This document shows, one piece after another, positions 1 through 64,000 of a stretch of 64,000 bases of DNA (its first letter is position 1; each line of letters begins with the position of its first letter). The stretch is from Streptomyces venezuelae (GTDB taxonomy: Bacteria; Actinomycetota; Actinomycetes; Streptomycetales; Streptomycetaceae). The stretch lies in NCBI RefSeq assembly GCF_008642315.1, contig NZ_CP029192.1, positions 1,364,001 through 1,428,000 of the forward strand. The letters are read 5' to 3'. A model generated the notes under the pieces. The model worked only from the letters and a program-made list of their open reading frames with translations, did no database searches and was not told where the DNA came from. The position numbers were made by a program, and so were the translations under genes.

Positions 1-1
1 C

Positions 2-175
2 TTCGTCAACGAGTCGTTCATCGGCACGGAGTTCACTGGCCGACTGGTGGCGGAGACGGAGGTGGCCGGTCGGCCCGCGGTCGTGCCCCGCATCACCGGC
101 CGCGCCTGGATCACGGGCACGGCCCAGTACTTCCTTGACCCCGACGACCCCTTCCCCGCAGGGTTCACTCTCTGA
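2..175 (+). CDS. Proline racemase / hydroxyproline epimerase family, C-terminal end (partial)
   Basis: The gene enters from the left edge and only the last 57 codons are seen, ending in TGA at 173-175. The translation contains NESFIGTEFTGRL and ITGRAWITGTAQYF and ends in DPDDPFPAGFTL, the conserved C-terminal signature of the proline racemase superfamily (proline racemase, 4-hydroxyproline 2-epimerase, trans-3-hydroxyproline dehydratase). The catalytic cysteines lie outside the window or are not visible, so the exact reaction cannot be assigned. The next gene on the same strand is an FCD-type GntR regulator, a common neighbour of hydroxyproline catabolic genes, which fits an amino-acid catabolic locus to the left. 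Confidence 0.85.
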   Translation, partial: FVNESFIGTEFTGRLVAETEVAGRPAVVPRITGRAWITGTAQYFLDPDDPFPAGFTL

Positions 176-262
176 CCTCGACTGTCCCCCGCCCCCCAAC
201 TGGCAACGTGACATTGTACTTTGGTGATCCGCGCGGGCGCGGGTACCACCGGAGGGGACACC

Positions 263-925
263 ATGGGGCACCTGAAGCAGAAGAACCTCATCACCACCAG
301 GGAGCGGCTGCGCGACCAGGTCGGCCACGCACTGCGCGCCGCCCTGATCTCGGGCGAGCTGCGCCCCGGCGAGATCTACTCCGCGCCCGGCCTGGCCGAG
401 GACTTCGGCATCTCGGCGACGCCCGTGCGCGAGGCGATGCTCGACCTGGCCCGCGAAGGACTGGTCGAACCGGTCCGCAACAAGGGCTTCCGGGTCACGG
501 AGGTGAACGAACGCGACCTCGACCAGTACACGGAGATCCGCGCCCTGATCGAGATCCCCATGATCGGCCGCATCACGCGCACCGCCGCGAAGGAGGACCT
601 GGAGGTGCTGCGGCCGATCGCCGAGGAGATCGTGCGGGCCGCCCGCGACCACGACCTCATCGCCTACCTGGAGGCCGACCGGCGGTTCCATCTCTCGCTC
701 CTCGCCCTCTCGGGCAACGAACGGCTGGTCGAAACGGTCGGCGACCTCCGCAAGCGCTCCCGCCTCTACGGCCTGACGGCTCTCGACGAGCGCGACCAGC
801 TGACCCCATCCGCACAGGAGCACATCGAACTCCTCGACCTGATGCTGGCGGGCGACGCCAAGGGGGCGGAGAAGTGCATGGCGCGACACCTGGGCCACGT
901 ACGGTCACTGTGGGCCACGACCTGA
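263..925 (+). CDS. GntR family transcriptional regulator (FadR subfamily, FCD domain)
   Basis: This 220-residue regulator has an N-terminal winged helix-turn-helix (about residues 15-75, with SATPVREAMLDLAREGLVE as recognition region). An all-helical FCD ligand domain follows (about 85-215). FCD regulators sense small organic acids. The ATG at 263 is preceded by GGAGGGG at 251-257, a strong ribosome site, so it is preferred over the in-frame TTG at 221. It lies 87 bases after the proline racemase-type gene on the same strand and ends just before a strong hairpin. It probably controls the adjoining amino-acid catabolic genes, although the oxalate operon downstream is also a possible target. 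Family assignment is secure; the ligand is unknown. Confidence 0.9.
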   Translation: MGHLKQKNLITTRERLRDQVGHALRAALISGELRPGEIYSAPGLAEDFGISATPVREAMLDLAREGLVEPVRNKGFRVTEVNERDLDQYTEIRALIEIPMIGRITRTAAKEDLEVLRPIAEEIVRAARDHDLIAYLEADRRFHLSLLALSGNERLVETVGDLRKRSRLYGLTALDERDQLTPSAQEHIELLDLMLAGDAKGAEKCMARHLGHVRSLWATT

Positions 926-944
926 ACGGACCACGGCTAACAAA

Positions 945-977
945 AATGGTGCCGACCGGAATCCGGTCGGCACCATT
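945..977. terminator. Bidirectional hairpin between gntR and tRNA-Leu
   Basis: A perfect 15-bp inverted repeat (AATGGTGCCGACCGG at 945-959 and its complement at 963-977) has a 3-base loop. It lies just after the GntR stop and downstream of the oppositely oriented tRNA gene. The A-run before it would read as U-rich sequence on the minus strand, so it probably terminates both units. Confidence 0.8.
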
Positions 978-1000
978 CGGTGTCCTGCTGTACTGCTCTG

Positions 1001-1085
1001 TGTCCGAGGGGGGACTTGAACCCCCACGCCCGATAAAGGGCACTAGCACCTCAAGCTAGCGCGTCTGCCATTCCGCCACCCGGAC
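1001..1085 (-). tRNA. tRNA-Leu (anticodon GAG)
   Basis: Read on the minus strand, the 85-base sequence folds as a class II tRNA with a long variable arm. The acceptor stem pairs GTCCGGG with CTCGGAC, followed by discriminator A. The D arm contains TGGCAGACGC, the anticodon loop reads TTGAGGT (anticodon GAG, decoding CUC/CUU Leu), and the T loop contains GGTTCAAGTCC. The 3' CCA is not encoded. No integrase or att-like duplication is seen beside it. Confidence 0.95.
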
Positions 1086-1226
1086 TAGGTGTCTGCCGCC
1101 GTGCGGGGTGTTCCCCGCGGCGACATGGACAACAATACCAAGGTTTCGGAGTGCCTTTCACCTGCGTATCCACCCGCCCACGGCGGGATGCGCGGCGGAG
1201 GCCGCCCGCCCGCCTACAGTCTCACC

Positions 1227-2570
1227 ATGAGTGACGGGTTGATTACCGGTACGGGTGGGCGGCTCGGCGACGTGAAGGTGCGCCGCCCCCGGATGCTGTC
1301 CCCTCTCCGCGAGCACCTTCGGGACACCATGTGGTTCGCGCCGACGGCCGGGCTCCTGGGGTCCATGCTCCTGTGGTGGGGCGCGGCGGAGCTGGACGCG
1401 GGGATCGTCACGTCGCTGCGGGATGCCGGTGACTACGACGGCATCAAGGAGCTGATGGGCATCGCCGACGACGCGAAGGCGGTGATCAGCACCATCGGCA
1501 GCGCCATGATGACCTTCATCGGTGTCGTCTTCAGCATCTCGCTCGTGGCCGTGCAGATGGCGAGCGGGCAGTTCAGCCCGCGTGTGGTGCGGCTCTACGT
1601 ACGGTCCCGCATCACCAAGATCACGCTCACTGTCTTCATGGCGACGTTCCTCTTCTCCCTGCTGACGCTGACCTCCTTCGACAGCGAGCGGGACCCCCGG
1701 CTCCTGACGAGCGTGCCGCTGGTCGAGTCGGTGCTCGCGATGGTCATGGTGCTGCTGAGCCTCCTGCTGTTCGTGGCGTACGTGAACGGGACGGTCCGGA
1801 TGATGCGGATCGGCTTCGTGATCGACAGGATCGCCCGCGAGTCGTTCCGGGTGGCCATGAAGCAGCCGACGGAGCTTCCGGTGGACACGGCAGGGCTCGG
1901 CCCGGAGACCGCCCGTGTCACGCATCTCGGCCGGGCGGGCGTACTGCGGGACGTGAACATCGCTCGCGCCGTACGGGCGGCTCGGCGCCAGGGGGTCGTG
2001 CTGCGGCTCATCCCCAGGATCGGGGACTTCGTGGTGCCGGGAACACCTGTGTTCACGGTGCACGGCGGAGCGGCACCGTCACGGCGCGCGCTCGGCTACA
2101 CCGTGTCCGTCGGCGTCGAGCGCACCTTCCACCAAGATCTCGCATTCGGCCTCCGGCAACTCTCCGACATCGCACTGCGGGCCCTGTCCCCCGCGGTCAA
2201 CGATCCGACGACCGCCGTACAGGCCCTGGACCGCATCATCCAGTTCCTGGCGTCGATCGCCCCCTACCCTCTGGGCGCGCTCGGGCACCGGGACCGGCGC
2301 GGGGCCTTGCGCCTCGTCCAGTCGGTACCGGACTGGACGGCCCTCGTCGATCTCGGGTTCACCGAGATCAGAGGGGCCGCGATCGGCAACCCCCAGGTGA
2401 CCCGGCGCATGCTCGCCGGCCTCGACGATCTGCTCCTCCTCACTCCCGAGGAGCGGCGCGAACCGCTCCTGCGACACCGGACACTCCTCGCCCAGGCCGT
2501 GGAACGCTCGGTCCCCGAGTCGGCGGACCGCACGTTCGCCCTGCGCCCGGACCGCCAGGGAATCGGCTGA
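1227..2570 (+). CDS. DUF2254 family membrane protein
   Basis: A 447-residue predicted inner-membrane protein of the DUF2254 family, function unknown. Hydrophobic segments lie near residues 35-55, 90-125, 140-165 and 175-200. The family-typical stretch VAVQMASGQFSPRVVR follows the second segment, and the soluble C-terminal half contains LSDIALRALSPAVNDPTTA, also typical. The ATG at 1227 is chosen because family similarity begins there. A possible -10 hexamer (TACAGT) ends about 8 bases upstream, which would give a nearly leaderless mRNA. The longer GTG start at 1089 would almost abut the tRNA. The gene stands alone between the tRNA and the minus-strand aldehyde dehydrogenase. Confidence 0.85.
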   Translation: MSDGLITGTGGRLGDVKVRRPRMLSPLREHLRDTMWFAPTAGLLGSMLLWWGAAELDAGIVTSLRDAGDYDGIKELMGIADDAKAVISTIGSAMMTFIGVVFSISLVAVQMASGQFSPRVVRLYVRSRITKITLTVFMATFLFSLLTLTSFDSERDPRLLTSVPLVESVLAMVMVLLSLLLFVAYVNGTVRMMRIGFVIDRIARESFRVAMKQPTELPVDTAGLGPETARVTHLGRAGVLRDVNIARAVRAARRQGVVLRLIPRIGDFVVPGTPVFTVHGGAAPSRRALGYTVSVGVERTFHQDLAFGLRQLSDIALRALSPAVNDPTTAVQALDRIIQFLASIAPYPLGALGHRDRRGALRLVQSVPDWTALVDLGFTEIRGAAIGNPQVTRRMLAGLDDLLLLTPEERREPLLRHRTLLAQAVERSVPESADRTFALRPDRQGIG

Positions 2571-2590
2571 CGCCGCGGCTCGCGCCAGGC

Positions 2591-2659
2591 GGCACCCGCC
2601 CGTCACTCCATGCGGCACTCGCCGGTCACCCCATGCGGCAACCGCCCGTCACGCCATGC
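2591..2659. repeat. Three tandem 23-bp units spanning the stop of the aldehyde dehydrogenase gene
   Basis: Three consecutive 23-bp copies (2591-2613, 2614-2636, 2637-2659) share GGCA..CGCC.GTCAC.CCATGC. The last copy contains the TGA of the minus-strand aldehyde dehydrogenase gene, so the other two copies repeat the terminal Gly-Met-Ala-stop coding region downstream of it. It appears to be a minisatellite grown from the gene end. Confidence 0.75.
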
Positions 2660-4334
2660 CGTGGCTGTCCGGGAAGTTGCCCGGCAGCCGCTCGCCCGCC
2701 GGTCCCTGGGTGACGGCACGGACCAGCAGCTCACCGCCCACGAACGCGCCCCGCCAGGACGCACCGAACCCGCCGAAGGGCTCCTCGCGGTCACCGCGCG
2801 AGCGCGGCTTGCCCCACCCCGTCTTGAAGGCGCGGATCTGGGGCACGAGCCGTTCGTACGTGGCCGGGTCGTCCGTGGAGAGCGTCGCGACGAGCGCACC
2901 GTTCGACGCGTTCATGGCGGCGAGCAGCTCCGCCTCGGTGTCGACCAGGACGATCGTGTCGACGGGGCCGAACGGCTCCGCGTGGTGCAGGGGTGAGGAC
3001 GGCGGCGGGTTGAGGAGTGTGACCGGGTGGAAGTACGCGTCCTTGTCCTGGCCGGGCAGGAACCGTCCCGTGTCCTCCACGCCCCGGTACAGCGGGACGG
3101 CGCCCCGGTCCACGGCCTCGGTCACCTGGTCGGCGAGTTCCTTGGCCTTGGCAGCGCTGATCAGTGGCCCGAAGTCGAGGTCGGGCAACGGATCGTCGGG
3201 ATGGGCGACCGCGAGCGGGTGTCCGACGCGGACGGAGCGGACCGCCGGCAGGTAGGCGGCGAGGAAGGCGTCGAACAGGTCCCGCTGGACGACGAAGCGC
3301 GGGTAGGCGGTGCAGCGCTGTTTGCCGTAGTCGAAGAGCTTGGGCACGAGCGCGGCGAACGCGTCCCAGTCGCTGTGGTTCCAGATACCCCAGGTGTTCA
3401 GTCCTTCCTGTTCGAGGATGTGCCGCTTGCCGACGATGGGTTGCTTGCCGGGGACGTGTTGGTAGCGGGGGACGTGCTGGTTGTCGAGGACGTGCCGGTT
3501 GTCGAGGACGCGCTGGTTGTGGGGGAGGCGCTGCTCGTCGAGGGCGTGCTGCTTGTCGAGGTCGGTGAGCGCCGTGGCCACCGCGGCGCCCGTGTCCCGG
3601 CCGCCGACGAACGAGACGCAGCCGATCTCGGGCGCACGCACGAGCGGATCGGACAGCTCGGCGCCGCTGCCGCTGACGAGGGTGACGGGAAGCCCTTCGC
3701 GGGCGGCGAGCGCGCACGCCAGGGTGAGGCAGGCGACGCCGCCGTCGGTCGGGGTCTTGGCGATGACCGCGTTTCCTGCCAATACCTGTATCAGCATGGT
3801 GTGAACGAGCACGCTCATCGGATAGTTCCAGCTCGCGATGTTGGAGACGGGGCCGTCCAGCGGGGACCTGCCGTCGGTCATCGCCTCGATGCCGTCGACG
3901 TACCACCGCACGCCGTCGACGGCCCGATCGACGTCGGCCTGCGCGAGCCGCCAGGGTTTGCCGATCTCCCAGACGAGGAGCAGCGCGAGCAACTCCCTTT
4001 GCTGTGCGAGGGAGTCGAGCGCCGCGGCGACGCGTGCGCGGCGTTCGGGCAGGGGGACGTGCCGCCAGGCGCGGTGCTGGTCGAACGCGGCGCGCACGGC
4101 TCGGCGGGCGGTGCTGGCGTCGAGCCGCGGTGGGCCCGCGATGCGGGTGCCGTCTACGGGGCTCGTCGCGGGCAGGGGGTGGCCGTCGGCCTGCCAGGTG
4201 CCGTTCCACAGGTTCAGGACGCGGTCGTCGCGGAAGGCCTCGGGCGCGACGGCCCGGCAGCGCTGCCAGGCGTCGGACCAGGCGGTCCCTGGCTTGAGGG
4301 CCCGGACGTCTTTGTGGATGCTTCGGGCTGTCAT
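2649..4334 (-). CDS. Aldehyde dehydrogenase family protein with expanded 6-residue repeat
   Basis: A 561-residue ALDH-superfamily enzyme. Visible elements are SWNYPMSV, the nucleotide-binding stretch SFVGGRDTGAA, the general-base region HILEQEGLNTWG, and the catalytic Cys at about residue 341 in DYGKQRCTAYPRFV. The active-site region is unlike the usual GQ.C motif, so the substrate is not assignable. Between the Rossmann segment and the general-base strand sit about seven extra six-residue units (for example VLDNRH, VLDNQH, VPRYQH, VPGKQP), encoded by an 18-bp minisatellite. They make the protein about 42 residues longer than expected. The ATG at 4334 has GGAG eight bases upstream. It follows sucD on the same strand after 137 bases that hold another minisatellite. 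Possibly it is co-transcribed with sucCD. Confidence 0.85.
   Translation of the reverse strand: MTARSIHKDVRALKPGTAWSDAWQRCRAVAPEAFRDDRVLNLWNGTWQADGHPLPATSPVDGTRIAGPPRLDASTARRAVRAAFDQHRAWRHVPLPERRARVAAALDSLAQQRELLALLLVWEIGKPWRLAQADVDRAVDGVRWYVDGIEAMTDGRSPLDGPVSNIASWNYPMSVLVHTMLIQVLAGNAVIAKTPTDGGVACLTLACALAAREGLPVTLVSGSGAELSDPLVRAPEIGCVSFVGGRDTGAAVATALTDLDKQHALDEQRLPHNQRVLDNRHVLDNQHVPRYQHVPGKQPIVGKRHILEQEGLNTWGIWNHSDWDAFAALVPKLFDYGKQRCTAYPRFVVQRDLFDAFLAAYLPAVRSVRVGHPLAVAHPDDPLPDLDFGPLISAAKAKELADQVTEAVDRGAVPLYRGVEDTGRFLPGQDKDAYFHPVTLLNPPPSSPLHHAEPFGPVDTIVLVDTEAELLAAMNASNGALVATLSTDDPATYERLVPQIRAFKTGWGKPRSRGDREEPFGGFGASWRGAFVGGELLVRAVTQGPAGERLPGNFPDSHGMA
3409..3570. repeat. In-frame 18-bp minisatellite (about 9 units) inside the ALDH gene
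   Basis: Nine consecutive 18-bp units in register (3409-3426 through 3553-3570) resemble TTGTCGAGGACGTGCTGG. Each encodes six residues on the minus strand, so the reading frame is kept. The outermost units correspond to conserved ALDH sequence (around LDK and RHILEQ) and the middle ones are extra. Confidence 0.9.
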
Positions 4335-4370
4335 CTGGTGTTCTCCGCTCACGGGGCTGGTCGGGGCGGA

Positions 4371-4425
4371 ATGCGTGGAGGCCGAGGGCGTGGAGGCTGA
4401 AGGCATGGAGGCTGAGGGCGTGGGA
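4371..4425. repeat. 15-bp tandem repeat between sucD and the aldehyde dehydrogenase gene
   Basis: About three and a half copies of a 15-bp unit like GCGTGGAGGCTGAGG lie in the 137-base gap, upstream of the aldehyde dehydrogenase start. No promoter-like sequence is obvious in the gap. The repeat changes the spacing between the two genes and may affect read-through. Confidence 0.75.
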
Positions 4426-4471
4426 AACGGTCGCGCACCGTCCACCGTCCACCGTCCGTCGTGCGGGCCGG

Positions 4472-5344
4472 TCACAGCGCCTCGAGCACCAGGCGCGCGG
4501 TCTCCGTCGGAGTGCTGCCCACGCGGACGCCGACGGCTTCGAGCGCCGCCTTCTTGGCCTGTGCGGTGCCTGCCGAGCCGGAGACGATGGCGCCGGCGTG
4601 GCCCATGGTCTTGCCTTCGGGGGCGGTGAACCCGGCGATGTAGGCGACGACGGGTTTGGTGACGGAGGTCTTGATGTAAGCCGCCGCTCGCTCCTCCGCG
4701 TCGCCTCCTATCTCGCCGATGAGGACGATGAGTTCGGTGTCGGGGTCGTCCTGGAAGGCGCCGAGGCAGTCGATGTGTGTGGTGCCGACGACGGGATCGC
4801 CGCCGATGCCGACACACGTCGAGAAGCCGATGTCGCGCAGCTCGTACATGAGCTGGTAGGTGAGCGTGCCGGATTTCGAGACGAGGCCGATGCGGCCGGG
4901 CTTGGTGATGTCGGCGGGGATGATGCCCGCGTTGGACTGGCCCGGGGTGATCAGGCCGGGACAGTTGGGGCCGATGACACGGGTCCCGCGCTCCCTCGCG
5001 TACGAGAGAAAGGCCACGGAGTCGTGGACGGGGACGCCCTCCGTGATGACGACGGCGAGTCCGATCCGGGCGTCGGCCGCCTCGTTGACGGCGGCCTGGG
5101 TGAAGGCGGGCGGGACGAAGGCGACCGTGACGTCGGCGCCGGTGGCGGTCATCGCGTCGCGGACCGAGCCGAAGACGGGGACGGAGCGTTCGTCGAAAGT
5201 GACGGTGCGGCCCGCCTTGCGCGGGTTGACGCCGCCGACGACGTTCGTGCCTGCGGAGAGCATGCGGCGTGTGTGCTGCATGCCGACGGCCCCGGTCATG
5301 CCTTGGACGAGGACCTTGCTCTCCTTGGTGAGGTGGATCGCCAT
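4472..5344 (-). CDS. sucD: Succinyl-CoA ligase (ADP-forming) alpha subunit
   Basis: This 290-residue subunit matches the usual SucD length. It forms the CoA-binding and phospho-histidine half of succinyl-CoA synthetase, interconverting succinate + CoA + ATP and succinyl-CoA + ADP + Pi. Visible are the CoA-binding N-terminus ([19 protein letters not shown]), [21 protein letters not shown], the ligase segment [13 protein letters not shown] and the phosphorylated-histidine motif [13 protein letters not shown]. The ATG at 5344 has AAGGAG upstream. It lies 11 bases after sucC in the same direction. Its position beside an oxalate operon suggests a pathway-dedicated paralogue rather than the TCA-cycle copy. 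That is an inference. Confidence 0.93.
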
Positions 5345-5355
5345 GTCCTTTCTCC

Positions 5356-6486
5356 TTACCGCACGGTGGCGAGGTCGGCGGCGCGGCGCGCCGCGTCGTC
5401 CATGGTGGTGGCCTGCTGCACGAGGGGGTGGGCGCGGCCGTCGAGGATGGCTCGGCCGCGGTCCGCGTTGTTGCCGTCGAGGCGGACCACCAGGGGTTTG
5501 GTCAGGCGGACGGACTCCAGGGCGCGGACGATGCCGTCGGCCACGGCGTCGCAGGCGGTGATGCCGCCGAAGACGTTCACGAAGACGGATCGGACGGACG
5601 GGTCGGAGAGGATGACGGTGAGGCCGTCCGCCATGACCTCGGCGGAGGCGCCGCCGCCGATGTCGAGGAAGTTGGCGGGGCGGGCGCCACAGCCGGCGAC
5701 CACGTCGAGCGTCGACATGACGAGCCCGGCGCCGTTGCCGATGATGCCGACCTCTCCGTCGAGCTTCACGTAGTTGAGGCCTTTGGCGGCGGCCGTCGCT
5801 TCCAGTTCCTGGTCGTACGTCTCGGGCTGCGCGCCCCAGCGCGTCTGCCGGAAGCGGGCGTTGTCGTCGAGTGTGATCTTTCCGTCCAGGGCGAGGAACT
5901 GACCGTCGTCCGCGAGAACGAGCGGATTGACCTCTACGAGGAGAGCGTCCTCGTCGATCAGAACACGCCAGAGTCTGAGCAGCGTGTCCGCTGTTCCGGC
6001 CGGGAGGCCGGCCGCGGCCGCGATCTCGGCGGCCTTCTCCTCTGTCACTCCTTGCGCGGGGTCGATGGGGACGCGCGCCACCGCGTCGGGGCGGGCCGCC
6101 GCCACCTCCTCGATCTCCGTGCCGCCCTCGGCGGAGGCGATCGCGAGGAAGCGTCCGGCCGCGCGGTCCAGCGCGTAGGAGACGTAGAACTCGGCCGATA
6201 TGTCGACGGGTTGGGCCACCATCACCGCGCGGACGGTGTGGCCTTTTATGTCCATGCCGAGGATCTGGCGTGCGGTGATCTCCGTCGCCGCGGGGTCCGC
6301 AGCGATCTTCACCCCGCCCGCCTTGCCTCGCCCGCCGGTCCTGACCTGGGCCTTGACGACGACGCGGCCGCCGAGCCGTGCCGCGGCCGCCCGCGCTTCC
6401 TTGGCCGTGCGGGCGACTTCGGCGCGTGGCACCGAGATGCCGTGGTCTGCGAAGAGTTGCCTTGCCTGGTGCTCGAAAAGATCCAT
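5356..6486 (-). CDS. sucC: Succinyl-CoA ligase (ADP-forming) beta subunit
   Basis: A 376-residue ATP-grasp subunit, slightly shorter than typical SucC (about 390). The N-terminus [17 protein letters not shown] is typical. ATP-grasp residues ([18 protein letters not shown]) and the metal/phosphate region [10 protein letters not shown] follow, and the C-terminal CoA-ligase part has [10 protein letters not shown] and [11 protein letters not shown]. The ATG at 6486 is preceded by AGGAG. It heads a minus-strand unit with sucD and is divergent from the oxalyl-CoA decarboxylase-type gene across a 198-base promoter region. It could supply succinyl-CoA as CoA donor for oxalate activation, or recapture succinate. 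Confidence 0.93.
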
Positions 6487-6586
6487 TTCGGCTCCTGACC
6501 GCTGCGTCCGCCGGGGGTGTCCCCCGGCGGCCAAAAATGGCGCTCGCCCCCTGGACACCGCTCACGGGATGCGGGATAACAAGCTT

Positions 6587-6610
6587 CATACAGTATTCGT
6601 CGACTGTATG
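6587..6610. promoter_or_regulatory. Candidate operator in the sucC / oxalate operon divergent promoter region
   Basis: A perfect 7-bp inverted repeat, CATACAG (6587-6593) and CTGTATG (6604-6610), is separated by 10 bases. It sits in the 198-base gap between the divergent sucC and ThDP-enzyme genes, a natural place for a regulator of both units. Its right arm continues as CTGTATGCAA, which partly resembles the GntR-type site at 39483 (ACTGTAGACAA). Confidence 0.5.
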
Positions 6611-6684
6611 CAATCTACCGCGAGGGCGCCCCCGAGAGTGTGCGAGCGCACTCCAACTCCCCTACGAAGGGACAGGACTTCGCC

Positions 6685-8370
6685 ATGCCCGACGACACCA
6701 GCCAGAACGACATCTCCGGTGGACACCTGGTCGCCAAAGCGCTCAAAGCAGAAGGTGTGGAGGTCATCTACACCCTCTGCGGCGGCCACATCATCGACAT
6801 CTATGACGGCTGCGTCGACGAGGGCATCAACGTCGTCGACGTGCGGCACGAGCAGGTGGCGGCCCACGCGGCCGACGGCTATGCACGCGTCACGGGTAAG
6901 CCCGGCTGTGCGGTGGTCACGGCGGGGCCCGGCACGACGGACGCCGTCACCGGTGTGGCGAACGCCTTTCGCGCGGAGTCCCCCATGCTGCTGATCGGCG
7001 GCCAAGGCGCCCACACACAGCACAAGATGGGCTCCCTCCAGGACCTCCCGCACGTCGACATGATGACGCCGATCACGAAGTTCGCCGCGACGGTGCCGGA
7101 CACCGCACGCGCGGCCGACATGGTGTCCATGGCGTTCCGCGAGTGCTACCACGGCGCGCCAGGACCGTCCTTCCTCGAGATACCCCGCGACGTGCTCGAC
7201 GCCAAGGTGCCGGCCGACCGGGCCCGCGTCCCCAAAGCCGGGCAGTACCGCGCCTCGACCCGCTCGGCCGGCGACCCCGACGCCGTGGAGAAGCTCGCCG
7301 ACCTGCTCGTGCATGCGGAGAAGCCCGCCATCCTGCTCGGCAGCCAGGTGTGGACGACCCGGGCCACCGAGGCAGCCGTCGACCTCGTACGGACCCTCAA
7401 CGTGCCCGCCTACATGAACGGAGCAGGCCGCGGCACGCTCCCGCCGGGAGACCCGCACCACTTCCAGCTCTCCCGGCGCTACGCCTTCTCCAACGCCGAC
7501 CTCATCGTCATCGTGGGCACGCCCTTCGACTTCCGCATGGGCTACGGAAAACGCCTCTCACCGGCCGCCACCGTCGTCCAGATCGACCTGGACTACCGCA
7601 CCGTCGGCAAGAACCGCGACATCGACCTCGGCATCGTCGGAGACGCCGGCCTCATCCTGAAGTCGGTCACCGAAGCGGCGTCAGGACGCCTCAACGGCGG
7701 CGGGTCCCGCCGCAAGGAATGGCTGGACGAGCTGCGGGCCGCCGAGCAGACCGCCGTGGAGAAGCGCCTGCCGCACCTGAAGTCCGACGCCTCCCCCATC
7801 CACCCGTACCGCCTGGTCAGCGAAATCAACGACTTCCTTACAGAAGACTCCGTCTACATCGGCGACGGCGGCGACATCGTCACCTTCTCCGGCCAGGTCG
7901 TCCAGCCCAGGTCCCCCGGTCACTGGATGGACCCCGGCCCGCTCGGCACTCTCGGAGTCGGCATCCCCTTCGTGCTCGCCGCCAAGCAGGCCCGGCCCGA
8001 CAAGGAAGTGGTGGCCCTCTTCGGAGACGGAGCCTTCAGTCTCACCGGCTGGGACTTCGAGACACTCGTGCGCTACGACCTCCCCTTCGTCGGGGTCGTC
8101 GGCAACAACTCCTCGATGAACCAGATCCGTTACGGCCAGAAGGCCAAGTACGGCAAGGAGCGCGAACGCGTCGGCAACACCCTCGGCGACGTTCCCTACG
8201 ACAAGTTCGCCCAACTGCTCGGCGGCCACGGCGAAGAGGTCCGCGACCCCGCCGACATCGGCCCGGCGCTGCGCCGCGCCCGCGAGTCCGGCAGGCCCTC
8301 GCTGATCAACGTGTGGGTCGATCCGGACGCCTACGCCCCCGGAACCATGAACCAGACCATGTACAAGTAA
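6685..8370 (+). CDS. ThDP-dependent enzyme, probable oxalyl-CoA decarboxylase
   Basis: A 561-residue thiamin-diphosphate enzyme of the acetolactate synthase/oxalyl-CoA decarboxylase/2-hydroxyacyl-CoA lyase superfamily. The N-terminal Pyr domain has the catalytic Glu56 in VRHEQVAAHAADGYAR. The central domain spans roughly 190-330. The C-terminal ThDP-Mg site shows FGDGAFSLTGWDFET followed by GVVGNNSSMNQIRYGQ. The sequence is not close to the Oxalobacter/E. coli Oxc type (for example, it lacks the SAPGFLNG motif). The assignment therefore rests largely on the next gene, a clear formyl-CoA transferase, and on the OFA transporters. If correct it converts oxalyl-CoA to formyl-CoA + CO2; a 2-hydroxyacyl-CoA lyase is the main alternative. 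The ATG at 6685 has an AGGA ribosome site. The first gene of the operon. Confidence 0.75.
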   Translation: MPDDTSQNDISGGHLVAKALKAEGVEVIYTLCGGHIIDIYDGCVDEGINVVDVRHEQVAAHAADGYARVTGKPGCAVVTAGPGTTDAVTGVANAFRAESPMLLIGGQGAHTQHKMGSLQDLPHVDMMTPITKFAATVPDTARAADMVSMAFRECYHGAPGPSFLEIPRDVLDAKVPADRARVPKAGQYRASTRSAGDPDAVEKLADLLVHAEKPAILLGSQVWTTRATEAAVDLVRTLNVPAYMNGAGRGTLPPGDPHHFQLSRRYAFSNADLIVIVGTPFDFRMGYGKRLSPAATVVQIDLDYRTVGKNRDIDLGIVGDAGLILKSVTEAASGRLNGGGSRRKEWLDELRAAEQTAVEKRLPHLKSDASPIHPYRLVSEINDFLTEDSVYIGDGGDIVTFSGQVVQPRSPGHWMDPGPLGTLGVGIPFVLAAKQARPDKEVVALFGDGAFSLTGWDFETLVRYDLPFVGVVGNNSSMNQIRYGQKAKYGKERERVGNTLGDVPYDKFAQLLGGHGEEVRDPADIGPALRRARESGRPSLINVWVDPDAYAPGTMNQTMYK

Positions 8371-8385
8371 GGAGCCCTGACAACC

Positions 8386-9615
8386 ATGACCAAGGCTCTC
8401 GAAGGCATTCGCGTCCTCGACATGACGCATGTCCAGTCCGGCCCCTCCGCCACCCAGCTCCTCGCCTGGCTCGGCGCGGACGTGGTGAAGCTTGAGGCCC
8501 CTTCCGGGGACATCACACGCAAACAGCTGCGTGACCTGCCCGACGTCGACTCGCTGTACTTCACGATGCTCAACTGCAACAAGAGGAGCATCACCCTCAA
8601 CACCAAGACCGAGCGGGGCAAGGAGCTCCTCACGGAGCTGATACGCCGGTCCGACGTGATGGTGGAGAACTTCGGCCCCGGTGCGGTGGATCGCATGGGC
8701 TTCACCTGGGACCGCATCCAGGAGATCAACCCGCGCATCGTGTACGCCTCGATCAAAGGCTTCGGAGAGGGCCCGTACACCAACTTCAAGGCCTACGAAG
8801 TGGTCGCCCAGGCCATGGGCGGCTCCATGTCGACCACGGGCTTCGAGGACGGCCCACCGCTCGCCACGGGCGCCCAGATCGGCGACTCCGGAACCGGCAT
8901 CCACGCCGTCGCGGCGATTCTCGCCGCCCTCTTCCAGAGGGAGAACACCGGCCGCGGTCAGCGCGTGAACGTGGCGATGCAGCACGCCGTGCTGAACCTG
9001 TGCCGGGTCAAGCTGCGCGATCAGCAGCGGCTCGCGCACGGGCCGCTCGCGGAGTACCCGAACAAGGACTTCGGGGACGAGGTCCCGCGCTCCGGGAACG
9101 CCTCCGGCGGCGGGCAGCCCGGGTGGGCCGTCAAGTGTGCCCCCGGCGGTCCGAACGACTACGTGTACGTCATCGTGCAGCCCGTGGGCTGGCCGCCGCT
9201 CACCGAGCTCATCGGCCGGCCGGAGCTGGCGCAGGACCCCGACTGGGCCACTCCGGAAGCACGCCTTCCCAAGCTCGGCAAGATGTTCCAGCTCATCGAG
9301 GAGTGGTCCTCGACGCTGCCCAAGTGGGACGTACTGGAGCGGCTGAACGCGCACAACATTCCCTGCGGTCCGATCCTCTCCACGAGGGAGATCATCGAGG
9401 ACGCCTCACTGACCGCCAACGAGATGGTCGTCGAGGTCCCGCACCCCGAACGCGGCACCTTCACCACGGTCGGCTCTCCCCTGAAGCTCTCCGACTCCCC
9501 CGTCGAGGTGCGCAGCTCGCCCCTGCTCGGCGAACACAACGCAGAGGTCTACGTCGGCGAGCTCGGTCTCGGCGACGAGGAGCTACGTCTGCTCAAGTCG
9601 AACGGAGTGATCTGA
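8386..9615 (+). CDS. frc: Formyl-CoA:oxalate CoA-transferase
   Basis: A 409-residue class III CoA-transferase. Starting with [16 protein letters not shown], it follows the E. coli/Oxalobacter Frc sequence closely: [22 protein letters not shown], the catalytic Asp167 in [20 protein letters not shown] and LRDQQRL. The glycine loop reads [11 protein letters not shown] where classical Frc has four glycines (Ser240 replaces the first). It is about 19 residues shorter than the E. coli enzyme because an internal loop before the glycine loop is missing. It transfers CoA from formyl-CoA (or possibly succinyl-CoA) to oxalate. Start 8386 lies 15 bases after the preceding stop. It is the best-supported evidence for oxalate degradation in the window. 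Confidence 0.93.
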
Positions 9616-9618
9616 GTG

Positions 9619-11772
9619 ATGGCCGAGGACCGCCTGCTGAAGGTGCGCTCGCTCCTCGACGAGGTGCGCGCCGAAGGGCGTACGTCGCTGACCGCCCCCG
9701 AGGGCAAAGTGATCGCGGACGCCTACGGGATCGCCGTGCCGGGCGAGGAACTGGCGGCCGACGTCGAACGGGCCGTGGCGTGTGCCGCCCGCTTCGACGG
9801 CCCCGTCGTCATGAAGATCGTCTCCCCCGACATCTCGCACAAGACCGACGCGGGCGGCGTGAAGGTCGGCGTGGAGGGCGCCGCCGACGTGCGGGCCGCC
9901 TTCCGTCAGATCGTCGGGAACGCCCGTGCGTACGCCCTTCAGGCCCGCATCGACGGTGTTCTGGTGCAGGAGCTGCTGCCAGGCGATCCAGCGTCCCAGG
10001 AGGTCATCGTGGGTGCGGTGACCGACCCGACGTTCGGGAAGGTCGTCGCCTTCGGGCTCGGCGGCGTGCTCGTGGAGGTACTCAAGGACGTCACCTTCCG
10101 TCTGGCGCCCGTCGACGCCGACGAAGCGGCCTCCATGCTCGACTCGATCCGCGCGGCGGACGTACTGCGCGGAGTGCGCGGCGCGCCACCGGTGGACCGG
10201 CGGGCCGTCGCGGAACAGATCAGCCGAGTGTCCCAGCTGGTCACCGACTTCCCGGAGATCGCCGAGGTCGACCTCAACCCGGTCATCGCCACACCGCACG
10301 GCGCGGTCGCGGCGGACATCCGGATCATCCTCTCCGAAGGGGCCCCAAAAGCACGGCGCACCTACACGCGCGCGGAGATGCTCACCTCCATGCACAGGCT
10401 CATGCGGCCGCGCTCCGTCGCGGTCATCGGTGCCTCCAACGAGCCGGGCAAGATCGGTAATTCGGTGATGCGCAACCTCATCGACGGCGGCTTCTCCGGA
10501 GAGATCCACCCGGTGAACCCCAGAGCCGATGACATCTTGGGCCGCAAGGCGTACAAGAGTGTCACCGACGTTCCCGGCGAGGTGGATGTGGCGGTCTTCG
10601 CGATCCCCGCCAAGTTCGTCGCGTCGGCACTGGAGGAGGTCGGCCGCAAGGGCGTGCCCAACGCGGTGCTGATCCCCTCCGGCTTCGCCGAGACAGGTGA
10701 GCACGCACTTCAGGACGAGATCGTGGCCATGGGCGAGAGGCACGGTGTACGGCTTCTCGGCCCCAACATCTACGGCTACTACTCGACGTGGCAGGACCTG
10801 TGCGCGACGTTCTGCACGCCGTACGACGTGAAGGGCCCGGTGGCCCTGACGAGTCAGTCGGGCGGCATCGGCATGGCGATCCTCGGCTTCGCGCGCTCCA
10901 CGAAGACTGGTGTTTCGGCGATCGTGGGGCTCGGCAACAAGTCCGACCTGGACGAGGACGACCTCCTGACGTGGTTCGGCGAGGACCCCCACACGGAGTG
11001 CATCGCCATGCACCTGGAGGACCTCAAGGACGGCCGCGCCTTCGTGGAGGCGGCGCGGGCGACCGTACCGAAGAAGCCGGTCGTGGTCCTCAAGGCCGGA
11101 CGAACGGCGGCGGGCGCGAAAGCCGCCGGGTCGCACACGGGCGCGCTGGCCGGCGATGACGCCGTGTACGACGACATCCTAAGGCAGGCGGGCGTCATCC
11201 GGGCACCTGGCCTGAACGAGATGCTCGAGTACGCGCGCGCGTTGCCGGTGCTGCCCACTCCGAAGGGCGACGACATCGTCATCATCACCGGGGCCGGCGG
11301 CTCGGGCGTGCTGCTGTCCGACGCGGTGACCGACAACGGCCTGCGGCTGATGGACATCCCCGACGACTTGGACGCGGCCTTCAAGGCGTTCATCCCGCCC
11401 TTCGGAGCCGCGGGGAACCCCGTGGACATCACGGGCGGCGAGCCGCCCTCCACGTACGAGGCGACGATCAGGCTCGGCCTGGAGGACCCGCGCATCCACG
11501 CCCTCGTGCTCGGCTACTGGCACACCATCGTGACCCCTCCCATGGTCTTCGCCGAACTCACGGCCCGCGCGGTCGCGGAGTTCCGCGCGCGCGGCGTCGA
11601 GAAGCCCGTGGTGGCGTCGCTGGCGGGCGATGTCGAGGTGGAGGAGGCCTGCCAGTACCTCTTCGAACGGGGCGTCGTGGCGTACCCCTACACGACCGAG
11701 AAGCCGGTCGCCGCGCTCGGCGCGAAGTACCGGTGGGCGCGTGCGGCCGGGTTGTTGGGGGGTGGCCGATGA
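9619..11772 (+). CDS. Acetate--CoA ligase (ADP-forming) family protein
   Basis: A 717-residue NDP-forming acyl-CoA synthetase with fused subunits in beta-alpha order. An ATP-grasp domain comes first (about residues 1-235, with VVMKIVSPDISHKTDAGGVK and VDLNPVIATP). Then come a CoA-binding Rossmann domain (from about 257, RPRSVAVIGASNEPGKIGN) and succinyl-CoA-ligase-like domains with the catalytic-histidine motif GSHTGALAGDD. The classical enzyme has alpha before beta. It follows frc directly (GTG at 9616 and ATG at 9619 both start in frame; ATG chosen). In this operon it could make or recover formyl-, oxalyl- or acetyl-CoA while conserving ATP. Substrate unknown. Confidence 0.85.
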   Translation: MAEDRLLKVRSLLDEVRAEGRTSLTAPEGKVIADAYGIAVPGEELAADVERAVACAARFDGPVVMKIVSPDISHKTDAGGVKVGVEGAADVRAAFRQIVGNARAYALQARIDGVLVQELLPGDPASQEVIVGAVTDPTFGKVVAFGLGGVLVEVLKDVTFRLAPVDADEAASMLDSIRAADVLRGVRGAPPVDRRAVAEQISRVSQLVTDFPEIAEVDLNPVIATPHGAVAADIRIILSEGAPKARRTYTRAEMLTSMHRLMRPRSVAVIGASNEPGKIGNSVMRNLIDGGFSGEIHPVNPRADDILGRKAYKSVTDVPGEVDVAVFAIPAKFVASALEEVGRKGVPNAVLIPSGFAETGEHALQDEIVAMGERHGVRLLGPNIYGYYSTWQDLCATFCTPYDVKGPVALTSQSGGIGMAILGFARSTKTGVSAIVGLGNKSDLDEDDLLTWFGEDPHTECIAMHLEDLKDGRAFVEAARATVPKKPVVVLKAGRTAAGAKAAGSHTGALAGDDAVYDDILRQAGVIRAPGLNEMLEYARALPVLPTPKGDDIVIITGAGGSGVLLSDAVTDNGLRLMDIPDDLDAAFKAFIPPFGAAGNPVDITGGEPPSTYEATIRLGLEDPRIHALVLGYWHTIVTPPMVFAELTARAVAEFRARGVEKPVVASLAGDVEVEEACQYLFERGVVAYPYTTEKPVAALGAKYRWARAAGLLGGGR

Positions 11773-11784
11773 GGTGAACGGTTC

Positions 11785-11817
11785 GGGGCCGGCCGACGGT
11801 GCGCGCCGGCCGGCCCC
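11785..11817. terminator. GC-rich hairpin between the CoA-ligase and transporter genes
   Basis: A perfect 10-bp inverted repeat (GGGGCCGGCC at 11785-11794 and its complement at 11808-11817) lies in the 123-base gap before the transporter. With no T-run it may be a partial terminator or an mRNA stabiliser that lets transporter expression differ from the enzymes. Confidence 0.45.
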
Positions 11818-11895
11818 GGGACCCGTGCGCACACGGAAGGGATGGGACAGGGGGCGCTGGCCAGGATCTTTCCGACGCAAGGGGTGCTGAGCGAG

Positions 11896-13284
11896 ATGAC
11901 GACAACGGACATACCAACTGCCGTCCCCTACCGGGAAGTGAGGGACGCCAACGGCCGGATGTACCGCGTCGGCGAGACCGACGTCGACATCATGGGCCGC
12001 AAGCGCAAGTGGATGGTCATCCTGCCGTGGGTGGGCATGATGGGCATCAGCTCGGCCGAGTACGCGTTCGCGTCCGCCGAGGACACCCTGCACACCGCGC
12101 ACCAGTGGAGCAGTCTGCACATCTTCTGGATGCTCGGCGTCTGGGTCTTCTTCCAGGCCGCGGTGGCCTTTCCCGCGGGCAAGCTGCGGGAGAGCGGGAA
12201 ACTCCCGGCACGCTGGGCGATGATGCTCGGCGCACTCGGCACACTTCTCGGTTATCTGTCGCTGGCTTTCGCACCGCACGTGGTCGTCGCCTACATCGGT
12301 TTCAGCATGTTCAGCGGCATGGGCGCGGGAATGGTCTACGCGACGTGCGTGAACATGGTCGGCAAGTGGTATCCGGAACGGAAGGGCGGAAAGACCGGCT
12401 TCGTCAACGGCGGGTTCGCCTACGGATCGGTTCCGTTCGTCTTTCTCTTCACGGGCTATATGGACATGTCGAACTTCCGCTGGGTGCTGGTCTCGGCGGG
12501 CGTTCTCCTCGCCGCGACGGTCGCTTGTGCGGGCTACTTCTTCCAGGACCCGCCGAAGAACTGGTGGCCCGCCGACGTGGATCCGCTGCACCCGCCGGAC
12601 GACCCGCGGGCCCGGCGCGCCCTGCGCATGAACCCGCCCGCGGTGCGGCAGTACACGCCCAGGGAGGCGTGGCAGACGGGCCGGGTGGCCCTGATGTGGT
12701 TCTGCCTGCTGTGCACGTCGGGCGTGAACATTTTCGGCATCGCGTTCCAGGTCGACATCGGGGAGGAAGCCGGATTCGCCGGGGGAATCGTCGCCACGGC
12801 GATGTCGCTGAAAGCCGTCGTCAATGGAACGGGCCGCGGTGTCATCGGCTGGCTCTCGGACCGCTACGGACGCAAACGCTGCCTGATCTTCGTCTGCATC
12901 GTCCTCAGTCTGGCGCAGTACGGCATCCTGTGGTCCGCGGAGATCAAGAACCTGCCGCTCTTCCTGATCTTCTCCAGCATCTCCGGATTCGGCGGCGGTG
13001 CCATCTTCCCGATGTTCGCGGCCATGACGGCGGACTACTTCGGCGAGAACAACAACGCGTCCAACTACGGCCTGGTCTACAGCTCCAAGCTCGTTTCCGG
13101 GCTCCTGGGCTCCGGCATGGGAGCCGTGGTGGTGAGCCATTGGGGTCACACCGGCGCCTTCACTCTGGCGGGCTCGATATCCCTGTTCGCCGGATTCATC
13201 GCTCTCTTCCTGTCGCAACCCGGCAGGCCGAAAGCCAAGAACATCAGCCCCAATCCGCAACCTCTCGGTGAGGAGATGGCCTGA
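11896..13284 (+). CDS. OFA (oxalate/formate antiporter) family MFS transporter, copy 1
   Basis: A 462-residue major facilitator with about 12 membrane segments. It has hallmarks of the OFA family: MVYATCVNMVGKWYPERKGGKTGFVNGGFAYG-type loop 4 residues, the WLSDRYGRKR loop, and FGENNNASNYGLVYSSK near the C-terminus. A soluble N-terminal 45 residues precedes the first segment, and a long central loop contains DPPKNWWPADVDPL. The predicted role is oxalate uptake or oxalate:formate exchange. ATG 11896 is chosen because similarity with copy 2 starts there; an in-frame ATG at 11842 is possible. It is followed after one base by copy 2, so the two are co-transcribed. Confidence 0.88.
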   Translation: MTTTDIPTAVPYREVRDANGRMYRVGETDVDIMGRKRKWMVILPWVGMMGISSAEYAFASAEDTLHTAHQWSSLHIFWMLGVWVFFQAAVAFPAGKLRESGKLPARWAMMLGALGTLLGYLSLAFAPHVVVAYIGFSMFSGMGAGMVYATCVNMVGKWYPERKGGKTGFVNGGFAYGSVPFVFLFTGYMDMSNFRWVLVSAGVLLAATVACAGYFFQDPPKNWWPADVDPLHPPDDPRARRALRMNPPAVRQYTPREAWQTGRVALMWFCLLCTSGVNIFGIAFQVDIGEEAGFAGGIVATAMSLKAVVNGTGRGVIGWLSDRYGRKRCLIFVCIVLSLAQYGILWSAEIKNLPLFLIFSSISGFGGGAIFPMFAAMTADYFGENNNASNYGLVYSSKLVSGLLGSGMGAVVVSHWGHTGAFTLAGSISLFAGFIALFLSQPGRPKAKNISPNPQPLGEEMA

Positions 13285-13285
13285 C

Positions 13286-14680
13286 ATGACGGCGGAGCCC
13301 ATCGCCGGATCGCACGCGTCGGACGACCGCGACGCGCCCTACGGAGAACAGCCCTACAGAGAGATCAAGGACGCGCGCGGGCGCGTCTACCGCATCGGCG
13401 AGAGCGACCGGGACATCCTTGGCCGGCCGCGCTGGACGATGGTGGCCCTGCCCTGGGCGGCCATGCTCGCCATCAGTGTCTTCGAGTACGCCTTCGGGGC
13501 GGCCGAGGACACCCTGTCCGCCGCGCACCACTGGACGTCGTCAAACACATTCTGGGTGCTCAGCGTCTGGATCTTCTTCCAGGCCGGGGTGTCCTTCCCG
13601 GCGGGCAAGCTGCGGGAGAAGGGCATCCTGACCAGCAGGGCCGCGATGCTGACGGGCTCCGTCCTGTCGCTGCTCGGCTTCGTCAGCCTCAGCCACGCCC
13701 CGAACGTGGCAACGGCGATGGCCGGCTTCGGTCTGCTCGGCGGTGTCGGTTCGGGACTGATCTACTCGACCTGCGTCAACATGGTCGGCAAGTGGTATCC
13801 GGAGCGACGCGGCGGCAAGACGGGCTTCGTGAACGGAGCGTTCGCCTACGGAGCGGTGCCTTTCATCTTCCTGTTCTCGTACGGCTTCGACACGTCCAAC
13901 TACCGCACGGTGCTGGACCTCGTCGGCTTCTACGTACTCGCCGTGACGCTGGTGGCAGGCCTGTTCTTCAAGGACCCGCCGAAGAACTGGTGGCCGGCCG
14001 AGGTGGACCCGCTGCGGCGCGGCGGCGATCCGCGCACTGCGGTGGCCCTGGCCAAGAACCCTCCCGCGGCACGGCAGTTCACCCCTGGAGAGGCACTGCG
14101 CACGGGAGTGATCCCCCTGATGTGGGTGTGCATGCTCTGCTGCGCCGGGGTGTCGATCTTCGGGATCTCGTTCCAGGTCCCCTTCGCGAAGGAGATGGGT
14201 TTCGGTCCGCTCATCGCGGCTTCGTCGATGGGTGTCATGTCGGTGATCAACGGCACGGGCCGGGGTGTGGTCGGCTGGCTCTCCGACCGTCTGGGCAGGC
14301 AGCGGACCCTGACCTACGTCTGTCTGGTGCTCGCGGTGGCACAGTTCGGCGTGCTGTGGGCCGGTGAGATCCGCGACCAGCCGCTGTTCCTCGTCTTCGC
14401 CTTCCTCTCCGGCTTCGCGGGGGGCGCGTTCTATCCCCTGTTCGCGGCCCTGGTGCCGGACTACTTCGGGGAGAACAACAACGCGTCCAACTACGGCATG
14501 GTGTACAGCGCGAAGCTCGTCTCCGGGCTGTTCGGCGGCGGCGTGGGCGCGATGGTCGTGGACTCCTGGGGGTACATCGGCGCGTACGTGACGGCCGGAG
14601 TGGTGTCGCTGATCGCGGCCGCCCTCTCCTTGCTGTTGCGCCAGCCGGAAGCGCCACGCGCGCGTGAAGTGCTGGTCTAG
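13286..14680 (+). CDS. OFA (oxalate/formate antiporter) family MFS transporter, copy 2
   Basis: A 464-residue OFA transporter clearly paralogous to its upstream neighbour. It shares the N-terminal pattern PYREIKDARGRVYRIGESD, the loop NMVGKWYPERRGGKTGFVNG, the loop FKDPPKNWWPAEVDPL and FGENNNASNYGMVYS. A local tandem duplication is the simplest origin. The ATG at 13286 is one base after the preceding TGA, and AGGAG at 13271-13275 lies inside the end of copy 1, indicating translational coupling. Divergence is greatest in the C-terminal tail and in the central loop, so the copies may differ in substrate (oxalate, formate, glyoxylate). A 22-bp hairpin follows immediately. Confidence 0.88.
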   Translation: MTAEPIAGSHASDDRDAPYGEQPYREIKDARGRVYRIGESDRDILGRPRWTMVALPWAAMLAISVFEYAFGAAEDTLSAAHHWTSSNTFWVLSVWIFFQAGVSFPAGKLREKGILTSRAAMLTGSVLSLLGFVSLSHAPNVATAMAGFGLLGGVGSGLIYSTCVNMVGKWYPERRGGKTGFVNGAFAYGAVPFIFLFSYGFDTSNYRTVLDLVGFYVLAVTLVAGLFFKDPPKNWWPAEVDPLRRGGDPRTAVALAKNPPAARQFTPGEALRTGVIPLMWVCMLCCAGVSIFGISFQVPFAKEMGFGPLIAASSMGVMSVINGTGRGVVGWLSDRLGRQRTLTYVCLVLAVAQFGVLWAGEIRDQPLFLVFAFLSGFAGGAFYPLFAALVPDYFGENNNASNYGMVYSAKLVSGLFGGGVGAMVVDSWGYIGAYVTAGVVSLIAAALSLLLRQPEAPRAREVLV

Positions 14681-14692
14681 CTGTCCCGGCAC

Positions 14693-14739
14693 CCATGGAT
14701 GGGGCCCTCCCGCCTGTGGCGGGAGGGCCCCATCCATGG
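14693..14739. terminator. Bidirectional terminator hairpin
   Basis: A perfect 22-bp inverted repeat (14693-14714 and 14718-14739, starting CCATGGATGGGG) has a 3-base loop between two convergent genes, the transporter on plus and the Tat isomerase on minus. No other feature fits the gap. Confidence 0.9.
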
Positions 14740-14747
14740 GCATGCGG

Positions 14748-15806
14748 TCAGTCGCCGCAGCGGCCGCGCAGGGAATGCAGGTGCTCGCTGGACTTGCGGG
14801 CGAAGGCGTAGGACTCGACCGGGTTGTCGTGCTCGGTCTGCCAGTGGTGGTAGCGCTTGCCCTGGTGGGTGCGGGACGTCACCTTCGACAGGAACTTCTT
14901 GTAGTCGATGTCGCCGTCTCCGACATCCGTCATGCGGTAGCCGTCACGCGTGGTCTCGTCACGGATGCCGTCCTTGACGTGGAACAGCGGATAACGATGG
15001 GGCTGCTTCAGCACGTAGTCGAGCGGGTGGAAGGGGGCCGGGGTGCCGTCGACGCGCTCCCCGAAGCGGAACTGGGCGCTGAACGCCCAGTAGATGTCCA
15101 TCTCCAGATACACGAAGTCGGGGTCGGTCTCCGCGAGGAGCACGTCGTAGAGCCGGACCTTCGGCTTGTCGGTGGCGAAGGAGAACTCCTCGGCGTGGTT
15201 GTGCTGGTAGAACTTCATGCCGCGCTTGCGGGCCGCTTCGCCGTACGTGTTGAAGTCCTCCGCCGCACGCTTCCAGGCGTCGACGGTGGTGCCGTAGCGG
15301 AAGGGGCCCGAGGCGGTGCCGATGTGCTTGAGGCCGAGGGCCTCGGCGTCGTCGAGGACCTTGGTGAGGTTCTGCGCGAACGTGTACGCGTTGGGGTTGT
15401 TGTCGTCGTAGTAGCCGACGTGGGACCCGATGGGGTTCAGGCCGTGATCGCGGGCCAACCTCTTGAGCTGGGCCAGGGTGATGGCGCCCGCGGCGCCCTG
15501 GGTGTATCCGGCGAATTCGATCTCGTCGTATCCGTACTTCTCCAACTCCGCGAAGACGGGCGCGAATCCGACAGAGGAAACCTTGTCACGCAGGCTGTAG
15601 AGCTGGATGCCGAGCCGGCCGGGCGGCAGGACGGGACGCCCGCGGCCCTTGCCCGCGGCCGCGGAGTCGGCGGGGGCCGCCGCGGCGGTGGGGGCGGCCG
15701 CCCCGACGAGCGCCGCGGCGGTGGCTCCCGCGGCCACACCGAGCATGCCGCGTCGGCTGAGTCTCTGCGCGAGTTCGGGGTCGGTGGTGGTCGGCTTGCG
15801 GCTCAT
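14748..15806 (-). CDS. Tat-exported sugar phosphate isomerase/epimerase-like protein
   Basis: A 352-residue secreted protein. The N-terminus has a twin-arginine signal (LSRRGMLGVAAGATAAALVG) ending in an alanine-rich cleavage region near residue 45. The mature part is an AP-endonuclease-2/xylose-isomerase TIM barrel starting LGIQLYSLRDKV. Likely metal-site elements are HNHAEEFSF, YLEMDIYWAF and LFHVKDG. The homologous fold is used by 3-keto-sugar enzymes and epimerases; the substrate is unknown. Export suggests an extracytoplasmic metabolite, which suits the trafficking-type ebo-like cluster directly upstream, 148 bases away on the same strand. ATG 15806 has a GAGGAGAA site. It may have its own promoter. 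Confidence 0.85.
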   Translation of the reverse strand: MSRKPTTTDPELAQRLSRRGMLGVAAGATAAALVGAAAPTAAAAPADSAAAGKGRGRPVLPPGRLGIQLYSLRDKVSSVGFAPVFAELEKYGYDEIEFAGYTQGAAGAITLAQLKRLARDHGLNPIGSHVGYYDDNNPNAYTFAQNLTKVLDDAEALGLKHIGTASGPFRYGTTVDAWKRAAEDFNTYGEAARKRGMKFYQHNHAEEFSFATDKPKVRLYDVLLAETDPDFVYLEMDIYWAFSAQFRFGERVDGTPAPFHPLDYVLKQPHRYPLFHVKDGIRDETTRDGYRMTDVGDGDIDYKKFLSKVTSRTHQGKRYHHWQTEHDNPVESYAFARKSSEHLHSLRGRCGD

Positions 15807-15954
15807 GCGGTTCTCCTCGGTGGCCTCAGGGGCGTGTCAGGGATGGGTTCGAAGAACGGATCAGGGATCGCTGAGGGTCGGGCCCTGATGGCAGGGTCCG
15901 AGCTGTCTGGTTCAGTGGAGATCAAGCAGATTCAGCGACGCGGGCCGGTGGACA

Positions 15955-17331
15955 TCACCGCAGACCCGCGAGGTCGAGCAGGAGCGATTTCACATCGGTG
16001 GCCGCGACGCGGCCGCTGACGGCGCGGGGGGTGGAGCACAGAATGAGCGGACTTTCGTCCTCGCTCGTGGGGAGGCGGCCATGGCTGCCGCGAATAGGTG
16101 ACGGGTCCAGGGGCACGACCGCCATGCGGTAGCGCATGCCGAGCTTCTTGCGGGCCACCGCGCCCGCGGCCTTGAGGCGGACGTACGGGTCCTTGGGGTC
16201 CATGAAGAGCTCGACGGGGTCGTAGCCGGGTTTGCGGTGGATCTCGACGAGCTGCGCGAAGTCGGGCGCGCGGGCGTCGTCGAGCCAGTAGTAGTACGTG
16301 AACCAGGCGTCCGGCTCCGCGACGGCGACGAGTTCACCGGAGCGCGGATGATCCAGGTGGTGGTCCTTCTTGCCCTCGTCGTCGAGGAGTTGCTCGATGC
16401 CGGGGACGCCTTCCAGGGCCGCCCGGGTGGCGTCGAGGTCTTCCGGACGGCGGACGTAGACGTGGGCGATCTGGTGGTCGGCGACGGCGAAGGCCCGGGA
16501 GGCCATCGGGTCGAGGTACTCCATGCCGTCCTGGGTGTGCACTTCGAGCAGACCCGCGCGGCGCAGCACCCGGTTGATGTCGACGGGGCGGTTCACCCGG
16601 GTGATGCCGTACTCGGACAGCGCGACGACGGTCCTGCCCTCCGCCTTCGCGTCGTCCAGGAGTGGCGCCATGGTCGCATCGAGCTCGGCTGCGGCGCGGA
16701 AGGAACGTGGATCGTCGGGGCCGAAGCGCTGCAGGTCGTAGTCGAGGTGAGGGAGGTAGCACAGGGCGAGGTCGGGGTGACGGGTGTCGATGATGTGCCG
16801 GGTGGCGTCCACGATCCAGTGGCTGGACACGATGTCGGCGCCGGGCCCCCAGAAGTGGAAGAGGGGGAACGTGCCGAGTTTGTCGGTGAGTTCGTCGTGG
16901 AGGGCCGGGGGCCGGGTGTAGCAGTCGGGTTCTTTGCGGCCGTCGGCGTAGTAGACGGGGCGGGGGGTGATGGTGAATTCGGTGTCGGCGCCCATGGCGT
17001 ACCACCAGCAGATGTTGGCGACGGTGTAGCCGGGGTGCGCGCGGCGGGCGGCGTCCCACAGTTTGTCGCCGGCCACGAGGCCGTTGTGCTGACGCCACAG
17101 GAGTACGTCGCCGAGCTCGCGGAAGTACCAGCCGTTCCCGACGATGCCGTGCTCGGCCGGGGTGGTGCCGGTGAGGAAGGTCGACTGGGCGGCGCAGGTG
17201 ACGGCGGGCAGCACGGTGCCGAGCGGTGCTCTGGACCCGGACTGGCCGAGCGCTTTGAGGCGCGGCATGTGGTCGAGGAGGCGCGGGGTGAGGCCGACGA
17301 CGTCAAGAACCAGCAAGGGGGTCGGGGTCAT
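15955..17331 (-). CDS. Type I phosphodiesterase / nucleotide pyrophosphatase family protein (EboF-like)
   Basis: A 458-residue alkaline phosphatase-superfamily protein. Visible are the N-terminal metal Asp in LLVLDVVGLTP, the probable nucleophile Thr in VLPAVTCAAQSTFLTG, AEHGIVGNGWYF, and LPHLDYDLQRFGPDD. The position that normally carries the Asp-His metal ligands of the phosphodiesterase (SDHG) reads SEYGI, so the second metal site differs. A later VADHQIAHVYV could provide ligands. Such proteins are the phosphodiesterase member of ebo clusters. The ATG at 17331 overlaps the TGA of the upstream eboE-like gene by 4 bases, so the two are co-translated. Activity is uncertain because of the altered motif. 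Confidence 0.82.
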   Translation of the reverse strand: MTPTPLLVLDVVGLTPRLLDHMPRLKALGQSGSRAPLGTVLPAVTCAAQSTFLTGTTPAEHGIVGNGWYFRELGDVLLWRQHNGLVAGDKLWDAARRAHPGYTVANICWWYAMGADTEFTITPRPVYYADGRKEPDCYTRPPALHDELTDKLGTFPLFHFWGPGADIVSSHWIVDATRHIIDTRHPDLALCYLPHLDYDLQRFGPDDPRSFRAAAELDATMAPLLDDAKAEGRTVVALSEYGITRVNRPVDINRVLRRAGLLEVHTQDGMEYLDPMASRAFAVADHQIAHVYVRRPEDLDATRAALEGVPGIEQLLDDEGKKDHHLDHPRSGELVAVAEPDAWFTYYYWLDDARAPDFAQLVEIHRKPGYDPVELFMDPKDPYVRLKAAGAVARKKLGMRYRMAVVPLDPSPIRGSHGRLPTSEDESPLILCSTPRAVSGRVAATDVKSLLLDLAGLR

Positions 17332-18497
17332 GGGAGTTCCTTGAGGCCGAGGTCGGTCAGGAGGTCGCGGGCGAGGGAGAGCTCTGCGGCGATGCCTTCG
17401 GCGAGCTGGGGGCGGCCGCGGGGGCGCAGTGCGGACGGGAGGGCCTGCCAGGTGTAGGTCTCGACCTCCAGATGGCGGGTGAGGGGGACGGGCCCGCCGA
17501 CGAGTCGGGTCAGGACGTCCTGAAGGACGGGGAGCGTGGAGGTGAGGGGCGCGGCGGGGGCCGCGTGGAGGGGGACGTGGAAGTGGGCGCGCCAGGGTGC
17601 TGTGTCGGGCAGCACGTCGGTGGCGAGGGCTTCGCCCAGGTCGTCGGTGCCGCGCAGGCCGGCGCCGGTCAGGGTCCGGGTCTGGTGGAGGAAGCGGGGT
17701 TCGTCGAAGGCGGCGAGGGCTTCGCGTACGGCGGGGAGGTGAGGGTGTTCGGCGTGCAGTGCGGCGGACAGCTGCGATTTGACGACAGGGACGCCTGCGG
17801 CGGTGAGGGCGTCGAGGGCGGTCCGGGGATCTTCGAAGGAGGTGGCGAGGTGACAGGTGTCGACACAGACGCCGATGCGGTCGTGGCCGACCGCGGTGAG
17901 CGGGGCGATGGCGTCGGCGGTCGTCTCGACGGTGCAGCCGGGCTCTGGTTCGAGGCCGATGCGGATGGAGCGGCCGGTCAGCTCGGTGAGGGCGTCGAGG
18001 CGCTGGGCGAGCACGGTGAGGGCCGTGCGGGCGGCCTCGGCGTGCTGGGGGTCGAAGGGGGTGCGCCAAGCGAGCGGAAGGGTGGAGATGGTGCCTTCGG
18101 TGACGTCGTCGGGCAGGAGGGCGGCGAGCAGCCTGGCCAGTTCGGTGGTGTGGCTGAGGCGTTCCGGGTCGGTCCAGTCCGGCTTGTACACACGGTATTT
18201 GACCTGCTCCGCGCCGAACCCCTCATAGGGGAAGCCGTTAAGGGTGACGACTTCGAGTCCGCGCCGGTCGAGTTCGGTGCGCAGGCCGCGCAGGGCCGCG
18301 GGGTCGGTGACGAGGGCGCGGGCGGCGTCCTTGGCGAGCCACAGGCCGATGCCGATGCGATCCCTGCCGAGCTTCTTGCGCACGGGCTCGCAGTGGTCGC
18401 GGAGCTGGGCGAGCACACCGTCGAGGGTTTCGGCCGGATGGACGTTGGTGCAGTAGGCGAGGTGGACGGTGGAGCCGTCGGGGTGCCGGAAGCGCAT
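17328..18497 (-). CDS. eboE: EboE-type metabolite traffic protein (xylose isomerase-like TIM barrel)
   Basis: A 389-residue TIM-barrel protein starting MRFRHPDGSTVHLAYCTNVHPAE, a typical EboE opening. Candidate metal ligands occur in order: GLEPEPGC, GVCVDTCHLA, AHFHVPLH and HLEVETYTW. EboE is required in ebo clusters for export or processing of precursors; no reaction has been proven. It lies 3 bases after the TatD-like gene and overlaps the phosphodiesterase gene by 4 bases, in the middle of an eight-gene minus-strand series. Cytoplasmic, as no signal peptide is seen. Confidence 0.85.
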   Translation of the reverse strand: MRFRHPDGSTVHLAYCTNVHPAETLDGVLAQLRDHCEPVRKKLGRDRIGIGLWLAKDAARALVTDPAALRGLRTELDRRGLEVVTLNGFPYEGFGAEQVKYRVYKPDWTDPERLSHTTELARLLAALLPDDVTEGTISTLPLAWRTPFDPQHAEAARTALTVLAQRLDALTELTGRSIRIGLEPEPGCTVETTADAIAPLTAVGHDRIGVCVDTCHLATSFEDPRTALDALTAAGVPVVKSQLSAALHAEHPHLPAVREALAAFDEPRFLHQTRTLTGAGLRGTDDLGEALATDVLPDTAPWRAHFHVPLHAAPAAPLTSTLPVLQDVLTRLVGGPVPLTRHLEVETYTWQALPSALRPRGRPQLAEGIAAELSLARDLLTDLGLKELP

Positions 18498-18500
18498 GGG

Positions 18501-19352
18501 TCACGCCCCGCCGCGCAGGATGGAGTTGCCTTCGTGGGTGGCGGTGTCCGGTTCGCGCACGTCGAGCTGGAGCCGGCCGCTGAGTCCGTAGAACTCCACG
18601 GGGTTGCGCCACAGCACGAGGTCGACGTCGTCCTCGTCGTACCCGGTGGCCAGCATGGCGTCGGCGACCTTGCGGGTCTTGAGGGGGTCGCTCTTTCCCC
18701 AGTCGGCGGCGGAGTTGACGAGCACCCGGTCGGGGCCGAAGTCGCGCAGGATCGCGACCATCCGCTGCTCGTCCATCTTGGTGTCGGGATAGACGGAGAA
18801 GCCCAGCCAGCAGCCGCTGTCCTTGGCTTCCTTGACGGTGGTCTCGTTGAGGTGGTCGATCAGGACGCGGTCGAGGGGCAGGGCGGACTCGCTGATCACG
18901 TCGATGGTGCGGCGCAGACCCGCGAGCTTGTCGCGGTGCGGGGTGTGCACGAGAGCGGGCAGCTCGTGGTCGGCGGCGAGCTGCAGCTGGGCGGCGAGCG
19001 CGGTGTCCTCGGCCGGCGTCATGGAGTCGTAGCCGATCTCTCCGACGGCGACGACGTTGTCCTTGACGAGATAGCGGGGCAGTTCGTCGAGGACGGGCGT
19101 GCAGCGGGGGTCGTTCGCCTCCTTCGGGTTAAGGGCGATCGTGCAGTGGTGGGCGATGCCGTATTGGGCCGCGCGGAAGGGTTCCCACCCGAGAAGGGAG
19201 TCGAAGTAGTCGAAGAAGGAGGCGGGCGACGTGCGTGGCTGGCCGAGCCAGAACGCGGGTTCCACGACGGCGCGGACGCCGGCGGCATACATCGCCTGGT
19301 AGTCGTCGGTGGTGCGGGACGTCATGTGGATGTGGGGGTCGAAGATGCGCAT
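18501..19352 (-). CDS. eboB: TatD-family metal-dependent hydrolase (EboB-like)
   Basis: A 283-residue amidohydrolase-fold protein beginning MRIFDPHIHMTSRTTDDY. The His7-X-His9 pair is the first metal motif. The further elements VAVGEIGYD, ALVHTPH, DHLNE and LVNSAADWGKSDP complete the TatD-type binuclear site. Unlike TatD DNases, this subgroup is found in ebo clusters next to EboA. Start 19352 shares one base with the TGA of eboA (TGATG arrangement), implying translational coupling. It probably acts in the cytoplasm on the cluster metabolite. Confidence 0.87.
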   Translation of the reverse strand: MRIFDPHIHMTSRTTDDYQAMYAAGVRAVVEPAFWLGQPRTSPASFFDYFDSLLGWEPFRAAQYGIAHHCTIALNPKEANDPRCTPVLDELPRYLVKDNVVAVGEIGYDSMTPAEDTALAAQLQLAADHELPALVHTPHRDKLAGLRRTIDVISESALPLDRVLIDHLNETTVKEAKDSGCWLGFSVYPDTKMDEQRMVAILRDFGPDRVLVNSAADWGKSDPLKTRKVADAMLATGYDEDDVDLVLWRNPVEFYGLSGRLQLDVREPDTATHEGNSILRGGA

Positions 19353-20026
19353 CAGGACTCCTGCTCCTCGCCGGTGAGGGGGCCCGTGGGGGCCGAGGGG
19401 GACTCGAGGACGGTCAGCTCCATGGCTCGGTGCAGGTCGCCGGGGACAGGGCGGCCGGCCGCGGACCGCTCCGTGGCGTAGTCGCCGAGCATCCGGGCGA
19501 GTTCCGCGTCTGAGTGGGCACGCCTCGGCAGGTCGGCGACGGCGTCCAGCGGGACACCGGTGAACAGGCACTTGAGGACGGCGTGCCGCCAGTCGTGCGG
19601 AGGCAGGTGTGCGGCGGCGTAGGGGCCGACGGCCGCGGCGACGAGGCTCGTGTCGTTGGTGCGCAGGGCGTCCTCGACCAGGGGCAGCGCGTCGGGGCCC
19701 GGCACCAGGTGGGGCAGTGACCGCAGGACGGCCCGGCGTTCGGCTGCGGTGCCCTGGGCGTAGAGGCGGGCGAGGGTGACCGGGGTGGCGTTCGCGGCTT
19801 GCAGGAGCAGGATGCGGGCGGCGTCGGCGTGGTCGGGACCGCAGCGGCGTCCGGCCTCGGCGAACCGAAGCTCCCACATGGGGGTGGGTCCCGGCCCCTC
19901 CCGTTCGGGTCGCTCTCCGTGGGCGGCGGCTTCGGCGGTGGCCTGGTCGAGCCAGGCGCGGGCGGCTCCGCCGAGGTCGTTCTCGAGGTGGGCGCGGAGG
20001 GCGGTGATCTCGGAGGCGTCGGTCAT
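19352..20026 (-). CDS. eboA: EboA domain-containing protein
   Basis: A 224-residue helical protein with the features of the EboA family. These are a WELRFAEAGRRCG region, repeated short helices (ARILLLQAANATP, LPHLVPGPDALPLVEDALRTND) and the signature YAAAHLPPHDWRHAVLKCLFTGVPLDAV near residues 136-163. No enzymatic motif or membrane segment is evident, so it may be a scaffold. ATG 20026 overlaps the previous TGA by 4 bases. Its presence with EboB, EboC-like and EboE-like genes is what identifies the cluster. Confidence 0.85.
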   Translation of the reverse strand: MTDASEITALRAHLENDLGGAARAWLDQATAEAAAHGERPEREGPGPTPMWELRFAEAGRRCGPDHADAARILLLQAANATPVTLARLYAQGTAAERRAVLRSLPHLVPGPDALPLVEDALRTNDTSLVAAAVGPYAAAHLPPHDWRHAVLKCLFTGVPLDAVADLPRRAHSDAELARMLGDYATERSAAGRPVPGDLHRAMELTVLESPSAPTGPLTGEEQES

Positions 20027-21015
20027 GGGGTACCTCCTTCGGCGGGGGTGGCGGCGAGGACGGGGGCCGGAACGGCGGCTTCCGCGCGGCGCAGGAAGTC
20101 GATGGAGCGGGCGGCGAGGTCGGGGCCCGCGTGGGAGTGGCGGGGTAGTTCGACGACGGTCAGCCCTCGGTATCCGACGCTGGCCAGCGCTTCGAGGACG
20201 GGCGGGAAGTCGATCTCTCCGTCGCCGAAGGGCAGGTGCTCGTGGACTCCGCGGCGCATGTCCTCGATCTGGACGTGCCGCAAATAGGGGGCGGCGGCAC
20301 GCACGCAGTCCGCGGGAGGGAGGGGTTCGAGGCACTGGCAGTGGCCGATGTCGAGGGTGAGGCCGAGGAGTTCGGGGTCGGGGTCCCCTAGATGCCGGCG
20401 CAGGTGATGGAAGTCAGCGAGGGACGAAAGGAGGTGGCCGGGTTCGGGCTCGATCGCGAGCGGGACACCGGCGCCCGAGGCGGCGTCGAGTACGGGTTCG
20501 AGCGCGTCGGTGAGGCGCCGCCAGGCGATGTCGGCCGGGGTGTCTGCCGGGGTGATGCCGCTGAAACAGTGCACGGCGTGGGCGCCCAGGTCGACGGCGA
20601 CCTGAACGGCGCGGATCAGCAGACGGCCGCGTTCGGCGCGCCGTTCCGGGTCGGGATCGAGGAGGGAGGGACCGTGCTTTTGGCGCGGGTCGAGGACGTA
20701 GCGGGCGCCGGTCTCGATGGCGACGCCCAGGCCGAGGCGGTCGAGACGGCGGGCCACATGGCGGGTGCGGGCGGCGAGATCGGGGGCGAGGGGGTCGAGG
20801 TGCATGTGATCGAGCGTCAGGCCGACACCGGCATAGCCGAGGTCGGCGAGGAGACCGAGGGCGTCGTCGAGACGCAGGTCGGTCAGCCCGTTGGTCCCAT
20901 AGCCGAAGCGGAGCCCGGTGCCGTGGCTGTCTTGGCTGTCATGGCTGTCGTGGCCATCGTGACCACTCTGGCTCGCGTCGTGCGGGTGGCGCTTCCGTGG
21001 GACTGGTCCGCTCAT
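20023..21015 (-). CDS. Sugar phosphate isomerase/epimerase-like protein with His/Asp-rich N-terminal repeat
   Basis: A 330-residue protein. The TIM-barrel domain (from about residue 34, LRFGYGTNGL) has probable metal ligands in LAIEPEPGHL, LTLDIGHCQC, RHVQIEDM and LTVVELPRHSH. The first 33 residues are low complexity, with repeats of Gly-His-Asp-Ser-His-Asp-Ser-Gln-Asp encoded by a 9-bp tandem repeat. This tract could bind metal ions or merely reflect repeat expansion. It overlaps the genes on both sides by 4 bases (ATGA arrangements) and is thus tightly coupled to the UbiA-like and EboA genes. A second TIM-barrel protein beside EboE suggests consecutive steps on a cyclitol or sugar. Substrate unknown. 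Confidence 0.83.
   Translation of the reverse strand: MSGPVPRKRHPHDASQSGHDGHDSHDSQDSHGTGLRFGYGTNGLTDLRLDDALGLLADLGYAGVGLTLDHMHLDPLAPDLAARTRHVARRLDRLGLGVAIETGARYVLDPRQKHGPSLLDPDPERRAERGRLLIRAVQVAVDLGAHAVHCFSGITPADTPADIAWRRLTDALEPVLDAASGAGVPLAIEPEPGHLLSSLADFHHLRRHLGDPDPELLGLTLDIGHCQCLEPLPPADCVRAAAPYLRHVQIEDMRRGVHEHLPFGDGEIDFPPVLEALASVGYRGLTVVELPRHSHAGPDLAARSIDFLRRAEAAVPAPVLAATPAEGGTP
20924..20965. repeat. 9-bp coding repeat in the isomerase-like gene
   Basis: Four 9-bp units like TGGCTGTCA run from 20924 to 20959, with a partial fifth. They encode the His/Asp/Ser-rich N-terminal tract of the minus-strand isomerase-like protein in frame. Confidence 0.75.
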
Positions 21016-22157
21016 GTGACGCTCACCTTTCGTGCGAACCGTCGGGCCGCGGGGGCGAGCGCTGCGGTCAGGAGGGCTGTGACGGGGGCGCCGGTACGGG
21101 CGGCCAGGGCGGCCTGGAGCGGGATCATGGCGCGGATGCCGCCGCCGACGGCGCGCTGGGTGAGGGGAGGCGACGGGTTGAGGGCGGCGTGGAAGAGGGG
21201 TCTGGCGGCGGTTCCGGCGTAGGCGAGGGCGAGGGCGCCACGTAGGGCCCGGTGGGCGGTGTCGGGAGTCGCGGTCCGGGGGGCCGGGCCTCTCTCGGGA
21301 GTCGCGGTCCGGAGGGCGGGGCCGCTCTCGGGAGCGAGTCCACTGGCACTCCCCCTTGAGGCGCTCCCCGTCGAGGCGCTTCCCCTTGAGGCGCTTCCCC
21401 TTGAGGCACTTCCCCTTGAGGCGCTTTCCCCCGGGGCGCTCCGGCCTCGTCGCCGCCATCCGAACCCGCCGTCGTCCACGTCTCCGTCCCCGCCCACCGA
21501 GGGGCGGCGTGTGGTGCCGGCGCCGACCAGGCGGGTCAGGGCGGCCGTCGTCGCCAGTGCGGCCAAGGGCGCGGTCGAGGAGCCGCCCTGCGCTTCGCGG
21601 CGGGAGACGACGGTGACGGCCAGGGTGTGGGCGGCGAGGGCCGCCGCCGAGGGGGCGGCCGCGGTGGCCCGGGACCGCGGATCGTGATCGTGGTCGGGGC
21701 CTGCCGTGGCGGTCGCGCCGAGGAGCAGGTCGAGGCCGCGTGCGGTGGCCATGGCTGCCGGACCGGCGGGGGTGTGCTTCAGGGCGAGGTCGTACGCCCA
21801 CACCGTCCCGGCCAGCGCGCCCGCGACGGCGAGGGACGGGCGGCCCGCGCGGGAGGCGAGGGCGAGGCCCGCGGCGGTGAGGGCGGTGGCCGCGGTGAGG
21901 GCCGCGGGTGGGGCGATGCGGCCGGAGGGCAGGGGGCGCTCGGGGCGTTCGACGGCGTCTTCGGCGCGGTCGGCCCAGTCGTTGAGGGCCATGCCGGCCT
22001 CGTACAGGCAGAGGGAGGAACCGATGGCGAGGAGGGTGCGATGGTTGGGACGCAGGCCGGTCGCCGCCGCTCCGGCGAGGGCGTCGCCGGGGACGGTGAA
22101 CAGGGCGGGGAGGCGCAGGAGTTCGGCCCAGGCGCGTCGCGTGGCCACGGCGCTCAT
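21012..22157 (-). CDS. eboC: UbiA-like prenyltransferase (EboC-like) with repeat-expanded loop
   Basis: A 381-residue membrane protein of the UbiA superfamily. The first Asp motif NDWADRAEDAVERPERPLPSG (near residues 59-79) would bind the prenyl diphosphate via Mg, and the second conserved region is WAYDLALKHTP. Membrane helices surround residues 10-60, 85-125, 135-215 and 300-370. UbiA helices are interrupted around residues 240-300 by a hydrophilic insert made of GSASR-type five-residue units and three 11-residue units (PALRTATPERG-like). Both come from minisatellites, so a typical UbiA (about 290-300 residues) is enlarged by about 60. In ebo clusters EboC is thought to attach or carry a lipid anchor. 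It overlaps the gene before and the gene after by 4 bases. Confidence 0.85.
   Translation of the reverse strand: MSAVATRRAWAELLRLPALFTVPGDALAGAAATGLRPNHRTLLAIGSSLCLYEAGMALNDWADRAEDAVERPERPLPSGRIAPPAALTAATALTAAGLALASRAGRPSLAVAGALAGTVWAYDLALKHTPAGPAAMATARGLDLLLGATATAGPDHDHDPRSRATAAAPSAAALAAHTLAVTVVSRREAQGGSSTAPLAALATTAALTRLVGAGTTRRPSVGGDGDVDDGGFGWRRRGRSAPGESASRGSASRGSASRGSASTGSASRGSASGLAPESGPALRTATPERGPAPRTATPDTAHRALRGALALAYAGTAARPLFHAALNPSPPLTQRAVGGGIRAMIPLQAALAARTGAPVTALLTAALAPAARRFARKVSVT
21262..21440. repeat. Two adjoining coding minisatellites (33-bp and 15-bp) in the eboC-like gene
   Basis: Units of 33 bp start with TCGGGAG at 21262, 21295 and 21328 (third partial). They are followed from about 21351 by five to six 15-bp units like CTTGAGGCGCTTCCC up to about 21430. 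Both periods are multiples of three, so the UbiA reading frame is retained. Confidence 0.88.
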
Positions 22158-23479
22158 GAGGCCTCACCGGACGGCGATCCGTCGGCGGGACCGCGATCGG
22201 CCCGTCCGGAAACGCGACCAGTGGCTTCGACGAAAACCCCTCGGTCCCTTGGGACGCCTCGGTCCCTTGGGACGCCTCGGTCCCCCAGGTCCCCCGGGTC
22301 CCCCAGGGCCCCTCCGGTTTCTCCCAGCTGCGCCGCGAAGTCCATGAGTGCGGCGTACTGCTCGCCCAGGGCCGCCGGGGCGTCGGCGTCCGGATCCTTG
22401 AAGTAGAAGGCGAGGGCGGGCAGGGGGCCGGAGAGGCCGCGTTCGTGGGCGCGGGAGGTCAGGCGGGCGAGGTCCAGGATCAAGGGGGCCGCGAGTGCCG
22501 AGTCGCAGCCCTGCCAGGTGGTCTGGAGGACCATGCGTGTGCCGAGGAAGCCGTCGAAGGCGATGTGGTCCCAGGCCGTCTTCCAGTCACCGAGGGAGGG
22601 GACGTCGTCGATGTGGACCTCGCCCTCGGGGGCGGAGCCCAGCGTGTCGGCGAGGACGCGTTCCTTGCCCGCGTTCTTCGCCGCGGCGGCCGCGGGGTCG
22701 GCCAGGGCGGCGCCGTCACCGCCACCGAGGAGGTTCGTGCCGGACCAGGCGCGTACGGCGAGGGCGCGTTGCGCGAACATCGGGCCGAGTACGGAGCGGA
22801 GCAGGGTCTGGCCGGTCTTGCCGTCGCGGCCCGCGTAGGGGAGGCCGGAGGTGCGTGCCGCGTCGGCGAGACGCGGGTGGTGCAGGCCCGTGGAGGGGGT
22901 GAAGTTGACGTAGGGGCAGTCGGCGCGCAGGGCGGCGGCCGCGTAGAGGGAGCTGGCGGGGAGCCGTTCGGCGTCGTCGGCGGGGAGGGGTTCGGTCGAG
23001 GCGACGTTCACCACCACGGCACGGGCCAGGCCCCGGCGACGTACGAAGTCGCGGATGTCGGCGGCGAAGGCCTCGATCAGTTGCTCGTCGGTGCGGGTGT
23101 CGCCCGGTTGGGGGCCGCCGGGACGTATCTCGGCGTCTGCCGCCGCGAGTTCGGCGTGCACCGCGGAGGGGAGGCCGTGCGGCAGGACGCCGCCCGCGGC
23201 GAGTTCCTCGGCGCGTTTGGGCAGGGGGCAGCTGGTGGTGTCGTGGCCGCCGAAGACGAGTGACGACAACGTTGGCAGGCCGCGGTCCATGAAGGGCGCG
23301 GTTTCGGTCACCATGCCGGTGGGGGCGTGGAGGCCGGCGGTCATCGCCGCGCAGCCCGCGACGGCCGTGGTCGCGACCGAGCCGCGTGCCCCGATCAGCC
23401 ATACGCCGACGGGACCGAGGGGCGGCGTCCCGAGGGGAGGAGTGGAGGGCGTAGATGGTGAGGTCGCGGATGTGGACAC
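22154..23479 (-). CDS. myo-Inositol-1-phosphate synthase family protein
   Basis: A 441-residue NAD-dependent cyclase homologue. The Rossmann motif VGVWLIGARGSVATTAVAG is near residues 24-42, and there are YVNFTPSTGLHHP and GRDGKTGQTLLRSVLGPMF followed by WSGTNLLGGGDG, the catalytic-domain pattern of myo-inositol-phosphate synthase. The GTG at 23479 is preferred over an ATG at 23494 because GGAGG sits five bases upstream of the GTG. The C-terminal 60 residues contain low-complexity GDRGVPRDRG repeats. It opens an operon with the EboC-like gene. Known ebo clusters have a dehydroquinate-synthase-like EboD here. Both are NAD-dependent carbocycle-forming enzymes, so this could make the cyclitol scaffold of the product. 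Confidence 0.83.
   Translation of the reverse strand: MSTSATSPSTPSTPPLGTPPLGPVGVWLIGARGSVATTAVAGCAAMTAGLHAPTGMVTETAPFMDRGLPTLSSLVFGGHDTTSCPLPKRAEELAAGGVLPHGLPSAVHAELAAADAEIRPGGPQPGDTRTDEQLIEAFAADIRDFVRRRGLARAVVVNVASTEPLPADDAERLPASSLYAAAALRADCPYVNFTPSTGLHHPRLADAARTSGLPYAGRDGKTGQTLLRSVLGPMFAQRALAVRAWSGTNLLGGGDGAALADPAAAAAKNAGKERVLADTLGSAPEGEVHIDDVPSLGDWKTAWDHIAFDGFLGTRMVLQTTWQGCDSALAAPLILDLARLTSRAHERGLSGPLPALAFYFKDPDADAPAALGEQYAALMDFAAQLGETGGALGDPGDLGDRGVPRDRGVPRDRGVFVEATGRVSGRADRGPADGSPSGEAS
22239..22320. repeat. 18-bp coding repeat at the 3' end of the inositol-phosphate synthase gene
   Basis: Two exact 18-bp copies (22239-22256, 22257-22274; CCTCGGTCCCTTGGGACG) and degenerate 9-bp copies to about 22320 encode Pro/Arg/Gly/Asp-rich repeats in the C-terminal tail on the minus strand. 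Confidence 0.8.
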
Positions 23480-23552
23480 GGCTGCCTCCTGCATGACTCA
23501 AGAGCTCGGGACACGGTTCGGGAGCTCGCTGAACGTGAGTGCGGTGCAAGAC

Positions 23553-23584
23553 GGCGGGCGGAGGTCCGGCGTCCTCCGCCCGCC
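23553..23584 (-). terminator. Terminator hairpin before the inositol-phosphate synthase operon
   Basis: A 12-bp perfect stem GGCGGGCGGAGG / CCTCCGCCCGCC with an 8-base loop (23553-23564 and 23573-23584) lies just after the stop of the ThuA-domain gene. It separates the sugar locus from the ebo-like operon on the same strand. Confidence 0.8.
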
Positions 23585-23589
23585 GCCGT

Positions 23590-25113
23590 CTAGCGACCCG
23601 CGCCCGAACCGGTCGTCGGGGCGGGTGGGTCGGAGTGGTGTGCCGTCACATCACTCATCGGCACAGCCTTCCCCGGGCGGACCTTCCCCAGGCCGTCCAG
23701 GCCGTCCTGTCCTGAATGTGCTGTCCCCGCGTGGTCCTTGCCCGGTCGGCCCGGCCGAGTCGGCCGGCCCTTGGCGGGCAGGTCCTTCAGCCGGATGTTC
23801 CGGAAGGTGACCTCGTCGGCGTCGCCGTGGTTCTGGATGCCGATGTGGCCTTGGCGCAGGCTGCGCGCCGGGTCCGTGTTGGTGAAGTCGTTGACCTTGA
23901 CTCCGTTGAGGTAGACGCGAAGGCGTTCGCCCTCGACGCGAATCTCGTACGTGTTCCACTGCCCCGGCGGGTTCAGCGCCTGGTCGCGCTTCTTCAGGTC
24001 GGCGGAGCGGAAGCCGTAGACGGAGCCCGTGGTCTTCTCGGGGACGTCCGTGGCGTCGATCTGGATCTCGTAACCGTTGTTCACGGCCGACCAGGGGTCG
24101 TCGGAGGGCGGGAAGCCCACGAAGATCCCCGAGTTGTCGTCGCCCCGCATCCGCCAGTCGAGCTTGAGGGAGTAGGAGCCGAGTTCGCGCCGGTCGTACC
24201 AGAGCATGCCCATGCCGCCGACGGTCTTGAGCGTTCCGTCGCCCTCGTTGAGCTGGAGCGAGCCGGGGCCCGCCTGTTTCCAGCCCTGCAGCGAGGAGGC
24301 GGTGCCGTCGAAGATCGGGGTGTAGCCCTTCTCCGGTCGGCAGTCGGCCTGGGCCGCGCCGACGGCCCAGCGGATGCCGCCGAGCAGGTGCTGCCGGAAG
24401 GCGGGTTCGGCGTAGGACTCCTTGGTGTGGCCGCCGCCGGTGTAGAAGGAGCGGCCGCCCTCGTAGTTCTGGCACCAGGCGATGGGGTGGTCGCCGGACA
24501 TCGTGCCGCCCGTGTACGACGACTCGTCGAGGGTGGCGAGTACGCGGGCCCGGTCGCGGGGGTTGACGCGGTAGTTGTACCACTCGTCGGTGCGGTCCCA
24601 GCTGCCTGTGCCGAGGTGGGCGGTGGCCGGGTGCGCGTGGTCCTCGACGTGCACCTTCGCGGGCTGAATCGCGGGGTGGGACTGGAAGTAGGCGCCCGCG
24701 AGCCCGCCGTAGAAGGGCCAGTCGTACTCGGTGTCGGCCGCGGCGTGCACGCCGACGTAGGCGCCGCCGCCGCGGATGTACTGCTCGAACGCCGTCTGCT
24801 GGGCGGCGTTCAGGACGTCACCGGTCGTCGAGAGCCAGACCACGGCGTCGTACTGGGCCAGGTTGGCGGCGGTGAAGGCCCCCGCGTCCTCGGTCGCGTC
24901 GACGGCGAAGCCGTTCGCGGCGCCGAGTTCCTTGACGGTGGCGACGCCGGTGGGGATCGAGTCGTGGCGGAAGCCGGCGGTCTTGGAGAAAACCAGGACC
25001 TTCTCCCCCGCCTTCTTCGACGGCTCGGGCTCGGAGGCCGCGGGACCCGACACACAGCCGATGAGCAGGGCGGCTGCGGCGGTCGCGGTGGCCAGCCGTA
25101 CGGATGAGCGCAT
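23590..25113 (-). CDS. ThuA domain / 3-keto-disaccharide hydrolase (DUF1080) lipoprotein
   Basis: A 507-residue exported lipoprotein with the lipobox LLIGC (Cys20). Domain 1 (about 40-250) is a ThuA/glutamine-amidotransferase-like fold with VLVFSKTAGFRHDSI, YDAVVWLSTTGDVL and the GDHPIAWCQNYEGGRSFYTGGGHT region. Domain 2 (about 275-450) is a beta-sandwich of the DUF1080/3-keto-disaccharide hydrolase family (IFDGTASSLQGW to HIGIQNHGDADEVTFRNIRL). The last 55 residues are low complexity. ThuA proteins are linked to trehalose-type glucosides oxidised at C3, and DUF1080 proteins cleave 3-keto glycosides. Together with the upstream GSDH protein this suggests extracellular handling of oxidised sugars. 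ATG 25113 lies 13 bases after the GSDH gene, so the two form an operon. Confidence 0.85.
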   Translation of the reverse strand: MRSSVRLATATAAAALLIGCVSGPAASEPEPSKKAGEKVLVFSKTAGFRHDSIPTGVATVKELGAANGFAVDATEDAGAFTAANLAQYDAVVWLSTTGDVLNAAQQTAFEQYIRGGGAYVGVHAAADTEYDWPFYGGLAGAYFQSHPAIQPAKVHVEDHAHPATAHLGTGSWDRTDEWYNYRVNPRDRARVLATLDESSYTGGTMSGDHPIAWCQNYEGGRSFYTGGGHTKESYAEPAFRQHLLGGIRWAVGAAQADCRPEKGYTPIFDGTASSLQGWKQAGPGSLQLNEGDGTLKTVGGMGMLWYDRRELGSYSLKLDWRMRGDDNSGIFVGFPPSDDPWSAVNNGYEIQIDATDVPEKTTGSVYGFRSADLKKRDQALNPPGQWNTYEIRVEGERLRVYLNGVKVNDFTNTDPARSLRQGHIGIQNHGDADEVTFRNIRLKDLPAKGRPTRPGRPGKDHAGTAHSGQDGLDGLGKVRPGKAVPMSDVTAHHSDPPAPTTGSGAGR

Positions 25114-25126
25114 GTGCTGACCCCTC

Positions 25127-27631
25127 TCAGCTCGTCGAGGAGCGCGTCGTGGAGCTCGTCGTGAACGTGAAGTCGTCCACGTCGTACAGCGCTCCCGAAC
25201 CCTTGCCCTTGAAGACCAGGTAGAGCGTCGTGGTCTTCGTGGGCGGCTTGCTGATGGCCGTGCTGACGTCGGCGTACGTCTCCCAGCCACCCGTCGGCGC
25301 CACCTTCACGGTGCCGAGGAGCCTGCCGCCGGCGGATCCGCTGCGCACCTCGAGCGTGCCCCCGGATCCGGCCGACGCGACGCGCGCGGTCAGCTTGGTG
25401 GCGTTGCCGAGGATGTACGGCTTGAAGGAGACCCAGTCGCCGTTGTGGATGTCGCCGACGGTCTTGCCGCCGTGCGCGGGGGTGTGGTTGACGACGGAGA
25501 CGCCCTTGGAGTCGTTGAAGTGCTCGCCCTGACGGTGCTTCGGCTGGACGACGTTCTGGTCGTGGGTGGTCAGCGCGGGCTGGCCGTTGGCGCCCTTGTC
25601 GGTGTACTCGGCGTCGAACACCCCGAAGATGTTGGCGTTCGGGTCGTGCTCACCGTCGGCGGAGGTCTGGATGGTTCCCTCGCAGCCGTTGGCCGAGGTG
25701 ACGGGATGGCCGTGGCTGTCGTGGCCGAGGATGTGCGTGACCTTGACCTTGGTGCAGTCGATCGGGCCGTCCTCCGGGTCGGTCACCTTCACCTTGAAGG
25801 GCACCTTGTCGCCGAAGGTGAACATCTGACCGTCGCCGGGGAGTTCCAGGGTCACCTTGGGCGCGGTGTTGCCGACGGTGATGTGCGCGCTGGCCGACCC
25901 GGTGCGTCCGGTGGAGTCCTTCACGGTCACGGTGGCCGTGTAGACGCCGTTCTTCTTGTACGTGTACGTGGGGTTCTGCTGCGTGGACTTGCCGCCGTCG
26001 CCGAAGTCCCAGGCGTAGGTGAGCGTCCCGCCGTCGGCGTCCGTGGCCTTGGCGGTGAACTTGGTGCGCAGGGGCGCCTGCCCGCTCGTCCTGGAGGCGG
26101 TGGCCTCGGCGACCGGGGAGTGTCCGTCGGTGGCGTTCTCGATGCGGTAGAGGCCCGAGTTCTCGTCGCCGCCGAACCAGGCGGTGCCGTAGTCGAGGAC
26201 GTAGAGGGCGCCGTCGGGGCCGAACTCCATGTCCATGACCTGGGTGCCGGTCCACGGGAACGGGTTGATCTTCGAGACCGTGCCGTCCGCACCCTGCTCG
26301 ATGCGCTTGATCCAGCGGCGGCCGAACTCGCCGGCGAAGAAGTCGCCGTCATACGCCTCGGGGAACTTCACCGGGGAGGTGTTCGCCGCGTCGTAGCGGT
26401 AGACGGGTCCGCCCATCGGGGACTCGGAGCCGCTGCCGAACTCGGGCACGGAGCCGCCGTCGTACGGAATCCAGGCTTCCTGCGCGGGCGGCAGGTCGGT
26501 CAGGCCGGTGTTGTGCGGCGAATCGTTCTTGGGTGCCTTGCAGTCGAAGGCGGAGCCGGAGGTGCCGGTCGCGAAGTCGTAGTCGACGTAGGCGTCGTTC
26601 TTGCCGGTGCAGAACGGCCAGCCGAAGTTGCCGGCCTCGGTGACCCTGGCGAACTCGACCTGTCCCGCGGGGCCGCGCTTGGGGTCGGCCGCGCCGGCGT
26701 CGGGCCCGTAGTCACCGACGTAGACGATGCCCGTCGGTTTGTCGACGCTCATGCGGAAGGGGTTGCGGAATCCCATCGCGTAGATCTCGGGGCGGGTCTT
26801 CTCGGTGCCCTTGGCGAAGAGGTTGCCGTCCGGGACGGTGTACGAGCCGTCGTCGGCGACCTTGACGCGCAGGATCTTGCCGCGCAGGTCGTTAGTGTTG
26901 CCCGCGCTGCGCCGCGCGTCGAAGGCGGGGTTGCGGTTCGCTCGCTCGTCGATGGGCGTGAAGCCGTCCGAGGCGAAGGGGTTCGAGTCGTCGCCGGTCG
27001 ACAGGTAGAGGTTGCCCTCCTTGTCGAAGTCGATGTCACCGCCGACGTGGCAGCAGGTGCCGCGGCTCGCGGGGACGTCGAGGACCTTCTTCTCGCTGGC
27101 GTTGTCGAGGGTGCCGTCCGCCTTCAGGACGAAGCGGGAGAGGCGGTTCACGCCGTCGAACTTCTTGAAGTCCTCGGCCGTGCCGTTCTCCGGGGCGTCA
27201 CCCGCGGGGGTGTCGAGCGGCGGCGCGTAGTAGAGGTAGATCGCCCGGTTGTCCTTGAACTTCGGGTCGATGCCGACGCCCTGGAGGCCCTCTTCGTCGT
27301 GCGTGTAGACCGGGATCTTCCCGGCGATCCTGGTGTTGCCCGCCGCGTCCGTGAGGCGGAGCGTGCCGTCGCGTGAGGTGTGCAGGACCGAGCGGTCGGG
27401 GAGCACGGCCAGCGTCATCGGCTCGCCCGTCTCCGGGGCGCCCTTGGCGAGGGTGACCTGCTGGAAGTCCTCGGCGACAGGAGCGGCGGGGGCTGCGGGG
27501 GCTGCCTTCGCGGGCGGGTCGGCGGGGACGGCACCGGCGTTCGGCACGGCGAGGGTCAGGGTGGCACCGGTGAGTACCGTGCCGGTGAGCAGGGCGAGGG
27601 TGCTGCGGAGTCTCGGGCGTTTCCTGTGCAC
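25127..27631 (-). CDS. Secreted PQQ-dependent sugar dehydrogenase-type protein with PKD and C-terminal CBM-like domain
   Basis: An 834-residue secreted multidomain protein. A Sec signal covers about 1-35 (LALLTGTVLTGATLTLA). A GSDH (glucose/sorbosone dehydrogenase) beta-propeller covers about 50-510, with EGLQGVGIDPKFKDN, the cysteine pair GTCCHVGGDIDFD, YAMGFRNPFRMS and VMDMEFGPDGALYVLDYG. A PKD domain follows (about 520-605, TYAWDFGDGGKST), then an Ig-like region. A C-terminal CBM6-like domain (about 700-825) contains GDWVSFKPYILGNAT. The GTG at 27631 has GGAGG seven bases upstream. PQQ use is inferred from the fold only. It may oxidise sugars for the downstream ThuA/DUF1080 protein. The upstream gap contains a putative operator. 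Confidence 0.85.
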   Translation of the reverse strand: MHRKRPRLRSTLALLTGTVLTGATLTLAVPNAGAVPADPPAKAAPAAPAAPVAEDFQQVTLAKGAPETGEPMTLAVLPDRSVLHTSRDGTLRLTDAAGNTRIAGKIPVYTHDEEGLQGVGIDPKFKDNRAIYLYYAPPLDTPAGDAPENGTAEDFKKFDGVNRLSRFVLKADGTLDNASEKKVLDVPASRGTCCHVGGDIDFDKEGNLYLSTGDDSNPFASDGFTPIDERANRNPAFDARRSAGNTNDLRGKILRVKVADDGSYTVPDGNLFAKGTEKTRPEIYAMGFRNPFRMSVDKPTGIVYVGDYGPDAGAADPKRGPAGQVEFARVTEAGNFGWPFCTGKNDAYVDYDFATGTSGSAFDCKAPKNDSPHNTGLTDLPPAQEAWIPYDGGSVPEFGSGSESPMGGPVYRYDAANTSPVKFPEAYDGDFFAGEFGRRWIKRIEQGADGTVSKINPFPWTGTQVMDMEFGPDGALYVLDYGTAWFGGDENSGLYRIENATDGHSPVAEATASRTSGQAPLRTKFTAKATDADGGTLTYAWDFGDGGKSTQQNPTYTYKKNGVYTATVTVKDSTGRTGSASAHITVGNTAPKVTLELPGDGQMFTFGDKVPFKVKVTDPEDGPIDCTKVKVTHILGHDSHGHPVTSANGCEGTIQTSADGEHDPNANIFGVFDAEYTDKGANGQPALTTHDQNVVQPKHRQGEHFNDSKGVSVVNHTPAHGGKTVGDIHNGDWVSFKPYILGNATKLTARVASAGSGGTLEVRSGSAGGRLLGTVKVAPTGGWETYADVSTAISKPPTKTTTLYLVFKGKGSGALYDVDDFTFTTSSTTRSSTS

Positions 27632-27737
27632 GGGGGTTCCTCCGGATGGGGGGACGGTCGTACGGGGTGTGTGCGCCGTGCGCCGGGGTGCGCCGTCACC
27701 CCGGACCATTCATGTCCTGAACACCTCAAGGACGGTA

Positions 27738-27813
27738 GCCACGTTTGTCCCGGGCGGAAAGCCCTTGTGCACGACGGAAGTTGAACTTTTTCCTGTCAAT
27801 GGACAAACGTGGC
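27738..27813. promoter_or_regulatory. Putative operator region upstream of the GSDH-ThuA operon
   Basis: A perfect 13-bp inverted repeat (GCCACGTTTGTCC at 27738-27750, GGACAAACGTGGC at 27801-27813) spans 50 bases. Its right arm overlaps a 22-bp segment (27786-27807; CTTTnTCC, then GTCA, then GGACAAA) that matches 18 of 22 bases of a segment upstream of the ROK regulator (35321-35342). This is the most likely regulator site for the secreted sugar enzymes. Confidence 0.55.
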
Positions 27814-27847
27814 ACGGGGCCGGATGGGCTCTACTGCTCAGTACGGA

Positions 27848-28861
27848 TCATTCGGCCCGGTCCGGGCCGCCGAACGCCGCGTCGAAGGACGCGCTCGGAG
27901 CCTCGAAATCGAACGCCTTCAGTCGCGTCAGCGCCTCCGGCGCGCCTTGCAGGCGGTCCATGCCCGCGTCCTCCCACTCGACGGAGATGGGTCCGTCGTA
28001 CGCGATGGAACGCAGCATCCGGAAGACGTCCTCCCAGGGGACTTCCCCATGGCCCGCCGACACGAAGTCCCAGCCGCGGCGCGGGTCGCCCCACGGGAGG
28101 TGCGAGCCGAGGCGGCCGTTGCGACCGTCCAGGCGGCGCCGGGCCTCCTTGCAGTCGACGTGGTAGATGCGGTCGCGGAAGTCGTAGAGGAAGCCGACCG
28201 GGTCGAGGTCCTGCCACACGAAGTGCGACGGGTCGAAGTTCAGCCCGAAGGCGGGGCGGTGGCCGACGGCGTCCAGGGCCTTGTGCGTGGTCCAGTAGTC
28301 GTACGCGATCTCCGAGGGGTGCACCTCGTGGGCGAACCGGACGCCCTCCGCGTCGAAGACGTCGAGGATCGGGTTCCAGCGCTCGGCGAAGTCCTCGTAC
28401 CCCCGCTCGATCATCGACTCGGGAGCCGGCGGGAACATCGCGACCAGATGCCAGATCGAGGACCCCGTGAAGCCGACGACCGTGTCGACCCCGAAGGCGG
28501 CGGCCGCCCGCGCGGTGTCCTTGATCTCGGCGGCGGCACGCTGCCGCACGCCCTCCCCCTCGCCGTCGCCCCAGATGCGGGCGGGCAGGATCGCCTGGTG
28601 CCGCTCGTCGATGATCGCGTCGCAGACGGCCTGGCCGACCAGGTGGTTGGAGATCGCCCAGCACTTGAGTCCGTACTTGTCGAGCAGCGCGTGCCGCCCG
28701 TCCAGGTACGTCGGGTCGGCGAGCGCCTTGTCGACCTCGAAGTGATCGCCCCAACAGGCGAGTTCGAGGCCGTCGTAACCGAAGTCGCGGGCGAGGGAGC
28801 AGACCTCTTCGAGCGGAAGGTCGGCCCACTGGCCGGTGAAGAGCGTGAACTGCCGTGGCAT
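27848..28861 (-). CDS. Sugar phosphate isomerase/epimerase family protein
   Basis: A 337-residue TIM-barrel protein (AP-endonuclease 2 fold). Metal-site candidates are [32 protein letters not shown] and SVEWEDAGM. The family includes epimerases and the lyases/hydratases used in 3-keto-sugar catabolism. Pairing with a Gfo/Idh/MocA oxidoreductase directly upstream on the same strand is the classic arrangement for such pathways. ATG 28861 has GAGGAGG upstream. It is the last gene of the ABC-transporter operon, since the next gene (GSDH) is 216 bases on with its own operator. Cytoplasmic. Confidence 0.87.
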
Positions 28862-28939
28862 GACCAGGCCTCCTCGGAGGGGGACGAGACGAACTTCGGG
28901 CGGGAACGGGTGTGCATTCAGGCGGGAACGGGCGGGACC

Positions 28940-30175
28940 TCAGCCGAGGACGGGCGTGTACACGGAGTTCTTCGCCGCGCTCTCCTCCACCGCGGCGAGC
29001 ACCCGCTGCACGGAGAGACCGTCGGCGAAGGACGGTTCGGGCCGTGCCCCGGTCGCGATGGCGTGCAGCAGGTCGCGGGCCTGGTGCACGAAGGTGTGCT
29101 CGTAGCCGAGACCGTGGCCCGGCGGCCACCAGGCCTCCACGTACGGGTGGTCGGGCTCCGTCACCAGGATGCGGCGGAAGCCGGACGACGCGGCGGGCTC
29201 GGTGTGGTCGTGGAAGGAGAGCTCGTTCAGACGCTCCAGGTCGAACGCCAACGACCCTTCAGAGCCGTTGAGTTCGAGTCTCAGCGCGTTCTTGCGGCCA
29301 GCGGCGAAGCGGGTCGCCTCGAAGGAGGCGAGGGCGCCGGACGGGAACCGTGCCGTGAAGACGGCCGCGTCGTCGACGGTGACCGTCCCGAGCCTGCTGC
29401 CACCCTCCGCGGTGAGACCACTCGGCGCGCCTTCCAGCAGCGGCCGTTCGCGGACGAACGTCTCCGTGAGCGCCGACACTCCGGCCACCGGCTCCCCCAC
29501 CAGGTACTGCGCGAGGTCCACGATGTGCGCGCCGAGGTCGCCGAGCGCCCCGGACCCCGCCCGGTCCTTGCGCAGCCGCCACGTGAGCGGGAACGAAGCG
29601 TCGACGAGCCAGTCCTGAAGGTACGTCAGCCGTACGTGGCGCAGCGCCCCGAGCCGCCCCTCGGCGACCATCCGCCGGGCGAGCGCGAGCGCGGGCACCC
29701 GGCGGTAGTTGAAGCCGACCATGGCCACCTGGCCGCGTGCGCGGGCCCGCTCGGCGGCCTCGGCCATCGCCTCGGCCTCCTCGACGGTGTTGGCGAGTGG
29801 CTTCTCGCACAGCACGTGCTTGCCCGCCTCCAGAGCGGCGAGGGCGATCTCCGCATGGCTGTCGCCGGGCGTGCAGATGTCGACGAGGTCGACGTCGTCC
29901 CGGGCGATCAGGGCGCGCCAGTCGGTCTCGGCGGCGGCCCAGCCGAGCCGGTCGGCGGCGGCGCGCACGGCGCCGCCGTCGCGGCCGCAGACGGCCGAGA
30001 GCACCGGCCGCACCGGCAGGTCGAAGACGCGCCCCACGGTGCGCCAGCCCTGCGAGTGGGCGGCGCCCATGAAGGCGTAGCCGACCATGCCCACGCCCAG
30101 GGGGCGCTTCCCGGTGGACCCGGAATCGGCACCGGACCCGGAATCGGCACCGGCCTCGGTTTCCGTCTCACGCAT
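28940..30175 (-). CDS. Gfo/Idh/MocA family oxidoreductase
   Basis: A 411-residue NAD(P)-dependent dehydrogenase. A Rossmann motif GVGMVGYAFMGAAHSQGW begins at about residue 27, the conserved catalytic Lys is in HVLCEKPLANT, and GDLGAHIVDLAQYLVG carries the Asp/His pair. It probably oxidises or reduces a hydroxyl of an imported sugar (often C3). The N-terminal 24 residues include a duplicated GADSGS segment made by an 18-bp repeat near 30115-30150. ATG 30175 has GAGGAGG upstream. The gene lies between the substrate-binding protein and the isomerase of one operon. Substrate unknown. Confidence 0.88.
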   Translation of the reverse strand: MRETETEAGADSGSGADSGSTGKRPLGVGMVGYAFMGAAHSQGWRTVGRVFDLPVRPVLSAVCGRDGGAVRAAADRLGWAAAETDWRALIARDDVDLVDICTPGDSHAEIALAALEAGKHVLCEKPLANTVEEAEAMAEAAERARARGQVAMVGFNYRRVPALALARRMVAEGRLGALRHVRLTYLQDWLVDASFPLTWRLRKDRAGSGALGDLGAHIVDLAQYLVGEPVAGVSALTETFVRERPLLEGAPSGLTAEGGSRLGTVTVDDAAVFTARFPSGALASFEATRFAAGRKNALRLELNGSEGSLAFDLERLNELSFHDHTEPAASSGFRRILVTEPDHPYVEAWWPPGHGLGYEHTFVHQARDLLHAIATGARPEPSFADGLSVQRVLAAVEESAAKNSVYTPVLG

Positions 30176-30223
30176 GCGGTAATCCTCCTCGTCGACGCTC
30201 GGTGGGGGGTGCGGGCGTGCGCA

Positions 30224-31264
30224 TCACTTGAAACCGGTGGACATGTACTGGCCGACGTTCTCCTTGTCGACCACGGCCGAGTAGCAGGTCACGAAGGAGG
30301 GGATCTCGAACTCCGCCATGCCGTTGACGCCCTTGCCCTGGCCGAGGGCGCGCGCGAGGTCGATCGCGGAGGCTGCCATCGTCGGCGGGTAGAGGACGGT
30401 GGCCTTCAGGACGCTGTTGTCCGCCTCGATGGCCTGCATGGCGGAGAGCGCGCCCGCGCCGCCGACCATCAGGAAGTCGTCGCGGCCCGCCTGCTTGATG
30501 GCACGCAGGGCGCCCACGCCCTGGTCGTCGTCGTGGTTCCACAGGGCGTCGAAGTTCTTCTGCGCCTGCAGGAGTTGGGACATCTTTGACTGTCCGGACT
30601 CGACTGTGAAGTCGGCCGCCTGCCGGGCGACCTTCTTGATGTTCGGGTAGTTCTTCAGTGCGTCGTCGAAGCCCTTGGAGCGCTGCTTGGTGAGCTCCAG
30701 GTTGTCGAGTCCCGCGAGTTCCACGACGCGTGCGTTCTTCTTGTCCTTGAGCTTCTCGCCGATGTAGTGCCCGGCGCTCAGGCCCATGCCGTAGTTGTCG
30801 CCGCCGATCCAGCAGCGGTAGGCCTGCGGGGACGCGAAGACGCGGTCGAGGTTGACGACGGGGATGCCGGCCTTCATGGCCTTCAGGCCGACCTGGGTGA
30901 GCGCCTTGCCGTCGGCGGGCAGCACGACGAGGACGTCGACCTTCTTGTTGATCAGCGTCTCGACCTGGCCGATCTGCGCGGCGGTGTCGTTGGAGCCCTC
31001 GGTGGCCTCCAGAGTGACGTCCGAGTACTTCTCGGCGCGCTTCTTGGCGTTGTCGTTGATGGCGTTGAGCCAGCCGTGGTCGGCCTGGGGGCCGGCGAAG
31101 CCGATGGTGACCTTCTTGCCCGGCTTGTCGTCGGCGACCTGCTGCGACTTGTCGTCGGAGTCGTCGTCCTTGGACTCGTTGCTGGTGCAGCCCGTGATGA
31201 GGGCTCCGGTGGACAGCGCGGCGGCTCCGAAGAGGAGTCCTCTGCGGCTCGTGTGGGATGGCAT
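30224..31264 (-). CDS. Sugar ABC transporter substrate-binding lipoprotein (ribose type)
   Basis: A 346-residue periplasmic-binding-protein-like lipoprotein. The signal contains SRRGLLFG and a lipobox LITGC (Cys26), followed by an acidic linker (SKDDDSDDKS). The mature part has the Peripla_BP_4 pattern: IGFAGPQADHGWLNAINDN, VLVVLPADGKALTQVG, GIPVVNLDR and ALWNHDDDQGVGALRAIKQAG. It delivers a sugar to the permease encoded 16 bases upstream. The extended family recognises pentoses, hexoses and cyclitols; specificity is unknown. Confidence 0.9.
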   Translation of the reverse strand: MPSHTSRRGLLFGAAALSTGALITGCTSNESKDDDSDDKSQQVADDKPGKKVTIGFAGPQADHGWLNAINDNAKKRAEKYSDVTLEATEGSNDTAAQIGQVETLINKKVDVLVVLPADGKALTQVGLKAMKAGIPVVNLDRVFASPQAYRCWIGGDNYGMGLSAGHYIGEKLKDKKNARVVELAGLDNLELTKQRSKGFDDALKNYPNIKKVARQAADFTVESGQSKMSQLLQAQKNFDALWNHDDDQGVGALRAIKQAGRDDFLMVGGAGALSAMQAIEADNSVLKATVLYPPTMAASAIDLARALGQGKGVNGMAEFEIPSFVTCYSAVVDKENVGQYMSTGFK

Positions 31265-31280
31265 GGGTGAGCCTCTCGGG

Positions 31281-32300
31281 TCAGGAAGTGGTGGCCGAAC
31301 GTCGTTGGACGAGCACCGCGGCGACGATGATCGCGCCCTTGGCGATCTGCTGGGTCGCGGTCTCCAGGTTGTTGAGCGCGAAGATGTTCTGGATCGTGGT
31401 GAAGATCAGCACGCCGAGCACGGAGCCGGTGATGGTGCCGCGGCCGCCGCTGAGCAGGGTGCCGCCGATGATCACCGCCGCGATCGCGTCGAGTTCGTAC
31501 AGGTTGCCGTTGGTGTTCTGGCCGGAGCCGGAGAGGATGATCAGCAGGAAGGCCGCGATGCCGCAGCACAGCCCCGAAAGCAGGTACAGGTAGAGCCGCT
31601 GCCTGCGGACGTCGATGCCGGCGAGCCGGGCCGCTTCCGCGTTGCCGCCGACGGCGACCGAGCGGCGGCCGAAGGTGGTGCGGTTCAGGATCAGCCAGCC
31701 GACGACGGTGACGGCGGCGAAGACCAGGACCAGCGGCGGAATGCCGAGGATGTACGAGTCGCGCTCACCGAGCTTCAACACCCCGTCGACCGTGACCATT
31801 TGGGTCTTGCCGTCGGTGATCTGCAGGGCCAGACCGCGGCCCGCCGCCAGCATGGCGAGGGTGGCGATGAACGGCACGATCGCGCCGTACGCGATGAGCA
31901 CGCCGTTCACCAGGCCGCACCCCATGCCGACGATGACGGCGGTGAAGAGGATGCCGGCGAAACCGAAATCCTGGGTCGCGACCGTCGTCGCCCACACCGA
32001 GGCGAGCGCGACGATCGCGCCGACCGACAGGTCGATGCCGCCGGAGATGATCACGAACGTCATGCCGACGGTGACCACGCCGATGACGGAGGCCTGGGTG
32101 AGGATCAGCTGGACGTTGTCGGAGTCCAGGAACGAGTCGGGCTGAGTGATGCCGCCGATCACGATCAGCGCGGCGAGCACGCCGAGCAGGGAGAGCGTCC
32201 GCACGTCGGCGCGGGCCACGGCGGCGCGCCACGGGCTGCCGCCGTCTGCGGGGGTGCTCTTGTGGGTGGCGGCCTCGGCCGCCGGGGCTGGCTGGGTCAT
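31281..32300 (-). CDS. Sugar ABC transporter permease (RbsC type)
   Basis: A 339-residue membrane protein with 8-10 helices. The RbsC/BPD_transp_2 signature GMTFVIISGGIDLSVGAIVALASV lies near residues 78-101, and GGNAEAARLAGIDVRR is the cytoplasmic coupling loop. IIGGTLLSGGRGTITGSVLGV is also characteristic. It overlaps the ATPase gene by 4 bases (start at 32300 within the ATPase stop) and is followed by the binding protein. One permease gene is present, so the channel is probably a homodimer. Confidence 0.92.
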   Translation of the reverse strand: MTQPAPAAEAATHKSTPADGGSPWRAAVARADVRTLSLLGVLAALIVIGGITQPDSFLDSDNVQLILTQASVIGVVTVGMTFVIISGGIDLSVGAIVALASVWATTVATQDFGFAGILFTAVIVGMGCGLVNGVLIAYGAIVPFIATLAMLAAGRGLALQITDGKTQMVTVDGVLKLGERDSYILGIPPLVLVFAAVTVVGWLILNRTTFGRRSVAVGGNAEAARLAGIDVRRQRLYLYLLSGLCCGIAAFLLIILSGSGQNTNGNLYELDAIAAVIIGGTLLSGGRGTITGSVLGVLIFTTIQNIFALNNLETATQQIAKGAIIVAAVLVQRRSATTS

Positions 32301-33814
32301 GCCGCCGGGCTCCCTTCAAGGACGAGGTCGAGTACGCGGTGTTCATCGAGTTCACGGGCGGGCGCGGCATGGACGACGCGGCCTTCGCGCAGCACCAGGA
32401 CGCGGTCGGCGAGGCCGAGCACTTCGGGTACTTCGCTGGATACGAGGAGTACGGCGAGGCCTTCGTCGGCGAGACGGCGGATCACCGCGTACAGCTCGGC
32501 GCGGGCGCCGACGTCGACACCCCGGGTCGGCTCGTCGAGCAGCAGGACCCGGCAGCCGCGCAGCAGCCAGCGGGCCAGCACGGCCTTCTGCTGGTTGCCG
32601 CCGGAGAGAGTGCGCACGGGGACCGAGGGATCGTCGGGCCGCAGCGAGAGTTCGCGGGTCGCCGCGCGTGCGGCGGCGCGTTCGGCGCCCCGGTCGACCC
32701 AACCACCGCGCGAGAAACGGGACATGGAGGTGACCGAGACGTTGCGGGTGACGGACTCCAGCATGAGGAGGGCCTGCGCCTTGCGTTCCTCGGGGGCGAG
32801 CCCGAGCCCCGCACGGACGGCGGCACGGACGCTGCCGGAGCGCAACGGCTGTCCGTTCACGGCCACTTGCCCGGAGCCGGGCTTTCGGGCGCCGTAGATC
32901 GTCTCCAGGATCTCGGAGCGTCCCGAGCCGACGAGTCCGGCGAGGCCCACGATCTCGCCCGGCCGCAGATCGAGGTCGAAGGGTTCGAACTCGCCGTGGC
33001 GGGAGAGGCCGCGCACGGTCAACACCGGTTCGGCGGTGGGAGGTTCCGTGGGCCGGTCCGGGAAGACGTACTCGACGTTGCGGCCGGTCATCAGCGCCAC
33101 GACGTCCTTGGTCGGCGTGGACTCGGCGGGCAGTCCGCCCGCGACGGCCCGCCCGTCCTTGAGGACGGTGACGCGGTCGCCGATGCGGCGGATCTCCTCG
33201 AGCCGGTGGGAGATGTAGACGACGGCGACTCCGTCCGCCGTCAGGTCGCCGACGATGCGGAACAGGTTGTCGACCTCGTCGGGGTCCAGGGCGGCGGACG
33301 GCTCGTCCATGACGATGAGGCGCACCTCGTGCGAGAGCGCGCGGGCCATCGACACGATCTGCTGCTGGGCGGCGGAGAGGTCGCCGACGAGCCGCCCCGG
33401 ATCGATCTCGCTGTGCCCGAGTCGCTTGAGCAGTGCGGCAGTTGAGGCTTTCGCCTCGCGGCCGCGCACCACGAATCCGGCGGCGGTCGGTTCGTGTCCG
33501 AGGTGGACGTTCTCAGCCACGGACAGCCCTTCCACCAGGTCGAGTTCCTGGTAGATGGTGGCGATGCCGAGCCGCATGGCGGCGATCGGGGAGCGGAGCG
33601 TGGTGCGCTCACCGCGCCAGGTGATCTCTCCGCCGTCGGGCTGGTGGGCGCCGGCGAGGACCTTGATGAGGGTGGACTTCCCGGCGCCGTTCTGGCCGAG
33701 GAGACAGTGCACTTCCCCGGCCTGGACCTGGAGGTCGACGCCGTCGAGGGCACGGACTCCGGGGAACGACTTGGTGATGCCGGACATGGTGAGCAGTGGT
33801 GGTTCTTGTGCCAT
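32297..33814 (-). CDS. Sugar ABC transporter ATP-binding protein (RbsA/MglA type, two ABC domains)
   Basis: A 505-residue double ABC ATPase. Domain 1 has Walker A LLGQNGAGKSTLIK (about 38-51) and the signature DLSAAQQQIVSMARAL with VMDEPSAALD. Domain 2 has a degenerate Walker A GLVGSGRSE and the signature TLSGGNQQKAVLARWL with LLDEPTRGVD. The second nucleotide site being non-canonical is normal for this family. ATG 33814 is the first ABC gene after the ROK regulator on the same strand, with a 213-base gap holding a strong hairpin, so the ABC operon likely has its own promoter there. Confidence 0.93.
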   Translation of the reverse strand: MAQEPPLLTMSGITKSFPGVRALDGVDLQVQAGEVHCLLGQNGAGKSTLIKVLAGAHQPDGGEITWRGERTTLRSPIAAMRLGIATIYQELDLVEGLSVAENVHLGHEPTAAGFVVRGREAKASTAALLKRLGHSEIDPGRLVGDLSAAQQQIVSMARALSHEVRLIVMDEPSAALDPDEVDNLFRIVGDLTADGVAVVYISHRLEEIRRIGDRVTVLKDGRAVAGGLPAESTPTKDVVALMTGRNVEYVFPDRPTEPPTAEPVLTVRGLSRHGEFEPFDLDLRPGEIVGLAGLVGSGRSEILETIYGARKPGSGQVAVNGQPLRSGSVRAAVRAGLGLAPEERKAQALLMLESVTRNVSVTSMSRFSRGGWVDRGAERAAARAATRELSLRPDDPSVPVRTLSGGNQQKAVLARWLLRGCRVLLLDEPTRGVDVGARAELYAVIRRLADEGLAVLLVSSEVPEVLGLADRVLVLREGRVVHAAPARELDEHRVLDLVLEGSPAA

Positions 33815-33972
33815 GACGGTTCCCCTCGGCGGCGATCGCAGCAGGGCAGGGCGGATTCAGGGCAGGGCGGAGTTGCCTGGGTGGCGGCACCGGCGCAGGG
33901 CGGAGCAGAGCGCGGTGCCGGGTGAGGTGAGGCGGTGTTCCTCACGTGCCGGGTTACGTGCCGGGTGTTCCT

Positions 33973-34001
33973 CACGTGCCGGTCGGGCCGACCGGCACGT
34001 G
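33973..34001 (-). terminator. Inverted repeat after the ROK gene
   Basis: A perfect 14-bp inverted repeat (CACGTGCCGGTCGG, one central base, then its complement) lies between the ROK stop (34028) and the ABC operon. The bases beside it (33937-33972) repeat TTCCTCACGTGCCGGG. It may act as a terminator or as a palindromic operator. The rest of this 213-base gap holds degenerate repeats of CAGGGCAGGGCGGA (33840-33905). Confidence 0.5.
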
Positions 34002-34027
34002 GACGGTGCTCGGGGTGAGGCCGGCCG

Positions 34028-35209
34028 TCAGGCCGGGGAGAAGAGGTGGTCGCTGATGAGGCGGGCGCCGCCGATGACTCCGGCGGTGGGGCCCAACTCA
34101 CCGAGGACGATGGGGAGGTTGCCGGTCGCCAGGGGGAGCGACTGACGGTAGACCTGGGTGCGGATCGCGGCGAGCAGCGTGTGGCCGAGGCCGGTCACAC
34201 CGCCGCCGATCACCACGAGTCCGGGGTTGAAGAAGCTGACGAGGCCCGCGATGACCTGGCCGGTGCGGTTGCCGCCCTCGCGGATGAGGTCGAGTGCGGT
34301 GGCGTCACCCGCTGCGGCCGCCGCCGCGACGTCGACGGCGCTGAGCCGTCCCGCCTCGTCGAGCCGCATGGCGAGCTCCGCCGAACGTCCCTCCCTGGCC
34401 GCCTCCTCGGCGTCGCGGGCGAGCGCCGCGCCGCTGAAATAGGCTTCCAGGCAGCCCTTGTTGCCGCAGGCGCAGGGACGTCCGTCCGGTTCGGACTGGA
34501 TGTGGCCGATGTCGCCGGCGCTGCCCGTCGTACCGCGGTAGACCTCACCGCCGACGACGATGCCGCAGCCGATGCCCGTGCCGATCTTGACGCAGAGGAA
34601 GTCGGCCACGGAACGTGCGACGCCCGCGTGCTGCTCCCCCATCGCCATGAGGTTCACGTCGTTGTCGACCATGACGGGGCAGCCCAGGTCCTGGCTGAGG
34701 GCCTCCCTGACGGGAAAGCCGTCCCACCCCGGCATGATCGGCGGGGCGACCGGCACGCCCTCGGGGAAGCGGACGGGGCCCGGGACGCCGATGCCGGCGC
34801 CGTCGAACCCTTCCGCGAGCCCGGAGGCCTTGAGCTTGGCCGCCATGGCGAGGACCTGTTCGAAGACCGCGACCGGGCCCTCGCGCACGTCCATGGGCTG
34901 GTTGATGTGGCCGAGTACCTCCAGCTCGGCGTTGGTGACCGCGACGTCGACCGAGGTCGCGCCGATGTCCACGCCGAGGAAGCGGAGGGCCGGGGCCAGG
35001 CGGATGTTGTGGGAGCGGCGGCCGCCGCGCGAGGCGGCGAGTCCGTCGGCGACCACGAGTCCGGTCTCCAGGAGCCGGTCGACCTCGACGGCGAGCTTGG
35101 ACCGCGAGAGGTCGACCTGATCGCCCAGCTGGGCGCGGGAGTTGGGTCCTCCGTCACGCAACAGGCGCAGCAGCCGTGCCTGGTGCGTGTTGGCGGGTCG
35201 AGCCGTCAT
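34028..35209 (-). CDS. ROK family transcriptional regulator
   Basis: A 393-residue regulator. The N-terminal winged helix (NTHQARLLRLLRDGGPNSRAQLG, then LSRSKLAVEVDRLLETGLV) is fused to a ROK sugar-kinase-like domain with LGVDIGATSVDVAV, VDNDVNLMAMGEQ, IGTGIGCGIVVGGEVYRG and the zinc motif CACGNKGCLEAYFSG. It probably responds to a sugar or sugar phosphate and represses the adjoining ABC/Gfo/isomerase genes. ATG 35209 is used; an in-frame GTG at 35218 has a better spaced GGGGAGGGG site and may be the true start. A 22-bp segment upstream (35321-35342) matches one upstream of the GSDH operon. Confidence 0.9.
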   Translation of the reverse strand: MTARPANTHQARLLRLLRDGGPNSRAQLGDQVDLSRSKLAVEVDRLLETGLVVADGLAASRGGRRSHNIRLAPALRFLGVDIGATSVDVAVTNAELEVLGHINQPMDVREGPVAVFEQVLAMAAKLKASGLAEGFDGAGIGVPGPVRFPEGVPVAPPIMPGWDGFPVREALSQDLGCPVMVDNDVNLMAMGEQHAGVARSVADFLCVKIGTGIGCGIVVGGEVYRGTTGSAGDIGHIQSEPDGRPCACGNKGCLEAYFSGAALARDAEEAAREGRSAELAMRLDEAGRLSAVDVAAAAAAGDATALDLIREGGNRTGQVIAGLVSFFNPGLVVIGGGVTGLGHTLLAAIRTQVYRQSLPLATGNLPIVLGELGPTAGVIGGARLISDHLFSPA

Positions 35210-35320
35210 ACGTCTCACGCGCCCCTCCCCGCCTCTTCGGGCTTCCCGGTTCGAGCTTTCGAGGGGAACGTAGCAGTGCCTGCCGGGGCTGGGAAGAAGT
35301 TGAGCGCGAATTACCCATGA

Positions 35321-35342
35321 CTTTCTCCAGTCACAGGACAAA
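35321..35342. promoter_or_regulatory. Candidate ROK operator upstream of its own gene
   Basis: The 22-bp segment (CTTTCTCC, then AGTCACA, then GGACAAA) matches 18/22 bases with 27786-27807 in front of the GSDH-ThuA operon. The arms TTTnTCC and GGAnAAA form an imperfect palindrome centred on a GTCA core. It lies about 110 bases before the ROK start, between ROK and the GNAT gene. Confidence 0.55.
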
Positions 35343-35373
35343 GGGGGGTGAGGGGACGGGGTGGGGTGTGTGT

Positions 35374-35991
35374 CTAGGCGGGTTTCCTGAGCATGCACCA
35401 GGTACGCGGCCCGTTGTCCGGAAGCGGGACGTCCGCCGTGACGGTGAAGCCGAGCCGCTCGTAGAACGCCACGTTCTGCTCCGTCGAGGTCTCCAGGAAA
35501 CAGGGCAGTCCGGCACGGTCGGCGGCTTCGAGGCCGGGTCTGATCACCGCACCGCCGAGCCCCTTGCCCTGCTCGTCCGGGTCCACCCCGACCGTCGCGA
35601 GGAACCAGGCGGGGAAGTGCGGCCGGTGCGGCCGCAGCGCGCGGTCCGCCGACTCGAACCAGGGCGCCCGGTCCCCCGCGAGCTCCGCGATCAGCGGACC
35701 GACCGCGGCGAAGCCGGGGCCCGGGTCCCGGGCCGGAGTCGTCCATACGGCGACGGCGCGGCCCGCGCCCGCGACCCAGACCCGTCCGTAGACCATCCCG
35801 ATGCGCGTCAGGAAGAGTTCCTGGAACCGGCGCACCCGCTGGTGGTGGTCGTCGGCGGCGACGACGTGCCGGGTGAAGGGGTAGTCGGCGAAGGCTCTGG
35901 CGAGGGTGTTCACCGCCGCCGGAACGTCTTCGTCGATCAGGGGGCGTATGCGGTGGGGCGTGGGGCCGGGGACACCGTGAGGTGCACTCAA
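35374..35991 (-). CDS. GNAT family N-acetyltransferase
   Basis: A 205-residue GNAT protein. The acetyl-CoA binding motif is seen as LATVGVDPDEQGKGLGGAVIRPGLEAADRAG (motif A, about 131-161; consensus Q/R-x-x-G-x-G/A), followed by FLETSTEQNVAFYERLGF (motif B). It begins with TTG at 35991, one base after the stop of the GntR gene; no good ribosome site is visible and a GTG seven codons on is an alternative. It is co-directional with and probably co-transcribed with gntR. The acceptor substrate is unknown. Confidence 0.83.
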   Translation of the reverse strand: MSAPHGVPGPTPHRIRPLIDEDVPAAVNTLARAFADYPFTRHVVAADDHHQRVRRFQELFLTRIGMVYGRVWVAGAGRAVAVWTTPARDPGPGFAAVGPLIAELAGDRAPWFESADRALRPHRPHFPAWFLATVGVDPDEQGKGLGGAVIRPGLEAADRAGLPCFLETSTEQNVAFYERLGFTVTADVPLPDNGPRTWCMLRKPA

Positions 35992-35992
35992 T

Positions 35993-36673
35993 TCACTGCT
36001 CCCGGTCGCGCTGGTGGTACGTCTGCCTGGTGTGTTCCGTGTGAGCGCGCATGACGTCCGTGGCCCGCCGCTCGTCGCGCTCGGCGATCGCCGCGATCAG
36101 CTCGCGGTGCTCCATCCAGGACTGCCTGCCGCGCTGCCTGGCCACCGGCGTGTAGTACCAGCGGACCCTGCGGTCCACCTGTCCGGCGAGCTCGGCGAGG
36201 ACCACGTTGCCCGCGAGCTCCATCACCTTGGCGTGGAAGGCGGCGTTGAGGGCGACCACCTGGTCCACGTCGCCGTCGGACACGGCCTGTTCGCCGCGGG
36301 TGCAGAGCTCGTCGAGCTCCGTGATGCCGGCGAGGCCGGTGTTCGCGGCGGCGAGCCGGGCGGCTTCCGCCTCCAGCAGGGTCCGGACCGTGAGGAGTTG
36401 GTCCGCCTCCTCCTCGGTCGGCTCGTGCACGAACGCGCCCTGGGCGGGCCGCAGGTCCACCCATCCCTCGGTGTTGAGCCGCTGCAACGCCTCGCGCACC
36501 GGCTGCCGCGAGACGCCCAGGTGCCCGGCCAGTTCGCTCTCGACGAGGTGCTGGCCCGGTTGCAGGGAACGGGTCGTGATCAGTTCGAGCAGGGCTTCGT
36601 AGACCCGCTCCCTGAGGGGCCCGGGCCGTTCGAGCTTGGGCACCGCCCCCGCCGGCAGTCCTGTGGACAACAT
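35993..36673 (-). CDS. GntR family transcriptional regulator (FCD domain)
   Basis: A 226-residue FadR-type regulator. The winged helix (about 18-82) has LRERVYEALLELITTRSL and LGVSRQPVREALQRLNTEGWV, and the FCD domain (about 90-215) includes metal/ligand residues in ALNAAFHAKVMELAGN and WMEHRELIAAIAERD. ATG 36673 has GAGGAGG nine bases upstream. Its promoter carries TTGTCTACAGT (36701-36711). The same 11 bases occur, inverted, in the divergent promoter of the OFA transporter and formate dehydrogenase operons (39483-39493), so it likely regulates itself and those genes. Ligand probably a small organic acid such as oxalate, glyoxylate or formate-related compound (inference). Confidence 0.9.
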   Translation of the reverse strand: MLSTGLPAGAVPKLERPGPLRERVYEALLELITTRSLQPGQHLVESELAGHLGVSRQPVREALQRLNTEGWVDLRPAQGAFVHEPTEEEADQLLTVRTLLEAEAARLAAANTGLAGITELDELCTRGEQAVSDGDVDQVVALNAAFHAKVMELAGNVVLAELAGQVDRRVRWYYTPVARQRGRQSWMEHRELIAAIAERDERRATDVMRAHTEHTRQTYHQRDREQ

Positions 36674-36711
36674 CGCGGTCCCCTCCTCGAAGATTGCCTT
36701 TTGTCTACAGT
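36661..36711. promoter_or_regulatory. Candidate GntR autoregulatory sites
   Basis: TTGTCTACAGT at 36701-36711 overlaps the region where the minus-strand promoter is expected. A related inverted copy, CTGTGGACAA at 36661-36670, covers the first codons of gntR. The spacing is 40 bases. Both resemble the FadR-subfamily consensus TnGTnnnACnA. Confidence 0.5.
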
Positions 36712-36778
36712 CTACGAGCTACAGGGGCCAGTACCAGGGGGAGTTGAGCCCATCACACGGACATCGCCTGTCCGGTTA

Positions 36779-36873
36779 CGGGCGGCACACCACCTCACGG
36801 GCGGCACACCACCTCACGGGCGGCACACCACCTCACGGGCAGCGCACCACCTCACGGGCAGCGCACGACCTGC
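36779..36873. repeat. 19-bp tandem repeat across the stop codon of the KAS III gene
   Basis: Five 19-bp units, CGGGCGGCACACCACCTCA-like, run from 36779 to 36873. The stop of the minus-strand KAS III gene is in the fourth, and the last encodes the protein's final residues. The units after the stop therefore repeat the end of the coding sequence. The rest of the 178-base gap to gntR holds the GntR sites. Confidence 0.88.
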
Positions 36874-37799
36874 CCCGCGTACGACAGGTTGCCGCCGAAG
36901 CCGAACAGCAGGACCGGGTCCCCGGAGCGGAGCTCCCCGCGCTCGACCAGCTTGGACAGGGCCATCGGGATGCTGCCCGCCGAGGTGTTGCCGGAGTCGA
37001 CGACATCGCGCGCGACGACGGCGTTCACCGCGCCGATGCGCTCGGCGAGCGGCTCGATGATGCGGAGGTTGGCCTGGTGCAGGACGACTCCGGCGAGGTC
37101 GGCGGGGGCGAGCCCGGCGCGCTCGCAGGCCGCTCGGGCGAGCGGGGGAAGCTGGGTCGTCGCCCAGCGGTAGACGCTCTGGCCCTCCTGTGCGAAGCGG
37201 GGCGGTGTGCCCTCGATGCGGACGGCGTTGCCCATCTCGGGCACCGAGCCCCAGAGCACGGGGCCGACGCCGGGCTCCTCGCCGGGCCCGCACGCCTCCA
37301 GGACGACCGCGCCCGCGCCGTCGCCGGTCAGGACGCAGGTGGTGCGGTCCGTCCAGTCGGTGACCTCGGACATCTTGTCGGCACCGATGACCAGGGCACG
37401 GGTCGCGGCGCCGGCCCGCAGGGTGTGGTCGGCGGTGGCGAGGGCGTGGGTGAAACCGGCGCAGACCACGTTGAGGTCCAGGGCGGCCGGGCCGGGGACG
37501 CCGAGCCGCGCGGCGACCCGCGCGGCCATGTTCGGCGAGCGGTCGATCGCCGTGGACGTGGCCACCAGGACGAGGTCGATCGCCTCGGGGGTGAGCCCGG
37601 CGGCGGCGAGGGCCTTGCCGCCCGCGTGCGCGGCCAGCTCGTCGACCGGCTCCTCCGGGCCCGCGATGTGGCGGGTGCGGATGCCCACCCGGGACCGGAT
37701 CCACTCGTCGCTGGTGTCGACCCTGGCCGTCAGGTCCTCGTTGGTGAGGATCCTGGCGGGCTGGTAGTGGCCGACGGCGGCGATGCGTGAGCCGTGCAT
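36852..37799 (-). CDS. 3-oxoacyl-ACP synthase III (FabH-like)
   Basis: A 315-residue thiolase-fold condensing enzyme with the KAS III triad: Cys113 in LDLNVVCAGF, His241 in VVLHQANLR and Asn271 in VVDSGNTSAGS. The N-terminus IAAVGHYQPARILTNEDL and TSDEWIRSRVGIRTRH are typical of FabH. It is a stand-alone gene with no acyl carrier protein, malonyl-transferase or polyketide genes nearby. It may therefore use an unusual starter acyl-CoA, or be a spare FabH. ATG 37799 follows GGGGGA. Its 3' end lies in a tandem repeat. Confidence 0.9.
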   Translation of the reverse strand: MHGSRIAAVGHYQPARILTNEDLTARVDTSDEWIRSRVGIRTRHIAGPEEPVDELAAHAGGKALAAAGLTPEAIDLVLVATSTAIDRSPNMAARVAARLGVPGPAALDLNVVCAGFTHALATADHTLRAGAATRALVIGADKMSEVTDWTDRTTCVLTGDGAGAVVLEACGPGEEPGVGPVLWGSVPEMGNAVRIEGTPPRFAQEGQSVYRWATTQLPPLARAACERAGLAPADLAGVVLHQANLRIIEPLAERIGAVNAVVARDVVDSGNTSAGSIPMALSKLVERGELRSGDPVLLFGFGGNLSYAGQVVRCP

Positions 37800-37920
37800 G
37801 TACGGGTCCCCCTTGGGCCGGAGATACGGGACCCTCCAGTGTGGTCAGCGACTCATGAGTAACGGTGCACGTGATGCGACAGGAAAGGAGCGCAGGGTTT
37901 GGACGTTTCTCATGATCTGG

Positions 37921-38088
37921 TCACCCTCTGAAGAGCTGTGTGACCTTGTGTACGAGTTCGTAGACGCCATATCCGAGTGGAAGGCCCACCCAGAGCCAGG
38001 CGAACACGGTCAGGGCGCGGCGGCCGCGCGCGCGGTCACTGGGCGGTGCGCTCGGTGGCGTGGTCGTCGGCGGCTGTGGCGTCGTCAT
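37921..38088 (-). CDS. 55-residue single-helix protein, MFS transporter small-subunit type
   Basis: A short gene reading MTTPQPPTTTPP, then a basic stretch SDRARGRRA, then one hydrophobic segment TVFAWLWVGLPLGYGVYELV (about 27-46), then HKVTQLFRG and stop. The start overlaps the last 53 bases of the OFA transporter gene in another frame (+1). This fits a co-translated accessory protein; short one-helix proteins of this kind are found after OFA-like transporters in actinomycetes. One transmembrane helix with a positively charged N-terminal side is predicted. The other two OFA genes in the window have no such partner. Confidence 0.8.
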   Translation of the reverse strand: MTTPQPPTTTPPSAPPSDRARGRRALTVFAWLWVGLPLGYGVYELVHKVTQLFRG

Positions 38089-39391
38089 CGGCGGCCTCCC
38101 TCGGTGCGGGGATGTGGTGGCGGGGGTGGACGGGCCTGACCAGCTCGTTCGCGACGAAGCCGACGATCAGCAGCCCGATCATGATCGAGAAGGAGAGGCC
38201 GTAGAGGCCCGGGCCGTGCTTGCCCGCCTCCTCCTGGTGGTCGGCGACCCGGTTCACGATCAGCGGTCCGAGGACGCCCGCCGTCGACCACGCGGTGAGC
38301 AGCCTGCCGTGGATGGCGCCCACCTGGTACGTGCCGAAGAGGTCCTTCAGATACGCGGGGATTGTCGCGAAGCCGCCTCCGTAGAAGGAGAGGATCACCA
38401 GCGCGCAGCAGACGAAGAGCGGTTTCGAGGTGTCGCCGAAGCGTGCGATCAGCAGATACATCAGCGCGCCCGCGCCGAGGTAGACGCGGTAGACGTTCTT
38501 GCGGCCGATCAGGTCGGAGGCCGACGACCAGCCGATGCGGCCCGCCATGTTCGCCGCCGAGAGCAGGGCGACGAAGCCGGCCGCGGCGGAGACGGACACG
38601 GGCGTCCCGGTGCCGGCGAAGAAGTCCGTGATCATCGGGGCGGCCTTCTCCAGGATGCCGATTCCCGCGGTCACGTTCATGCACAGGACGACCCACAGGC
38701 ACCAGAACTGCGGGGTGCGGACGGCCCGCGCGGCCGAGACCTGCGGCCCGTCGAGCGCGCCGGGGCCGCCCGGTCGGTGCGCACCCTCCGTCCTCGGCAC
38801 GCGCACCAGGAGCACGCCGAGCGCCATGAAGACGGCGTATGTCAGGCCGTGCACGAGGAACGCGAGGGCGATGCCGTCCGCGTCCGTACCGAAGGAGTCC
38901 AGCATCTGCGCGCTCCACGGCGAGGCGATGAGCGCGCCGCCGCCGAAGCCCATGATCGCGATGCCGGTGGCCATGCCCGGCCGGTCCGGAAACCACTTGA
39001 TCAGGGTGGAGACGGGTGAGATGTAGCCGATGCCGAGGCCGATCCCGCCGACGAAGCCGTAGCCGAAGACGATCAGCCAGTACTGGCCGAGGGCCGCGCC
39101 GAGCGCGGCGATCAGGAAGCCGGAGGAGAAGCAGGTCAGTGCGACGGCCATCGCCCAGCGCGGGCCGTTGCGTTCCACGAGTGTGCCGCCGAACGCTGCG
39201 GAGAGGCCGAGCATGACGATGCCCAGCTGGAAGGGGAGCGCGCTCTGCGTGCCGGAGAGGTCGAGGGCGGATTCGAGGGGCGGTTTGAAGACGCTCCAGG
39301 CGTAGGCCTGGCCGATGGAGAGGTGCACCGACAGAGCGGCGGGCGGTACGAGCCAGCGGCTCCAGCCGGGGGGAGCGACGGGGGGCCTCAT
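38036..39391 (-). CDS. OFA family MFS transporter, third copy
   Basis: A 451-residue transporter with about 12 helices. It starts with WSRWLVPPAALSVHLSIGQAYAWSV, an OFA-type first segment. It has GGIGLGIGYISPVSTLIKWFPDRPGMATG, where copies 1 and 2 have NMVGKWYPE. ASDLIGRKNVYRVYL is the central loop and TIPAYLKDLFGTYQVGAIHG is near the C-terminus, as in oxalate:formate antiporters. It is more like classical OxlT/YhjX-type members than copies 1-2. ATG 39391 has only a weak ribosome site; an in-frame ATG at 39415 is possible. It is divergent from the formate dehydrogenase operon, with a shared GntR-type site, and so probably moves formate or oxalate. A 55-residue partner overlaps its 3' end. Confidence 0.88.
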   Translation of the reverse strand: MRPPVAPPGWSRWLVPPAALSVHLSIGQAYAWSVFKPPLESALDLSGTQSALPFQLGIVMLGLSAAFGGTLVERNGPRWAMAVALTCFSSGFLIAALGAALGQYWLIVFGYGFVGGIGLGIGYISPVSTLIKWFPDRPGMATGIAIMGFGGGALIASPWSAQMLDSFGTDADGIALAFLVHGLTYAVFMALGVLLVRVPRTEGAHRPGGPGALDGPQVSAARAVRTPQFWCLWVVLCMNVTAGIGILEKAAPMITDFFAGTGTPVSVSAAAGFVALLSAANMAGRIGWSSASDLIGRKNVYRVYLGAGALMYLLIARFGDTSKPLFVCCALVILSFYGGGFATIPAYLKDLFGTYQVGAIHGRLLTAWSTAGVLGPLIVNRVADHQEEAGKHGPGLYGLSFSIMIGLLIVGFVANELVRPVHPRHHIPAPREAADDDATAADDHATERTAQ

Positions 39392-39482
39392 GTTTGCCTC
39401 ATGATCCCGAACCATAGGAACTGGGCCGGAGGTTGGGAAGCGTGCACGGGCATGCGCGGACCCTTGTCGACCCAACCTCCAT

Positions 39483-39505
39483 ACTGTAGACAATATTCTG
39501 TCGAC
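39483..39505. promoter_or_regulatory. GntR-type operator in the OFA / formate dehydrogenase divergent promoter
   Basis: ACTGTAGACAA (39483-39493) is the exact reverse complement of TTGTCTACAGT in the gntR promoter (36701-36711). A second half, CTGTCGAC (39498-39505), repeats CTGTAGAC (39484-39491) with a 14-base period. It is in the 156-base gap between the divergent OFA transporter and ketopantoate reductase-like genes, where the promoters should be. Confidence 0.6.
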
Positions 39506-39547
39506 CTGATTCTCCATACGTTCCTCGACCGAATGGAGTGTCCCACC

Positions 39548-40519
39548 GTGAAAGTCGCAGTCCTGGGTGCCGGTGCGATCGGCGCCTACGTCGGAGCCGC
39601 GCTGCACCGCGCGGGCGCCGACGTCCATCTCGTCGCCCGTGGACCGCATCTGGCGGCCATGAGGCAGCACGGAGCAAGGGTCCTGAGCCCGCGCGGAGAC
39701 TTCACCGCACGGGTCCGCGCCACCGGAGACCCCGCCGAGATAGGGCCGGTCGACTTCGTCTTCCTGGGCCTGAAGGCCACCTCGTACGCGGCGTGCGGGC
39801 CGCTCATCGCACCGCTCCTGCACGGCACGACCGCGGTGGTCGCCGCGCAGAACGGCATCCCCTGGTGGTACTTCCACCGGCACGGAGGACCGCACGACGG
39901 TCACCGCGTCGAGAGCGTCGACCCGGGCGGCGCCGTCAGCGCGGTGCTGGCGCCCGAACGGGCCGTCGGCTGCGTCGTCTACGCGGCGACCGAACTCGAA
40001 GGACCGGGCGTCGTCCGCCACTTGGAGGGCACCCGCTTCTCCATCGGCGAGCCGGACCGGACCCGCTCGGCCCGCTGTGCCGCCTTCAGCGAGGCCATGG
40101 TGGCGGGCGGTCTGAAGTGCCCGGTCGAACCGGAGCTGCGCGGCGACATCTGGATCAAGCTGCTCGGCAACATCTCCTTCAACCCGATCAGTGCGCTGGC
40201 CCGCGCCACGATGGGCGAGATGTGCCGGCACGGCGGCACCCGGCGCGTCATCGAGATCATGATGACCGAGACGCTGGCCGTCGCCTCGGCGCTCGGCTGC
40301 GAGCCCGACATCTCGGTGGAGCGGCGCCTCGCCGGCGCCGAGCGCGTCGGCGACCACCGCACCTCCACACTCCAGGACCTGGAGCGCGGCAAACCGCTTG
40401 AACTGGACGTGCTGCTCGCGGCCGTCGTCGAACTGGCGGACATCACCGGGGTTCCGGTGCCGACGCTGCGCACCGTCCACGCCATCTCGGACCTGCTCGC
40501 ATCGAGGACCGCCGCATGA
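39548..40519 (+). CDS. Ketopantoate reductase (PanE/ApbA) family protein
   Basis: A 323-residue NADP-dependent 2-oxoacid reductase-like protein. The Rossmann motif VKVAVLGAGAIGAYVGAAL starts the protein, with AAQNGIPWW and the C-terminal domain containing IWIKLLGNISFNPISALARATMGEM (catalytic Lys) and RRTSTLQDLERGKPLELDVLL-like residues. GTG 39548 is chosen: GGAG is nine bases upstream; ATG 39533 is possible. It overlaps the formate dehydrogenase gene by 4 bases and heads that operon. In this setting it may reduce glyoxylate or another small 2-oxoacid rather than ketopantoate (inference). Confidence 0.85.
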   Translation: MKVAVLGAGAIGAYVGAALHRAGADVHLVARGPHLAAMRQHGARVLSPRGDFTARVRATGDPAEIGPVDFVFLGLKATSYAACGPLIAPLLHGTTAVVAAQNGIPWWYFHRHGGPHDGHRVESVDPGGAVSAVLAPERAVGCVVYAATELEGPGVVRHLEGTRFSIGEPDRTRSARCAAFSEAMVAGGLKCPVEPELRGDIWIKLLGNISFNPISALARATMGEMCRHGGTRRVIEIMMTETLAVASALGCEPDISVERRLAGAERVGDHRTSTLQDLERGKPLELDVLLAAVVELADITGVPVPTLRTVHAISDLLASRTAA

Positions 40520-42435
40520 GCAAACGCGACCGCACACCCAAGACGTACACCCGCCTCACCCACCCCCTCGTCCGCGACTCCCGTGCCGAACCGTTCCGCC
40601 GCGCCACCTGGGAGGAGGCGCTGACCCGCACCGCCGCCGGGTTCGGGCGGGCCCGTGGCGCCTTCGGCATGTTCTCGTGCGCCCGCGCCACCAACGAGAT
40701 GAACTACGTGGCGCAGAAGTTCGCGCGCGTCGTCATGGGCACGAACAACGTCGACTCCTGCAACCGCACCTGTCACGCGCCGAGCGTCGCGGGCCTGTCG
40801 GCCGCCTTCGGTTCGGGCGGCGGCACCTCCTCGTACGAGGAGGTCGAGCACACCGATCTGATCGTCATGTGGGGCTCCAACGCCCGCTTCGCGCACCCGA
40901 TCTTCTTCCAGCACGTCCTGAAGGGCATCAGGAACGGGGCCCGCATGTACGCGGTCGACCCGCGCCGCACGAAGACGGCGGAGTGGGCGGAGAGCTGGCT
41001 CGGTCTGAACGTCGGCACGGACATCCCGATGGCGCACGCGATCGGCCGCGAGATCATCCACGCGGGCCTCGCCAACCGGGCCTTCATGGAGCGGGCGACG
41101 ACGGACCACGAGGAGTACGCGGCCCTGGTCGAGCCGTGGACGCTGTCGCTCGCCGAACAGGTGACGGGCGTACCGGCCGCCGCCATACAGGAGTTGGCGC
41201 ACGCCTACGCACGCGCCGAGCGGGCCCAGCTGTGCTGGACGCTCGGCATCACCGAGCACCACAACGGCACGGACAACGTGCGCGCACTGATCAACCTGTC
41301 GCTCCTCACCGGCCACGTGGGCCGCTTCGGCTCCGGGCTCCAGCCTCTGCGCGGTCAGAACAACGTGCAGGGCGGCGGCGACATGGGTGCCATCCCCAAC
41401 CGGCTCCCCGGCTTCCAGGACATCCTCGACCCGGACACACGCCACACGTTCGAGTCGGCCTGGGACACGACCATCCCGCCCCGCTACGGTCTGAACCTCA
41501 CCGAGATGTTCGAAGCCATGGAGGAAGGCACCCTCAAGGCCGTCTACTGCATCGGCGAGAACCCCGCCCAGTCCGAGGCGGACAGCGAGCAGGCGGCGCG
41601 GCGGCTGCGCGCCCTCGACTTCCTCGTGGTCCAGGACATCTTCCTCACGAAGACGGCCGAGCTGGCGGACGTCGTGCTTCCCGCGACCGCCGCCTGGGCG
41701 GAGACCGACGGCACCACCACCAACAGCGAACGGCGCGTGCAGCGGGTCCGCAAGGCGGTCGCGCCGCCCGGGGAGGCTCGCGAGGACATCGACATCCTCT
41801 GCGAGCTCGCCGGGCTCCTCGGGCACGAGTGGAAGTACGCGGACGCGCGGGCCGTCTGGGACGAGCTGCGGTCCGTCTCGCCGGATCACCGGGGCATGAC
41901 GTACGACCGCCTGGAGGCGCTGCAGGGCATCCAGTGGCCCTGCCCCGACGAGGACGGTCTCGAACCCTCCTATCTGCACGGCAGATTGTGGGAGGCGGAT
42001 CCGCAACGGCGCGGAAGGCGCGCGCCGTTCGGGCTGGTCGCACACGATCCGCCGGTCGACGCGACCGACGAGGCATACCCGATACGACTGACGACGGGCC
42101 GACGGCTCGACTCCTACAACACCGGTGTGCAGAGCGGAGGTTTCGCGTCTCCGCTGCGCCGCGGCGAGTACGTCGAGCTGTGCCCGGAGGACGCGGAACG
42201 GTACGGCGTCGTGGCGGGCGAGGAGGTGCGGGTCGCCTCGCGGCGCGGGTCGGTGGTGGCGCCGGTGTGGGTGGACCCGGGGCTCAGGCCCGGCCTCGCC
42301 TTCATGACCATGCACTTTCCCGACGAGGTGGACACCAACCGGCTGACGATCGAGGCGAACTGTCCCATCGCGGGCACGGCGGAGTTCAAGGCCTCCGCGA
42401 TCCGCATCGACAAGCTGACCGACCGATCGGGGTGA
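40516..42435 (+). CDS. Formate dehydrogenase catalytic (molybdopterin) subunit, C-terminal part without the N-terminal Fe-S domain
   Basis: A 639-residue molybdopterin oxidoreductase. It opens with YTRLTHPLVRDSRAEPFRRATWEEAL, which corresponds to the sequence normally found after the first [4Fe-4S] domain of formate dehydrogenase. The Mo ligand is Cys86 in SCNRTCHAPSVAG, followed by VMWGSNARFAHPIFF, the MGD-binding PLRGQNNVQGGGDMGA and CIGENPAQSEADSE. A C-terminal dinucleotide-binding beta-barrel contains RLTTGRRLDSYNTGVQSG. The missing [4Fe-4S] motif CAYCGVGC...CIKGRFG is at the end of the NuoG-like subunit encoded at 44449-45309, so the catalytic chain is split in two. It is overlapped by the ketopantoate reductase-like gene. 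Reaction: formate + NAD = CO2 + NADH within the complex. Confidence 0.9.
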   Translation: MSKRDRTPKTYTRLTHPLVRDSRAEPFRRATWEEALTRTAAGFGRARGAFGMFSCARATNEMNYVAQKFARVVMGTNNVDSCNRTCHAPSVAGLSAAFGSGGGTSSYEEVEHTDLIVMWGSNARFAHPIFFQHVLKGIRNGARMYAVDPRRTKTAEWAESWLGLNVGTDIPMAHAIGREIIHAGLANRAFMERATTDHEEYAALVEPWTLSLAEQVTGVPAAAIQELAHAYARAERAQLCWTLGITEHHNGTDNVRALINLSLLTGHVGRFGSGLQPLRGQNNVQGGGDMGAIPNRLPGFQDILDPDTRHTFESAWDTTIPPRYGLNLTEMFEAMEEGTLKAVYCIGENPAQSEADSEQAARRLRALDFLVVQDIFLTKTAELADVVLPATAAWAETDGTTTNSERRVQRVRKAVAPPGEAREDIDILCELAGLLGHEWKYADARAVWDELRSVSPDHRGMTYDRLEALQGIQWPCPDEDGLEPSYLHGRLWEADPQRRGRRAPFGLVAHDPPVDATDEAYPIRLTTGRRLDSYNTGVQSGGFASPLRRGEYVELCPEDAERYGVVAGEEVRVASRRGSVVAPVWVDPGLRPGLAFMTMHFPDEVDTNRLTIEANCPIAGTAEFKASAIRIDKLTDRSG

Positions 42436-42448
42436 GGTGAGGTGGCGT

Positions 42449-44452
42449 ATGGATCTGCGCTTCGGTGACAGCAAGCCGACGGACGAGGAGCGGGCGGCCG
42501 TCGACGCGGTGCTCGGGCCGCCGGGGTCCGCGTGGGAAGGGGCCGAGGACCGGGACGCCGCGGATCTGCGGTGGGCGCGGGGCGGGCGGGCGGCGCGGGG
42601 GCGGCGGGATCTGCTGCTGCCGGGGCTGCACGCGCTCAACGACCGGGTGGGGTGGGTGAGCGAGGGGGGCCTCGACTACCTGTGCCGTCGGCTGACGGTT
42701 CCTCCTGCGGAGGGCTATGGGGTGGCCACGTTCTACTCCATGTTCTCGGTGCGGCCGAGACCTGCGACGGTGGTGCGGGTGTGCACGGATCTGGTCTGCG
42801 GGGGTGCGGGGTTGTGCGGAGAGGTGGAGGCGCGGCTCGCCTCCGTGCCGGGGGTCGGTGTGGAGGCGAGTCCCTGCCTGGGGCTGTGCGAGCGGGGGCC
42901 GGGGGCGGTGGTGGTGCGGGCGGGGCCTCCGGCGGTTGCATTCCCCGATCCCGCCCCTCCCCGAAACCATGGGGCTCCGCCCCCTGGGCCCCCGCCTGTC
43001 GTGCTGCGCGCTCGTCCTCAATCGCCGGACGGGCTGGCAATCCCAGCTCCTCCGGCGATTGGGGAGCGGGGCCCGGGGCGGAGCCCCGGTTCGGGAAGGG
43101 GCGGGGCTGGGGAGAAGACACACGCCACCCTCACCCTCGCCCCCGCCACCCCCGACACCCTCACCCTCGCCGCCCTCGACCCGGAGACGTTCTCCTCCGA
43201 AGCCCCGCCCGCTCCACTCCCTCAGGCAGGCCAGGACACCCTGATCCTGCTGCGGCGCATAGGGAGCGTCGACCCGGCCTCCCTCGACGACTACCGCGCC
43301 CACGGCGGCTACACCGCGCTCCGCCGCGCCTTCGCCATCGGCCCCGCCGAGGTCATCCGCGAGGTCACCGACTCCGGGCTGCTGGGCCGGGGCGGCGCCG
43401 CCTTCCCCACGGGAAGGAAGTGGCAGGCCACCGCCGCCCGGCCCGAGCAACCGCACTACGTGGTCTGCAACGCCGACGAATCCGAGCCGGGCACGTTCAA
43501 GGACCGCGTCCTGATGGAGGGCGACCCGTACGCGCTGGTCGAGGCGATGACCGTGGCGGGGTACGCGGTCGGCGCCCACCGGGGCTACCTGTATCTGCGC
43601 GGCGAGTACCCGCTCGCGCTCCAACGCCTGGAACACGCCATCGCGCAGGCACGCGCGCGTGGCCTGCTCGGAGACGACGTCCTCGGTCAGGGGTACGCCT
43701 TCGACATCGAGATCCGGCGCGGCGCCGGCGCGTACATCTGTGGTGAGGAGACAGCGCTCTTCAACTCCATAGAGGGGTACAGAGGAGAGCCCCGTTCCAA
43801 ACCGCCCTTCCCTGTGGAGAAGGGTTTGTTCGGCGGACCCACTGCCGAGAACAACGTCGAGACCCTCGTCAACGTCCTGCCGATCCTCACCATGGGCGCG
43901 GCGGCGTACGCGGCCATCGGCACGGAGGAGTCCACGGGGCCCAAGCTCTTCTGCGTGTCCGGGAGCGTGGCGCGGCCCGGCGTCTACGAACTGCCCTTCG
44001 GCGCCACCCTGGGTGAGCTCCTCTCGCTCGCCGGGAAGCCCGACAATCTGCGCGCGGTGCTGCTCGGCGGTGCGGCGGGCGGCTTCGTACGGGCCGACGA
44101 GACGGACATCCCGCTCACGTTCGAGGGGACCAGGGCCGCCGGGACGACGCTCGGCTCCGGCGTCGTGCTCGCGTTCGACGACACCGTGCCGCTCCCCCGC
44201 GTCCTCCTGCGCATCGCCGGGTTCTTCCGCGACGAGTCCTGCGGACAGTGCGTGCCCTGCCGCGTCGGAACCGTACGGCAGGAGGAGGCGCTGCACCGCA
44301 TCGTCGCGCGGACCGGTGCCGACGCGGCCGACGACATCGCGCTCCTGCGCGACGTGGGGCGGGCCATGCGGGAGGCCTCGATCTGCGGTCTCGGCCAGAC
44401 CGCGTGGAACGCCGTGGAATCCGCCATCGACCGCTTGGGGGCGTACGAATGA
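42449..44452 (+). CDS. Formate dehydrogenase NuoE-NuoF fusion subunit (FdsB-like) with embedded palindromic repeat
   Basis: A 667-residue diaphorase subunit. The N-terminal thioredoxin-like [2Fe-2S] NuoE part (about 20-155) has VCTDLVCGGAG and SPCLGLCERGPGA. The NuoF part (about 255-660) has the FMN/NADH site LLGRGGAAFPTGRKW, CNADESEPGTFKDR, GAGAYICGEETALFNSIEG and the [4Fe-4S] motif ESCGQCVPCRVGT. The linker (about 165-222) is Pro/Gly/Arg-rich and is encoded by a GC-rich imperfect palindrome of a kind repeated widely in Streptomyces genomes, read through in frame. ATG 42449 follows GAGGTGG. It passes electrons from the Fe-S chain to NAD+. It overlaps the NuoG-like gene by 4 bases. Confidence 0.9.
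   Translation: MDLRFGDSKPTDEERAAVDAVLGPPGSAWEGAEDRDAADLRWARGGRAARGRRDLLLPGLHALNDRVGWVSEGGLDYLCRRLTVPPAEGYGVATFYSMFSVRPRPATVVRVCTDLVCGGAGLCGEVEARLASVPGVGVEASPCLGLCERGPGAVVVRAGPPAVAFPDPAPPRNHGAPPPGPPPVVLRARPQSPDGLAIPAPPAIGERGPGRSPGSGRGGAGEKTHATLTLAPATPDTLTLAALDPETFSSEAPPAPLPQAGQDTLILLRRIGSVDPASLDDYRAHGGYTALRRAFAIGPAEVIREVTDSGLLGRGGAAFPTGRKWQATAARPEQPHYVVCNADESEPGTFKDRVLMEGDPYALVEAMTVAGYAVGAHRGYLYLRGEYPLALQRLEHAIAQARARGLLGDDVLGQGYAFDIEIRRGAGAYICGEETALFNSIEGYRGEPRSKPPFPVEKGLFGGPTAENNVETLVNVLPILTMGAAAYAAIGTEESTGPKLFCVSGSVARPGVYELPFGATLGELLSLAGKPDNLRAVLLGGAAGGFVRADETDIPLTFEGTRAAGTTLGSGVVLAFDDTVPLPRVLLRIAGFFRDESCGQCVPCRVGTVRQEEALHRIVARTGADAADDIALLRDVGRAMREASICGLGQTAWNAVESAIDRLGAYE
42941..43113. repeat. 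Streptomyces-type intergenic palindromic repeat inserted in frame in the NuoE-NuoF fusion
   Basis: The outer arms (about 42941-42992 and 43067-43113) are imperfect inverted copies sharing GGGGCTCCGCCCC and CCCGAA with their complements. The inner arms share CAATCGCCGGA (about 43019-43029) and TCCGGCGATTG (about 43051-43061). From memory this resembles a common GC-rich intergenic element of Streptomyces chromosomes. Here it contains no stop codon in the gene frame and adds about 57 codons between the two domains. Confidence 0.8.
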
Positions 44453-45309
44453 CCGCGATACCGCTGCAACCGCCGCGCCGACTGGTCGAGTTCACGCTGG
44501 ACGGGGCGGCGACCAGGGTTCCCGAGGGGGCCACGCTGCTCGACGCCTGCCGTGCCGCGGGCAAGGACGTCCCGACCCTGTGCGAGGGCGACACCCTGAC
44601 GCCGAAGAACGCCTGCCGCGTGTGCGTGGTGGAGGTGGAGGGCGCCCGCACCCTCGCACCCGCCTGCTCGCGCGCGGCCGAGCCCGGCATGAGCGTGCAC
44701 ACGGACACCGAGCGCACCCGGCACAGCCGCAGGCTCGTCCTGGAACTGCTCGCCTCCTCCGTCGATCTGTCGACGACGCCGAGGGCCGCGGCGTGGATCG
44801 TGGAGTACGGGGCGGAGCCCGGTCGGTTCGGGGCCGACGCGGCCCGCCTGAACGAGGAACCCAAGGTCGACAACGACCTGTACGTACGGGACTACGACAA
44901 GTGCATCCTCTGCTACAAATGCGTGGACGCCTGCGGCGAGCAGTGGCAGAACACCTTCGCCATCGCGGTCGCGGGGCGCGGCTTCGACGCCCGGATCGCC
45001 GTCGAGCACGACGCGCCGCTGACGGACTCCGCCTGCGTGTACTGCGGCAACTGCATCGAGGTGTGCCCGACGGGCGCCCTCAGCTTCAAGTCGGAGTTCG
45101 ACATGCGCGCCGCCGGTACGTGGGACGAGTCCGCGCAGAGCGAGACGACGACTGTGTGCGCGTACTGCGGAGTCGGCTGCAACCTGACGCTGCACGTGCA
45201 GGACAATGAGATCGTGAAGGTCACCTCCCCGCACGACAATCCGGTGACCCACGGCAACCTCTGCATCAAGGGCCGCTTCGGCTACCAGCACGTACAGAAC
45301 CGGGACTGA
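44449..45309 (+). CDS. NuoG-like Fe-S subunit of formate dehydrogenase carrying the N-terminal [4Fe-4S] segment of the catalytic subunit
   Basis: A 286-residue electron-transfer protein. A [2Fe-2S] ferredoxin domain has Cys45, Cys56, Cys59 and Cys73. Two ferredoxin-type [4Fe-4S] sites follow (Cys152/155/158/162 in CILCYKCVDAC and Cys196/199/202/206 in CVYCGNCIEVCP). The last 55 residues contain a third motif (Cys237/240/244/272; CAYCGVGC and NLCIKGRFG), which belongs to the molybdopterin subunit of other formate dehydrogenases. It ends at YQHVQNRD, exactly where the separate catalytic gene picks up. The two would together make an FdsA-type chain. ATG 44449 overlaps the NuoEF stop. fdhD follows after 7 bases. 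Confidence 0.9.
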   Translation: MTAIPLQPPRRLVEFTLDGAATRVPEGATLLDACRAAGKDVPTLCEGDTLTPKNACRVCVVEVEGARTLAPACSRAAEPGMSVHTDTERTRHSRRLVLELLASSVDLSTTPRAAAWIVEYGAEPGRFGADAARLNEEPKVDNDLYVRDYDKCILCYKCVDACGEQWQNTFAIAVAGRGFDARIAVEHDAPLTDSACVYCGNCIEVCPTGALSFKSEFDMRAAGTWDESAQSETTTVCAYCGVGCNLTLHVQDNEIVKVTSPHDNPVTHGNLCIKGRFGYQHVQNRD

Positions 45310-45316
45310 TCAAGAC

Positions 45317-46165
45317 ATGGGACGAGTCACGGAGCGACGCAAGGTGATCCGGGTCAGGGACGGGCACGTCTCGGAGCGGCCCGACACCCTCGTCGCCGAG
45401 GAACCCCTGGAGATCCGGCTGAACGGCAAGCCGCTCGCCATCACCATGCGCACGCCCGGTGACGACTTCGCGCTGGCGGCCGGTTTCCTGGTGAGCGAGG
45501 GCGTGCTCGGCTCCGCCGACGAGCTGCAGTCGATCGTGTACTGCGCGGGCGCGACGGCCGACGGCTCGAACACCTACAACGTCGTGGACGTGAAGACCGC
45601 CCCCGGTGTCGTGCTTCCCGACATCACCCTCGAACGCAACGTCTACACCACCTCGTCCTGCGGTCTGTGCGGCAAGGCGAGCCTGGACGCCGTCCGTACG
45701 ACGGCCCGGTTCCCGATCGCCGACACCCCGCCCGTTCGGGTCGGGACCGAGCTCCTCGCGAGCCTCCCCGACCGGCTGCGCGACGCGCAGCGGGTCTTCG
45801 ACAGGACCGGCGGGCTGCACGGGGCGGCGCTCTTCTCCGAAGAGGGCGATCTGCTGGACATACGGGAGGACGTGGGGCGGCACAACGCCGTCGACAAACT
45901 GATCGGACGCGCCCTGCAGAACGGTGAGCTGCCGCTGTCCCGCGCGGTCCTGCTCGTCTCGGGCCGCGCGTCCTTCGAGCTCGCGCAGAAGGCGGTGATG
46001 GCGGGCATTCCGGTGCTCGCGGCGGTCTCCGCGCCGTCCTCGCTCGCCGTCGACCTGGCCGCCGAGACGGGCCTCACGCTGATCGGTTTCCTGCGGGGCT
46101 CCTCCATGAACGTGTACGCGGGCGAGCACCGCGTCGCCCTGCGGGCCGCGGCCGCCCAGGGCTGA
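45317..46165 (+). CDS. fdhD: Formate dehydrogenase accessory sulfurtransferase FdhD
   Basis: A 282-residue FdhD. It delivers sulfur from a cysteine desulfurase to the molybdenum cofactor of formate dehydrogenase. Seen are the persulfide cysteines Cys115 and Cys118 in TSSCGLCGKAS, RTPGDDFALAAGFLVSEG, and EDVGRHNAVDKLIG near residues 184-197, all family signatures. It lies 7 bases after the NuoG-like gene, closing the operon. A terminator hairpin follows. Confidence 0.95.
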   Translation: MGRVTERRKVIRVRDGHVSERPDTLVAEEPLEIRLNGKPLAITMRTPGDDFALAAGFLVSEGVLGSADELQSIVYCAGATADGSNTYNVVDVKTAPGVVLPDITLERNVYTTSSCGLCGKASLDAVRTTARFPIADTPPVRVGTELLASLPDRLRDAQRVFDRTGGLHGAALFSEEGDLLDIREDVGRHNAVDKLIGRALQNGELPLSRAVLLVSGRASFELAQKAVMAGIPVLAAVSAPSSLAVDLAAETGLTLIGFLRGSSMNVYAGEHRVALRAAAAQG

Positions 46166-46170
46166 CCCGG

Positions 46171-46212
46171 GCTCCCCGCCGCACGGCGGCGGCGCCGCGG
46201 CCGGCGGGGAGC
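46171..46212. terminator. Hairpin between fdhD and the MarR gene
   Basis: An 11-bp inverted repeat (GCTCCCCGCCG at 46171-46181, complement at 46202-46212) with further pairing inside its 20-base GC-rich loop lies between two convergent genes. Confidence 0.7.
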
Positions 46213-46255
46213 GCCCCCTGCGCCGGCCGGGCCCCTGCCCGATGCGGCGCCGCCC

Positions 46256-46732
46256 TCAGGACGTCCCCTCGACGTCCGAGGTCCCGGAGACACCCGAGAT
46301 CCCCGAGACCCGGTTCAGCATGTCCAGGAACCGCTTCCGTTCGTCGGGCGAAAGCGGCGCGAGCAGTTCCGCGTTGGCCTGTTCGGCCGCTTCCGCGCAG
46401 CGTGCGACCGTACGCCTGCCGCGTGCCGTGATGGTGATGGCGTTCTTGCGCCGGTCGCGGGGGTCCGGGGCGCGCTCGACGAGGCCGTCGGCCTGCAGGT
46501 CGTTGATGACGCCGACCATGTCCTTCGGATCGAGCGAGACGCTGCGGCCCAGCTCCGCCTGGGCGACGGGGCCGAGGTCCGCGACGGCGGAGAGCACCAC
46601 GTGATGCCACATCTTGAGCCCCTCGCGGGCCAGCGCGTCGGCGACCAGAGCGCGCCCGCGGGCCGCCGCGCGGCCGAGCAGCCAGCTGGGCAGGGTGCGG
46701 ATGGTGCTGGGGGCTGCGGGTGTCGTGGCCAT
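46256..46732 (-). CDS. MarR family transcriptional regulator
   Basis: A 158-residue regulator with a winged helix (LSAVADLGPVAQAELGRSVSLDPKDMVGVINDLQADGLVERAPDPRDRRKNAITITARG, about 45-104) typical of MarR proteins. The C-terminus has short repeats (SGISGVSGTSDVEGTS). The start is uncertain: ATG 46732 matches common family lengths, while an in-frame ATG at 46756 has a better site (GGGGAG). It is divergent from a quinone oxidoreductase gene; the shared 109-base region carries two copies of a 19-bp near-palindromic repeat, making this a classic autoregulated redox pair. Confidence 0.88.
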   Translation of the reverse strand: MATTPAAPSTIRTLPSWLLGRAAARGRALVADALAREGLKMWHHVVLSAVADLGPVAQAELGRSVSLDPKDMVGVINDLQADGLVERAPDPRDRRKNAITITARGRRTVARCAEAAEQANAELLAPLSPDERKRFLDMLNRVSGISGVSGTSDVEGTS

Positions 46733-46755
46733 GAGGGAAGCGTACCGAAGAATCA

Positions 46756-46818
46756 TTGGACTCCCCAACGGTTTCTGTCCTACGGTGATGCCCAAGTCGT
46801 TGGAGGTCCCAACGGTTT
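46756..46818. promoter_or_regulatory. Two MarR operator candidates
   Basis: Two direct copies of a 19-bp motif (46756-46774 and 46800-46818), reading TTGGAnnnCCCAACGGTTT, match at 16 of 19 bases. They are 44 bases apart in the gap between the divergent MarR and oxidoreductase genes. The motif TTGG...CCAA is imperfectly palindromic. Confidence 0.65.
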
Positions 46819-46840
46819 ATGGCTCATGGAGGTGGTGCGG

Positions 46841-47764
46841 ATGCGTCGCGTCCGGTACGAGCGCAGCGGCGGCCCCGAGGTCCTGTTCCTGGAGGAGGTA
46901 CCCGTCCCCGAGCCCGGGCCCGGTGAGCTCCTGGTGCGGGTCGAGGCCGTCGGCGTGACCCTGCCCGTCGTGCGCAAGGTCCGCGAGCCCCGCGACCCGA
47001 TCGCGCTCGGCGGGGAGGTCGCCGGTGCGGTGGTGGCGCTCGGCGAGGGAGTCACCGGGTTCGCGCCCGGCGACCGCGTCACCGGCCTGGTCTTCGGACA
47101 CGGCTACGCCGACCACGCCCTGCTCCACACCGCGCTGGCCTCCCCCGTCCCGGCCGGGGCGAGCGCCGTCGACGCGGTCGCGCTGGTCCGCTCCGGGCTC
47201 GTCGCGTACGGGGCGCTGGAGGCCGCGCGGCCCGCGCCCGGTGAGGCCGCGCTCGTCACGGCGGCGGCGAGCGGCGTCGGCCACCTCGCGGTGCAGCTGG
47301 CCAGGTTGAAGGGTGCTGCACGCGTGGTGGCCGCCGTCTCCGATCCCGGTAAGGCGGACTTCGTGCGCGGGCTCGGCGCCGACGACGTCGTCACGTACGA
47401 CCGGGAGACGTGGGGCGAACCGGTCGACTACGTCCTCGACGCGGTCGGCGGCGACCTCCTGACACCCGCCGTCCGGGCCCTGGCGCCGCACGGCAGGCTG
47501 GTGGCCTACAGCTCGGGCGGCGGCACAGTGGCGGCGTACGACCTGCTCGTCGGCGCCAAGTCCGTCATCGGCTTCCAGATGGGACTGATCGCGCGCGAGC
47601 GGCCGGAGCTGTACGAGGCGTGGCGACGAGAGCTGTGGGAGCTGCACGCGACCGGCGGCCTGCGCGTGGCGGTCCACGACGTGTTCCCGCTCCGGGACGC
47701 GGCGAAAGCGCACGCGGTGATCGAGGAGCGGAGCAACCTCGGCAAGGTCGTCCTCGTCCCGTGA
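46841..47764 (+). CDS. Zinc-independent quinone oxidoreductase (MDR family)
   Basis: A 307-residue medium-chain dehydrogenase of the quinone-oxidoreductase type. The GroES-like N-terminal half is seen in VPVPEPGPGELLVRVEAVGV, and the Rossmann half has AALVTAAASGVGHLAVQLARLKGAARVVAAVSD. Zinc-binding cysteines are absent. It probably reduces quinones or enals with NADPH. ATG 46841 has GGAGG seven bases before it; an in-frame ATG at 46826 is less likely. It is divergent from marR. Confidence 0.9.
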   Translation: MRRVRYERSGGPEVLFLEEVPVPEPGPGELLVRVEAVGVTLPVVRKVREPRDPIALGGEVAGAVVALGEGVTGFAPGDRVTGLVFGHGYADHALLHTALASPVPAGASAVDAVALVRSGLVAYGALEAARPAPGEAALVTAAASGVGHLAVQLARLKGAARVVAAVSDPGKADFVRGLGADDVVTYDRETWGEPVDYVLDAVGGDLLTPAVRALAPHGRLVAYSSGGGTVAAYDLLVGAKSVIGFQMGLIARERPELYEAWRRELWELHATGGLRVAVHDVFPLRDAAKAHAVIEERSNLGKVVLVP

Positions 47765-47968
47765 GGACACGATTTCGTGGGCACGCAATCGCGTGAGGAC
47801 GTACTCCTTGTGGGGTGTGGGTGACCCGCAGTAGCGTCTGCGTCGAAACGTGGACATGGGATGTCAGGATGTCAGTACGTCAGATGACCATGCCCCGGCC
47901 GGGGCCAGGGCCCCGTGTCCAGGACGCGCCATGAGTCGCCGTCGTCGCCACGAAAGGCGGACCGCACC

Positions 47969-49864
47969 ATGCCATCGAGCCTCCGCGTACGTCTCAGATC
48001 ATTCCGCACCGCCACCGCCGCCCTGACCGTCGCCACCGTCGGCGCCTTACTGCCCGCGCCTGCCGCGCAAGCCGCGCGGGCGGCGCCGGAGCCGCGCGCC
48101 CCGTTCGAGCAGCAGGTGCTGTTCAAGGCCGACCAGGACCCCGGCTACGCCTGCTACCGCATCCCCGCCGTGGTACGGACGACGAAGGGCACGCTGCTCG
48201 CCTTCGCGGAGGGCAGGGTCAACGACTGCAGCGACGCCGGCGACATAGACCTGGTGCTGAAGCGGTCGCACGACGGCGGCCGCACCTGGGGCCCGCTCCA
48301 GGTGATCAACGAGGGCGACGGCGACACCCACGGCAATCCGGCGCCCGTCGTGGACCGGGAGACCGGCCGCATCCTGCTGGCCGAGACGTACAACACGGGA
48401 CGCACCGACGGCAAGAACTGCGACATACCGTGCGACCGGACCCCGCACCTGCAGTACAGCGACGACGACGGCGCCAGCTGGTCCGCGCCGCGCGACCTGA
48501 GCAACGAGATCCTGCCGCCGCACTGGAACTCCTGGTACGCGACCGGTCCCGTGCACGGCATCCAGCTGACCCGCGGCCGCCACAAGGGGCGCCTCGTCTT
48601 CACCGCCAACACCGAGACGTGGAACGGCAGCCGCATCACCGCCAACCACGCCGCGCTGATCGTCAGCGACGACGGCGGCGACCACTGGAAGATCGGCGCG
48701 ACGGACTCGTACCCGATACCGGCTGACGGCACGTTCCGTCAGAAGCCGTCCGAGATGACCGTCACCGAGCGGCCCGACGGCGCGGTCTACGTCAGCGGCC
48801 GCGAACAGGACGGCACGGACCTGGGCCACCGCACGCACACCGTCAGCAAGGACGGCGGCAACACCTTCACCGCGCCCTTCCGCGCGATCCCCGACCTCTA
48901 CACGCCCCAAGTGCAGGGCTCCACGCTCCAGTTCGGCAAGCGGATGCTGCTCGCCTGCCCGGCCGACCCGGACCGCCGCCGCACGATGCAGATCCGCTCG
49001 TCCTACGACGGCGGACGCACCTGGGACAGCGTCGACCGCGGCACCACGGTGACCACGGACTGGTCCGGCTACTCGGACCTGGTGCGGGCCGACCGCACGC
49101 ACGTGGGGCTGCTGTACGAGGGCGGCGCCGTCGACGCGCGCGACGAGATCCGCTTCGCCCGCTTCACCGAGGACTGGCTGAAGCCACGCCGGGGCCCCGA
49201 CCCCACCACGAGCGACCGCGCGCCGGGCGCGCGCCCCGCCGCGGTGCTCGGCGGGGCGCGCGTGACCCCGGGCCGCTTCGGCGGCGCGCTCGCCTTCGAC
49301 GGCACGGACGACGCCGTGCGACTCCCGTTCAGCCGCCGACTCCCGCTCGGCACCGAGGACTTCACCGCCTCCCTGTGGTTCCGCTACGACGCGACGACCG
49401 GCGAACAGCCGCTGCTGTGGATGGGCGGCATCGGCACCAACCAGCCGCAGGTGTGGCTGCGCGGCGAGCCCGCGAGCAACCGCGTCACCGGCCTCATCAC
49501 CACGCGCGACGGTGCGGCGCCACCGAGGTCCGCGTCGGTCCGCACGACGGGCGCGTACAACGACGGTGCGTGGCACCACATCGCGCTGCGCCGCGGCGAC
49601 GGCCGCCTGACGCTGTTCCTGGACGGTACGCGGATCTCCGCCGCCGACGTACCGGGCACGGTCAGCCGCAACTCGCCGTTCGGCGTGCACGTCGGGCAAC
49701 GCATGGACAGTCGCGCCCACTTCACCGGGGCGATCGACGAAGTGCGCGTATACGACTGGGCTCTGGACGACGCCGAGGTGGGGGAGCTGCGTACGGGTGA
49801 GGTTGCTGTGACACGGGACACCGTCGTCCGACTCCCCATGGACCGCGTGCGCGGCAGCAACTAA
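47969..49864 (+). CDS. Secreted exo-alpha-sialidase (GH33) with LamG-like domain
   Basis: A 631-residue secreted enzyme. The Sec signal covers about 1-38 (LTVATVGALLPAPAAQA). The six-bladed propeller starts with CYRIPAVVRT (the FRIP-type arginine) and carries five Asp boxes: SHDGGRTW, SDDDGASW, SDDGGDHW, SKDGGNTF and SYDGGRTW. The C-terminal region (about 425-620) is a laminin-G/concanavalin-like domain (DFTASLWFRYD, GAIDEVRVYDWAL). It releases sialic acid from glycans. ATG 47969 follows AAAGGCGG. The next gene begins 11 bases after its stop and is probably in the same operon. Confidence 0.92.
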   Translation: MPSSLRVRLRSFRTATAALTVATVGALLPAPAAQAARAAPEPRAPFEQQVLFKADQDPGYACYRIPAVVRTTKGTLLAFAEGRVNDCSDAGDIDLVLKRSHDGGRTWGPLQVINEGDGDTHGNPAPVVDRETGRILLAETYNTGRTDGKNCDIPCDRTPHLQYSDDDGASWSAPRDLSNEILPPHWNSWYATGPVHGIQLTRGRHKGRLVFTANTETWNGSRITANHAALIVSDDGGDHWKIGATDSYPIPADGTFRQKPSEMTVTERPDGAVYVSGREQDGTDLGHRTHTVSKDGGNTFTAPFRAIPDLYTPQVQGSTLQFGKRMLLACPADPDRRRTMQIRSSYDGGRTWDSVDRGTTVTTDWSGYSDLVRADRTHVGLLYEGGAVDARDEIRFARFTEDWLKPRRGPDPTTSDRAPGARPAAVLGGARVTPGRFGGALAFDGTDDAVRLPFSRRLPLGTEDFTASLWFRYDATTGEQPLLWMGGIGTNQPQVWLRGEPASNRVTGLITTRDGAAPPRSASVRTTGAYNDGAWHHIALRRGDGRLTLFLDGTRISAADVPGTVSRNSPFGVHVGQRMDSRAHFTGAIDEVRVYDWALDDAEVGELRTGEVAVTRDTVVRLPMDRVRGSN

Positions 49865-49874
49865 CGTCCCCGGC

Positions 49875-51143
49875 GTGTCCGCCCGCGAACGTGCCGCGTC
49901 GGGGCCGCGCAGGATCTGGCCGGTCCTGCTGCTGGCCCTGGCCTGCGCGGCCGTCCTGCTCATCGCCCTCCCGGACGACGACCGGGAGGGCGATGCGGCA
50001 GCGTGCAGGCCCCGCACCGTCGCCTCGGCGTCCCCCGAGGCCGCGCCGACCGACGAGTTCGCGCGCTACGGCGACGACATGACGCGCACGGACGACTGGA
50101 CCGGCGGCGACGGCACCCACTCCGTGCGCCTGCCCGACGGACGCGTGCTGTGGCTGTTCTCCGACACCTTCCTCGGCCAGGTCCACGCGCCCCCGAACCC
50201 GGCGGGCCAGCCACACACCTGGCGCGACACCAACACACCCATGGTCCGCAACTCGGCCGTGGTGATGTCCCGTTCGGGCCGTCTCCAACGCACCCTCGCC
50301 GCACCGCTCTTCCCCGACCCCGCACCCCAGCAGTGGCGCTGGCCGGTCGCGGCGCGCGTGGAGCCCCGCACCCCCGGCGGCGACGAGCGGGTGGTGCGCG
50401 TCCTGCTGTGGAACCGCATGGCCAGCCAGGGCCCGTGGATCTACGGCGTGCCCCTCGCCACCGAGGTCGCCACGCTCTCCCTGCCCGACCTGCGGGTCGA
50501 GGGCATCACGAAGGTCTCCGACCAGCAGTCGGTCGGCGACCCGGAGAAGCGCGTCCTGTACGGCACGACGACGGCCGACGACGAGGACTGGACGTACGTC
50601 TTCGGCGGCACGGACGCCCAGGCGACCTCGCGCCCCTCCTCCGACGCCCATGTCGCGCGCGTCCCGCACGGTGGTCTCGGTGACCGGTCGGCGTGGGAGT
50701 ACTGGGACGGCGAGAAGTGGGGGCACGACGTCACGCCCCGGGCCGTGCTCGGGGACGGCAGGCGCAAGGGGGTGGGCAGCGCGTTCACCGTGGTGCGCGA
50801 CGACGGGACGTACGTGCTGTTCACGATGGCGGCGGGCACCGAGGGCCTGACCACCGTCAGCTCGTACTGGTCCTGCTCCCCCACCGGGCCCTGGCACGGC
50901 CCCGCCAAGGCCTTCGAGGCCGCCCTGCCCGAGGACAGCGCCCCCCGCCAGGACACCGCCGCCTACAACCCGCAGGCCCACCCGGCGCTCGCCGGGGGCG
51001 GGGACGGCGACGGCCGTGTCGTGCTGAGCTACGACGTCAACTGGCTGGACGCGACGCCCGCCAACGCACAGGCGAACGTCACCCGGAACGTGTCCCTGTA
51101 CCGACCGCGGTTCGTGTCGCTGCGGCTCGCGGCGGCTCGCTGA
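49875..51143 (+). CDS. DUF4185-type secreted beta-propeller protein
   Basis: A 422-residue protein with an N-terminal membrane segment (WPVLLLALACAAVLLIAL, residues 15-32) serving as a signal or anchor. The rest is a five-bladed-propeller-like domain (about 65-415) with RLPDGRVLWLFSDTF, NSAVVM and AFTVVRDDGTYVLF, similar to DUF4185/DUF5005 and related glycosidase propellers. No catalytic assignment. GTG 49875 is the start, 11 bases after the sialidase stop. The 3' end overlaps the convergent symporter gene by 65 bases. Confidence 0.8.
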   Translation: MSARERAASGPRRIWPVLLLALACAAVLLIALPDDDREGDAAACRPRTVASASPEAAPTDEFARYGDDMTRTDDWTGGDGTHSVRLPDGRVLWLFSDTFLGQVHAPPNPAGQPHTWRDTNTPMVRNSAVVMSRSGRLQRTLAAPLFPDPAPQQWRWPVAARVEPRTPGGDERVVRVLLWNRMASQGPWIYGVPLATEVATLSLPDLRVEGITKVSDQQSVGDPEKRVLYGTTTADDEDWTYVFGGTDAQATSRPSSDAHVARVPHGGLGDRSAWEYWDGEKWGHDVTPRAVLGDGRRKGVGSAFTVVRDDGTYVLFTMAAGTEGLTTVSSYWSCSPTGPWHGPAKAFEAALPEDSAPRQDTAAYNPQAHPALAGGGDGDGRVVLSYDVNWLDATPANAQANVTRNVSLYRPRFVSLRLAAAR

Positions 51144-52119
51144 CGAACTCCTCCGGGTCCCGCGAGCGGCGCTTGGCGATGACCGCGCACACCATCAGCT
51201 GCATCTGGTGGAAGAGCATCAGCGGCAGCACCGCGAGCGAGGCGTCCGCGCCGAACAGGACGCTCGCCATGGGCAGCCCCGCGGCCAGGGACTTCTTCGA
51301 CCCGGCGAACTGGATCGCGATGCGGTCGGCGCGGCCGAAGCCGAGCCGCTTCGCGCCGTACCAGGTCAGCGCCAGCATGACCGCGAGCAGCACCGCCTCG
51401 ACGCCGAGCAGCGCGAGCAGCCGCAGCGGGTGCACCTGGCCCCAGATGCCCTGCACCATGCCCTCGCTGAATGCGGTGTAGACGACGAGCAGGATCGACC
51501 CGCGGTCCACGTGGCCGAGGACCTTCTTGTGGCGCGCGATGAAGCCGCCCACCCACCGGCGCAGGAGCTGCCCGGCGAGGAACGGCACCAGCAGTTGCAG
51601 CACGATCTTGAGGAGCGAGTCCGCGGAGAACCCGCCCCCGCTCCCGCCGAGCAGCGCGGCCGCGAGCAGCGGCGTCAGCACGATGCCGGCCAGCGAGGAG
51701 AAGGAGCCCGCGCAGATCGCCGCGGGCACGTTGCCGCGCGCCATCGACGTGAAGGCGATGGACGACTGGATCGTCGAGGGCACGAGGGTGAGGAAGAGGA
51801 AGCCGCTGAAGAGCGCGGGCGTCAGGACGTACGGAACGAGGCCCTTCGCGGCGAGCCCGAGCAGCGGGAACACGACGAACGTGCAGGCCAGGACCGTGAC
51901 GTGGAGCCGCCAGTGCTTGAGCCCGTCGAGCGCCTCGCGAGTGGAGAGCCGGGAGCCGTAGAGGAAGAAGAGCAGCGAGACGGCGGCGGTGGAGGCACCG
52001 GAGGCGACATCGGCGGACGTGCCGCGGGCGGGCAGCAGGGCCGCGAGGCCCACGGTCGCGAGCAACGCCACGATGTACGGGTCGACCGGCATCCACGACG
52101 GCCACTTCAGGCGTTTCAC
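51079..52119 (-). CDS. Bile acid:sodium symporter-like transporter (SBF/BASS-type)
   Basis: A 346-residue integral membrane protein with about 9-10 helices. It opens VDPYIVALLATVGLAALLPA and has the family signatures LTLVPSTIQSSIAFTSMARGNVPAAICAGSFSSL (about 112-145) and QFAGSKKSLAAGLPMASVLFG (about 270-290). Family members import organic anions with Na+. GTG 52119 has GGAG four bases upstream; a longer reading would run into the divergent regulator. It is divergent from a LysR gene, which probably regulates it. Confidence 0.87.
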   Translation of the reverse strand: MKRLKWPSWMPVDPYIVALLATVGLAALLPARGTSADVASGASTAAVSLLFFLYGSRLSTREALDGLKHWRLHVTVLACTFVVFPLLGLAAKGLVPYVLTPALFSGFLFLTLVPSTIQSSIAFTSMARGNVPAAICAGSFSSLAGIVLTPLLAAALLGGSGGGFSADSLLKIVLQLLVPFLAGQLLRRWVGGFIARHKKVLGHVDRGSILLVVYTAFSEGMVQGIWGQVHPLRLLALLGVEAVLLAVMLALTWYGAKRLGFGRADRIAIQFAGSKKSLAAGLPMASVLFGADASLAVLPLMLFHQMQLMVCAVIAKRRSRDPEEFVSEPPRAAATRTAVGTGTRSG

Positions 52120-52258
52120 GGTGCTCCATGCTCTCGGTGCGGGGCGGTCCCGCCGTGTTCTTGCTCTGCGGCGGGGTGTTCCCGCTGTGCTGCGGGCGTG
52201 CCCTCTCCATGATCCTCCTGATCGGGGTGATCGGGAATCCCGTACACCGTTCTGACTG

Positions 52259-52277
52259 TCATCACGTTCTGCGATGA
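52259..52277. promoter_or_regulatory. LysR-type binding site (ATC-N9-GAT)
   Basis: TCATC (52259-52263) and GATGA (52273-52277) form an inverted repeat with a T-N11-A core. It lies immediately upstream of the LysR start and in the divergent promoter region shared with the symporter gene. Confidence 0.5.
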
Positions 52278-52297
52278 GCGGTACTAGGCTGGGGCGC

Positions 52298-53206
52298 GTG
52301 TACGACCCTTCGCAGCTCCGTACGTTCCTCGCGGTCGCCCAGACGCTGAGCTTCACCCGGGCCGCCCGTCGGCTCGGCCTGCGTCAGTCGACCGTCAGCC
52401 AGCACGTGCGCCGTCTGGAGGACGTCACCGGGCGGCAGCTGTTCACGCGCGACACGCACAGCGTGGAGCTGACGGAGGACGGCGAGGCCATGCTCGGCTT
52501 CGCCCGCAGGATCCTGGCCGCGCACGAACAGGCCGCCGCGTTCTTCGCCGGCAAGCGGCTCGGCGGGCGGCTGCGGTTCGGGGCGTCGGAGGACTTCGTC
52601 CTGACCCGGCTCACCGACATCCTGGAGTCGTTCCGGCACGACCACCCCGACGTCGACCTGGAGCTGACGGTCGAGCTCTCCGGCACGCTGCACAAACAGC
52701 TGGACGCGGGCAAGCTCGACCTCGTGCTCGCCAAGCGCCGCCCGGAGGATCCGCGCGGCGAGCTGGTGTGGCAGGACGACCTGGTCTGGATCGGCGCCGA
52801 GCGGCTCCGCCTCGACCCCGAGCGCCCGGTGCCGCTGATCGTCTATCCCCCGCCGGGCATCACCCGCGCCCTCGCCTTCGAGGCGTTGGAGCGGCGGGGT
52901 CGCTCCTGGCGCGTGGCCTGCACGAGCGGCAGCCTCAACGGTCTGGTGGCGGCGGCCCGCGCGGGGCTCGGTGTGATGGCGCACTCGCGGGGCCTGATCC
53001 CGCCCGGCCTGGTCCGCGTCCCGGACCGGGCAGGACTGCCCGAGCTGGGTCCGGTCGACTTCGTCCTGCTCCACGGCGAGCGGCGCGCGTCGGCCCAGGA
53101 CGCGGCGGACGCGCTGGCGGCGGCGGTCCTGGCGGGCGGGGACCGGCTGCACCGAAGCGGACGCCGAGCCCTCACCCCGGAGGGCTACCGCAGCGGCCGC
53201 GGGTAG
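52298..53206 (+). CDS. LysR family transcriptional regulator
   Basis: A 302-residue LysR-type regulator. The HTH (about 1-60) has YDPSQLRTFLAVAQTLSFTRAARRLGLRQSTVSQHVRRLE, and the effector domain (about 88-290) starts RLRFGASEDFVLTRL. GTG 52298 is chosen because it matches the family start. A TACTAG -10-like hexamer ends about 10 bases before it, suggesting a short-leader or leaderless mRNA. Divergent from the SBF-type transporter, its likely target. Its 3' end overlaps the convergent Lrp gene by 22 bases. Confidence 0.9.
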   Translation: MYDPSQLRTFLAVAQTLSFTRAARRLGLRQSTVSQHVRRLEDVTGRQLFTRDTHSVELTEDGEAMLGFARRILAAHEQAAAFFAGKRLGGRLRFGASEDFVLTRLTDILESFRHDHPDVDLELTVELSGTLHKQLDAGKLDLVLAKRRPEDPRGELVWQDDLVWIGAERLRLDPERPVPLIVYPPPGITRALAFEALERRGRSWRVACTSGSLNGLVAAARAGLGVMAHSRGLIPPGLVRVPDRAGLPELGPVDFVLLHGERRASAQDAADALAAAVLAGGDRLHRSGRRALTPEGYRSGRG

Positions 53207-54159
53207 GTGAGTTCCTTGAATCGGCGCACGTAGGGGGCCGATTCGACGTGCCGCACGCCGTCCAGGGCGCCGAGTCCGCCGCTGAGGTAGGTGTAGAGCT
53301 CCGCGGTGTCGCGGGTCAGGACGCTCGCCATCAGGTTGGCGGAGCCCGTGATCGCGGAGACGTGCGCGACCTCCGGATGCCCGGCCATCGCCCGGCCCAC
53401 CGCGTCCAGCGCGCCGGGGGCGACGGTGACCCAGAGCATCGCGGCGGTGGTGAAGCCGAAGCGCGCGGTGTCGTACTCGGTGTCGATGTAGAGCGCGCCG
53501 GAGCCGAGCAGCGCGGCGACACGGCGCTTGACCGAGGACTCGGAACGGCCGGTCAGCCGCCGCAGTTCGGGGTAGGTGACGCGGCCGTCGGCCTTGAGGG
53601 CGGCGAGCAGGGGTGCGTCGTCGGGGGTGATGCGGGCGGGGGCGGCGACCGGCTCCTCCGCGGGGGTAAGCGCCGCGGCCTGCGCGTCGGTGAGCGGGCG
53701 GTGTTTGCCGATCCATCCCGTGCGGCCGCCGAAGAAGCGGTGCATCAGCTGGTGGGCGGTGATGTCGACGAGCTTGCGGGTGCGCAGGAGCTTGCCGAAG
53801 AGCAGGTCGTCGTAGTCGTCCTGCGTCCGGGGCACCGTCATGCACACCACCTCCGTGCCCGCCGACGTGAGATGGACCCACGCGGTGTCGGGGCGGCGGG
53901 CCAGGGCGGTCGCGATGGCCTCGGCGCCGTCGGGTGCGCAGCGCAGCCGCAGCATCCACTCGTCGAGACCGAGCCTGCGGGTGTCGCGCACGCCGACGAC
54001 GCGCAGGCCCGCCTCGGCCCGCAGTCTGCGGAACCGGCGGGCGACCGTCTGGTCGGAGACGCCGAGGACCCCCGTGATGCGGCTGAAGGACGCCCTGCCG
54101 TCGATCTCCAGGGCGTGCAGCAGCTTGAGGTCGAGATCGTCGAAGGTGTCGGATTCCAT
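53185..54159 (-). CDS. Lrp/AsnC family transcriptional regulator (double-length)
   Basis: A 324-residue protein about twice the length of a classical Lrp (150-160). It has two AsnC-type HTH modules, DDLDLKLLHALEIDGRASFSRITGVLGVSDQTVARR (about 7-42) and DDAPLLAALKADGRVTYPELRRLTGRSESSVKRRV (about 180-215), each followed by a RAM-like ligand region. This duplicated arrangement is common in actinomycetes. It is divergent from an MFS exporter gene across 126 bases that include the palindrome GGACGGTCGTCC (54195-54206), a plausible operator. Amino-acid ligand unknown. Confidence 0.88.
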   Translation of the reverse strand: MESDTFDDLDLKLLHALEIDGRASFSRITGVLGVSDQTVARRFRRLRAEAGLRVVGVRDTRRLGLDEWMLRLRCAPDGAEAIATALARRPDTAWVHLTSAGTEVVCMTVPRTQDDYDDLLFGKLLRTRKLVDITAHQLMHRFFGGRTGWIGKHRPLTDAQAAALTPAEEPVAAPARITPDDAPLLAALKADGRVTYPELRRLTGRSESSVKRRVAALLGSGALYIDTEYDTARFGFTTAAMLWVTVAPGALDAVGRAMAGHPEVAHVSAITGSANLMASVLTRDTAELYTYLSGGLGALDGVRHVESAPYVRRFKELTYPRPLR

Positions 54160-54194
54160 CGTGGAAAGACCCCTGTGTATCGGATGCGTGTGTT

Positions 54195-54206
54195 GGACGG
54201 TCGTCC
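54195..54206. promoter_or_regulatory. Short palindrome in the Lrp/MFS intergenic region
   Basis: GGACG and CGTCC are separated by GT, in the 126-base gap between the divergent Lrp and MFS genes. It is a possible binding site, but 12 bases alone are weak evidence in GC-rich DNA. Confidence 0.3.
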
Positions 54207-54285
54207 GGCACCGGCTTCGTCCGCCGTCGGCTCATCGTACGAGGACGCCTGAGGGCATCGGACGAGGAGTCGGGAGAACAAGGAC

Positions 54286-55827
54286 ATGCGTACATGGGGG
54301 CCGCTCGCGGCGGTGTCTCTGGGGACGTTCATGCTGCTGCTGGACGTGACCATCGTGATTGTGGCGCTGCCCGACATGGCGGCGGCGCTGAACGCCTCAC
54401 TGAGCGACTTGCAGTGGGTCATCGACGGCTACGCGCTCGCGCTGGCCGCGCTGCTGCTCGGCGTCGGCGCGGCGGCCGACGTGTGGGGCAGGCGGCGGCT
54501 CAACGTCATCGGCACCGCGCTGTTCGCGGTCGCCTCGCTGGGCTGCGGACTCGCGTCGGACGCGAACGTGCTGGTGGCGGCCCGCGCCGTGCAGGGGCTC
54601 GGCGCGGCGGCGATGCTCGCGACGACGCTGCCGCTGCTCGGCGCCGCCTACCAGGGGCGCGAGCGGTCGGCCGCGCTCGGGGTGTGGGGCGCGGTGAGCG
54701 GCGCGTCGGCAGCGCTCGGGCCCATCGTGGGCGGACTGCTCACGGAGGGTCCCGGCTGGCGCTGGATCTTCTTCGTGAACCTGCCGGTGAGCGTCGCGTC
54801 GGTCTGGCTGACGCTGCGCCTGGTGCCGGAGTCGCGCGGACCCGCGGTGCGCCGCGTCGACTGGGCGGGCACGGCGGCGTTCGCGTGCTTCGCGGGCGCG
54901 GGGACGTACGGGGTGCTGCGGGGCGGGGCGGACGGCTGGGCGTCTGCGGCCGCCGGCACGTCGTTCGCGGTGGCGGCGCTCGCGCTGCTCTGCTTCGTCC
55001 TCGTCGAGCGGCGTGTGGCGCAGCCGCTCCTCGACCTGCGGATGCTGCGCAAGCCCGCCTTCACGGGGGTGCTGATCGGCGCGGTCGGCTACAACGGGGC
55101 CGCGTTCGGCGTCGTCCCCTACCTCTCCATCTGGCTGCAGACCGTGCTGGGGATGAGTCCGGTGCGGGGCAGCCTGGTGCTGCTGCCGCTCGCCGCGACG
55201 TCGTTCGTGGTGGCGCTGCTCGCCGGGCGTCTGCTGCACGGGGTGGCGCCGCGGCTGGTCATCGGTGTCGGGCTGCTCCTGATCGGTGCGGGCGGGCTGT
55301 GCATGGCGGTACTTGACGCCGGGTCGTCCTGGGGGGCGCTCGCGCCGGGGCTCACGCTCACGGGTGTCGGCGCCGGTCTGGTCGCGCCGGGGCTCGCGGG
55401 GGCGGCGCTCGCCTCGGTGCCGGCCGCGAACGCCGGGATGGCGGGCGGCGCGGTCAACACCTTCCGCCAGCTCGGGTACGCGATCGGGGTCGCCCTGTTC
55501 GGGACGGTGCTGACCGCGCGCATGCAGGATTCGCTCGGCCACGACGCCGCGCACACCGTCGCGGGCGGCGGCGCCGCGGCCCTGCACGGCACGGTGCCGG
55601 AGCACGCGGTCCGTGCGGCCTTCGCCTCGGGGCTCAACGGGGCGTCGCTGGCCGCGGGCGTGGCGGGCCTGGTCGCGGGCGTCCTGGTGCTGGTGATGGT
55701 GCGGGCGCCGGGGAACCGAGGGGTCGAGGGTCCGGCGGACGGCGCGCAGGGTCCCGGTACATCGGCAGCGGGCCGCGCCACCGGAACTCCGGGACGGCAA
55801 CCGCACGTCGAAGAGGCGAAGCGCTGA
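54286..55827 (+). CDS. MFS drug-resistance-type transporter (DHA2, 14-helix)
   Basis: A 513-residue exporter with about 14 helices. The EmrB/QacA signature is seen in LGTFMLLLDVTIVIVALPDMAAAL (helix 1), LQWVIDGYALALAALLL, the loop ADVWGRRRLNVIG (motif A) and GAVSGASAALGPIVGGLLTE (motif C). The C-terminal 40 residues are hydrophilic. ATG 54286 has AAGGA upstream. It is divergent from and probably controlled by the Lrp-type regulator, suggesting export of an amino acid or toxic metabolite. A hairpin follows. Confidence 0.9.
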   Translation: MRTWGPLAAVSLGTFMLLLDVTIVIVALPDMAAALNASLSDLQWVIDGYALALAALLLGVGAAADVWGRRRLNVIGTALFAVASLGCGLASDANVLVAARAVQGLGAAAMLATTLPLLGAAYQGRERSAALGVWGAVSGASAALGPIVGGLLTEGPGWRWIFFVNLPVSVASVWLTLRLVPESRGPAVRRVDWAGTAAFACFAGAGTYGVLRGGADGWASAAAGTSFAVAALALLCFVLVERRVAQPLLDLRMLRKPAFTGVLIGAVGYNGAAFGVVPYLSIWLQTVLGMSPVRGSLVLLPLAATSFVVALLAGRLLHGVAPRLVIGVGLLLIGAGGLCMAVLDAGSSWGALAPGLTLTGVGAGLVAPGLAGAALASVPAANAGMAGGAVNTFRQLGYAIGVALFGTVLTARMQDSLGHDAAHTVAGGGAAALHGTVPEHAVRAAFASGLNGASLAAGVAGLVAGVLVLVMVRAPGNRGVEGPADGAQGPGTSAAGRATGTPGRQPHVEEAKR

Positions 55828-55844
55828 CGGTACGTCGTCCCTGT

Positions 55845-55888
55845 TCCGCCACCGCAGCTGTCCACGGAGTGGGCACTCCGGTGGCGGA
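55845..55888. terminator. Hairpin after the MFS exporter gene
   Basis: A 10-bp perfect inverted repeat (TCCGCCACCG at 55845-55854, complement at 55879-55888) with a 24-base loop comes 18 bases after the stop codon. Confidence 0.6.
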
Positions 55889-56000
55889 TCTTGCCCGTCA
55901 TCCGGCATCGTGGCAGGTCAGAGCGGTGCGCCCGGAGCCGTCAGGTGGCGCAATGCTGCCGCAACACCACCGCGGCCACGGCGCCGGTACGTTCCCTGCC

Positions 56001-56768
56001 ATGCCAGCCGAACACAGCCCCGCCTCGCTTCCCGTCGCCGCCGCGCGGCGTCGGCGGCTGCGCGCGGACCAGGCACGGCAACTCGCCGATCTGCTGCGCC
56101 ACCAGATCCTCACGGGCGGCTTCCCGCGCGGCGTCCTGCCGTTGGAGGACGTCATCGCCGCCGACTACCGTGCCAGCCGCAACACCGTCCGGCAGGCCCT
56201 CGACCTGCTGCGCGGCGAGCAGCTCGTGGACCGGAGGTCCGGTGTCGGCACCGTCGTCGTGTGCGAGAAGTACCCGCACGCCCTGGACCGGCTGCAGGGC
56301 CTCGCCGAGACCCTGCACGAACACGGCACGGTCACCAACGAGGTCCGCACCGTCGGCCCGGTCGGCGCACCCGGGCCGGTGGCGCGTCGGCTCGGACTGC
56401 CCGACCACACCGACGTGCTCTGTATCGAGCGGCTGCGCCGCCTGAACGGGCTGCCGCTCTCCCTGGACCTGTCGTACCTGCCCATGGACGTGGGCGGCGA
56501 ACTGCTCGGCTGCGACCTGGAGAACACGGACGTGTTCCGTCTCCTGGAGACGGTGACCGGCGGCCCGCTGGGGCACGCCGACATGACACTGGAAGCCGTG
56601 AACGCCGACGCGCACTCCGCCGCCGTCCTGGAGGCGCCGCGCGGGAGCGCCGTCCTGATGCTGGAGCGGCTGACCCATCTGCCCGACGGGCGGCCCGTGG
56701 ACCTGGAGTTCATCCGCTTCCGCGGCGACCGCATCACGATGAACGGGGTCCTGCGCCGTTCCGCATGA
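56001..56768 (+). CDS. GntR family transcriptional regulator (HutC subfamily, UTRA domain)
   Basis: A 255-residue regulator with a winged helix (about 20-85; RASRNTVRQALDLLRGEQLVDRRSGVGTVV) and a UTRA ligand domain (about 105-250; DVLCIERLRRLNGLPLSLDLSYLP, ENTDVFRLLE). ATG 56001 is used, with a TACGTT hexamer ending 8 bases upstream suggesting a leaderless mRNA; longer in-frame starts exist. It is the first gene of a six-gene plus-strand series with the ferredoxin, ABC importer and flavoprotein and probably regulates it. Ligand unknown. Confidence 0.87.
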   Translation: MPAEHSPASLPVAAARRRRLRADQARQLADLLRHQILTGGFPRGVLPLEDVIAADYRASRNTVRQALDLLRGEQLVDRRSGVGTVVVCEKYPHALDRLQGLAETLHEHGTVTNEVRTVGPVGAPGPVARRLGLPDHTDVLCIERLRRLNGLPLSLDLSYLPMDVGGELLGCDLENTDVFRLLETVTGGPLGHADMTLEAVNADAHSAAVLEAPRGSAVLMLERLTHLPDGRPVDLEFIRFRGDRITMNGVLRRSA

Positions 56769-56817
56769 CCCGCACGCCTTTCCGCCCACCCCCTTTCTCT
56801 GAGTCCTGGAGACAGCC

Positions 56818-57045
56818 ATGCCTGTTGTCCCGCAGCGTGCCGACGTGCCCGTGACCATCGACGAGTCCCGCTGTATCGACGGCTGCACCCTCTGCGTCGA
56901 CATGTGCCCGCTCGACTCGCTCGCGATCCGCGAGGACAACGGCAAGGCGTACATGCACGTCGACGAGTGCTGGTACTGCGGCCCGTGCGCGGCCCGGTGC
57001 CCCACCGGCGCGGTCACCGTCAACATGCCCTACCTGCTCAGGTGA
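56818..57045 (+). CDS. Dicluster 4Fe-4S ferredoxin (AprB-like)
   Basis: A 75-residue ferredoxin. The first cluster is Cys19-X3-Cys23-X2-Cys26-X3-Cys30-Pro and the second is Cys51-X2-Cys54-X2-Cys57-X3-Cys61-Pro. The unusual X3 spacing in the first and the aromatic CWYCGPC in the second resemble the beta subunit of adenylylsulfate reductase. It lies 49 bases after the regulator and 14 bases before the binding protein. It is the likely electron partner of the AprA-like flavoprotein at the end of the operon. Confidence 0.88.
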   Translation: MPVVPQRADVPVTIDESRCIDGCTLCVDMCPLDSLAIREDNGKAYMHVDECWYCGPCAARCPTGAVTVNMPYLLR

Positions 57046-57059
57046 AAGGCCCGACCCCG

Positions 57060-58412
57060 ATGACTCGCACGACAGGCAGACTCCTCCTCGCCGTGGCACT
57101 GTTGGCGCCCCTGGCCACGGGGTGCGGCGGCGCCGCAGGGGCCGACGACGGGGACACCGTCACGGTGACCGTCGGATACCAGTCGAAGACCATCAACACC
57201 GTCACCGCGGGCACGCTGCTCCGCTCCCTCGGCTATTTCGAGGAGGAGCTCGCCGCCCGCGGCAAGAAGGACGGCAAGACGTACGAGGTGAAGTGGCAGG
57301 ACTACGCCACGGGCGCCCCGATCACCGCCCAGATGACCACGGGAAAGATCGACATCGGGTCGATGGGCGACTTCCCGCTGCTGATCAACGCGGCCCGCGG
57401 CAAGCAGCTGCGACAGCCGACGCGGCTCGTCTCGGTGACCGGCTACAACTTGCGCGGCGGCCTCAACACCGTGGTCACGAAGCCCGGTTCGAAGCTGCGG
57501 ACGCTGGCCGATCTGCGCGGCAAGAAGGTGTCGACCAGCATCGGTTCGGCCGCCGACGGCACCTTGATCCGCGCTCTGACGAAGGCCGGGATCGACCCCG
57601 ACAAGGGGGTGCGCAAGCTCAACCAGCAGCCCAGCGTAGGGGCGTCCGCACTGGCCGGCGGAAGCGTCGACGCGCTGTCGCAATTCGTGGCCTGGCCAGG
57701 CCAGTTGGCGTACGAGGGGAAGGCGAAGGCGCTCTACGACGGGGCCGACCTGAACCTGCCGACCTTCCACGGCGTCACCGTCCGGGAGGAGTTCGCCGAG
57801 AAGCGTTCCGGGGTGCTCGACGACTTCCTCGCGGCGCAGCGCCGGGCCACCGACTACCTGCGCGAGCGGCCGGTCGCCGCCGCCGAGTCGGTGGCGAAGG
57901 AGACCGGACTGCCCGCCGAGGCGGTCTACCTGTACAACGGCGCCCACGGAATCGCCACCTTCGACCCCGCGCTGCGCCCGGAGTTGATCGCCGCACTCAA
58001 GAAGGACGTGCCGATCCTGGAGAACGCCGGGCTCGTGCGCGACGTCGACGTGGATGCCTTCCTCGACCCGAGGCCGCTGGAGCGGGCCGCGAAGGCACCC
58101 GCCTACCCCGAGGTCACGGCGGGCGACACCAAGTCCGAGCTCTGGCTCAAGGGTCACGGCGCCACCCGGACGTACGACACCCCGGAAAAGCTCCTCGCCG
58201 CCGTCGCGGCGGCGAAGAAGTCCGAGGTGCGTGCCGCGTACGTGCCGGACGCGCTGACCGGCACCCTCTGGTTCGCCGACCGGGCGGTGTGGGTCGCCGA
58301 CGGCTCCGAGCTGCGGGCCTTCGTCACGCCCGGCCATGCGAAGACGTACATCGGACAGCACGCGGGCGCCCGTGTCGTGGGCTACGCGGAGGCCCTGGAG
58401 CTGGCGTCATGA
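57060..58412 (+). CDS. Nitrate/sulfonate-type ABC substrate-binding lipoprotein with NosL-like C-terminal extension
   Basis: A 450-residue lipoprotein with lipobox LATGC (Cys22). The core (about 30-340) is an SsuA/NMT1-type binding protein (VTVGYQSKTINTVTAGTLLRSLGYFEEEL, AQMTTGKIDIGSMGDFPLLINAA). Usual family members are about 320-340 residues. The extra 100 residues (AAYVPDALTGTLWFADRAVWV, then YIGQHAGARVVGYAEAL) look like the NosL/copper-chaperone-like repeat pattern; this is a low-certainty call. ATG 57060. The permease gene overlaps its stop by 4 bases. Ligand unknown; a sulfur or nitrogen oxyanion or sulfonate is plausible. Confidence 0.82.
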   Translation: MTRTTGRLLLAVALLAPLATGCGGAAGADDGDTVTVTVGYQSKTINTVTAGTLLRSLGYFEEELAARGKKDGKTYEVKWQDYATGAPITAQMTTGKIDIGSMGDFPLLINAARGKQLRQPTRLVSVTGYNLRGGLNTVVTKPGSKLRTLADLRGKKVSTSIGSAADGTLIRALTKAGIDPDKGVRKLNQQPSVGASALAGGSVDALSQFVAWPGQLAYEGKAKALYDGADLNLPTFHGVTVREEFAEKRSGVLDDFLAAQRRATDYLRERPVAAAESVAKETGLPAEAVYLYNGAHGIATFDPALRPELIAALKKDVPILENAGLVRDVDVDAFLDPRPLERAAKAPAYPEVTAGDTKSELWLKGHGATRTYDTPEKLLAAVAAAKKSEVRAAYVPDALTGTLWFADRAVWVADGSELRAFVTPGHAKTYIGQHAGARVVGYAEALELAS

Positions 58413-59344
58413 GCATCGTGAGCGCCGTGAAGGACGTGAAGGACGTGAGCGGCAAGCGCGGCACGCGCGTGGCGCGCCTCGCGCGTCGGCTCGTCCGGTT
58501 GGCGTCGCTCGCCGCGGCCCTCGGCCTCTGGCAGCTGCTGACCACGTGGGACATCGAACTCTGGCTGCGCTTCGGCCAGTTCCCCACGGTCGTCGAGGTG
58601 GCGGACGCCTTCGGCGACCGGATCGGCACCGCCCCGTACTGGCAGGACCTCATCCACAGCCTGCGTCGCATCGTGATCGGCTTCCTGCTCGCCGCGGTCC
58701 TCGGAGTGGCGGCGGGCACGGCGGTCGCCCGGTCGCGGTGGGCCGCCGACCTGCTCGGGCCGCTGGTGGAGGTGGCGAGGCCGGTCCCGGCCATCGCGCT
58801 GGTCCCGGTGGCGATCCTGCTCCTGCCCACCAACGAACAGGGCATCGTCTTCATCACGTTCACCGCGGCGTTCTTCCCCGTCCTGGTGTCCACCCGGCAC
58901 GCGGTGCGCGCGCTCGCGCCGGTGTGGGAGGAGGCCGTGCTCACCATGGGCGGCGGCCGGCTGCGCGTGCTGTTCTCGGTGGTGCTGCCCGGTGCGCTGC
59001 CGGGCATCTTCGGCGGGCTTTCCGTGGGCATCGGCGTGGGTTGGATCTGTGTGATCTCCGCCGAGATGATCTCCGGCGAGTACGGGGTGGGCTACCGCAC
59101 CTGGCAGGACTACACGGTCGTCGACTACCCGGGCGTCTTCGTCGGCATGGCCACCATCGGCGCGCTCGGCTGGCTGACCTCCACGGCGGTGGAGTTCCTC
59201 GGCCGCCGCGCCACCGCCTGGCTGCCCCGCCCGCCCGAGCGGGTCCCGGCGCGTGCGGCACGCCGCGCGCTGCGCGCCGCTCCCCCGGCCGCCGCCGTGC
59301 CGCCCGCGCCCGCCCCGGTACTCGACAAGGAGCCCGCCGCATGA
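58409..59344 (+). CDS. ABC transporter permease (SsuC/TauC type)
   Basis: A 311-residue membrane protein with about 6 helices. The BPD_transp_1 coupling loop is EEAVLTMGGGRLRVLFSVVLPGALPGIFGGLSVGIG (about 175-210). The N-terminus has a duplicated VKDVKDV and a basic stretch. The last 45 residues are Ala/Pro-rich. It overlaps the binding-protein gene and the ATPase gene by 4 bases each, indicating translational coupling. Confidence 0.9.
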   Translation: MSIVSAVKDVKDVSGKRGTRVARLARRLVRLASLAAALGLWQLLTTWDIELWLRFGQFPTVVEVADAFGDRIGTAPYWQDLIHSLRRIVIGFLLAAVLGVAAGTAVARSRWAADLLGPLVEVARPVPAIALVPVAILLLPTNEQGIVFITFTAAFFPVLVSTRHAVRALAPVWEEAVLTMGGGRLRVLFSVVLPGALPGIFGGLSVGIGVGWICVISAEMISGEYGVGYRTWQDYTVVDYPGVFVGMATIGALGWLTSTAVEFLGRRATAWLPRPPERVPARAARRALRAAPPAAAVPPAPAPVLDKEPAA

Positions 59345-60099
59345 GCCGCCTCGCAGAACCCGTGGCCGTCCCCGCCCGGCAAGGTGCCGAACTCGTCCTG
59401 GACGACGTACGGCTCGGGCACCGTGCGGGCCATGCGCTGCCCGGCACCGTGCGGCTGCGGATCGCGCCGGGCGAGCTCGTCGCGGTGCTCGGACCGTCCG
59501 GCTGCGGCAAGTCCACGCTCCTGCGGACCCTCGCCGGGCTGCTGCCGCCGCTGGGCGGGCACGTCACCCAGGACGGGACGCCCGTCGTCGGGCCCGCGGC
59601 GGACCGGGCCCTGGTCTTCCAGGAGGACGCCCTGCTGCCGTGGCGCAGCGTGCGCGCCAATGTCGAACTCCCCCTCGCCATCCGGCGGGTGGCGCGGGCC
59701 GAGCGGCGGCGCACCGCCGACGACTGGCTGGAGCGGGTGGGCCTCGCCGGGCACGCCCACAAGCTGCCGCGGCGGCTCTCCGGAGGGCAACGGCAGCGCG
59801 TGCAGCTGGCCCGCGCCCTGGCCGGGCGGCCCCGCGCGGTCCTCATGGACGAGCCGTTCGGCGCGCTCGACCCGCACACCCGCGCCGGCATGCAGGACCT
59901 GCTCGTGGAGATCCTGCGCGGCACCGGCGCGACCGTCGTCTTCGTCACCCACGACGTGGACGAGGCGCTCCACCTCGGCGACCGGATCGCCCTGCTCTCC
60001 TCCGGCGAGGTCCTGGACGTGCCGCACCCCCGGCAGCGGGACGCACGCAACGCGCCCGGCACCGCCGAACTCCGCCGCCGCGTCCTCTCTTCCCTCTAA
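59341..60099 (+). CDS. ABC transporter ATP-binding protein (SsuB/TauB type)
   Basis: A 252-residue ATPase. Walker A is GPSGCGKST (51-59). The Q-loop region VFQEDALLPWRSV is typical of nitrate/sulfonate importers, the signature is RLSGGQRQRVQLARAL, Walker B is VLMDEPFGALD and the switch His is in FVTHDVDEAL. It energises the importer with the adjoining permease and binding protein. Start ATG 59341 overlaps the permease stop. Confidence 0.93.
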   Translation: MSRLAEPVAVPARQGAELVLDDVRLGHRAGHALPGTVRLRIAPGELVAVLGPSGCGKSTLLRTLAGLLPPLGGHVTQDGTPVVGPAADRALVFQEDALLPWRSVRANVELPLAIRRVARAERRRTADDWLERVGLAGHAHKLPRRLSGGQRQRVQLARALAGRPRAVLMDEPFGALDPHTRAGMQDLLVEILRGTGATVVFVTHDVDEALHLGDRIALLSSGEVLDVPHPRQRDARNAPGTAELRRRVLSSL

Positions 60100-60150
60100 G
60101 AGCCTGTCCTTGAGCCCCCATCTCCCCGTATCTCCGTGAAAGGCGCGCCC

Positions 60151-62880
60151 GTGGACACCCCCCTGGCCATCCCCGCCCTCGCCGACGCGACCGAGCTCTC
60201 CTGCGACGTCCTCGTCATCGGCGGCGGCACCGCCGGCACCATGGCGGCACTGACCGCCGCCGAACGCGGCGCGGACGTCCTGCTCCTGGAGAAGGCGCAC
60301 GTGCGGCACTCCGGCGCACTCGCGATGGGCATGGACGGCGTCAACAACGCGGTCATCCCGGGCCGGGCCGAGCCGGACGACTACGTCGCGGAGATCACCC
60401 GCGCCAACGACGGCATCGTCGACCAGTCCACGGTCCGCCAGACCGCCACCCGCGGGTTCGCCATGGTGCAGCGCCTGGAGTCGTACGGGGTGAAGTTCGA
60501 GAAGGACGAGCACGGCGAGTACGCGGTCCGGCAGGTGCACCGCTCCGGCTCGTACGTGCTGCCGATGCCGGAGGGCAAGGACGTCAAGAAGGTCCTCTAC
60601 CGGCAGCTGCGGCGCCGCGAGATGCGGGAGCGGATCCGCATCGAGAACCGGGTGATGCCGGTGCGCGTGCTCACGGTGGAGGGGCGTGCGGTGGGCGCGG
60701 CGGGCTTCAACACCCGCACCGGCGAGTTCGTCACCGTACGGGCTGGGGCGGTCGTCCTCGCCACCGGGGCGTGCGGACGGCTAGGGCTGCCCGCGTCCGG
60801 TTACCTCTACGGGACGTACGAGAACCCGACGAACGCGGGCGACGGGTACGCGATGGCGTACCACGCGGGGGCCGCGCTCACCGGCATCGAGTGCTTCCAG
60901 GTCAACCCGCTGATCAAGGACTACAACGGCCCCGCGTGCGCGTACGTCGCCAACCCCTTCGGCGGCTACCAGGTGAACCGGCACGGCGAACGCTTCGTGG
61001 AGTCGGACTACTGGTCGGGGCAGATGATGGCCGAGTTCGCGGCCGAACTCGCCTCCGACCGGGCGCCGGTGTACCTGAAGCTCAGCCATCTGCCGGAGGA
61101 GACGATCAGCACCGTCGAGTCGATCCTGCACACGACGGAACGGCCCACGCGCGCCACGTTCCACGAGGGGCGCGGCCACGACTACCGCACGCACGACGTG
61201 GAGATGCACATCTCGGAGATCGGACTGTGCGGCGGGCACTCGGCGTCCGGGGTGCGGGTCGACGCGCACGCCCGCACCACCGTGCCCCGCCTGTACGCGG
61301 CGGGCGATCTGGCCTGCGTCCCGCACAACTACATGATCGGCGCGTTCGTCTTCGGCGACCTCGCCGGGGAGGACGCCTCGCAGTACCGGGTGTACGAGGG
61401 CGAGTTGCCCGGCGACCAGCTGTCCGCCGCGCACGAGCTCGTGTACCGGCCGCTGCGCCACCCCGACGGGCCGCCGCAACCGCAGGTCGAGTACAAGCTG
61501 CGCCGGTTCGTGAACGACTACGTGGCGCCGCCGAAGACCGGGGCGAAGCTCTCCCTGGCCGTCGAGGCGTTCGACCGCATGGCGGGCGAGATCGCGGGGA
61601 TGGGGGCGCGCACCGCCCATGAGCTGATGCGGTGCGCGGAGGTGTCGTTCATCCGTGACTGCGCGGAGATGGCCGCGCGCTCCTCGCTGGCGAGGACGGA
61701 GTCCCGCTGGGGCCTGTACCACGAGCGGCTCGACCATCCGGAGCGGGACGATGCGGGCTGGCTGCACCATCTCGACGTGTACAAGTCCCCCACCGGGGCG
61801 ATGGAGTTCAGGGCGCGTGCGGTGGAGCCGTACGTGGTGCCGGTGCCGGAGTTCGATCCGGTGGCGGGGGCGGAGCGGGTGCTGGGAGAGGTGGCGCTGG
61901 TACCGGTGGCGACGGCGGGCCCACGGAACGCGGCGCCCGCGGCACGCCCGGAGACGCCCACCGACCGGCCCGCTCCCCTCCCCTCTCCCACCGCAACCCG
62001 GGCCGCGAGCCCCACTCTCCTCGGCCTCCTCGCCCTCGCCGAGGAGGCCGCCGACCTGGAAGCCCTCTCCCCCTACCTCACGGACTCCGAACCGGCGGTG
62101 CGGGCGGCGGCCGTCGCCGTCCTCGCGGAGACGGTTCCCGCGGGGACGGGCCCGGCCCTCGCCGCGGCGCTCCGCGACCCCGACGGTCAGGTCCGGGAGG
62201 CGTCAGCGGGCGCGTTGCGCGAACTCATCGAAGTCCTGCCCGCCGTACCGGAGTTGGAGTCCGGTCTGCGCGCCGCGCTCGACGTCACGGACCCGACGGT
62301 GCGGGGTGCCGCGCTGGACGTCCTGCGGGGGCTGCGGCTCGGGGACGCGCCGCTGTACGCCGCCGCGCTGGCGGACACCGACATCGACGTCCGCATTCAC
62401 GCCGTGCGGGCGCTGGTGTCGGTGGACGCGACGGCCGACCTCGCGGGCGCCGCGGACGACCCGGCCCGCGAGGTGCGGGTCGCGGTGGCCCGAGGCCTCG
62501 CGGCGGTACGCGATCCGTCGCCGTCCTCGCTCGCGCCGCTCCTCGACGACCCCGACGCGCTGGTCAGGGCGGCCTCGCTGACGGCGCTCGCGGTCACGGG
62601 CTGCCCGCTCCCGTACGCCGAGCGGGCCTCGACCGCGCTGGGCGACCCCGCCTGGCAGGTCAGGGCGGGCGCGGCGACCGCCCTGCGCGCGGCCCCGCCG
62701 GAACCCGCGATCCCCGCCCTGGTCAAGGCGGCGGCCGACCCGGAGGCGGACGTCCGCAAGGCCGCGGTCCTCTCCCTACTCGCCCTCCCCACGACCCCCG
62801 AGTCCCGGGCCGCCCTCACCGCGGCGACCACGGACCCGGATGCGGACATCCGCGCCTACGCGTCCCGCTCGGCCTCCTGA
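60151..62880 (+). CDS. AprA/fumarate-reductase-type flavoprotein with C-terminal HEAT-like repeats
   Basis: A 909-residue protein. The N-terminal 600 residues are an FAD-dependent oxidoreductase: dinucleotide motif DVLVIGGGTAGTMAALTAAERGADVLLLEKA, then HSGALAMGMDGVNNA, VVLATGACGRLG and LYAAGDLACVPHN near residues 383-395. The active-site shape (GYLYGTYENPTNAGDGYAMAYHAGAAL) is more like adenylylsulfate reductase alpha than fumarate reductase. The last 300 residues are about eight HEAT/PBS-lyase-type repeats (for example PAVRAAAVAVLAE, DPDGQVREASAGALREL). The GTG at 60151 is preferred because AAAGG sits eight bases upstream. It closes an operon with the AprB-like ferredoxin and an importer. Substrate unknown. 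Confidence 0.85.
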   Translation: MDTPLAIPALADATELSCDVLVIGGGTAGTMAALTAAERGADVLLLEKAHVRHSGALAMGMDGVNNAVIPGRAEPDDYVAEITRANDGIVDQSTVRQTATRGFAMVQRLESYGVKFEKDEHGEYAVRQVHRSGSYVLPMPEGKDVKKVLYRQLRRREMRERIRIENRVMPVRVLTVEGRAVGAAGFNTRTGEFVTVRAGAVVLATGACGRLGLPASGYLYGTYENPTNAGDGYAMAYHAGAALTGIECFQVNPLIKDYNGPACAYVANPFGGYQVNRHGERFVESDYWSGQMMAEFAAELASDRAPVYLKLSHLPEETISTVESILHTTERPTRATFHEGRGHDYRTHDVEMHISEIGLCGGHSASGVRVDAHARTTVPRLYAAGDLACVPHNYMIGAFVFGDLAGEDASQYRVYEGELPGDQLSAAHELVYRPLRHPDGPPQPQVEYKLRRFVNDYVAPPKTGAKLSLAVEAFDRMAGEIAGMGARTAHELMRCAEVSFIRDCAEMAARSSLARTESRWGLYHERLDHPERDDAGWLHHLDVYKSPTGAMEFRARAVEPYVVPVPEFDPVAGAERVLGEVALVPVATAGPRNAAPAARPETPTDRPAPLPSPTATRAASPTLLGLLALAEEAADLEALSPYLTDSEPAVRAAAVAVLAETVPAGTGPALAAALRDPDGQVREASAGALRELIEVLPAVPELESGLRAALDVTDPTVRGAALDVLRGLRLGDAPLYAAALADTDIDVRIHAVRALVSVDATADLAGAADDPAREVRVAVARGLAAVRDPSPSSLAPLLDDPDALVRAASLTALAVTGCPLPYAERASTALGDPAWQVRAGAATALRAAPPEPAIPALVKAAADPEADVRKAAVLSLLALPTTPESRAALTAATTDPDADIRAYASRSAS

Positions 62881-63584
62881 CCGAGCCCGGTGGGCCGGGT
62901 GAGGCACCGTGGCCCCAGCACGCGCGCCACCTCGCCCGGCACCGGCCCGAGGCCCAGCAGGGCACCCACCGTGGCCGTCGTCAGCGCGTGCCACGCCGGG
63001 GCGTGGCGCAGCATCGCGTGGTCGCCGCCGTCCATCGTCACCAGGGCCGCTGCCGCGCCCGCGGCCGACGCCCGTGCCGCGTAGTCCGCGGACTCCGCCG
63101 GATCGGTCGTACCGTCGCGGTCGCCGTGCAGGAGCACCACTCCGCGGTCCCGCAGGTGGGTGACCGGGTCACCGGGCGGGCACCAGGGTGCGAGGCCCAC
63201 GACGGCCAGGACCGACGCGTGGCCCGCGGCGTGCAGGGCCGCGCGGGCACCCATGGAGTGGCCGACCAGGACCACGGGCGCGTCCCCGATGCGGGGTGCC
63301 AGGTCGGCGAGTGCGCGGCTCGCGTCACGGGCGGCGTCCTCCCGGTCGCCGTTCCAGCCCCGGCAGCGGTAGCGGACCTGCCCCACCGCGACGCCGCGCG
63401 CCCCGAAGGCCTTCCTGAGGGCGCGGGCGAAGGGCCGCATGCGCAGGCCCGGCAGGTTCAGCGCAGGGGGCGTCGACGTGCCGTGCTCCCGGCCACCGTG
63501 CAGGAGGAGGACGGCCGCCCGCGGGGGCAAGGAGGTGGCAGGGAAGATCAGGGGGGAGCGGGGCGGGGCGGCGGACGGGGACAC
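62856..63584 (-). CDS. Alpha/beta hydrolase
   Basis: A 242-residue serine hydrolase-type protein. Oxyanion region VLLLHGGREHG, nucleophile Ser in VLVGHSMGARAAL, acid Asp in HGDRDGTTDP and His in MDGGDHAMLRH give the full triad order. GTG 63584 has GGAG four bases upstream. It is convergent with the flavoprotein gene and overlaps its end by 25 bases. Substrate unknown. Confidence 0.85.
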   Translation of the reverse strand: MSPSAAPPRSPLIFPATSLPPRAAVLLLHGGREHGTSTPPALNLPGLRMRPFARALRKAFGARGVAVGQVRYRCRGWNGDREDAARDASRALADLAPRIGDAPVVLVGHSMGARAALHAAGHASVLAVVGLAPWCPPGDPVTHLRDRGVVLLHGDRDGTTDPAESADYAARASAAGAAAALVTMDGGDHAMLRHAPAWHALTTATVGALLGLGPVPGEVARVLGPRCLTRPTGLGQEAERDA

Positions 63585-63716
63585 GGGACTCCTTCGGCGT
63601 CGCGGCGCCTCGTACAACGTCGGGAGACCGGTACGAGTTCCGAGCAGCCGGACGCGGTCACGCGGCGGCGACACTCTGCAGGCCGCGTACAGATTCCGTG
63701 GAGATTACGCCACCGA

Positions 63717-63740
63717 AACTTACTCCAGCGTAAGTAAGTT
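63717..63740. promoter_or_regulatory. Palindromic operator upstream of the acyl-CoA ligase gene
   Basis: AACTTACT (63717-63724) and AGTAAGTT (63733-63740) form a perfect 8-bp inverted repeat with an 8-base spacer, in the 298-base gap between the divergent hydrolase and acyl-CoA ligase genes. The form resembles sites of TetR-type fatty-acid regulators. Nothing else is evident in the gap except GC-rich sequence. Confidence 0.6.
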
Positions 63741-63882
63741 GTCCGGCCCTTCCCCTTGTGGCCGTATTTTGACCGGCTGACCTGTGCCGATGTTCCGTGC
63801 CCGCCACCCATGGACCCCCTCCCGCACGCGGACGCCGTGGGGTACCGTCACGGCGCTGTGCGGAGCGCCACAAGGAGCATCA

Positions 63883-64000
63883 TTGCGCGAGTTCACGAAT
63901 CCTCCGATGGCGTCGGTGCCGCTGGTGGGCGGCCTTGCCGACGCCGTGTTCGACCATGCCCTCGAGGACCCGCTCCGCATCGCGTTCGGCCGCAAGACGG
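63883..64000 (+). CDS. Long-chain fatty acid-CoA ligase (AMP-forming), N-terminal start (partial)
   Basis: The first 39 codons are seen before the window ends. TTG 63883 has AAGGAG six bases upstream. The translation (REFTNPPMASVPLVGGLAD, then VFDHALEDPLRIAFGRK) matches the N-terminus of actinobacterial AMP-dependent acyl-CoA synthetases of the FadD15/long-chain type. The adenylation motifs lie beyond the edge, so the call rests on this segment. A palindrome upstream suggests regulation by fatty acids. Confidence 0.72.
   Translation, partial: MREFTNPPMASVPLVGGLADAVFDHALEDPLRIAFGRKT

Follow-up and report, generated by a model that had tools for sequence, protein, structure and literature searches.

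Gene content of the locus

The window, by which we mean the whole 64,000-nucleotide stretch of Streptomyces venezuelae DNA that was analysed, contains seven tightly packed genes on the minus strand (15955-23479) that encode, in order of transcription, a homologue of myo-inositol-phosphate synthase (MIPS), an EboC-like UbiA-family prenyltransferase, a TIM barrel, EboA, EboB, EboE and EboF (Table 1). Eight minus-strand open frames lie between position 23494 (or the GTG at 23479) and 14748, and an earlier note had described all eight as linked by 4-base overlaps or gaps of a few bases. This description fits the first seven, which overlap by 4 bases at the MIPS/UbiA, UbiA/TIM barrel, TIM barrel/EboA and EboE/phosphodiesterase junctions and by 1 base at the EboA/TatD junction, with a spacing of 3 bases between TatD and EboE; it does not fit gene 8, which is separated from gene 7 by 148 bases. 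A promoter scan of the locus, of a kind that covers streptomycete promoters poorly, returned no matches.

Table 1. Genes of the cluster and of the upstream block, with their recurrence among 61 related loci and 20 control windows.
Feature	Position	Strand	Matches	Loci of 61	Controls of 20
Gene 1, MIPS-like, in the EboD position	22154..23479	-	PF07994 120 bits; PF01658 102 bits
Gene 1 start: GTG, with Shine-Dalgarno-like AGGAGG in front; alternative ATG	23479 (GTG); 23494 (ATG)	-
Gene 2, UbiA-family prenyltransferase, EboC-like, SCO3242 family	21012..22157	-	PF01040 69 bits; NF045897 386 bits
Gene 3, xylose-isomerase-like TIM barrel	20023..21015	-	PF01261 144 bits
Gene 4, EboA	19352..20026	-	NF035938 163 bits (cut-off 50)
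Gene 5, EboB (TatD-like hydrolase)	18501..19352	-	PF01026 50 bits; 57% identity to Azospirillum EboB
Gene 6, EboE	17328..18497	-	NF035939 426 bits (cut-off 250); PF01261 47 bits
Gene 7, EboF (type I phosphodiesterase/nucleotide pyrophosphatase family)	15955..17331	-	PF01663 237 bits; 55% identity to Azospirillum EboF
Gene 8, TIM barrel, putative twin-arginine signal SRRGMLGV (by eye)	14748..15806	-	PF01261 65 bits
ThuA and 3-keto-disaccharide hydrolase domains, probably exported (lipobox-like LIGC by eye)	23590..25113	-	PF06283 279 bits; PF06439 150 bits	43	0
Glucose/sorbosone-dehydrogenase-like, PKD and CBM6	25127..27709	-	PF07995 123 bits; PF03422 113 bits	41	0
TIM barrel related to 2-hydroxy-3-keto-glucal hydratase	27848..28861	-	2zds 738 bits; 8ro4 134 bits	28	0
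Gfo/Idh/MocA oxidoreductase, levoglucosan-dehydrogenase-like	28940..30175	-	NF052479 368 bits (cut-off 650 not reached); 6a3f 326 bits	30	0
Sugar ABC importer, substrate-binding lipoprotein	30224..31264	-	PF13407 164 bits	29	0
Sugar ABC importer, permease	31281..32300	-	PF02653 129 bits	29	1
Sugar ABC importer, ATPase	32297..33814	-	PF00005 178 bits	32	1
Open frame with ROK-family regulator, similarity spanning the last ~380 residues	34028..35746	-	PF00480 200 bits; NF047937 (residues 190-563)	23	0

The Pfam matches of the core genes (PF07994, PF01658, PF01040, PF01026, PF01663 and PF01261) all exceed the Pfam cut-offs. The EboA and EboE matches, whose spuriousness the earlier note had named as a refutation, are genuine by the NCBIfam profile test, although EboA falls under the cut-off of a narrower EboA family (NF035937, 60 bits against 320). 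The core genes matched no NCBIfam model bearing the name of EboB or EboF; the names of genes 5 and 7 stand on their identity to the Azospirillum proteins, which belong to an EboD-type cluster. The EboC assignment is ambiguous: gene 2 scores 128 bits against the EboC model NF035940 (cut-off 250), with 36% identity to one EboC across 154 amino acids, and passes the cut-off of 260 for the SCO3242-family prenyltransferase model NF045897.

A MIPS homologue in place of EboD

Gene 1 possesses both the NAD-binding and the catalytic domain of MIPS. Its nearest solved protein is 1u1i (E 3.4e-55, full-length alignment), which, like 3qvs and its variants, is the myo-inositol-1-phosphate synthase of Archaeoglobus fulgidus. 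Equivalents of N255, K274, K278, K306 and K367 (1u1i numbering) are conserved in gene 1 of the window and in 80 of 80 relatives, and the solved structures include variants carrying alanine at N255, K278 and K367. Gene 1 shares family and five active-site residues with 1u1i and 3qvs but is embedded in an ebo operon, and its substrate may differ; its PDB matches also include a five-membered-cyclitol-phosphate synthase (6k96). The earlier proposal that a MIPS homologue stands first in the cluster, replacing EboD, is borne out by an order that holds across Actinomycetota and by the intact MIPS-type active site.

An intact active site would also be expected if gene 1 were a spare MIPS that supplies ordinary inositol phosphate for phosphatidylinositol or mycothiol, its place in an ebo cluster being functionally meaningless. 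This reading is already disfavoured and appears very improbable, because a mycothiol-type INO1 is encoded elsewhere in the genome (738 bits against the equivalog TIGR03450, cut-off 638, to which gene 1 scores only 39 bits) and is just 22% identical to gene 1, differing at 78% of positions. Furthermore, the actinobacterial ebo-type MIPS proteins form a single clade (98/98), and across 246 Actinomycetota genomes their presence coincides exactly with that of EboE: the latter is present in 11 of these, and precisely those 11 contain the 11 best MIPS matches (at least 49% identity, a line placed at a gap in the results), the next match being 44% identical.

Searches with PF01761 and with a true EboD found no EboD in the cluster or in the genome; an EboD elsewhere in the genome, linked to this pathway, is what the earlier note had named as a refutation. 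The genome has two dehydroquinate (DHQ)-synthase-family genes, an AroB and a second DHQS-like gene (DHQS2, L004). Their identities to a genuine EboD are about one third (34% and 33%), and both were rejected as candidates. The gene that follows the second of these appears cupin-like by eye, its model matches all being far below cut-off. The AroB and DHQS2 queries recovered EboD at seven of seven EboD-type loci; together with six EboD queries they gave a single match among 91 actinobacterial loci, in L064, which was judged to be due to chance (36 bits, E 0.003, 27% identity over 108 amino acids).

Ebo neighbourhoods with MIPS and without EboD do recur: among 48 plasmid records with EboE, many of them near copies of each other, MIPS lies within 10 kb in 29, EboD in 15, both in none and neither in four. 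The EboD matches listed cover 60 of 115 records. At the plasmid loci fetched for comparison, gene 3 has a tblastn match at four of four MIPS-type but none of seven EboD-type loci; this TIM barrel accompanies MIPS, not EboD. Ebo thus occurs in two forms that have sugar-phosphate cyclases of unrelated type, and the MIPS form adds a TIM barrel of its own. The fusion of some actinobacterial EboA proteins to a xylose-isomerase-like domain, described in PMC5133447, fits the adjacency of genes 3 and 4.

Distribution and limits of the cluster

Among the best 80 of at least 567 confirmed MIPS relatives, a set in which some genera are over-represented (Streptomyces 17, Amycolatopsis 14), the full seven-gene set is present at 59 loci in 26 named genera. 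The MIPS-first order is kept in 58 of the 71 Actinomycetota loci that have at least 6.2 kb of downstream sequence, which excludes a chance arrangement; it is incomplete or interrupted in the other 13. Rearranged sets with MIPS are found on plasmids of Gemmatirosa (Gemmatimonadota) and of the haloarchaea Halocatena and Natronococcus, with no EboD among the annotated neighbours of the two haloarchaeal sets. Three of five haloarchaeal MIPS records were examined, of which two have the set and one does not. The MIPS form of ebo is carried by many soil bacteria and by some salt-loving archaea. The set is not obligatory at each locus, since one second copy (L017) holds six of the seven genes but lacks MIPS, two plasmid copies have matches to EboB, EboE and EboF only, and one further plasmid copy is a lone EboE.

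The UbiA gene is absent between MIPS and gene 3 in six of the 71 loci (gaps of 85-336 bp, with no N). EboE is encoded in all eight genomes with odd loci (these six, and two with MIPS alone). Of the six, five also possess a second SCO3242-family UbiA, which adjoins an EboE in four genomes; in the fifth genome its gene is divided between contig ends. In Thermomonospora catenispora (L060), a genome-wide search found no UbiA above the family cut-off.

The borders drawn in the earlier note had to be moved on both sides. The gene 8 family is found in 22 of 91 loci, and a counterpart directly follows gene 7 in four of four MIPS loci of the same genus (L018-L021) but in just two of 61 wider loci; gene 8 was consequently rejected as a core gene and is a companion beside the core, mainly in Streptomyces. 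The genes from 6640 to 14680 were likewise rejected as members of the locus, two MFS genes recurring in one of 61 loci. On the other side, eight co-directional sugar genes upstream recur with the cluster.

Association with sugar uptake and oxidation genes

The cluster belongs to a block of 16 co-directional genes. This block also encodes a sugar importer, enzymes of the 3-keto-sugar type and a ROK regulator, and a large part of it is found again in other genera. At least four of the eight flanking sugar genes are present in 33 of 61 loci and in none of 20 control windows, which were drawn from three genomes without matching of genus; the score thresholds for these counts and those of Table 1 were chosen after the scores had been seen, and a plain E-value limit gives the same picture, except that the ATPase is then found in five of the 20 controls. 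The flanking Gfo/Idh/MocA oxidoreductase and TIM barrel may be likened to the levoglucosan and 3-keto-glycoside pathways described in PMC7676230, with the differences that the oxidoreductase is under the curated dehydrogenase cut-off and that the genes here are coupled to ebo.

This association makes it conceivable that the whole block is one sugar-utilisation locus, in which the MIPS-like enzyme and the TIM barrel would act on a sugar that the ABC importer takes up and the 3-keto enzymes oxidise; the UbiA protein would be incidental or would make a minor lipid. Besides the excess of sugar genes over the control windows, a sugar dehydrogenase or ThuA gene near the set in Natronococcus and Halocatena, the six loci that lack UbiA beside MIPS, and Nocardioides pinisoli (L093), where MIPS lies amid sugar genes with no ebo genes nearby and EboE elsewhere in the genome, are all consistent with such a catabolic role. 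However, the sugar genes are entirely absent from nine of the 61 loci, one plasmid copy sits inside an aromatic polyketide-type cluster, and no sugar catabolism is known to require a prenyltransferase; a catabolic role is therefore considered rather unlikely.

Proposed function

The Asp-rich motif NDxxDxxxD of the prenyltransferase is invariant in 13 of 13 aligned UbiA sequences, and the nearest match of the UbiA profile among solved structures is the DGGGP synthase 6m31. No prenyl-diphosphate synthase was found by profile matches among the 16 genes of the block. A prenylated cyclitol would be the most economical product, because DGGGP synthase prenylates a phosphorylated polyol.

The model that we favour, at roughly even odds (a probability of about 0.5), is that the seven genes are a MIPS-type ebo cluster that makes a prenylated cyclitol, a membrane factor for metabolite traffic. 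Gene content and order, the finding that no plasmid EboE locus has both MIPS and EboD, the lack of EboD in the genome, the intact active-site residues and the association with sugar genes are observations; from these we infer the reactions, the product, and the roles of EboA and in traffic. The MIPS-type enzyme, an NAD-dependent intramolecular aldol cyclase, would convert an aldose 6-phosphate into the cyclitol head, with gene 3 possibly aiding it as an isomerase or epimerase; in other ebo clusters the same head would be supplied by EboD, a cyclase whose fold is unrelated. The UbiA protein that resembles EboC would then couple a prenyl chain to the head within the membrane, EboB, EboE and EboF might trim or rearrange the prenylated cyclitol, and EboA might serve as an adaptor. 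The product, possibly still phosphorylated, may be a membrane factor that moves or processes metabolites at the cell surface, tied here to sugar uptake and 3-keto-type oxidation, and to an aromatic polyketide cluster in at least one other strain. Against the model stand the sub-threshold scores of gene 2 for EboC and of gene 4 for the narrower EboA family, the loci that lack UbiA or MIPS or are otherwise incomplete, the absence of a prenyl-diphosphate synthase from the block, and the quinoline acceptors of EboC homologues described below.

A different fate for the cyclitol is suggested by resemblances to inositol catabolism: the flanking Gfo/Idh/MocA protein matches an inositol 2-dehydrogenase model (110 bits, below the cut-off of 355) and the scyllo-inositol dehydrogenase 5ya8 (228 bits), the TIM barrels have weak IolE matches, and in Ketogulonicigenium two Gfo/Idh/MocA genes immediately precede eboD. 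These enzymes might oxidise and dehydrate the cyclitol to an enol or aromatic ring that UbiA would C-prenylate; the prenylated ring would then be a quinone-like redox carrier that serves the exported sugar dehydrogenases. Prenylation of aromatic rings has precedent, as EboC homologues of Flavobacteria farnesylate quinolines in vitro according to PMC9235831, in whose passages on them no cyclitol is mentioned. Yet MIPS itself is the sole oxidoreductase inside the seven-gene core, and the inositol-catabolism matches are all far under cut-off, which makes a quinone-like carrier quite improbable.

The prenylated-cyclitol model may be carried further, although its extension is speculative and probably too bold: Actinomycetota, and also Gemmatimonadota and haloarchaea, might possess a second, unrecognised class of ebo whose product is an ether-linked prenyl inositol phosphate. 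Such a compound would be the bacterial equivalent of the ether lipids of archaea and would carry both sugars and secondary metabolites in the membrane, with EboD and MIPS as interchangeable but unrelated head-group cyclases.

Comparison with known systems

The ebo operon, named in 2016, with the substrate of EboD only guessed at in PMC5133447, consists of six genes (eboABCDEF) found in cyanobacteria, Bacteroidetes and eustigmatophyte plastids (PMC5133447, PMC6282210), and it is required for traffic of the scytonemin monomer in Nostoc (PMC6282210). The cluster described here shares with it EboA, EboB, an EboC-like protein, EboE and EboF in one operon. It differs in that EboD is replaced by a MIPS-like cyclase together with an additional TIM barrel, in its gene order, and in its prenyltransferase, which belongs to the separate SCO3242 family. 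A literature search of titles and abstracts, with most subscription papers outside its scope, found none that deals with an ebo cluster of the MIPS type. The word inositol is absent from the main texts of PMC5133447, PMC6282210 and PMC9235831, as are ThuA, sugar transport and keto from that of PMC5133447, and ThuA, sugar transport and 3-keto from that of PMC6282210.

That the ebo cyclase can be a MIPS whose active site is intact points to an inositol-like cyclitol head group, and the joining chemistry is suggested by the kinship of UbiA to DGGGP synthase. Ebo is also linked here to sugar-uptake and 3-keto-sugar-type genes. Because genetically tractable Streptomyces often carry the exchanged cyclase, the question of the product becomes testable. 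Gene 2 matches the NCBI family named for SCO3242, a gene of the CDA region of S. coelicolor, where the rest of the MIPS-type set presumably lies beside SCO3242-SCO3243. SCO3243 is listed as a myo-inositol phosphate synthase among the CDA-cluster genes in PMC3610822.

The seven-gene ebo cluster

The 8.94-Mb genome of S. venezuelae, a single contig, contains an ebo cluster whose first gene is a homologue of myo-inositol-1-phosphate synthase (MIPS). The earlier note had described eight minus-strand genes with tiny gaps or overlaps; this holds for genes 1 to 7, which are joined by overlaps of 4 or 1 base or a 3-base gap, but gene 8 lies 148 bases away. Pfam and NCBIfam models support the family assignments with two reservations: the gene 2 prenyltransferase scores 386 bits against the SCO3242-family model (cut-off 260) and 128 bits, under the cut-off of 250, against the EboC model, and gene 4 passes the EboA domain model and fails the narrow EboA family model (NCBIfam). 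Genes 5 and 7 are identified as EboB and EboF by their 57% and 55% identity to counterparts in an Azospirillum cluster of the EboD type, that is, with the dehydroquinate (DHQ)-synthase-like cyclase of published ebo clusters.

Genes of the ebo cluster and of its upstream flank
Feature	Positions	Strand	Remarks
Gene 1, MIPS-like	23479 or 23494 to 22154	minus	first in series
Gene 2, UbiA	22157-21012	minus	
Gene 3, TIM barrel	21015-20023	minus	
Gene 4, EboA	20026-19352	minus	
Gene 5, TatD-like hydrolase (EboB)	19352-18501	minus	
Gene 6, EboE	18497-17328	minus	
Gene 7, type I phosphodiesterase (EboF)	17331-15955	minus	
Gene 8, TIM barrel	15806-14748	minus	148 bases past gene 7; twin-arginine signal (by eye)
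ThuA plus 3-keto-disaccharide hydrolase		same direction	upstream
Glucose/sorbosone-dehydrogenase-like protein		same direction	upstream; with PKD and CBM6
TIM barrel		same direction	upstream; 2zds, 738 bits; more distant match to 2-hydroxy-3-keto-glucal hydratase
Gfo/Idh/MocA oxidoreductase		same direction	upstream
Sugar ABC importer, three genes		same direction	upstream
ROK regulator		same direction	upstream

The best named matches of gene 1 are Streptomyces proteins, and its product has a low-complexity tail. Gene 2 (21012-22157) contains a low-complexity insert of GSASR repeats that is missing or different in 12 aligned relatives. Convergent on the ebo block (6640-14680, plus strand) are three genes that by eye resemble a thiamine enzyme, a CoA-transferase and a ligase, one of each, together with a pair of transporters whose nearest subfamily is oxalate/formate, though under its cut-off; this region looks like oxalate-type metabolism.

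Conservation across the Actinomycetota

EboE was found in 11 of 246 sampled genomes of Actinomycetota, at 12 places. A MIPS-like gene heads the same series in ten of the eleven neighbourhoods besides the window; the exception (L017, 7661-16808) is a second ebo copy without MIPS, in a genome (G128) whose first copy has MIPS. This second copy is preceded on its own strand by a CrtI-like FAD oxidoreductase and a gene of the inositol-monophosphatase family (PF00459, 194 bits). In a MIPS search of the same 246 genomes (E threshold 1e-40), the 11 top matches (49-100% identity, at least 322 bits) fall in exactly the 11 EboE genomes, at their ebo loci, and the next is at 44% and 226 bits.

A scan of named genomes with a MIPS alignment gave at least 567 confirmed relatives, of which the best 80 were analysed (79 from Actinomycetota and one from an unclassified bacterium). 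Nine loci with less than 6.2 kb downstream were left out of the count of gene order; 58 of the remaining 71 keep the complete set of seven in the same order on a single strand. EboE is about 6 kb further downstream in L067, L069, L096 and L106, hence EboF is beyond the fetched stretch; UbiA is the sole missing gene in L087, L088 and L104; and two or more of the seven are missing in L060, L066, L077, L090, L091 and L093. In L067, a single ORF of 1994 residues, parts of which by eye resemble ThuA, a sugar dehydrogenase and PKD, occupies 14644-20628, between eboB and eboE, and the shift in the other three loci is of similar distance.

UbiA is truly missing from six loci (L060, L066, L087, L088, L091 and L104), as only 85-336 bp, containing no N, separate MIPS from gene 3. 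Five of these six genomes carry an SCO3242-family UbiA elsewhere, which is above the cut-off and adjoins another EboE in four (L066, L087, L091 and L104) and is split across contig ends, one of them with EboE, in that of L088; a genome-wide search found none above the cut-off in that of L060. The two genomes with MIPS alone at the locus (L077 and L093) have EboE above cut-off elsewhere, and thus at genome level MIPS accompanies EboE in all eight of these odd-locus genomes (L090 not among them). Three Streptomyces genomes (G246-G248, with L087, L088 and L104) have two ebo loci each, one having MIPS without UbiA and the other EboE, which is beside an SCO3242-family UbiA above cut-off in two of the three; the two loci may share functions.

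Replacement of EboD by MIPS

The earlier note had proposed looking for neighbourhoods with EboA and MIPS and without EboD. AroB, DHQS2 and six EboD queries gave a single 36-bit match in 91 actinobacterial loci. As a positive control, the AroB and DHQS2 queries detect EboD at 107-130 bits in seven of seven EboD-type loci.

Nor was EboD found elsewhere in the S. venezuelae genome, so the reading withstands the earlier note's own test, in which an EboD elsewhere would have counted against it. A PF01761 search identified two DHQ-synthase-family genes: AroB (TIGR01357, 351 bits; cut-off 305) and a second gene (L004:1147-3259) whose protein is under all NCBIfam cut-offs and which is followed by a cupin-like gene (by eye). 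These are only 34% and 33% identical to true EboD, whereas 15 other EboD-clade plasmid genes, among the matches listed, reach 44-60% identity with that query. The ten other EboE-bearing genomes of the sample have matches of just 32-40%. The cluster built around a MIPS homologue is confirmed by family models, conserved order and EboD absence.

Among 48 plasmid records with EboE, MIPS lies within 10 kb in 29 and an EboD-clade gene is present in 15; no record combines the two, and four lack both, although many records are near copies and independent events are fewer than these counts. MIPS-group plasmids belong to Streptomyces, Embleya, Nonomuraea and the Gemmatimonadota bacterium Gemmatirosa, and EboD-group plasmids to Azospirillum, Ketogulonicigenium, Roseivivax, Salipiger, Mycetohabitans, Deinococcus and Aureibacter. 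Two of the four others match EboB-EboE-EboF only, and another has an EboE match at the record end. The last (Streptomyces sp. NBC_01244) has a lone EboE in a type II polyketide cluster (L142:8995-10173), the sole gene annotated as ebo within the 19 kb fetched. Gene 3 is present in four of four fetched MIPS-type plasmid loci and none of seven EboD-type loci; the TIM barrel downstream in the Ketogulonicigenium EboD-type locus is of a different subfamily. This tracking and the mutual exclusion of MIPS and EboD indicate that MIPS and the TIM barrel occupy the place of EboD.

The earlier note's reading is partly supported, with MIPS in the place of EboD, and the case is broader than described: MIPS-type ebo is a second version, spread across a phylum, of an operon that is known yet unexplained. 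Public annotation already gives names to individual genes, and literature searches found no paper on the exchange of MIPS for EboD.

Other lineages

The set in Gemmatirosa comprises MIPS, UbiA, gene 3, EboB, EboE and EboF, differently ordered, with no EboA match at the locus. Two haloarchaeal plasmids (Halocatena and Natronococcus) have EboB, UbiA, two TIM barrels (both closer to gene 3 than to EboE), MIPS (41-42% identical to the window protein) and EboF, with no annotated EboA or EboD in either set; a ThuA gene is near one set and a sugar dehydrogenase near the other. The MIPS of Halomarina, the third of five haloarchaeal records to be examined, is without ebo neighbours. In a 36-row tree, midpoint-rooted and so giving no direction of transfer, actinobacterial ebo MIPS form a single clade (98/98), haloarchaeal MIPS form a separate clade, and the INO1 (a separate MIPS) of S. 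venezuelae is on a very long branch. In plasmids of Hymenobacter (L147:5863-12489) and Roseomonas (L148:5962-13137), another MIPS homologue is grouped with genes for a Gfo/Idh/MocA enzyme, a YcaO-like protein and a sugar isomerase; this cluster differs from the ebo type.

Enzyme likeness and proposed role

The closest solved proteins to gene 1 are 1u1i, from A. fulgidus, and its alanine variants (E 3.4e-55). Residues N255, K274, K278, K306 and K367 (1u1i numbering) are kept in the window protein, in all of the best 80 of at least 567 relatives, and in Gemmatirosa, the haloarchaea and the S. venezuelae INO1. Because INO1 keeps them too, they mark a MIPS-type active site and not a particular substrate. 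This INO1, of the mycothiol type (738 bits; cut-off 638), provides a separate source of ordinary inositol phosphate. The ring that gene 1 would form could be a different one, since a five-membered-cyclitol-phosphate synthase (6k96) is among its solved relatives. The Asp-rich motif of UbiA is kept in 13 of 13 aligned proteins, and the UbiA profile is closest, among solved structures, to digeranylgeranylglyceryl phosphate synthase, an enzyme whose prenyl acceptor is a hydroxyl on a phosphorylated polyol.

In Nostoc, ebo genes are reportedly required for the scytonemin monomer to get to the periplasm (PMC6282210), and ebo is proposed to make an isoprenoid-cyclitol (PMC5133447). By analogy, the operon most likely directs the synthesis of a membrane compound, a prenylated cyclitol. 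In the MIPS form, an aldose 6-phosphate would give rise to the head, which gene 3 would adjust; UbiA would attach the prenyl chain, EboB, EboE and EboF would complete the product, and EboA would be an adaptor. Unlike the product of EboD-type cyclases, that of MIPS keeps its phosphate; the head may therefore be still phosphorylated at prenylation, or the phosphate may be removed by EboF. Missing UbiA genes are evidence against a prenylated cyclitol, but leave its weight unchanged because most such genomes carry UbiA elsewhere.

Sugar genes and other settings

The Gfo/Idh/MocA oxidoreductase upstream of the cluster resembles levoglucosan dehydrogenase, yet is under that model's cut-off. Four or more of eight upstream genes are present in 33 of 61 loci with near-complete flanks, versus none of 20 control windows drawn from three genomes, and nine of the 61 loci have none of the eight. 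In a plasmid of Streptomyces sp. AMCC400023 (L139:1-19926), the seven-gene MIPS-type core is embedded in a cluster of the aromatic polyketide type (with aromatase/cyclase, FAD oxygenases, glutamine synthetase and amidase), and in another Streptomyces plasmid (L138:3026-4225) a gene of the ScyD/ScyE family, named for scytonemin-cluster genes, is immediately ahead of MIPS. The loci without sugar genes and these two settings show that the core is a module employed in more than one context, of which that with sugar genes was seen most often. In the Ketogulonicigenium EboD-type ebo (L133:4753-14116), two Gfo/Idh/MocA genes lead straight into eboD, with a sugar isomerase downstream, resembling the sugar genes around MIPS-type ebo.
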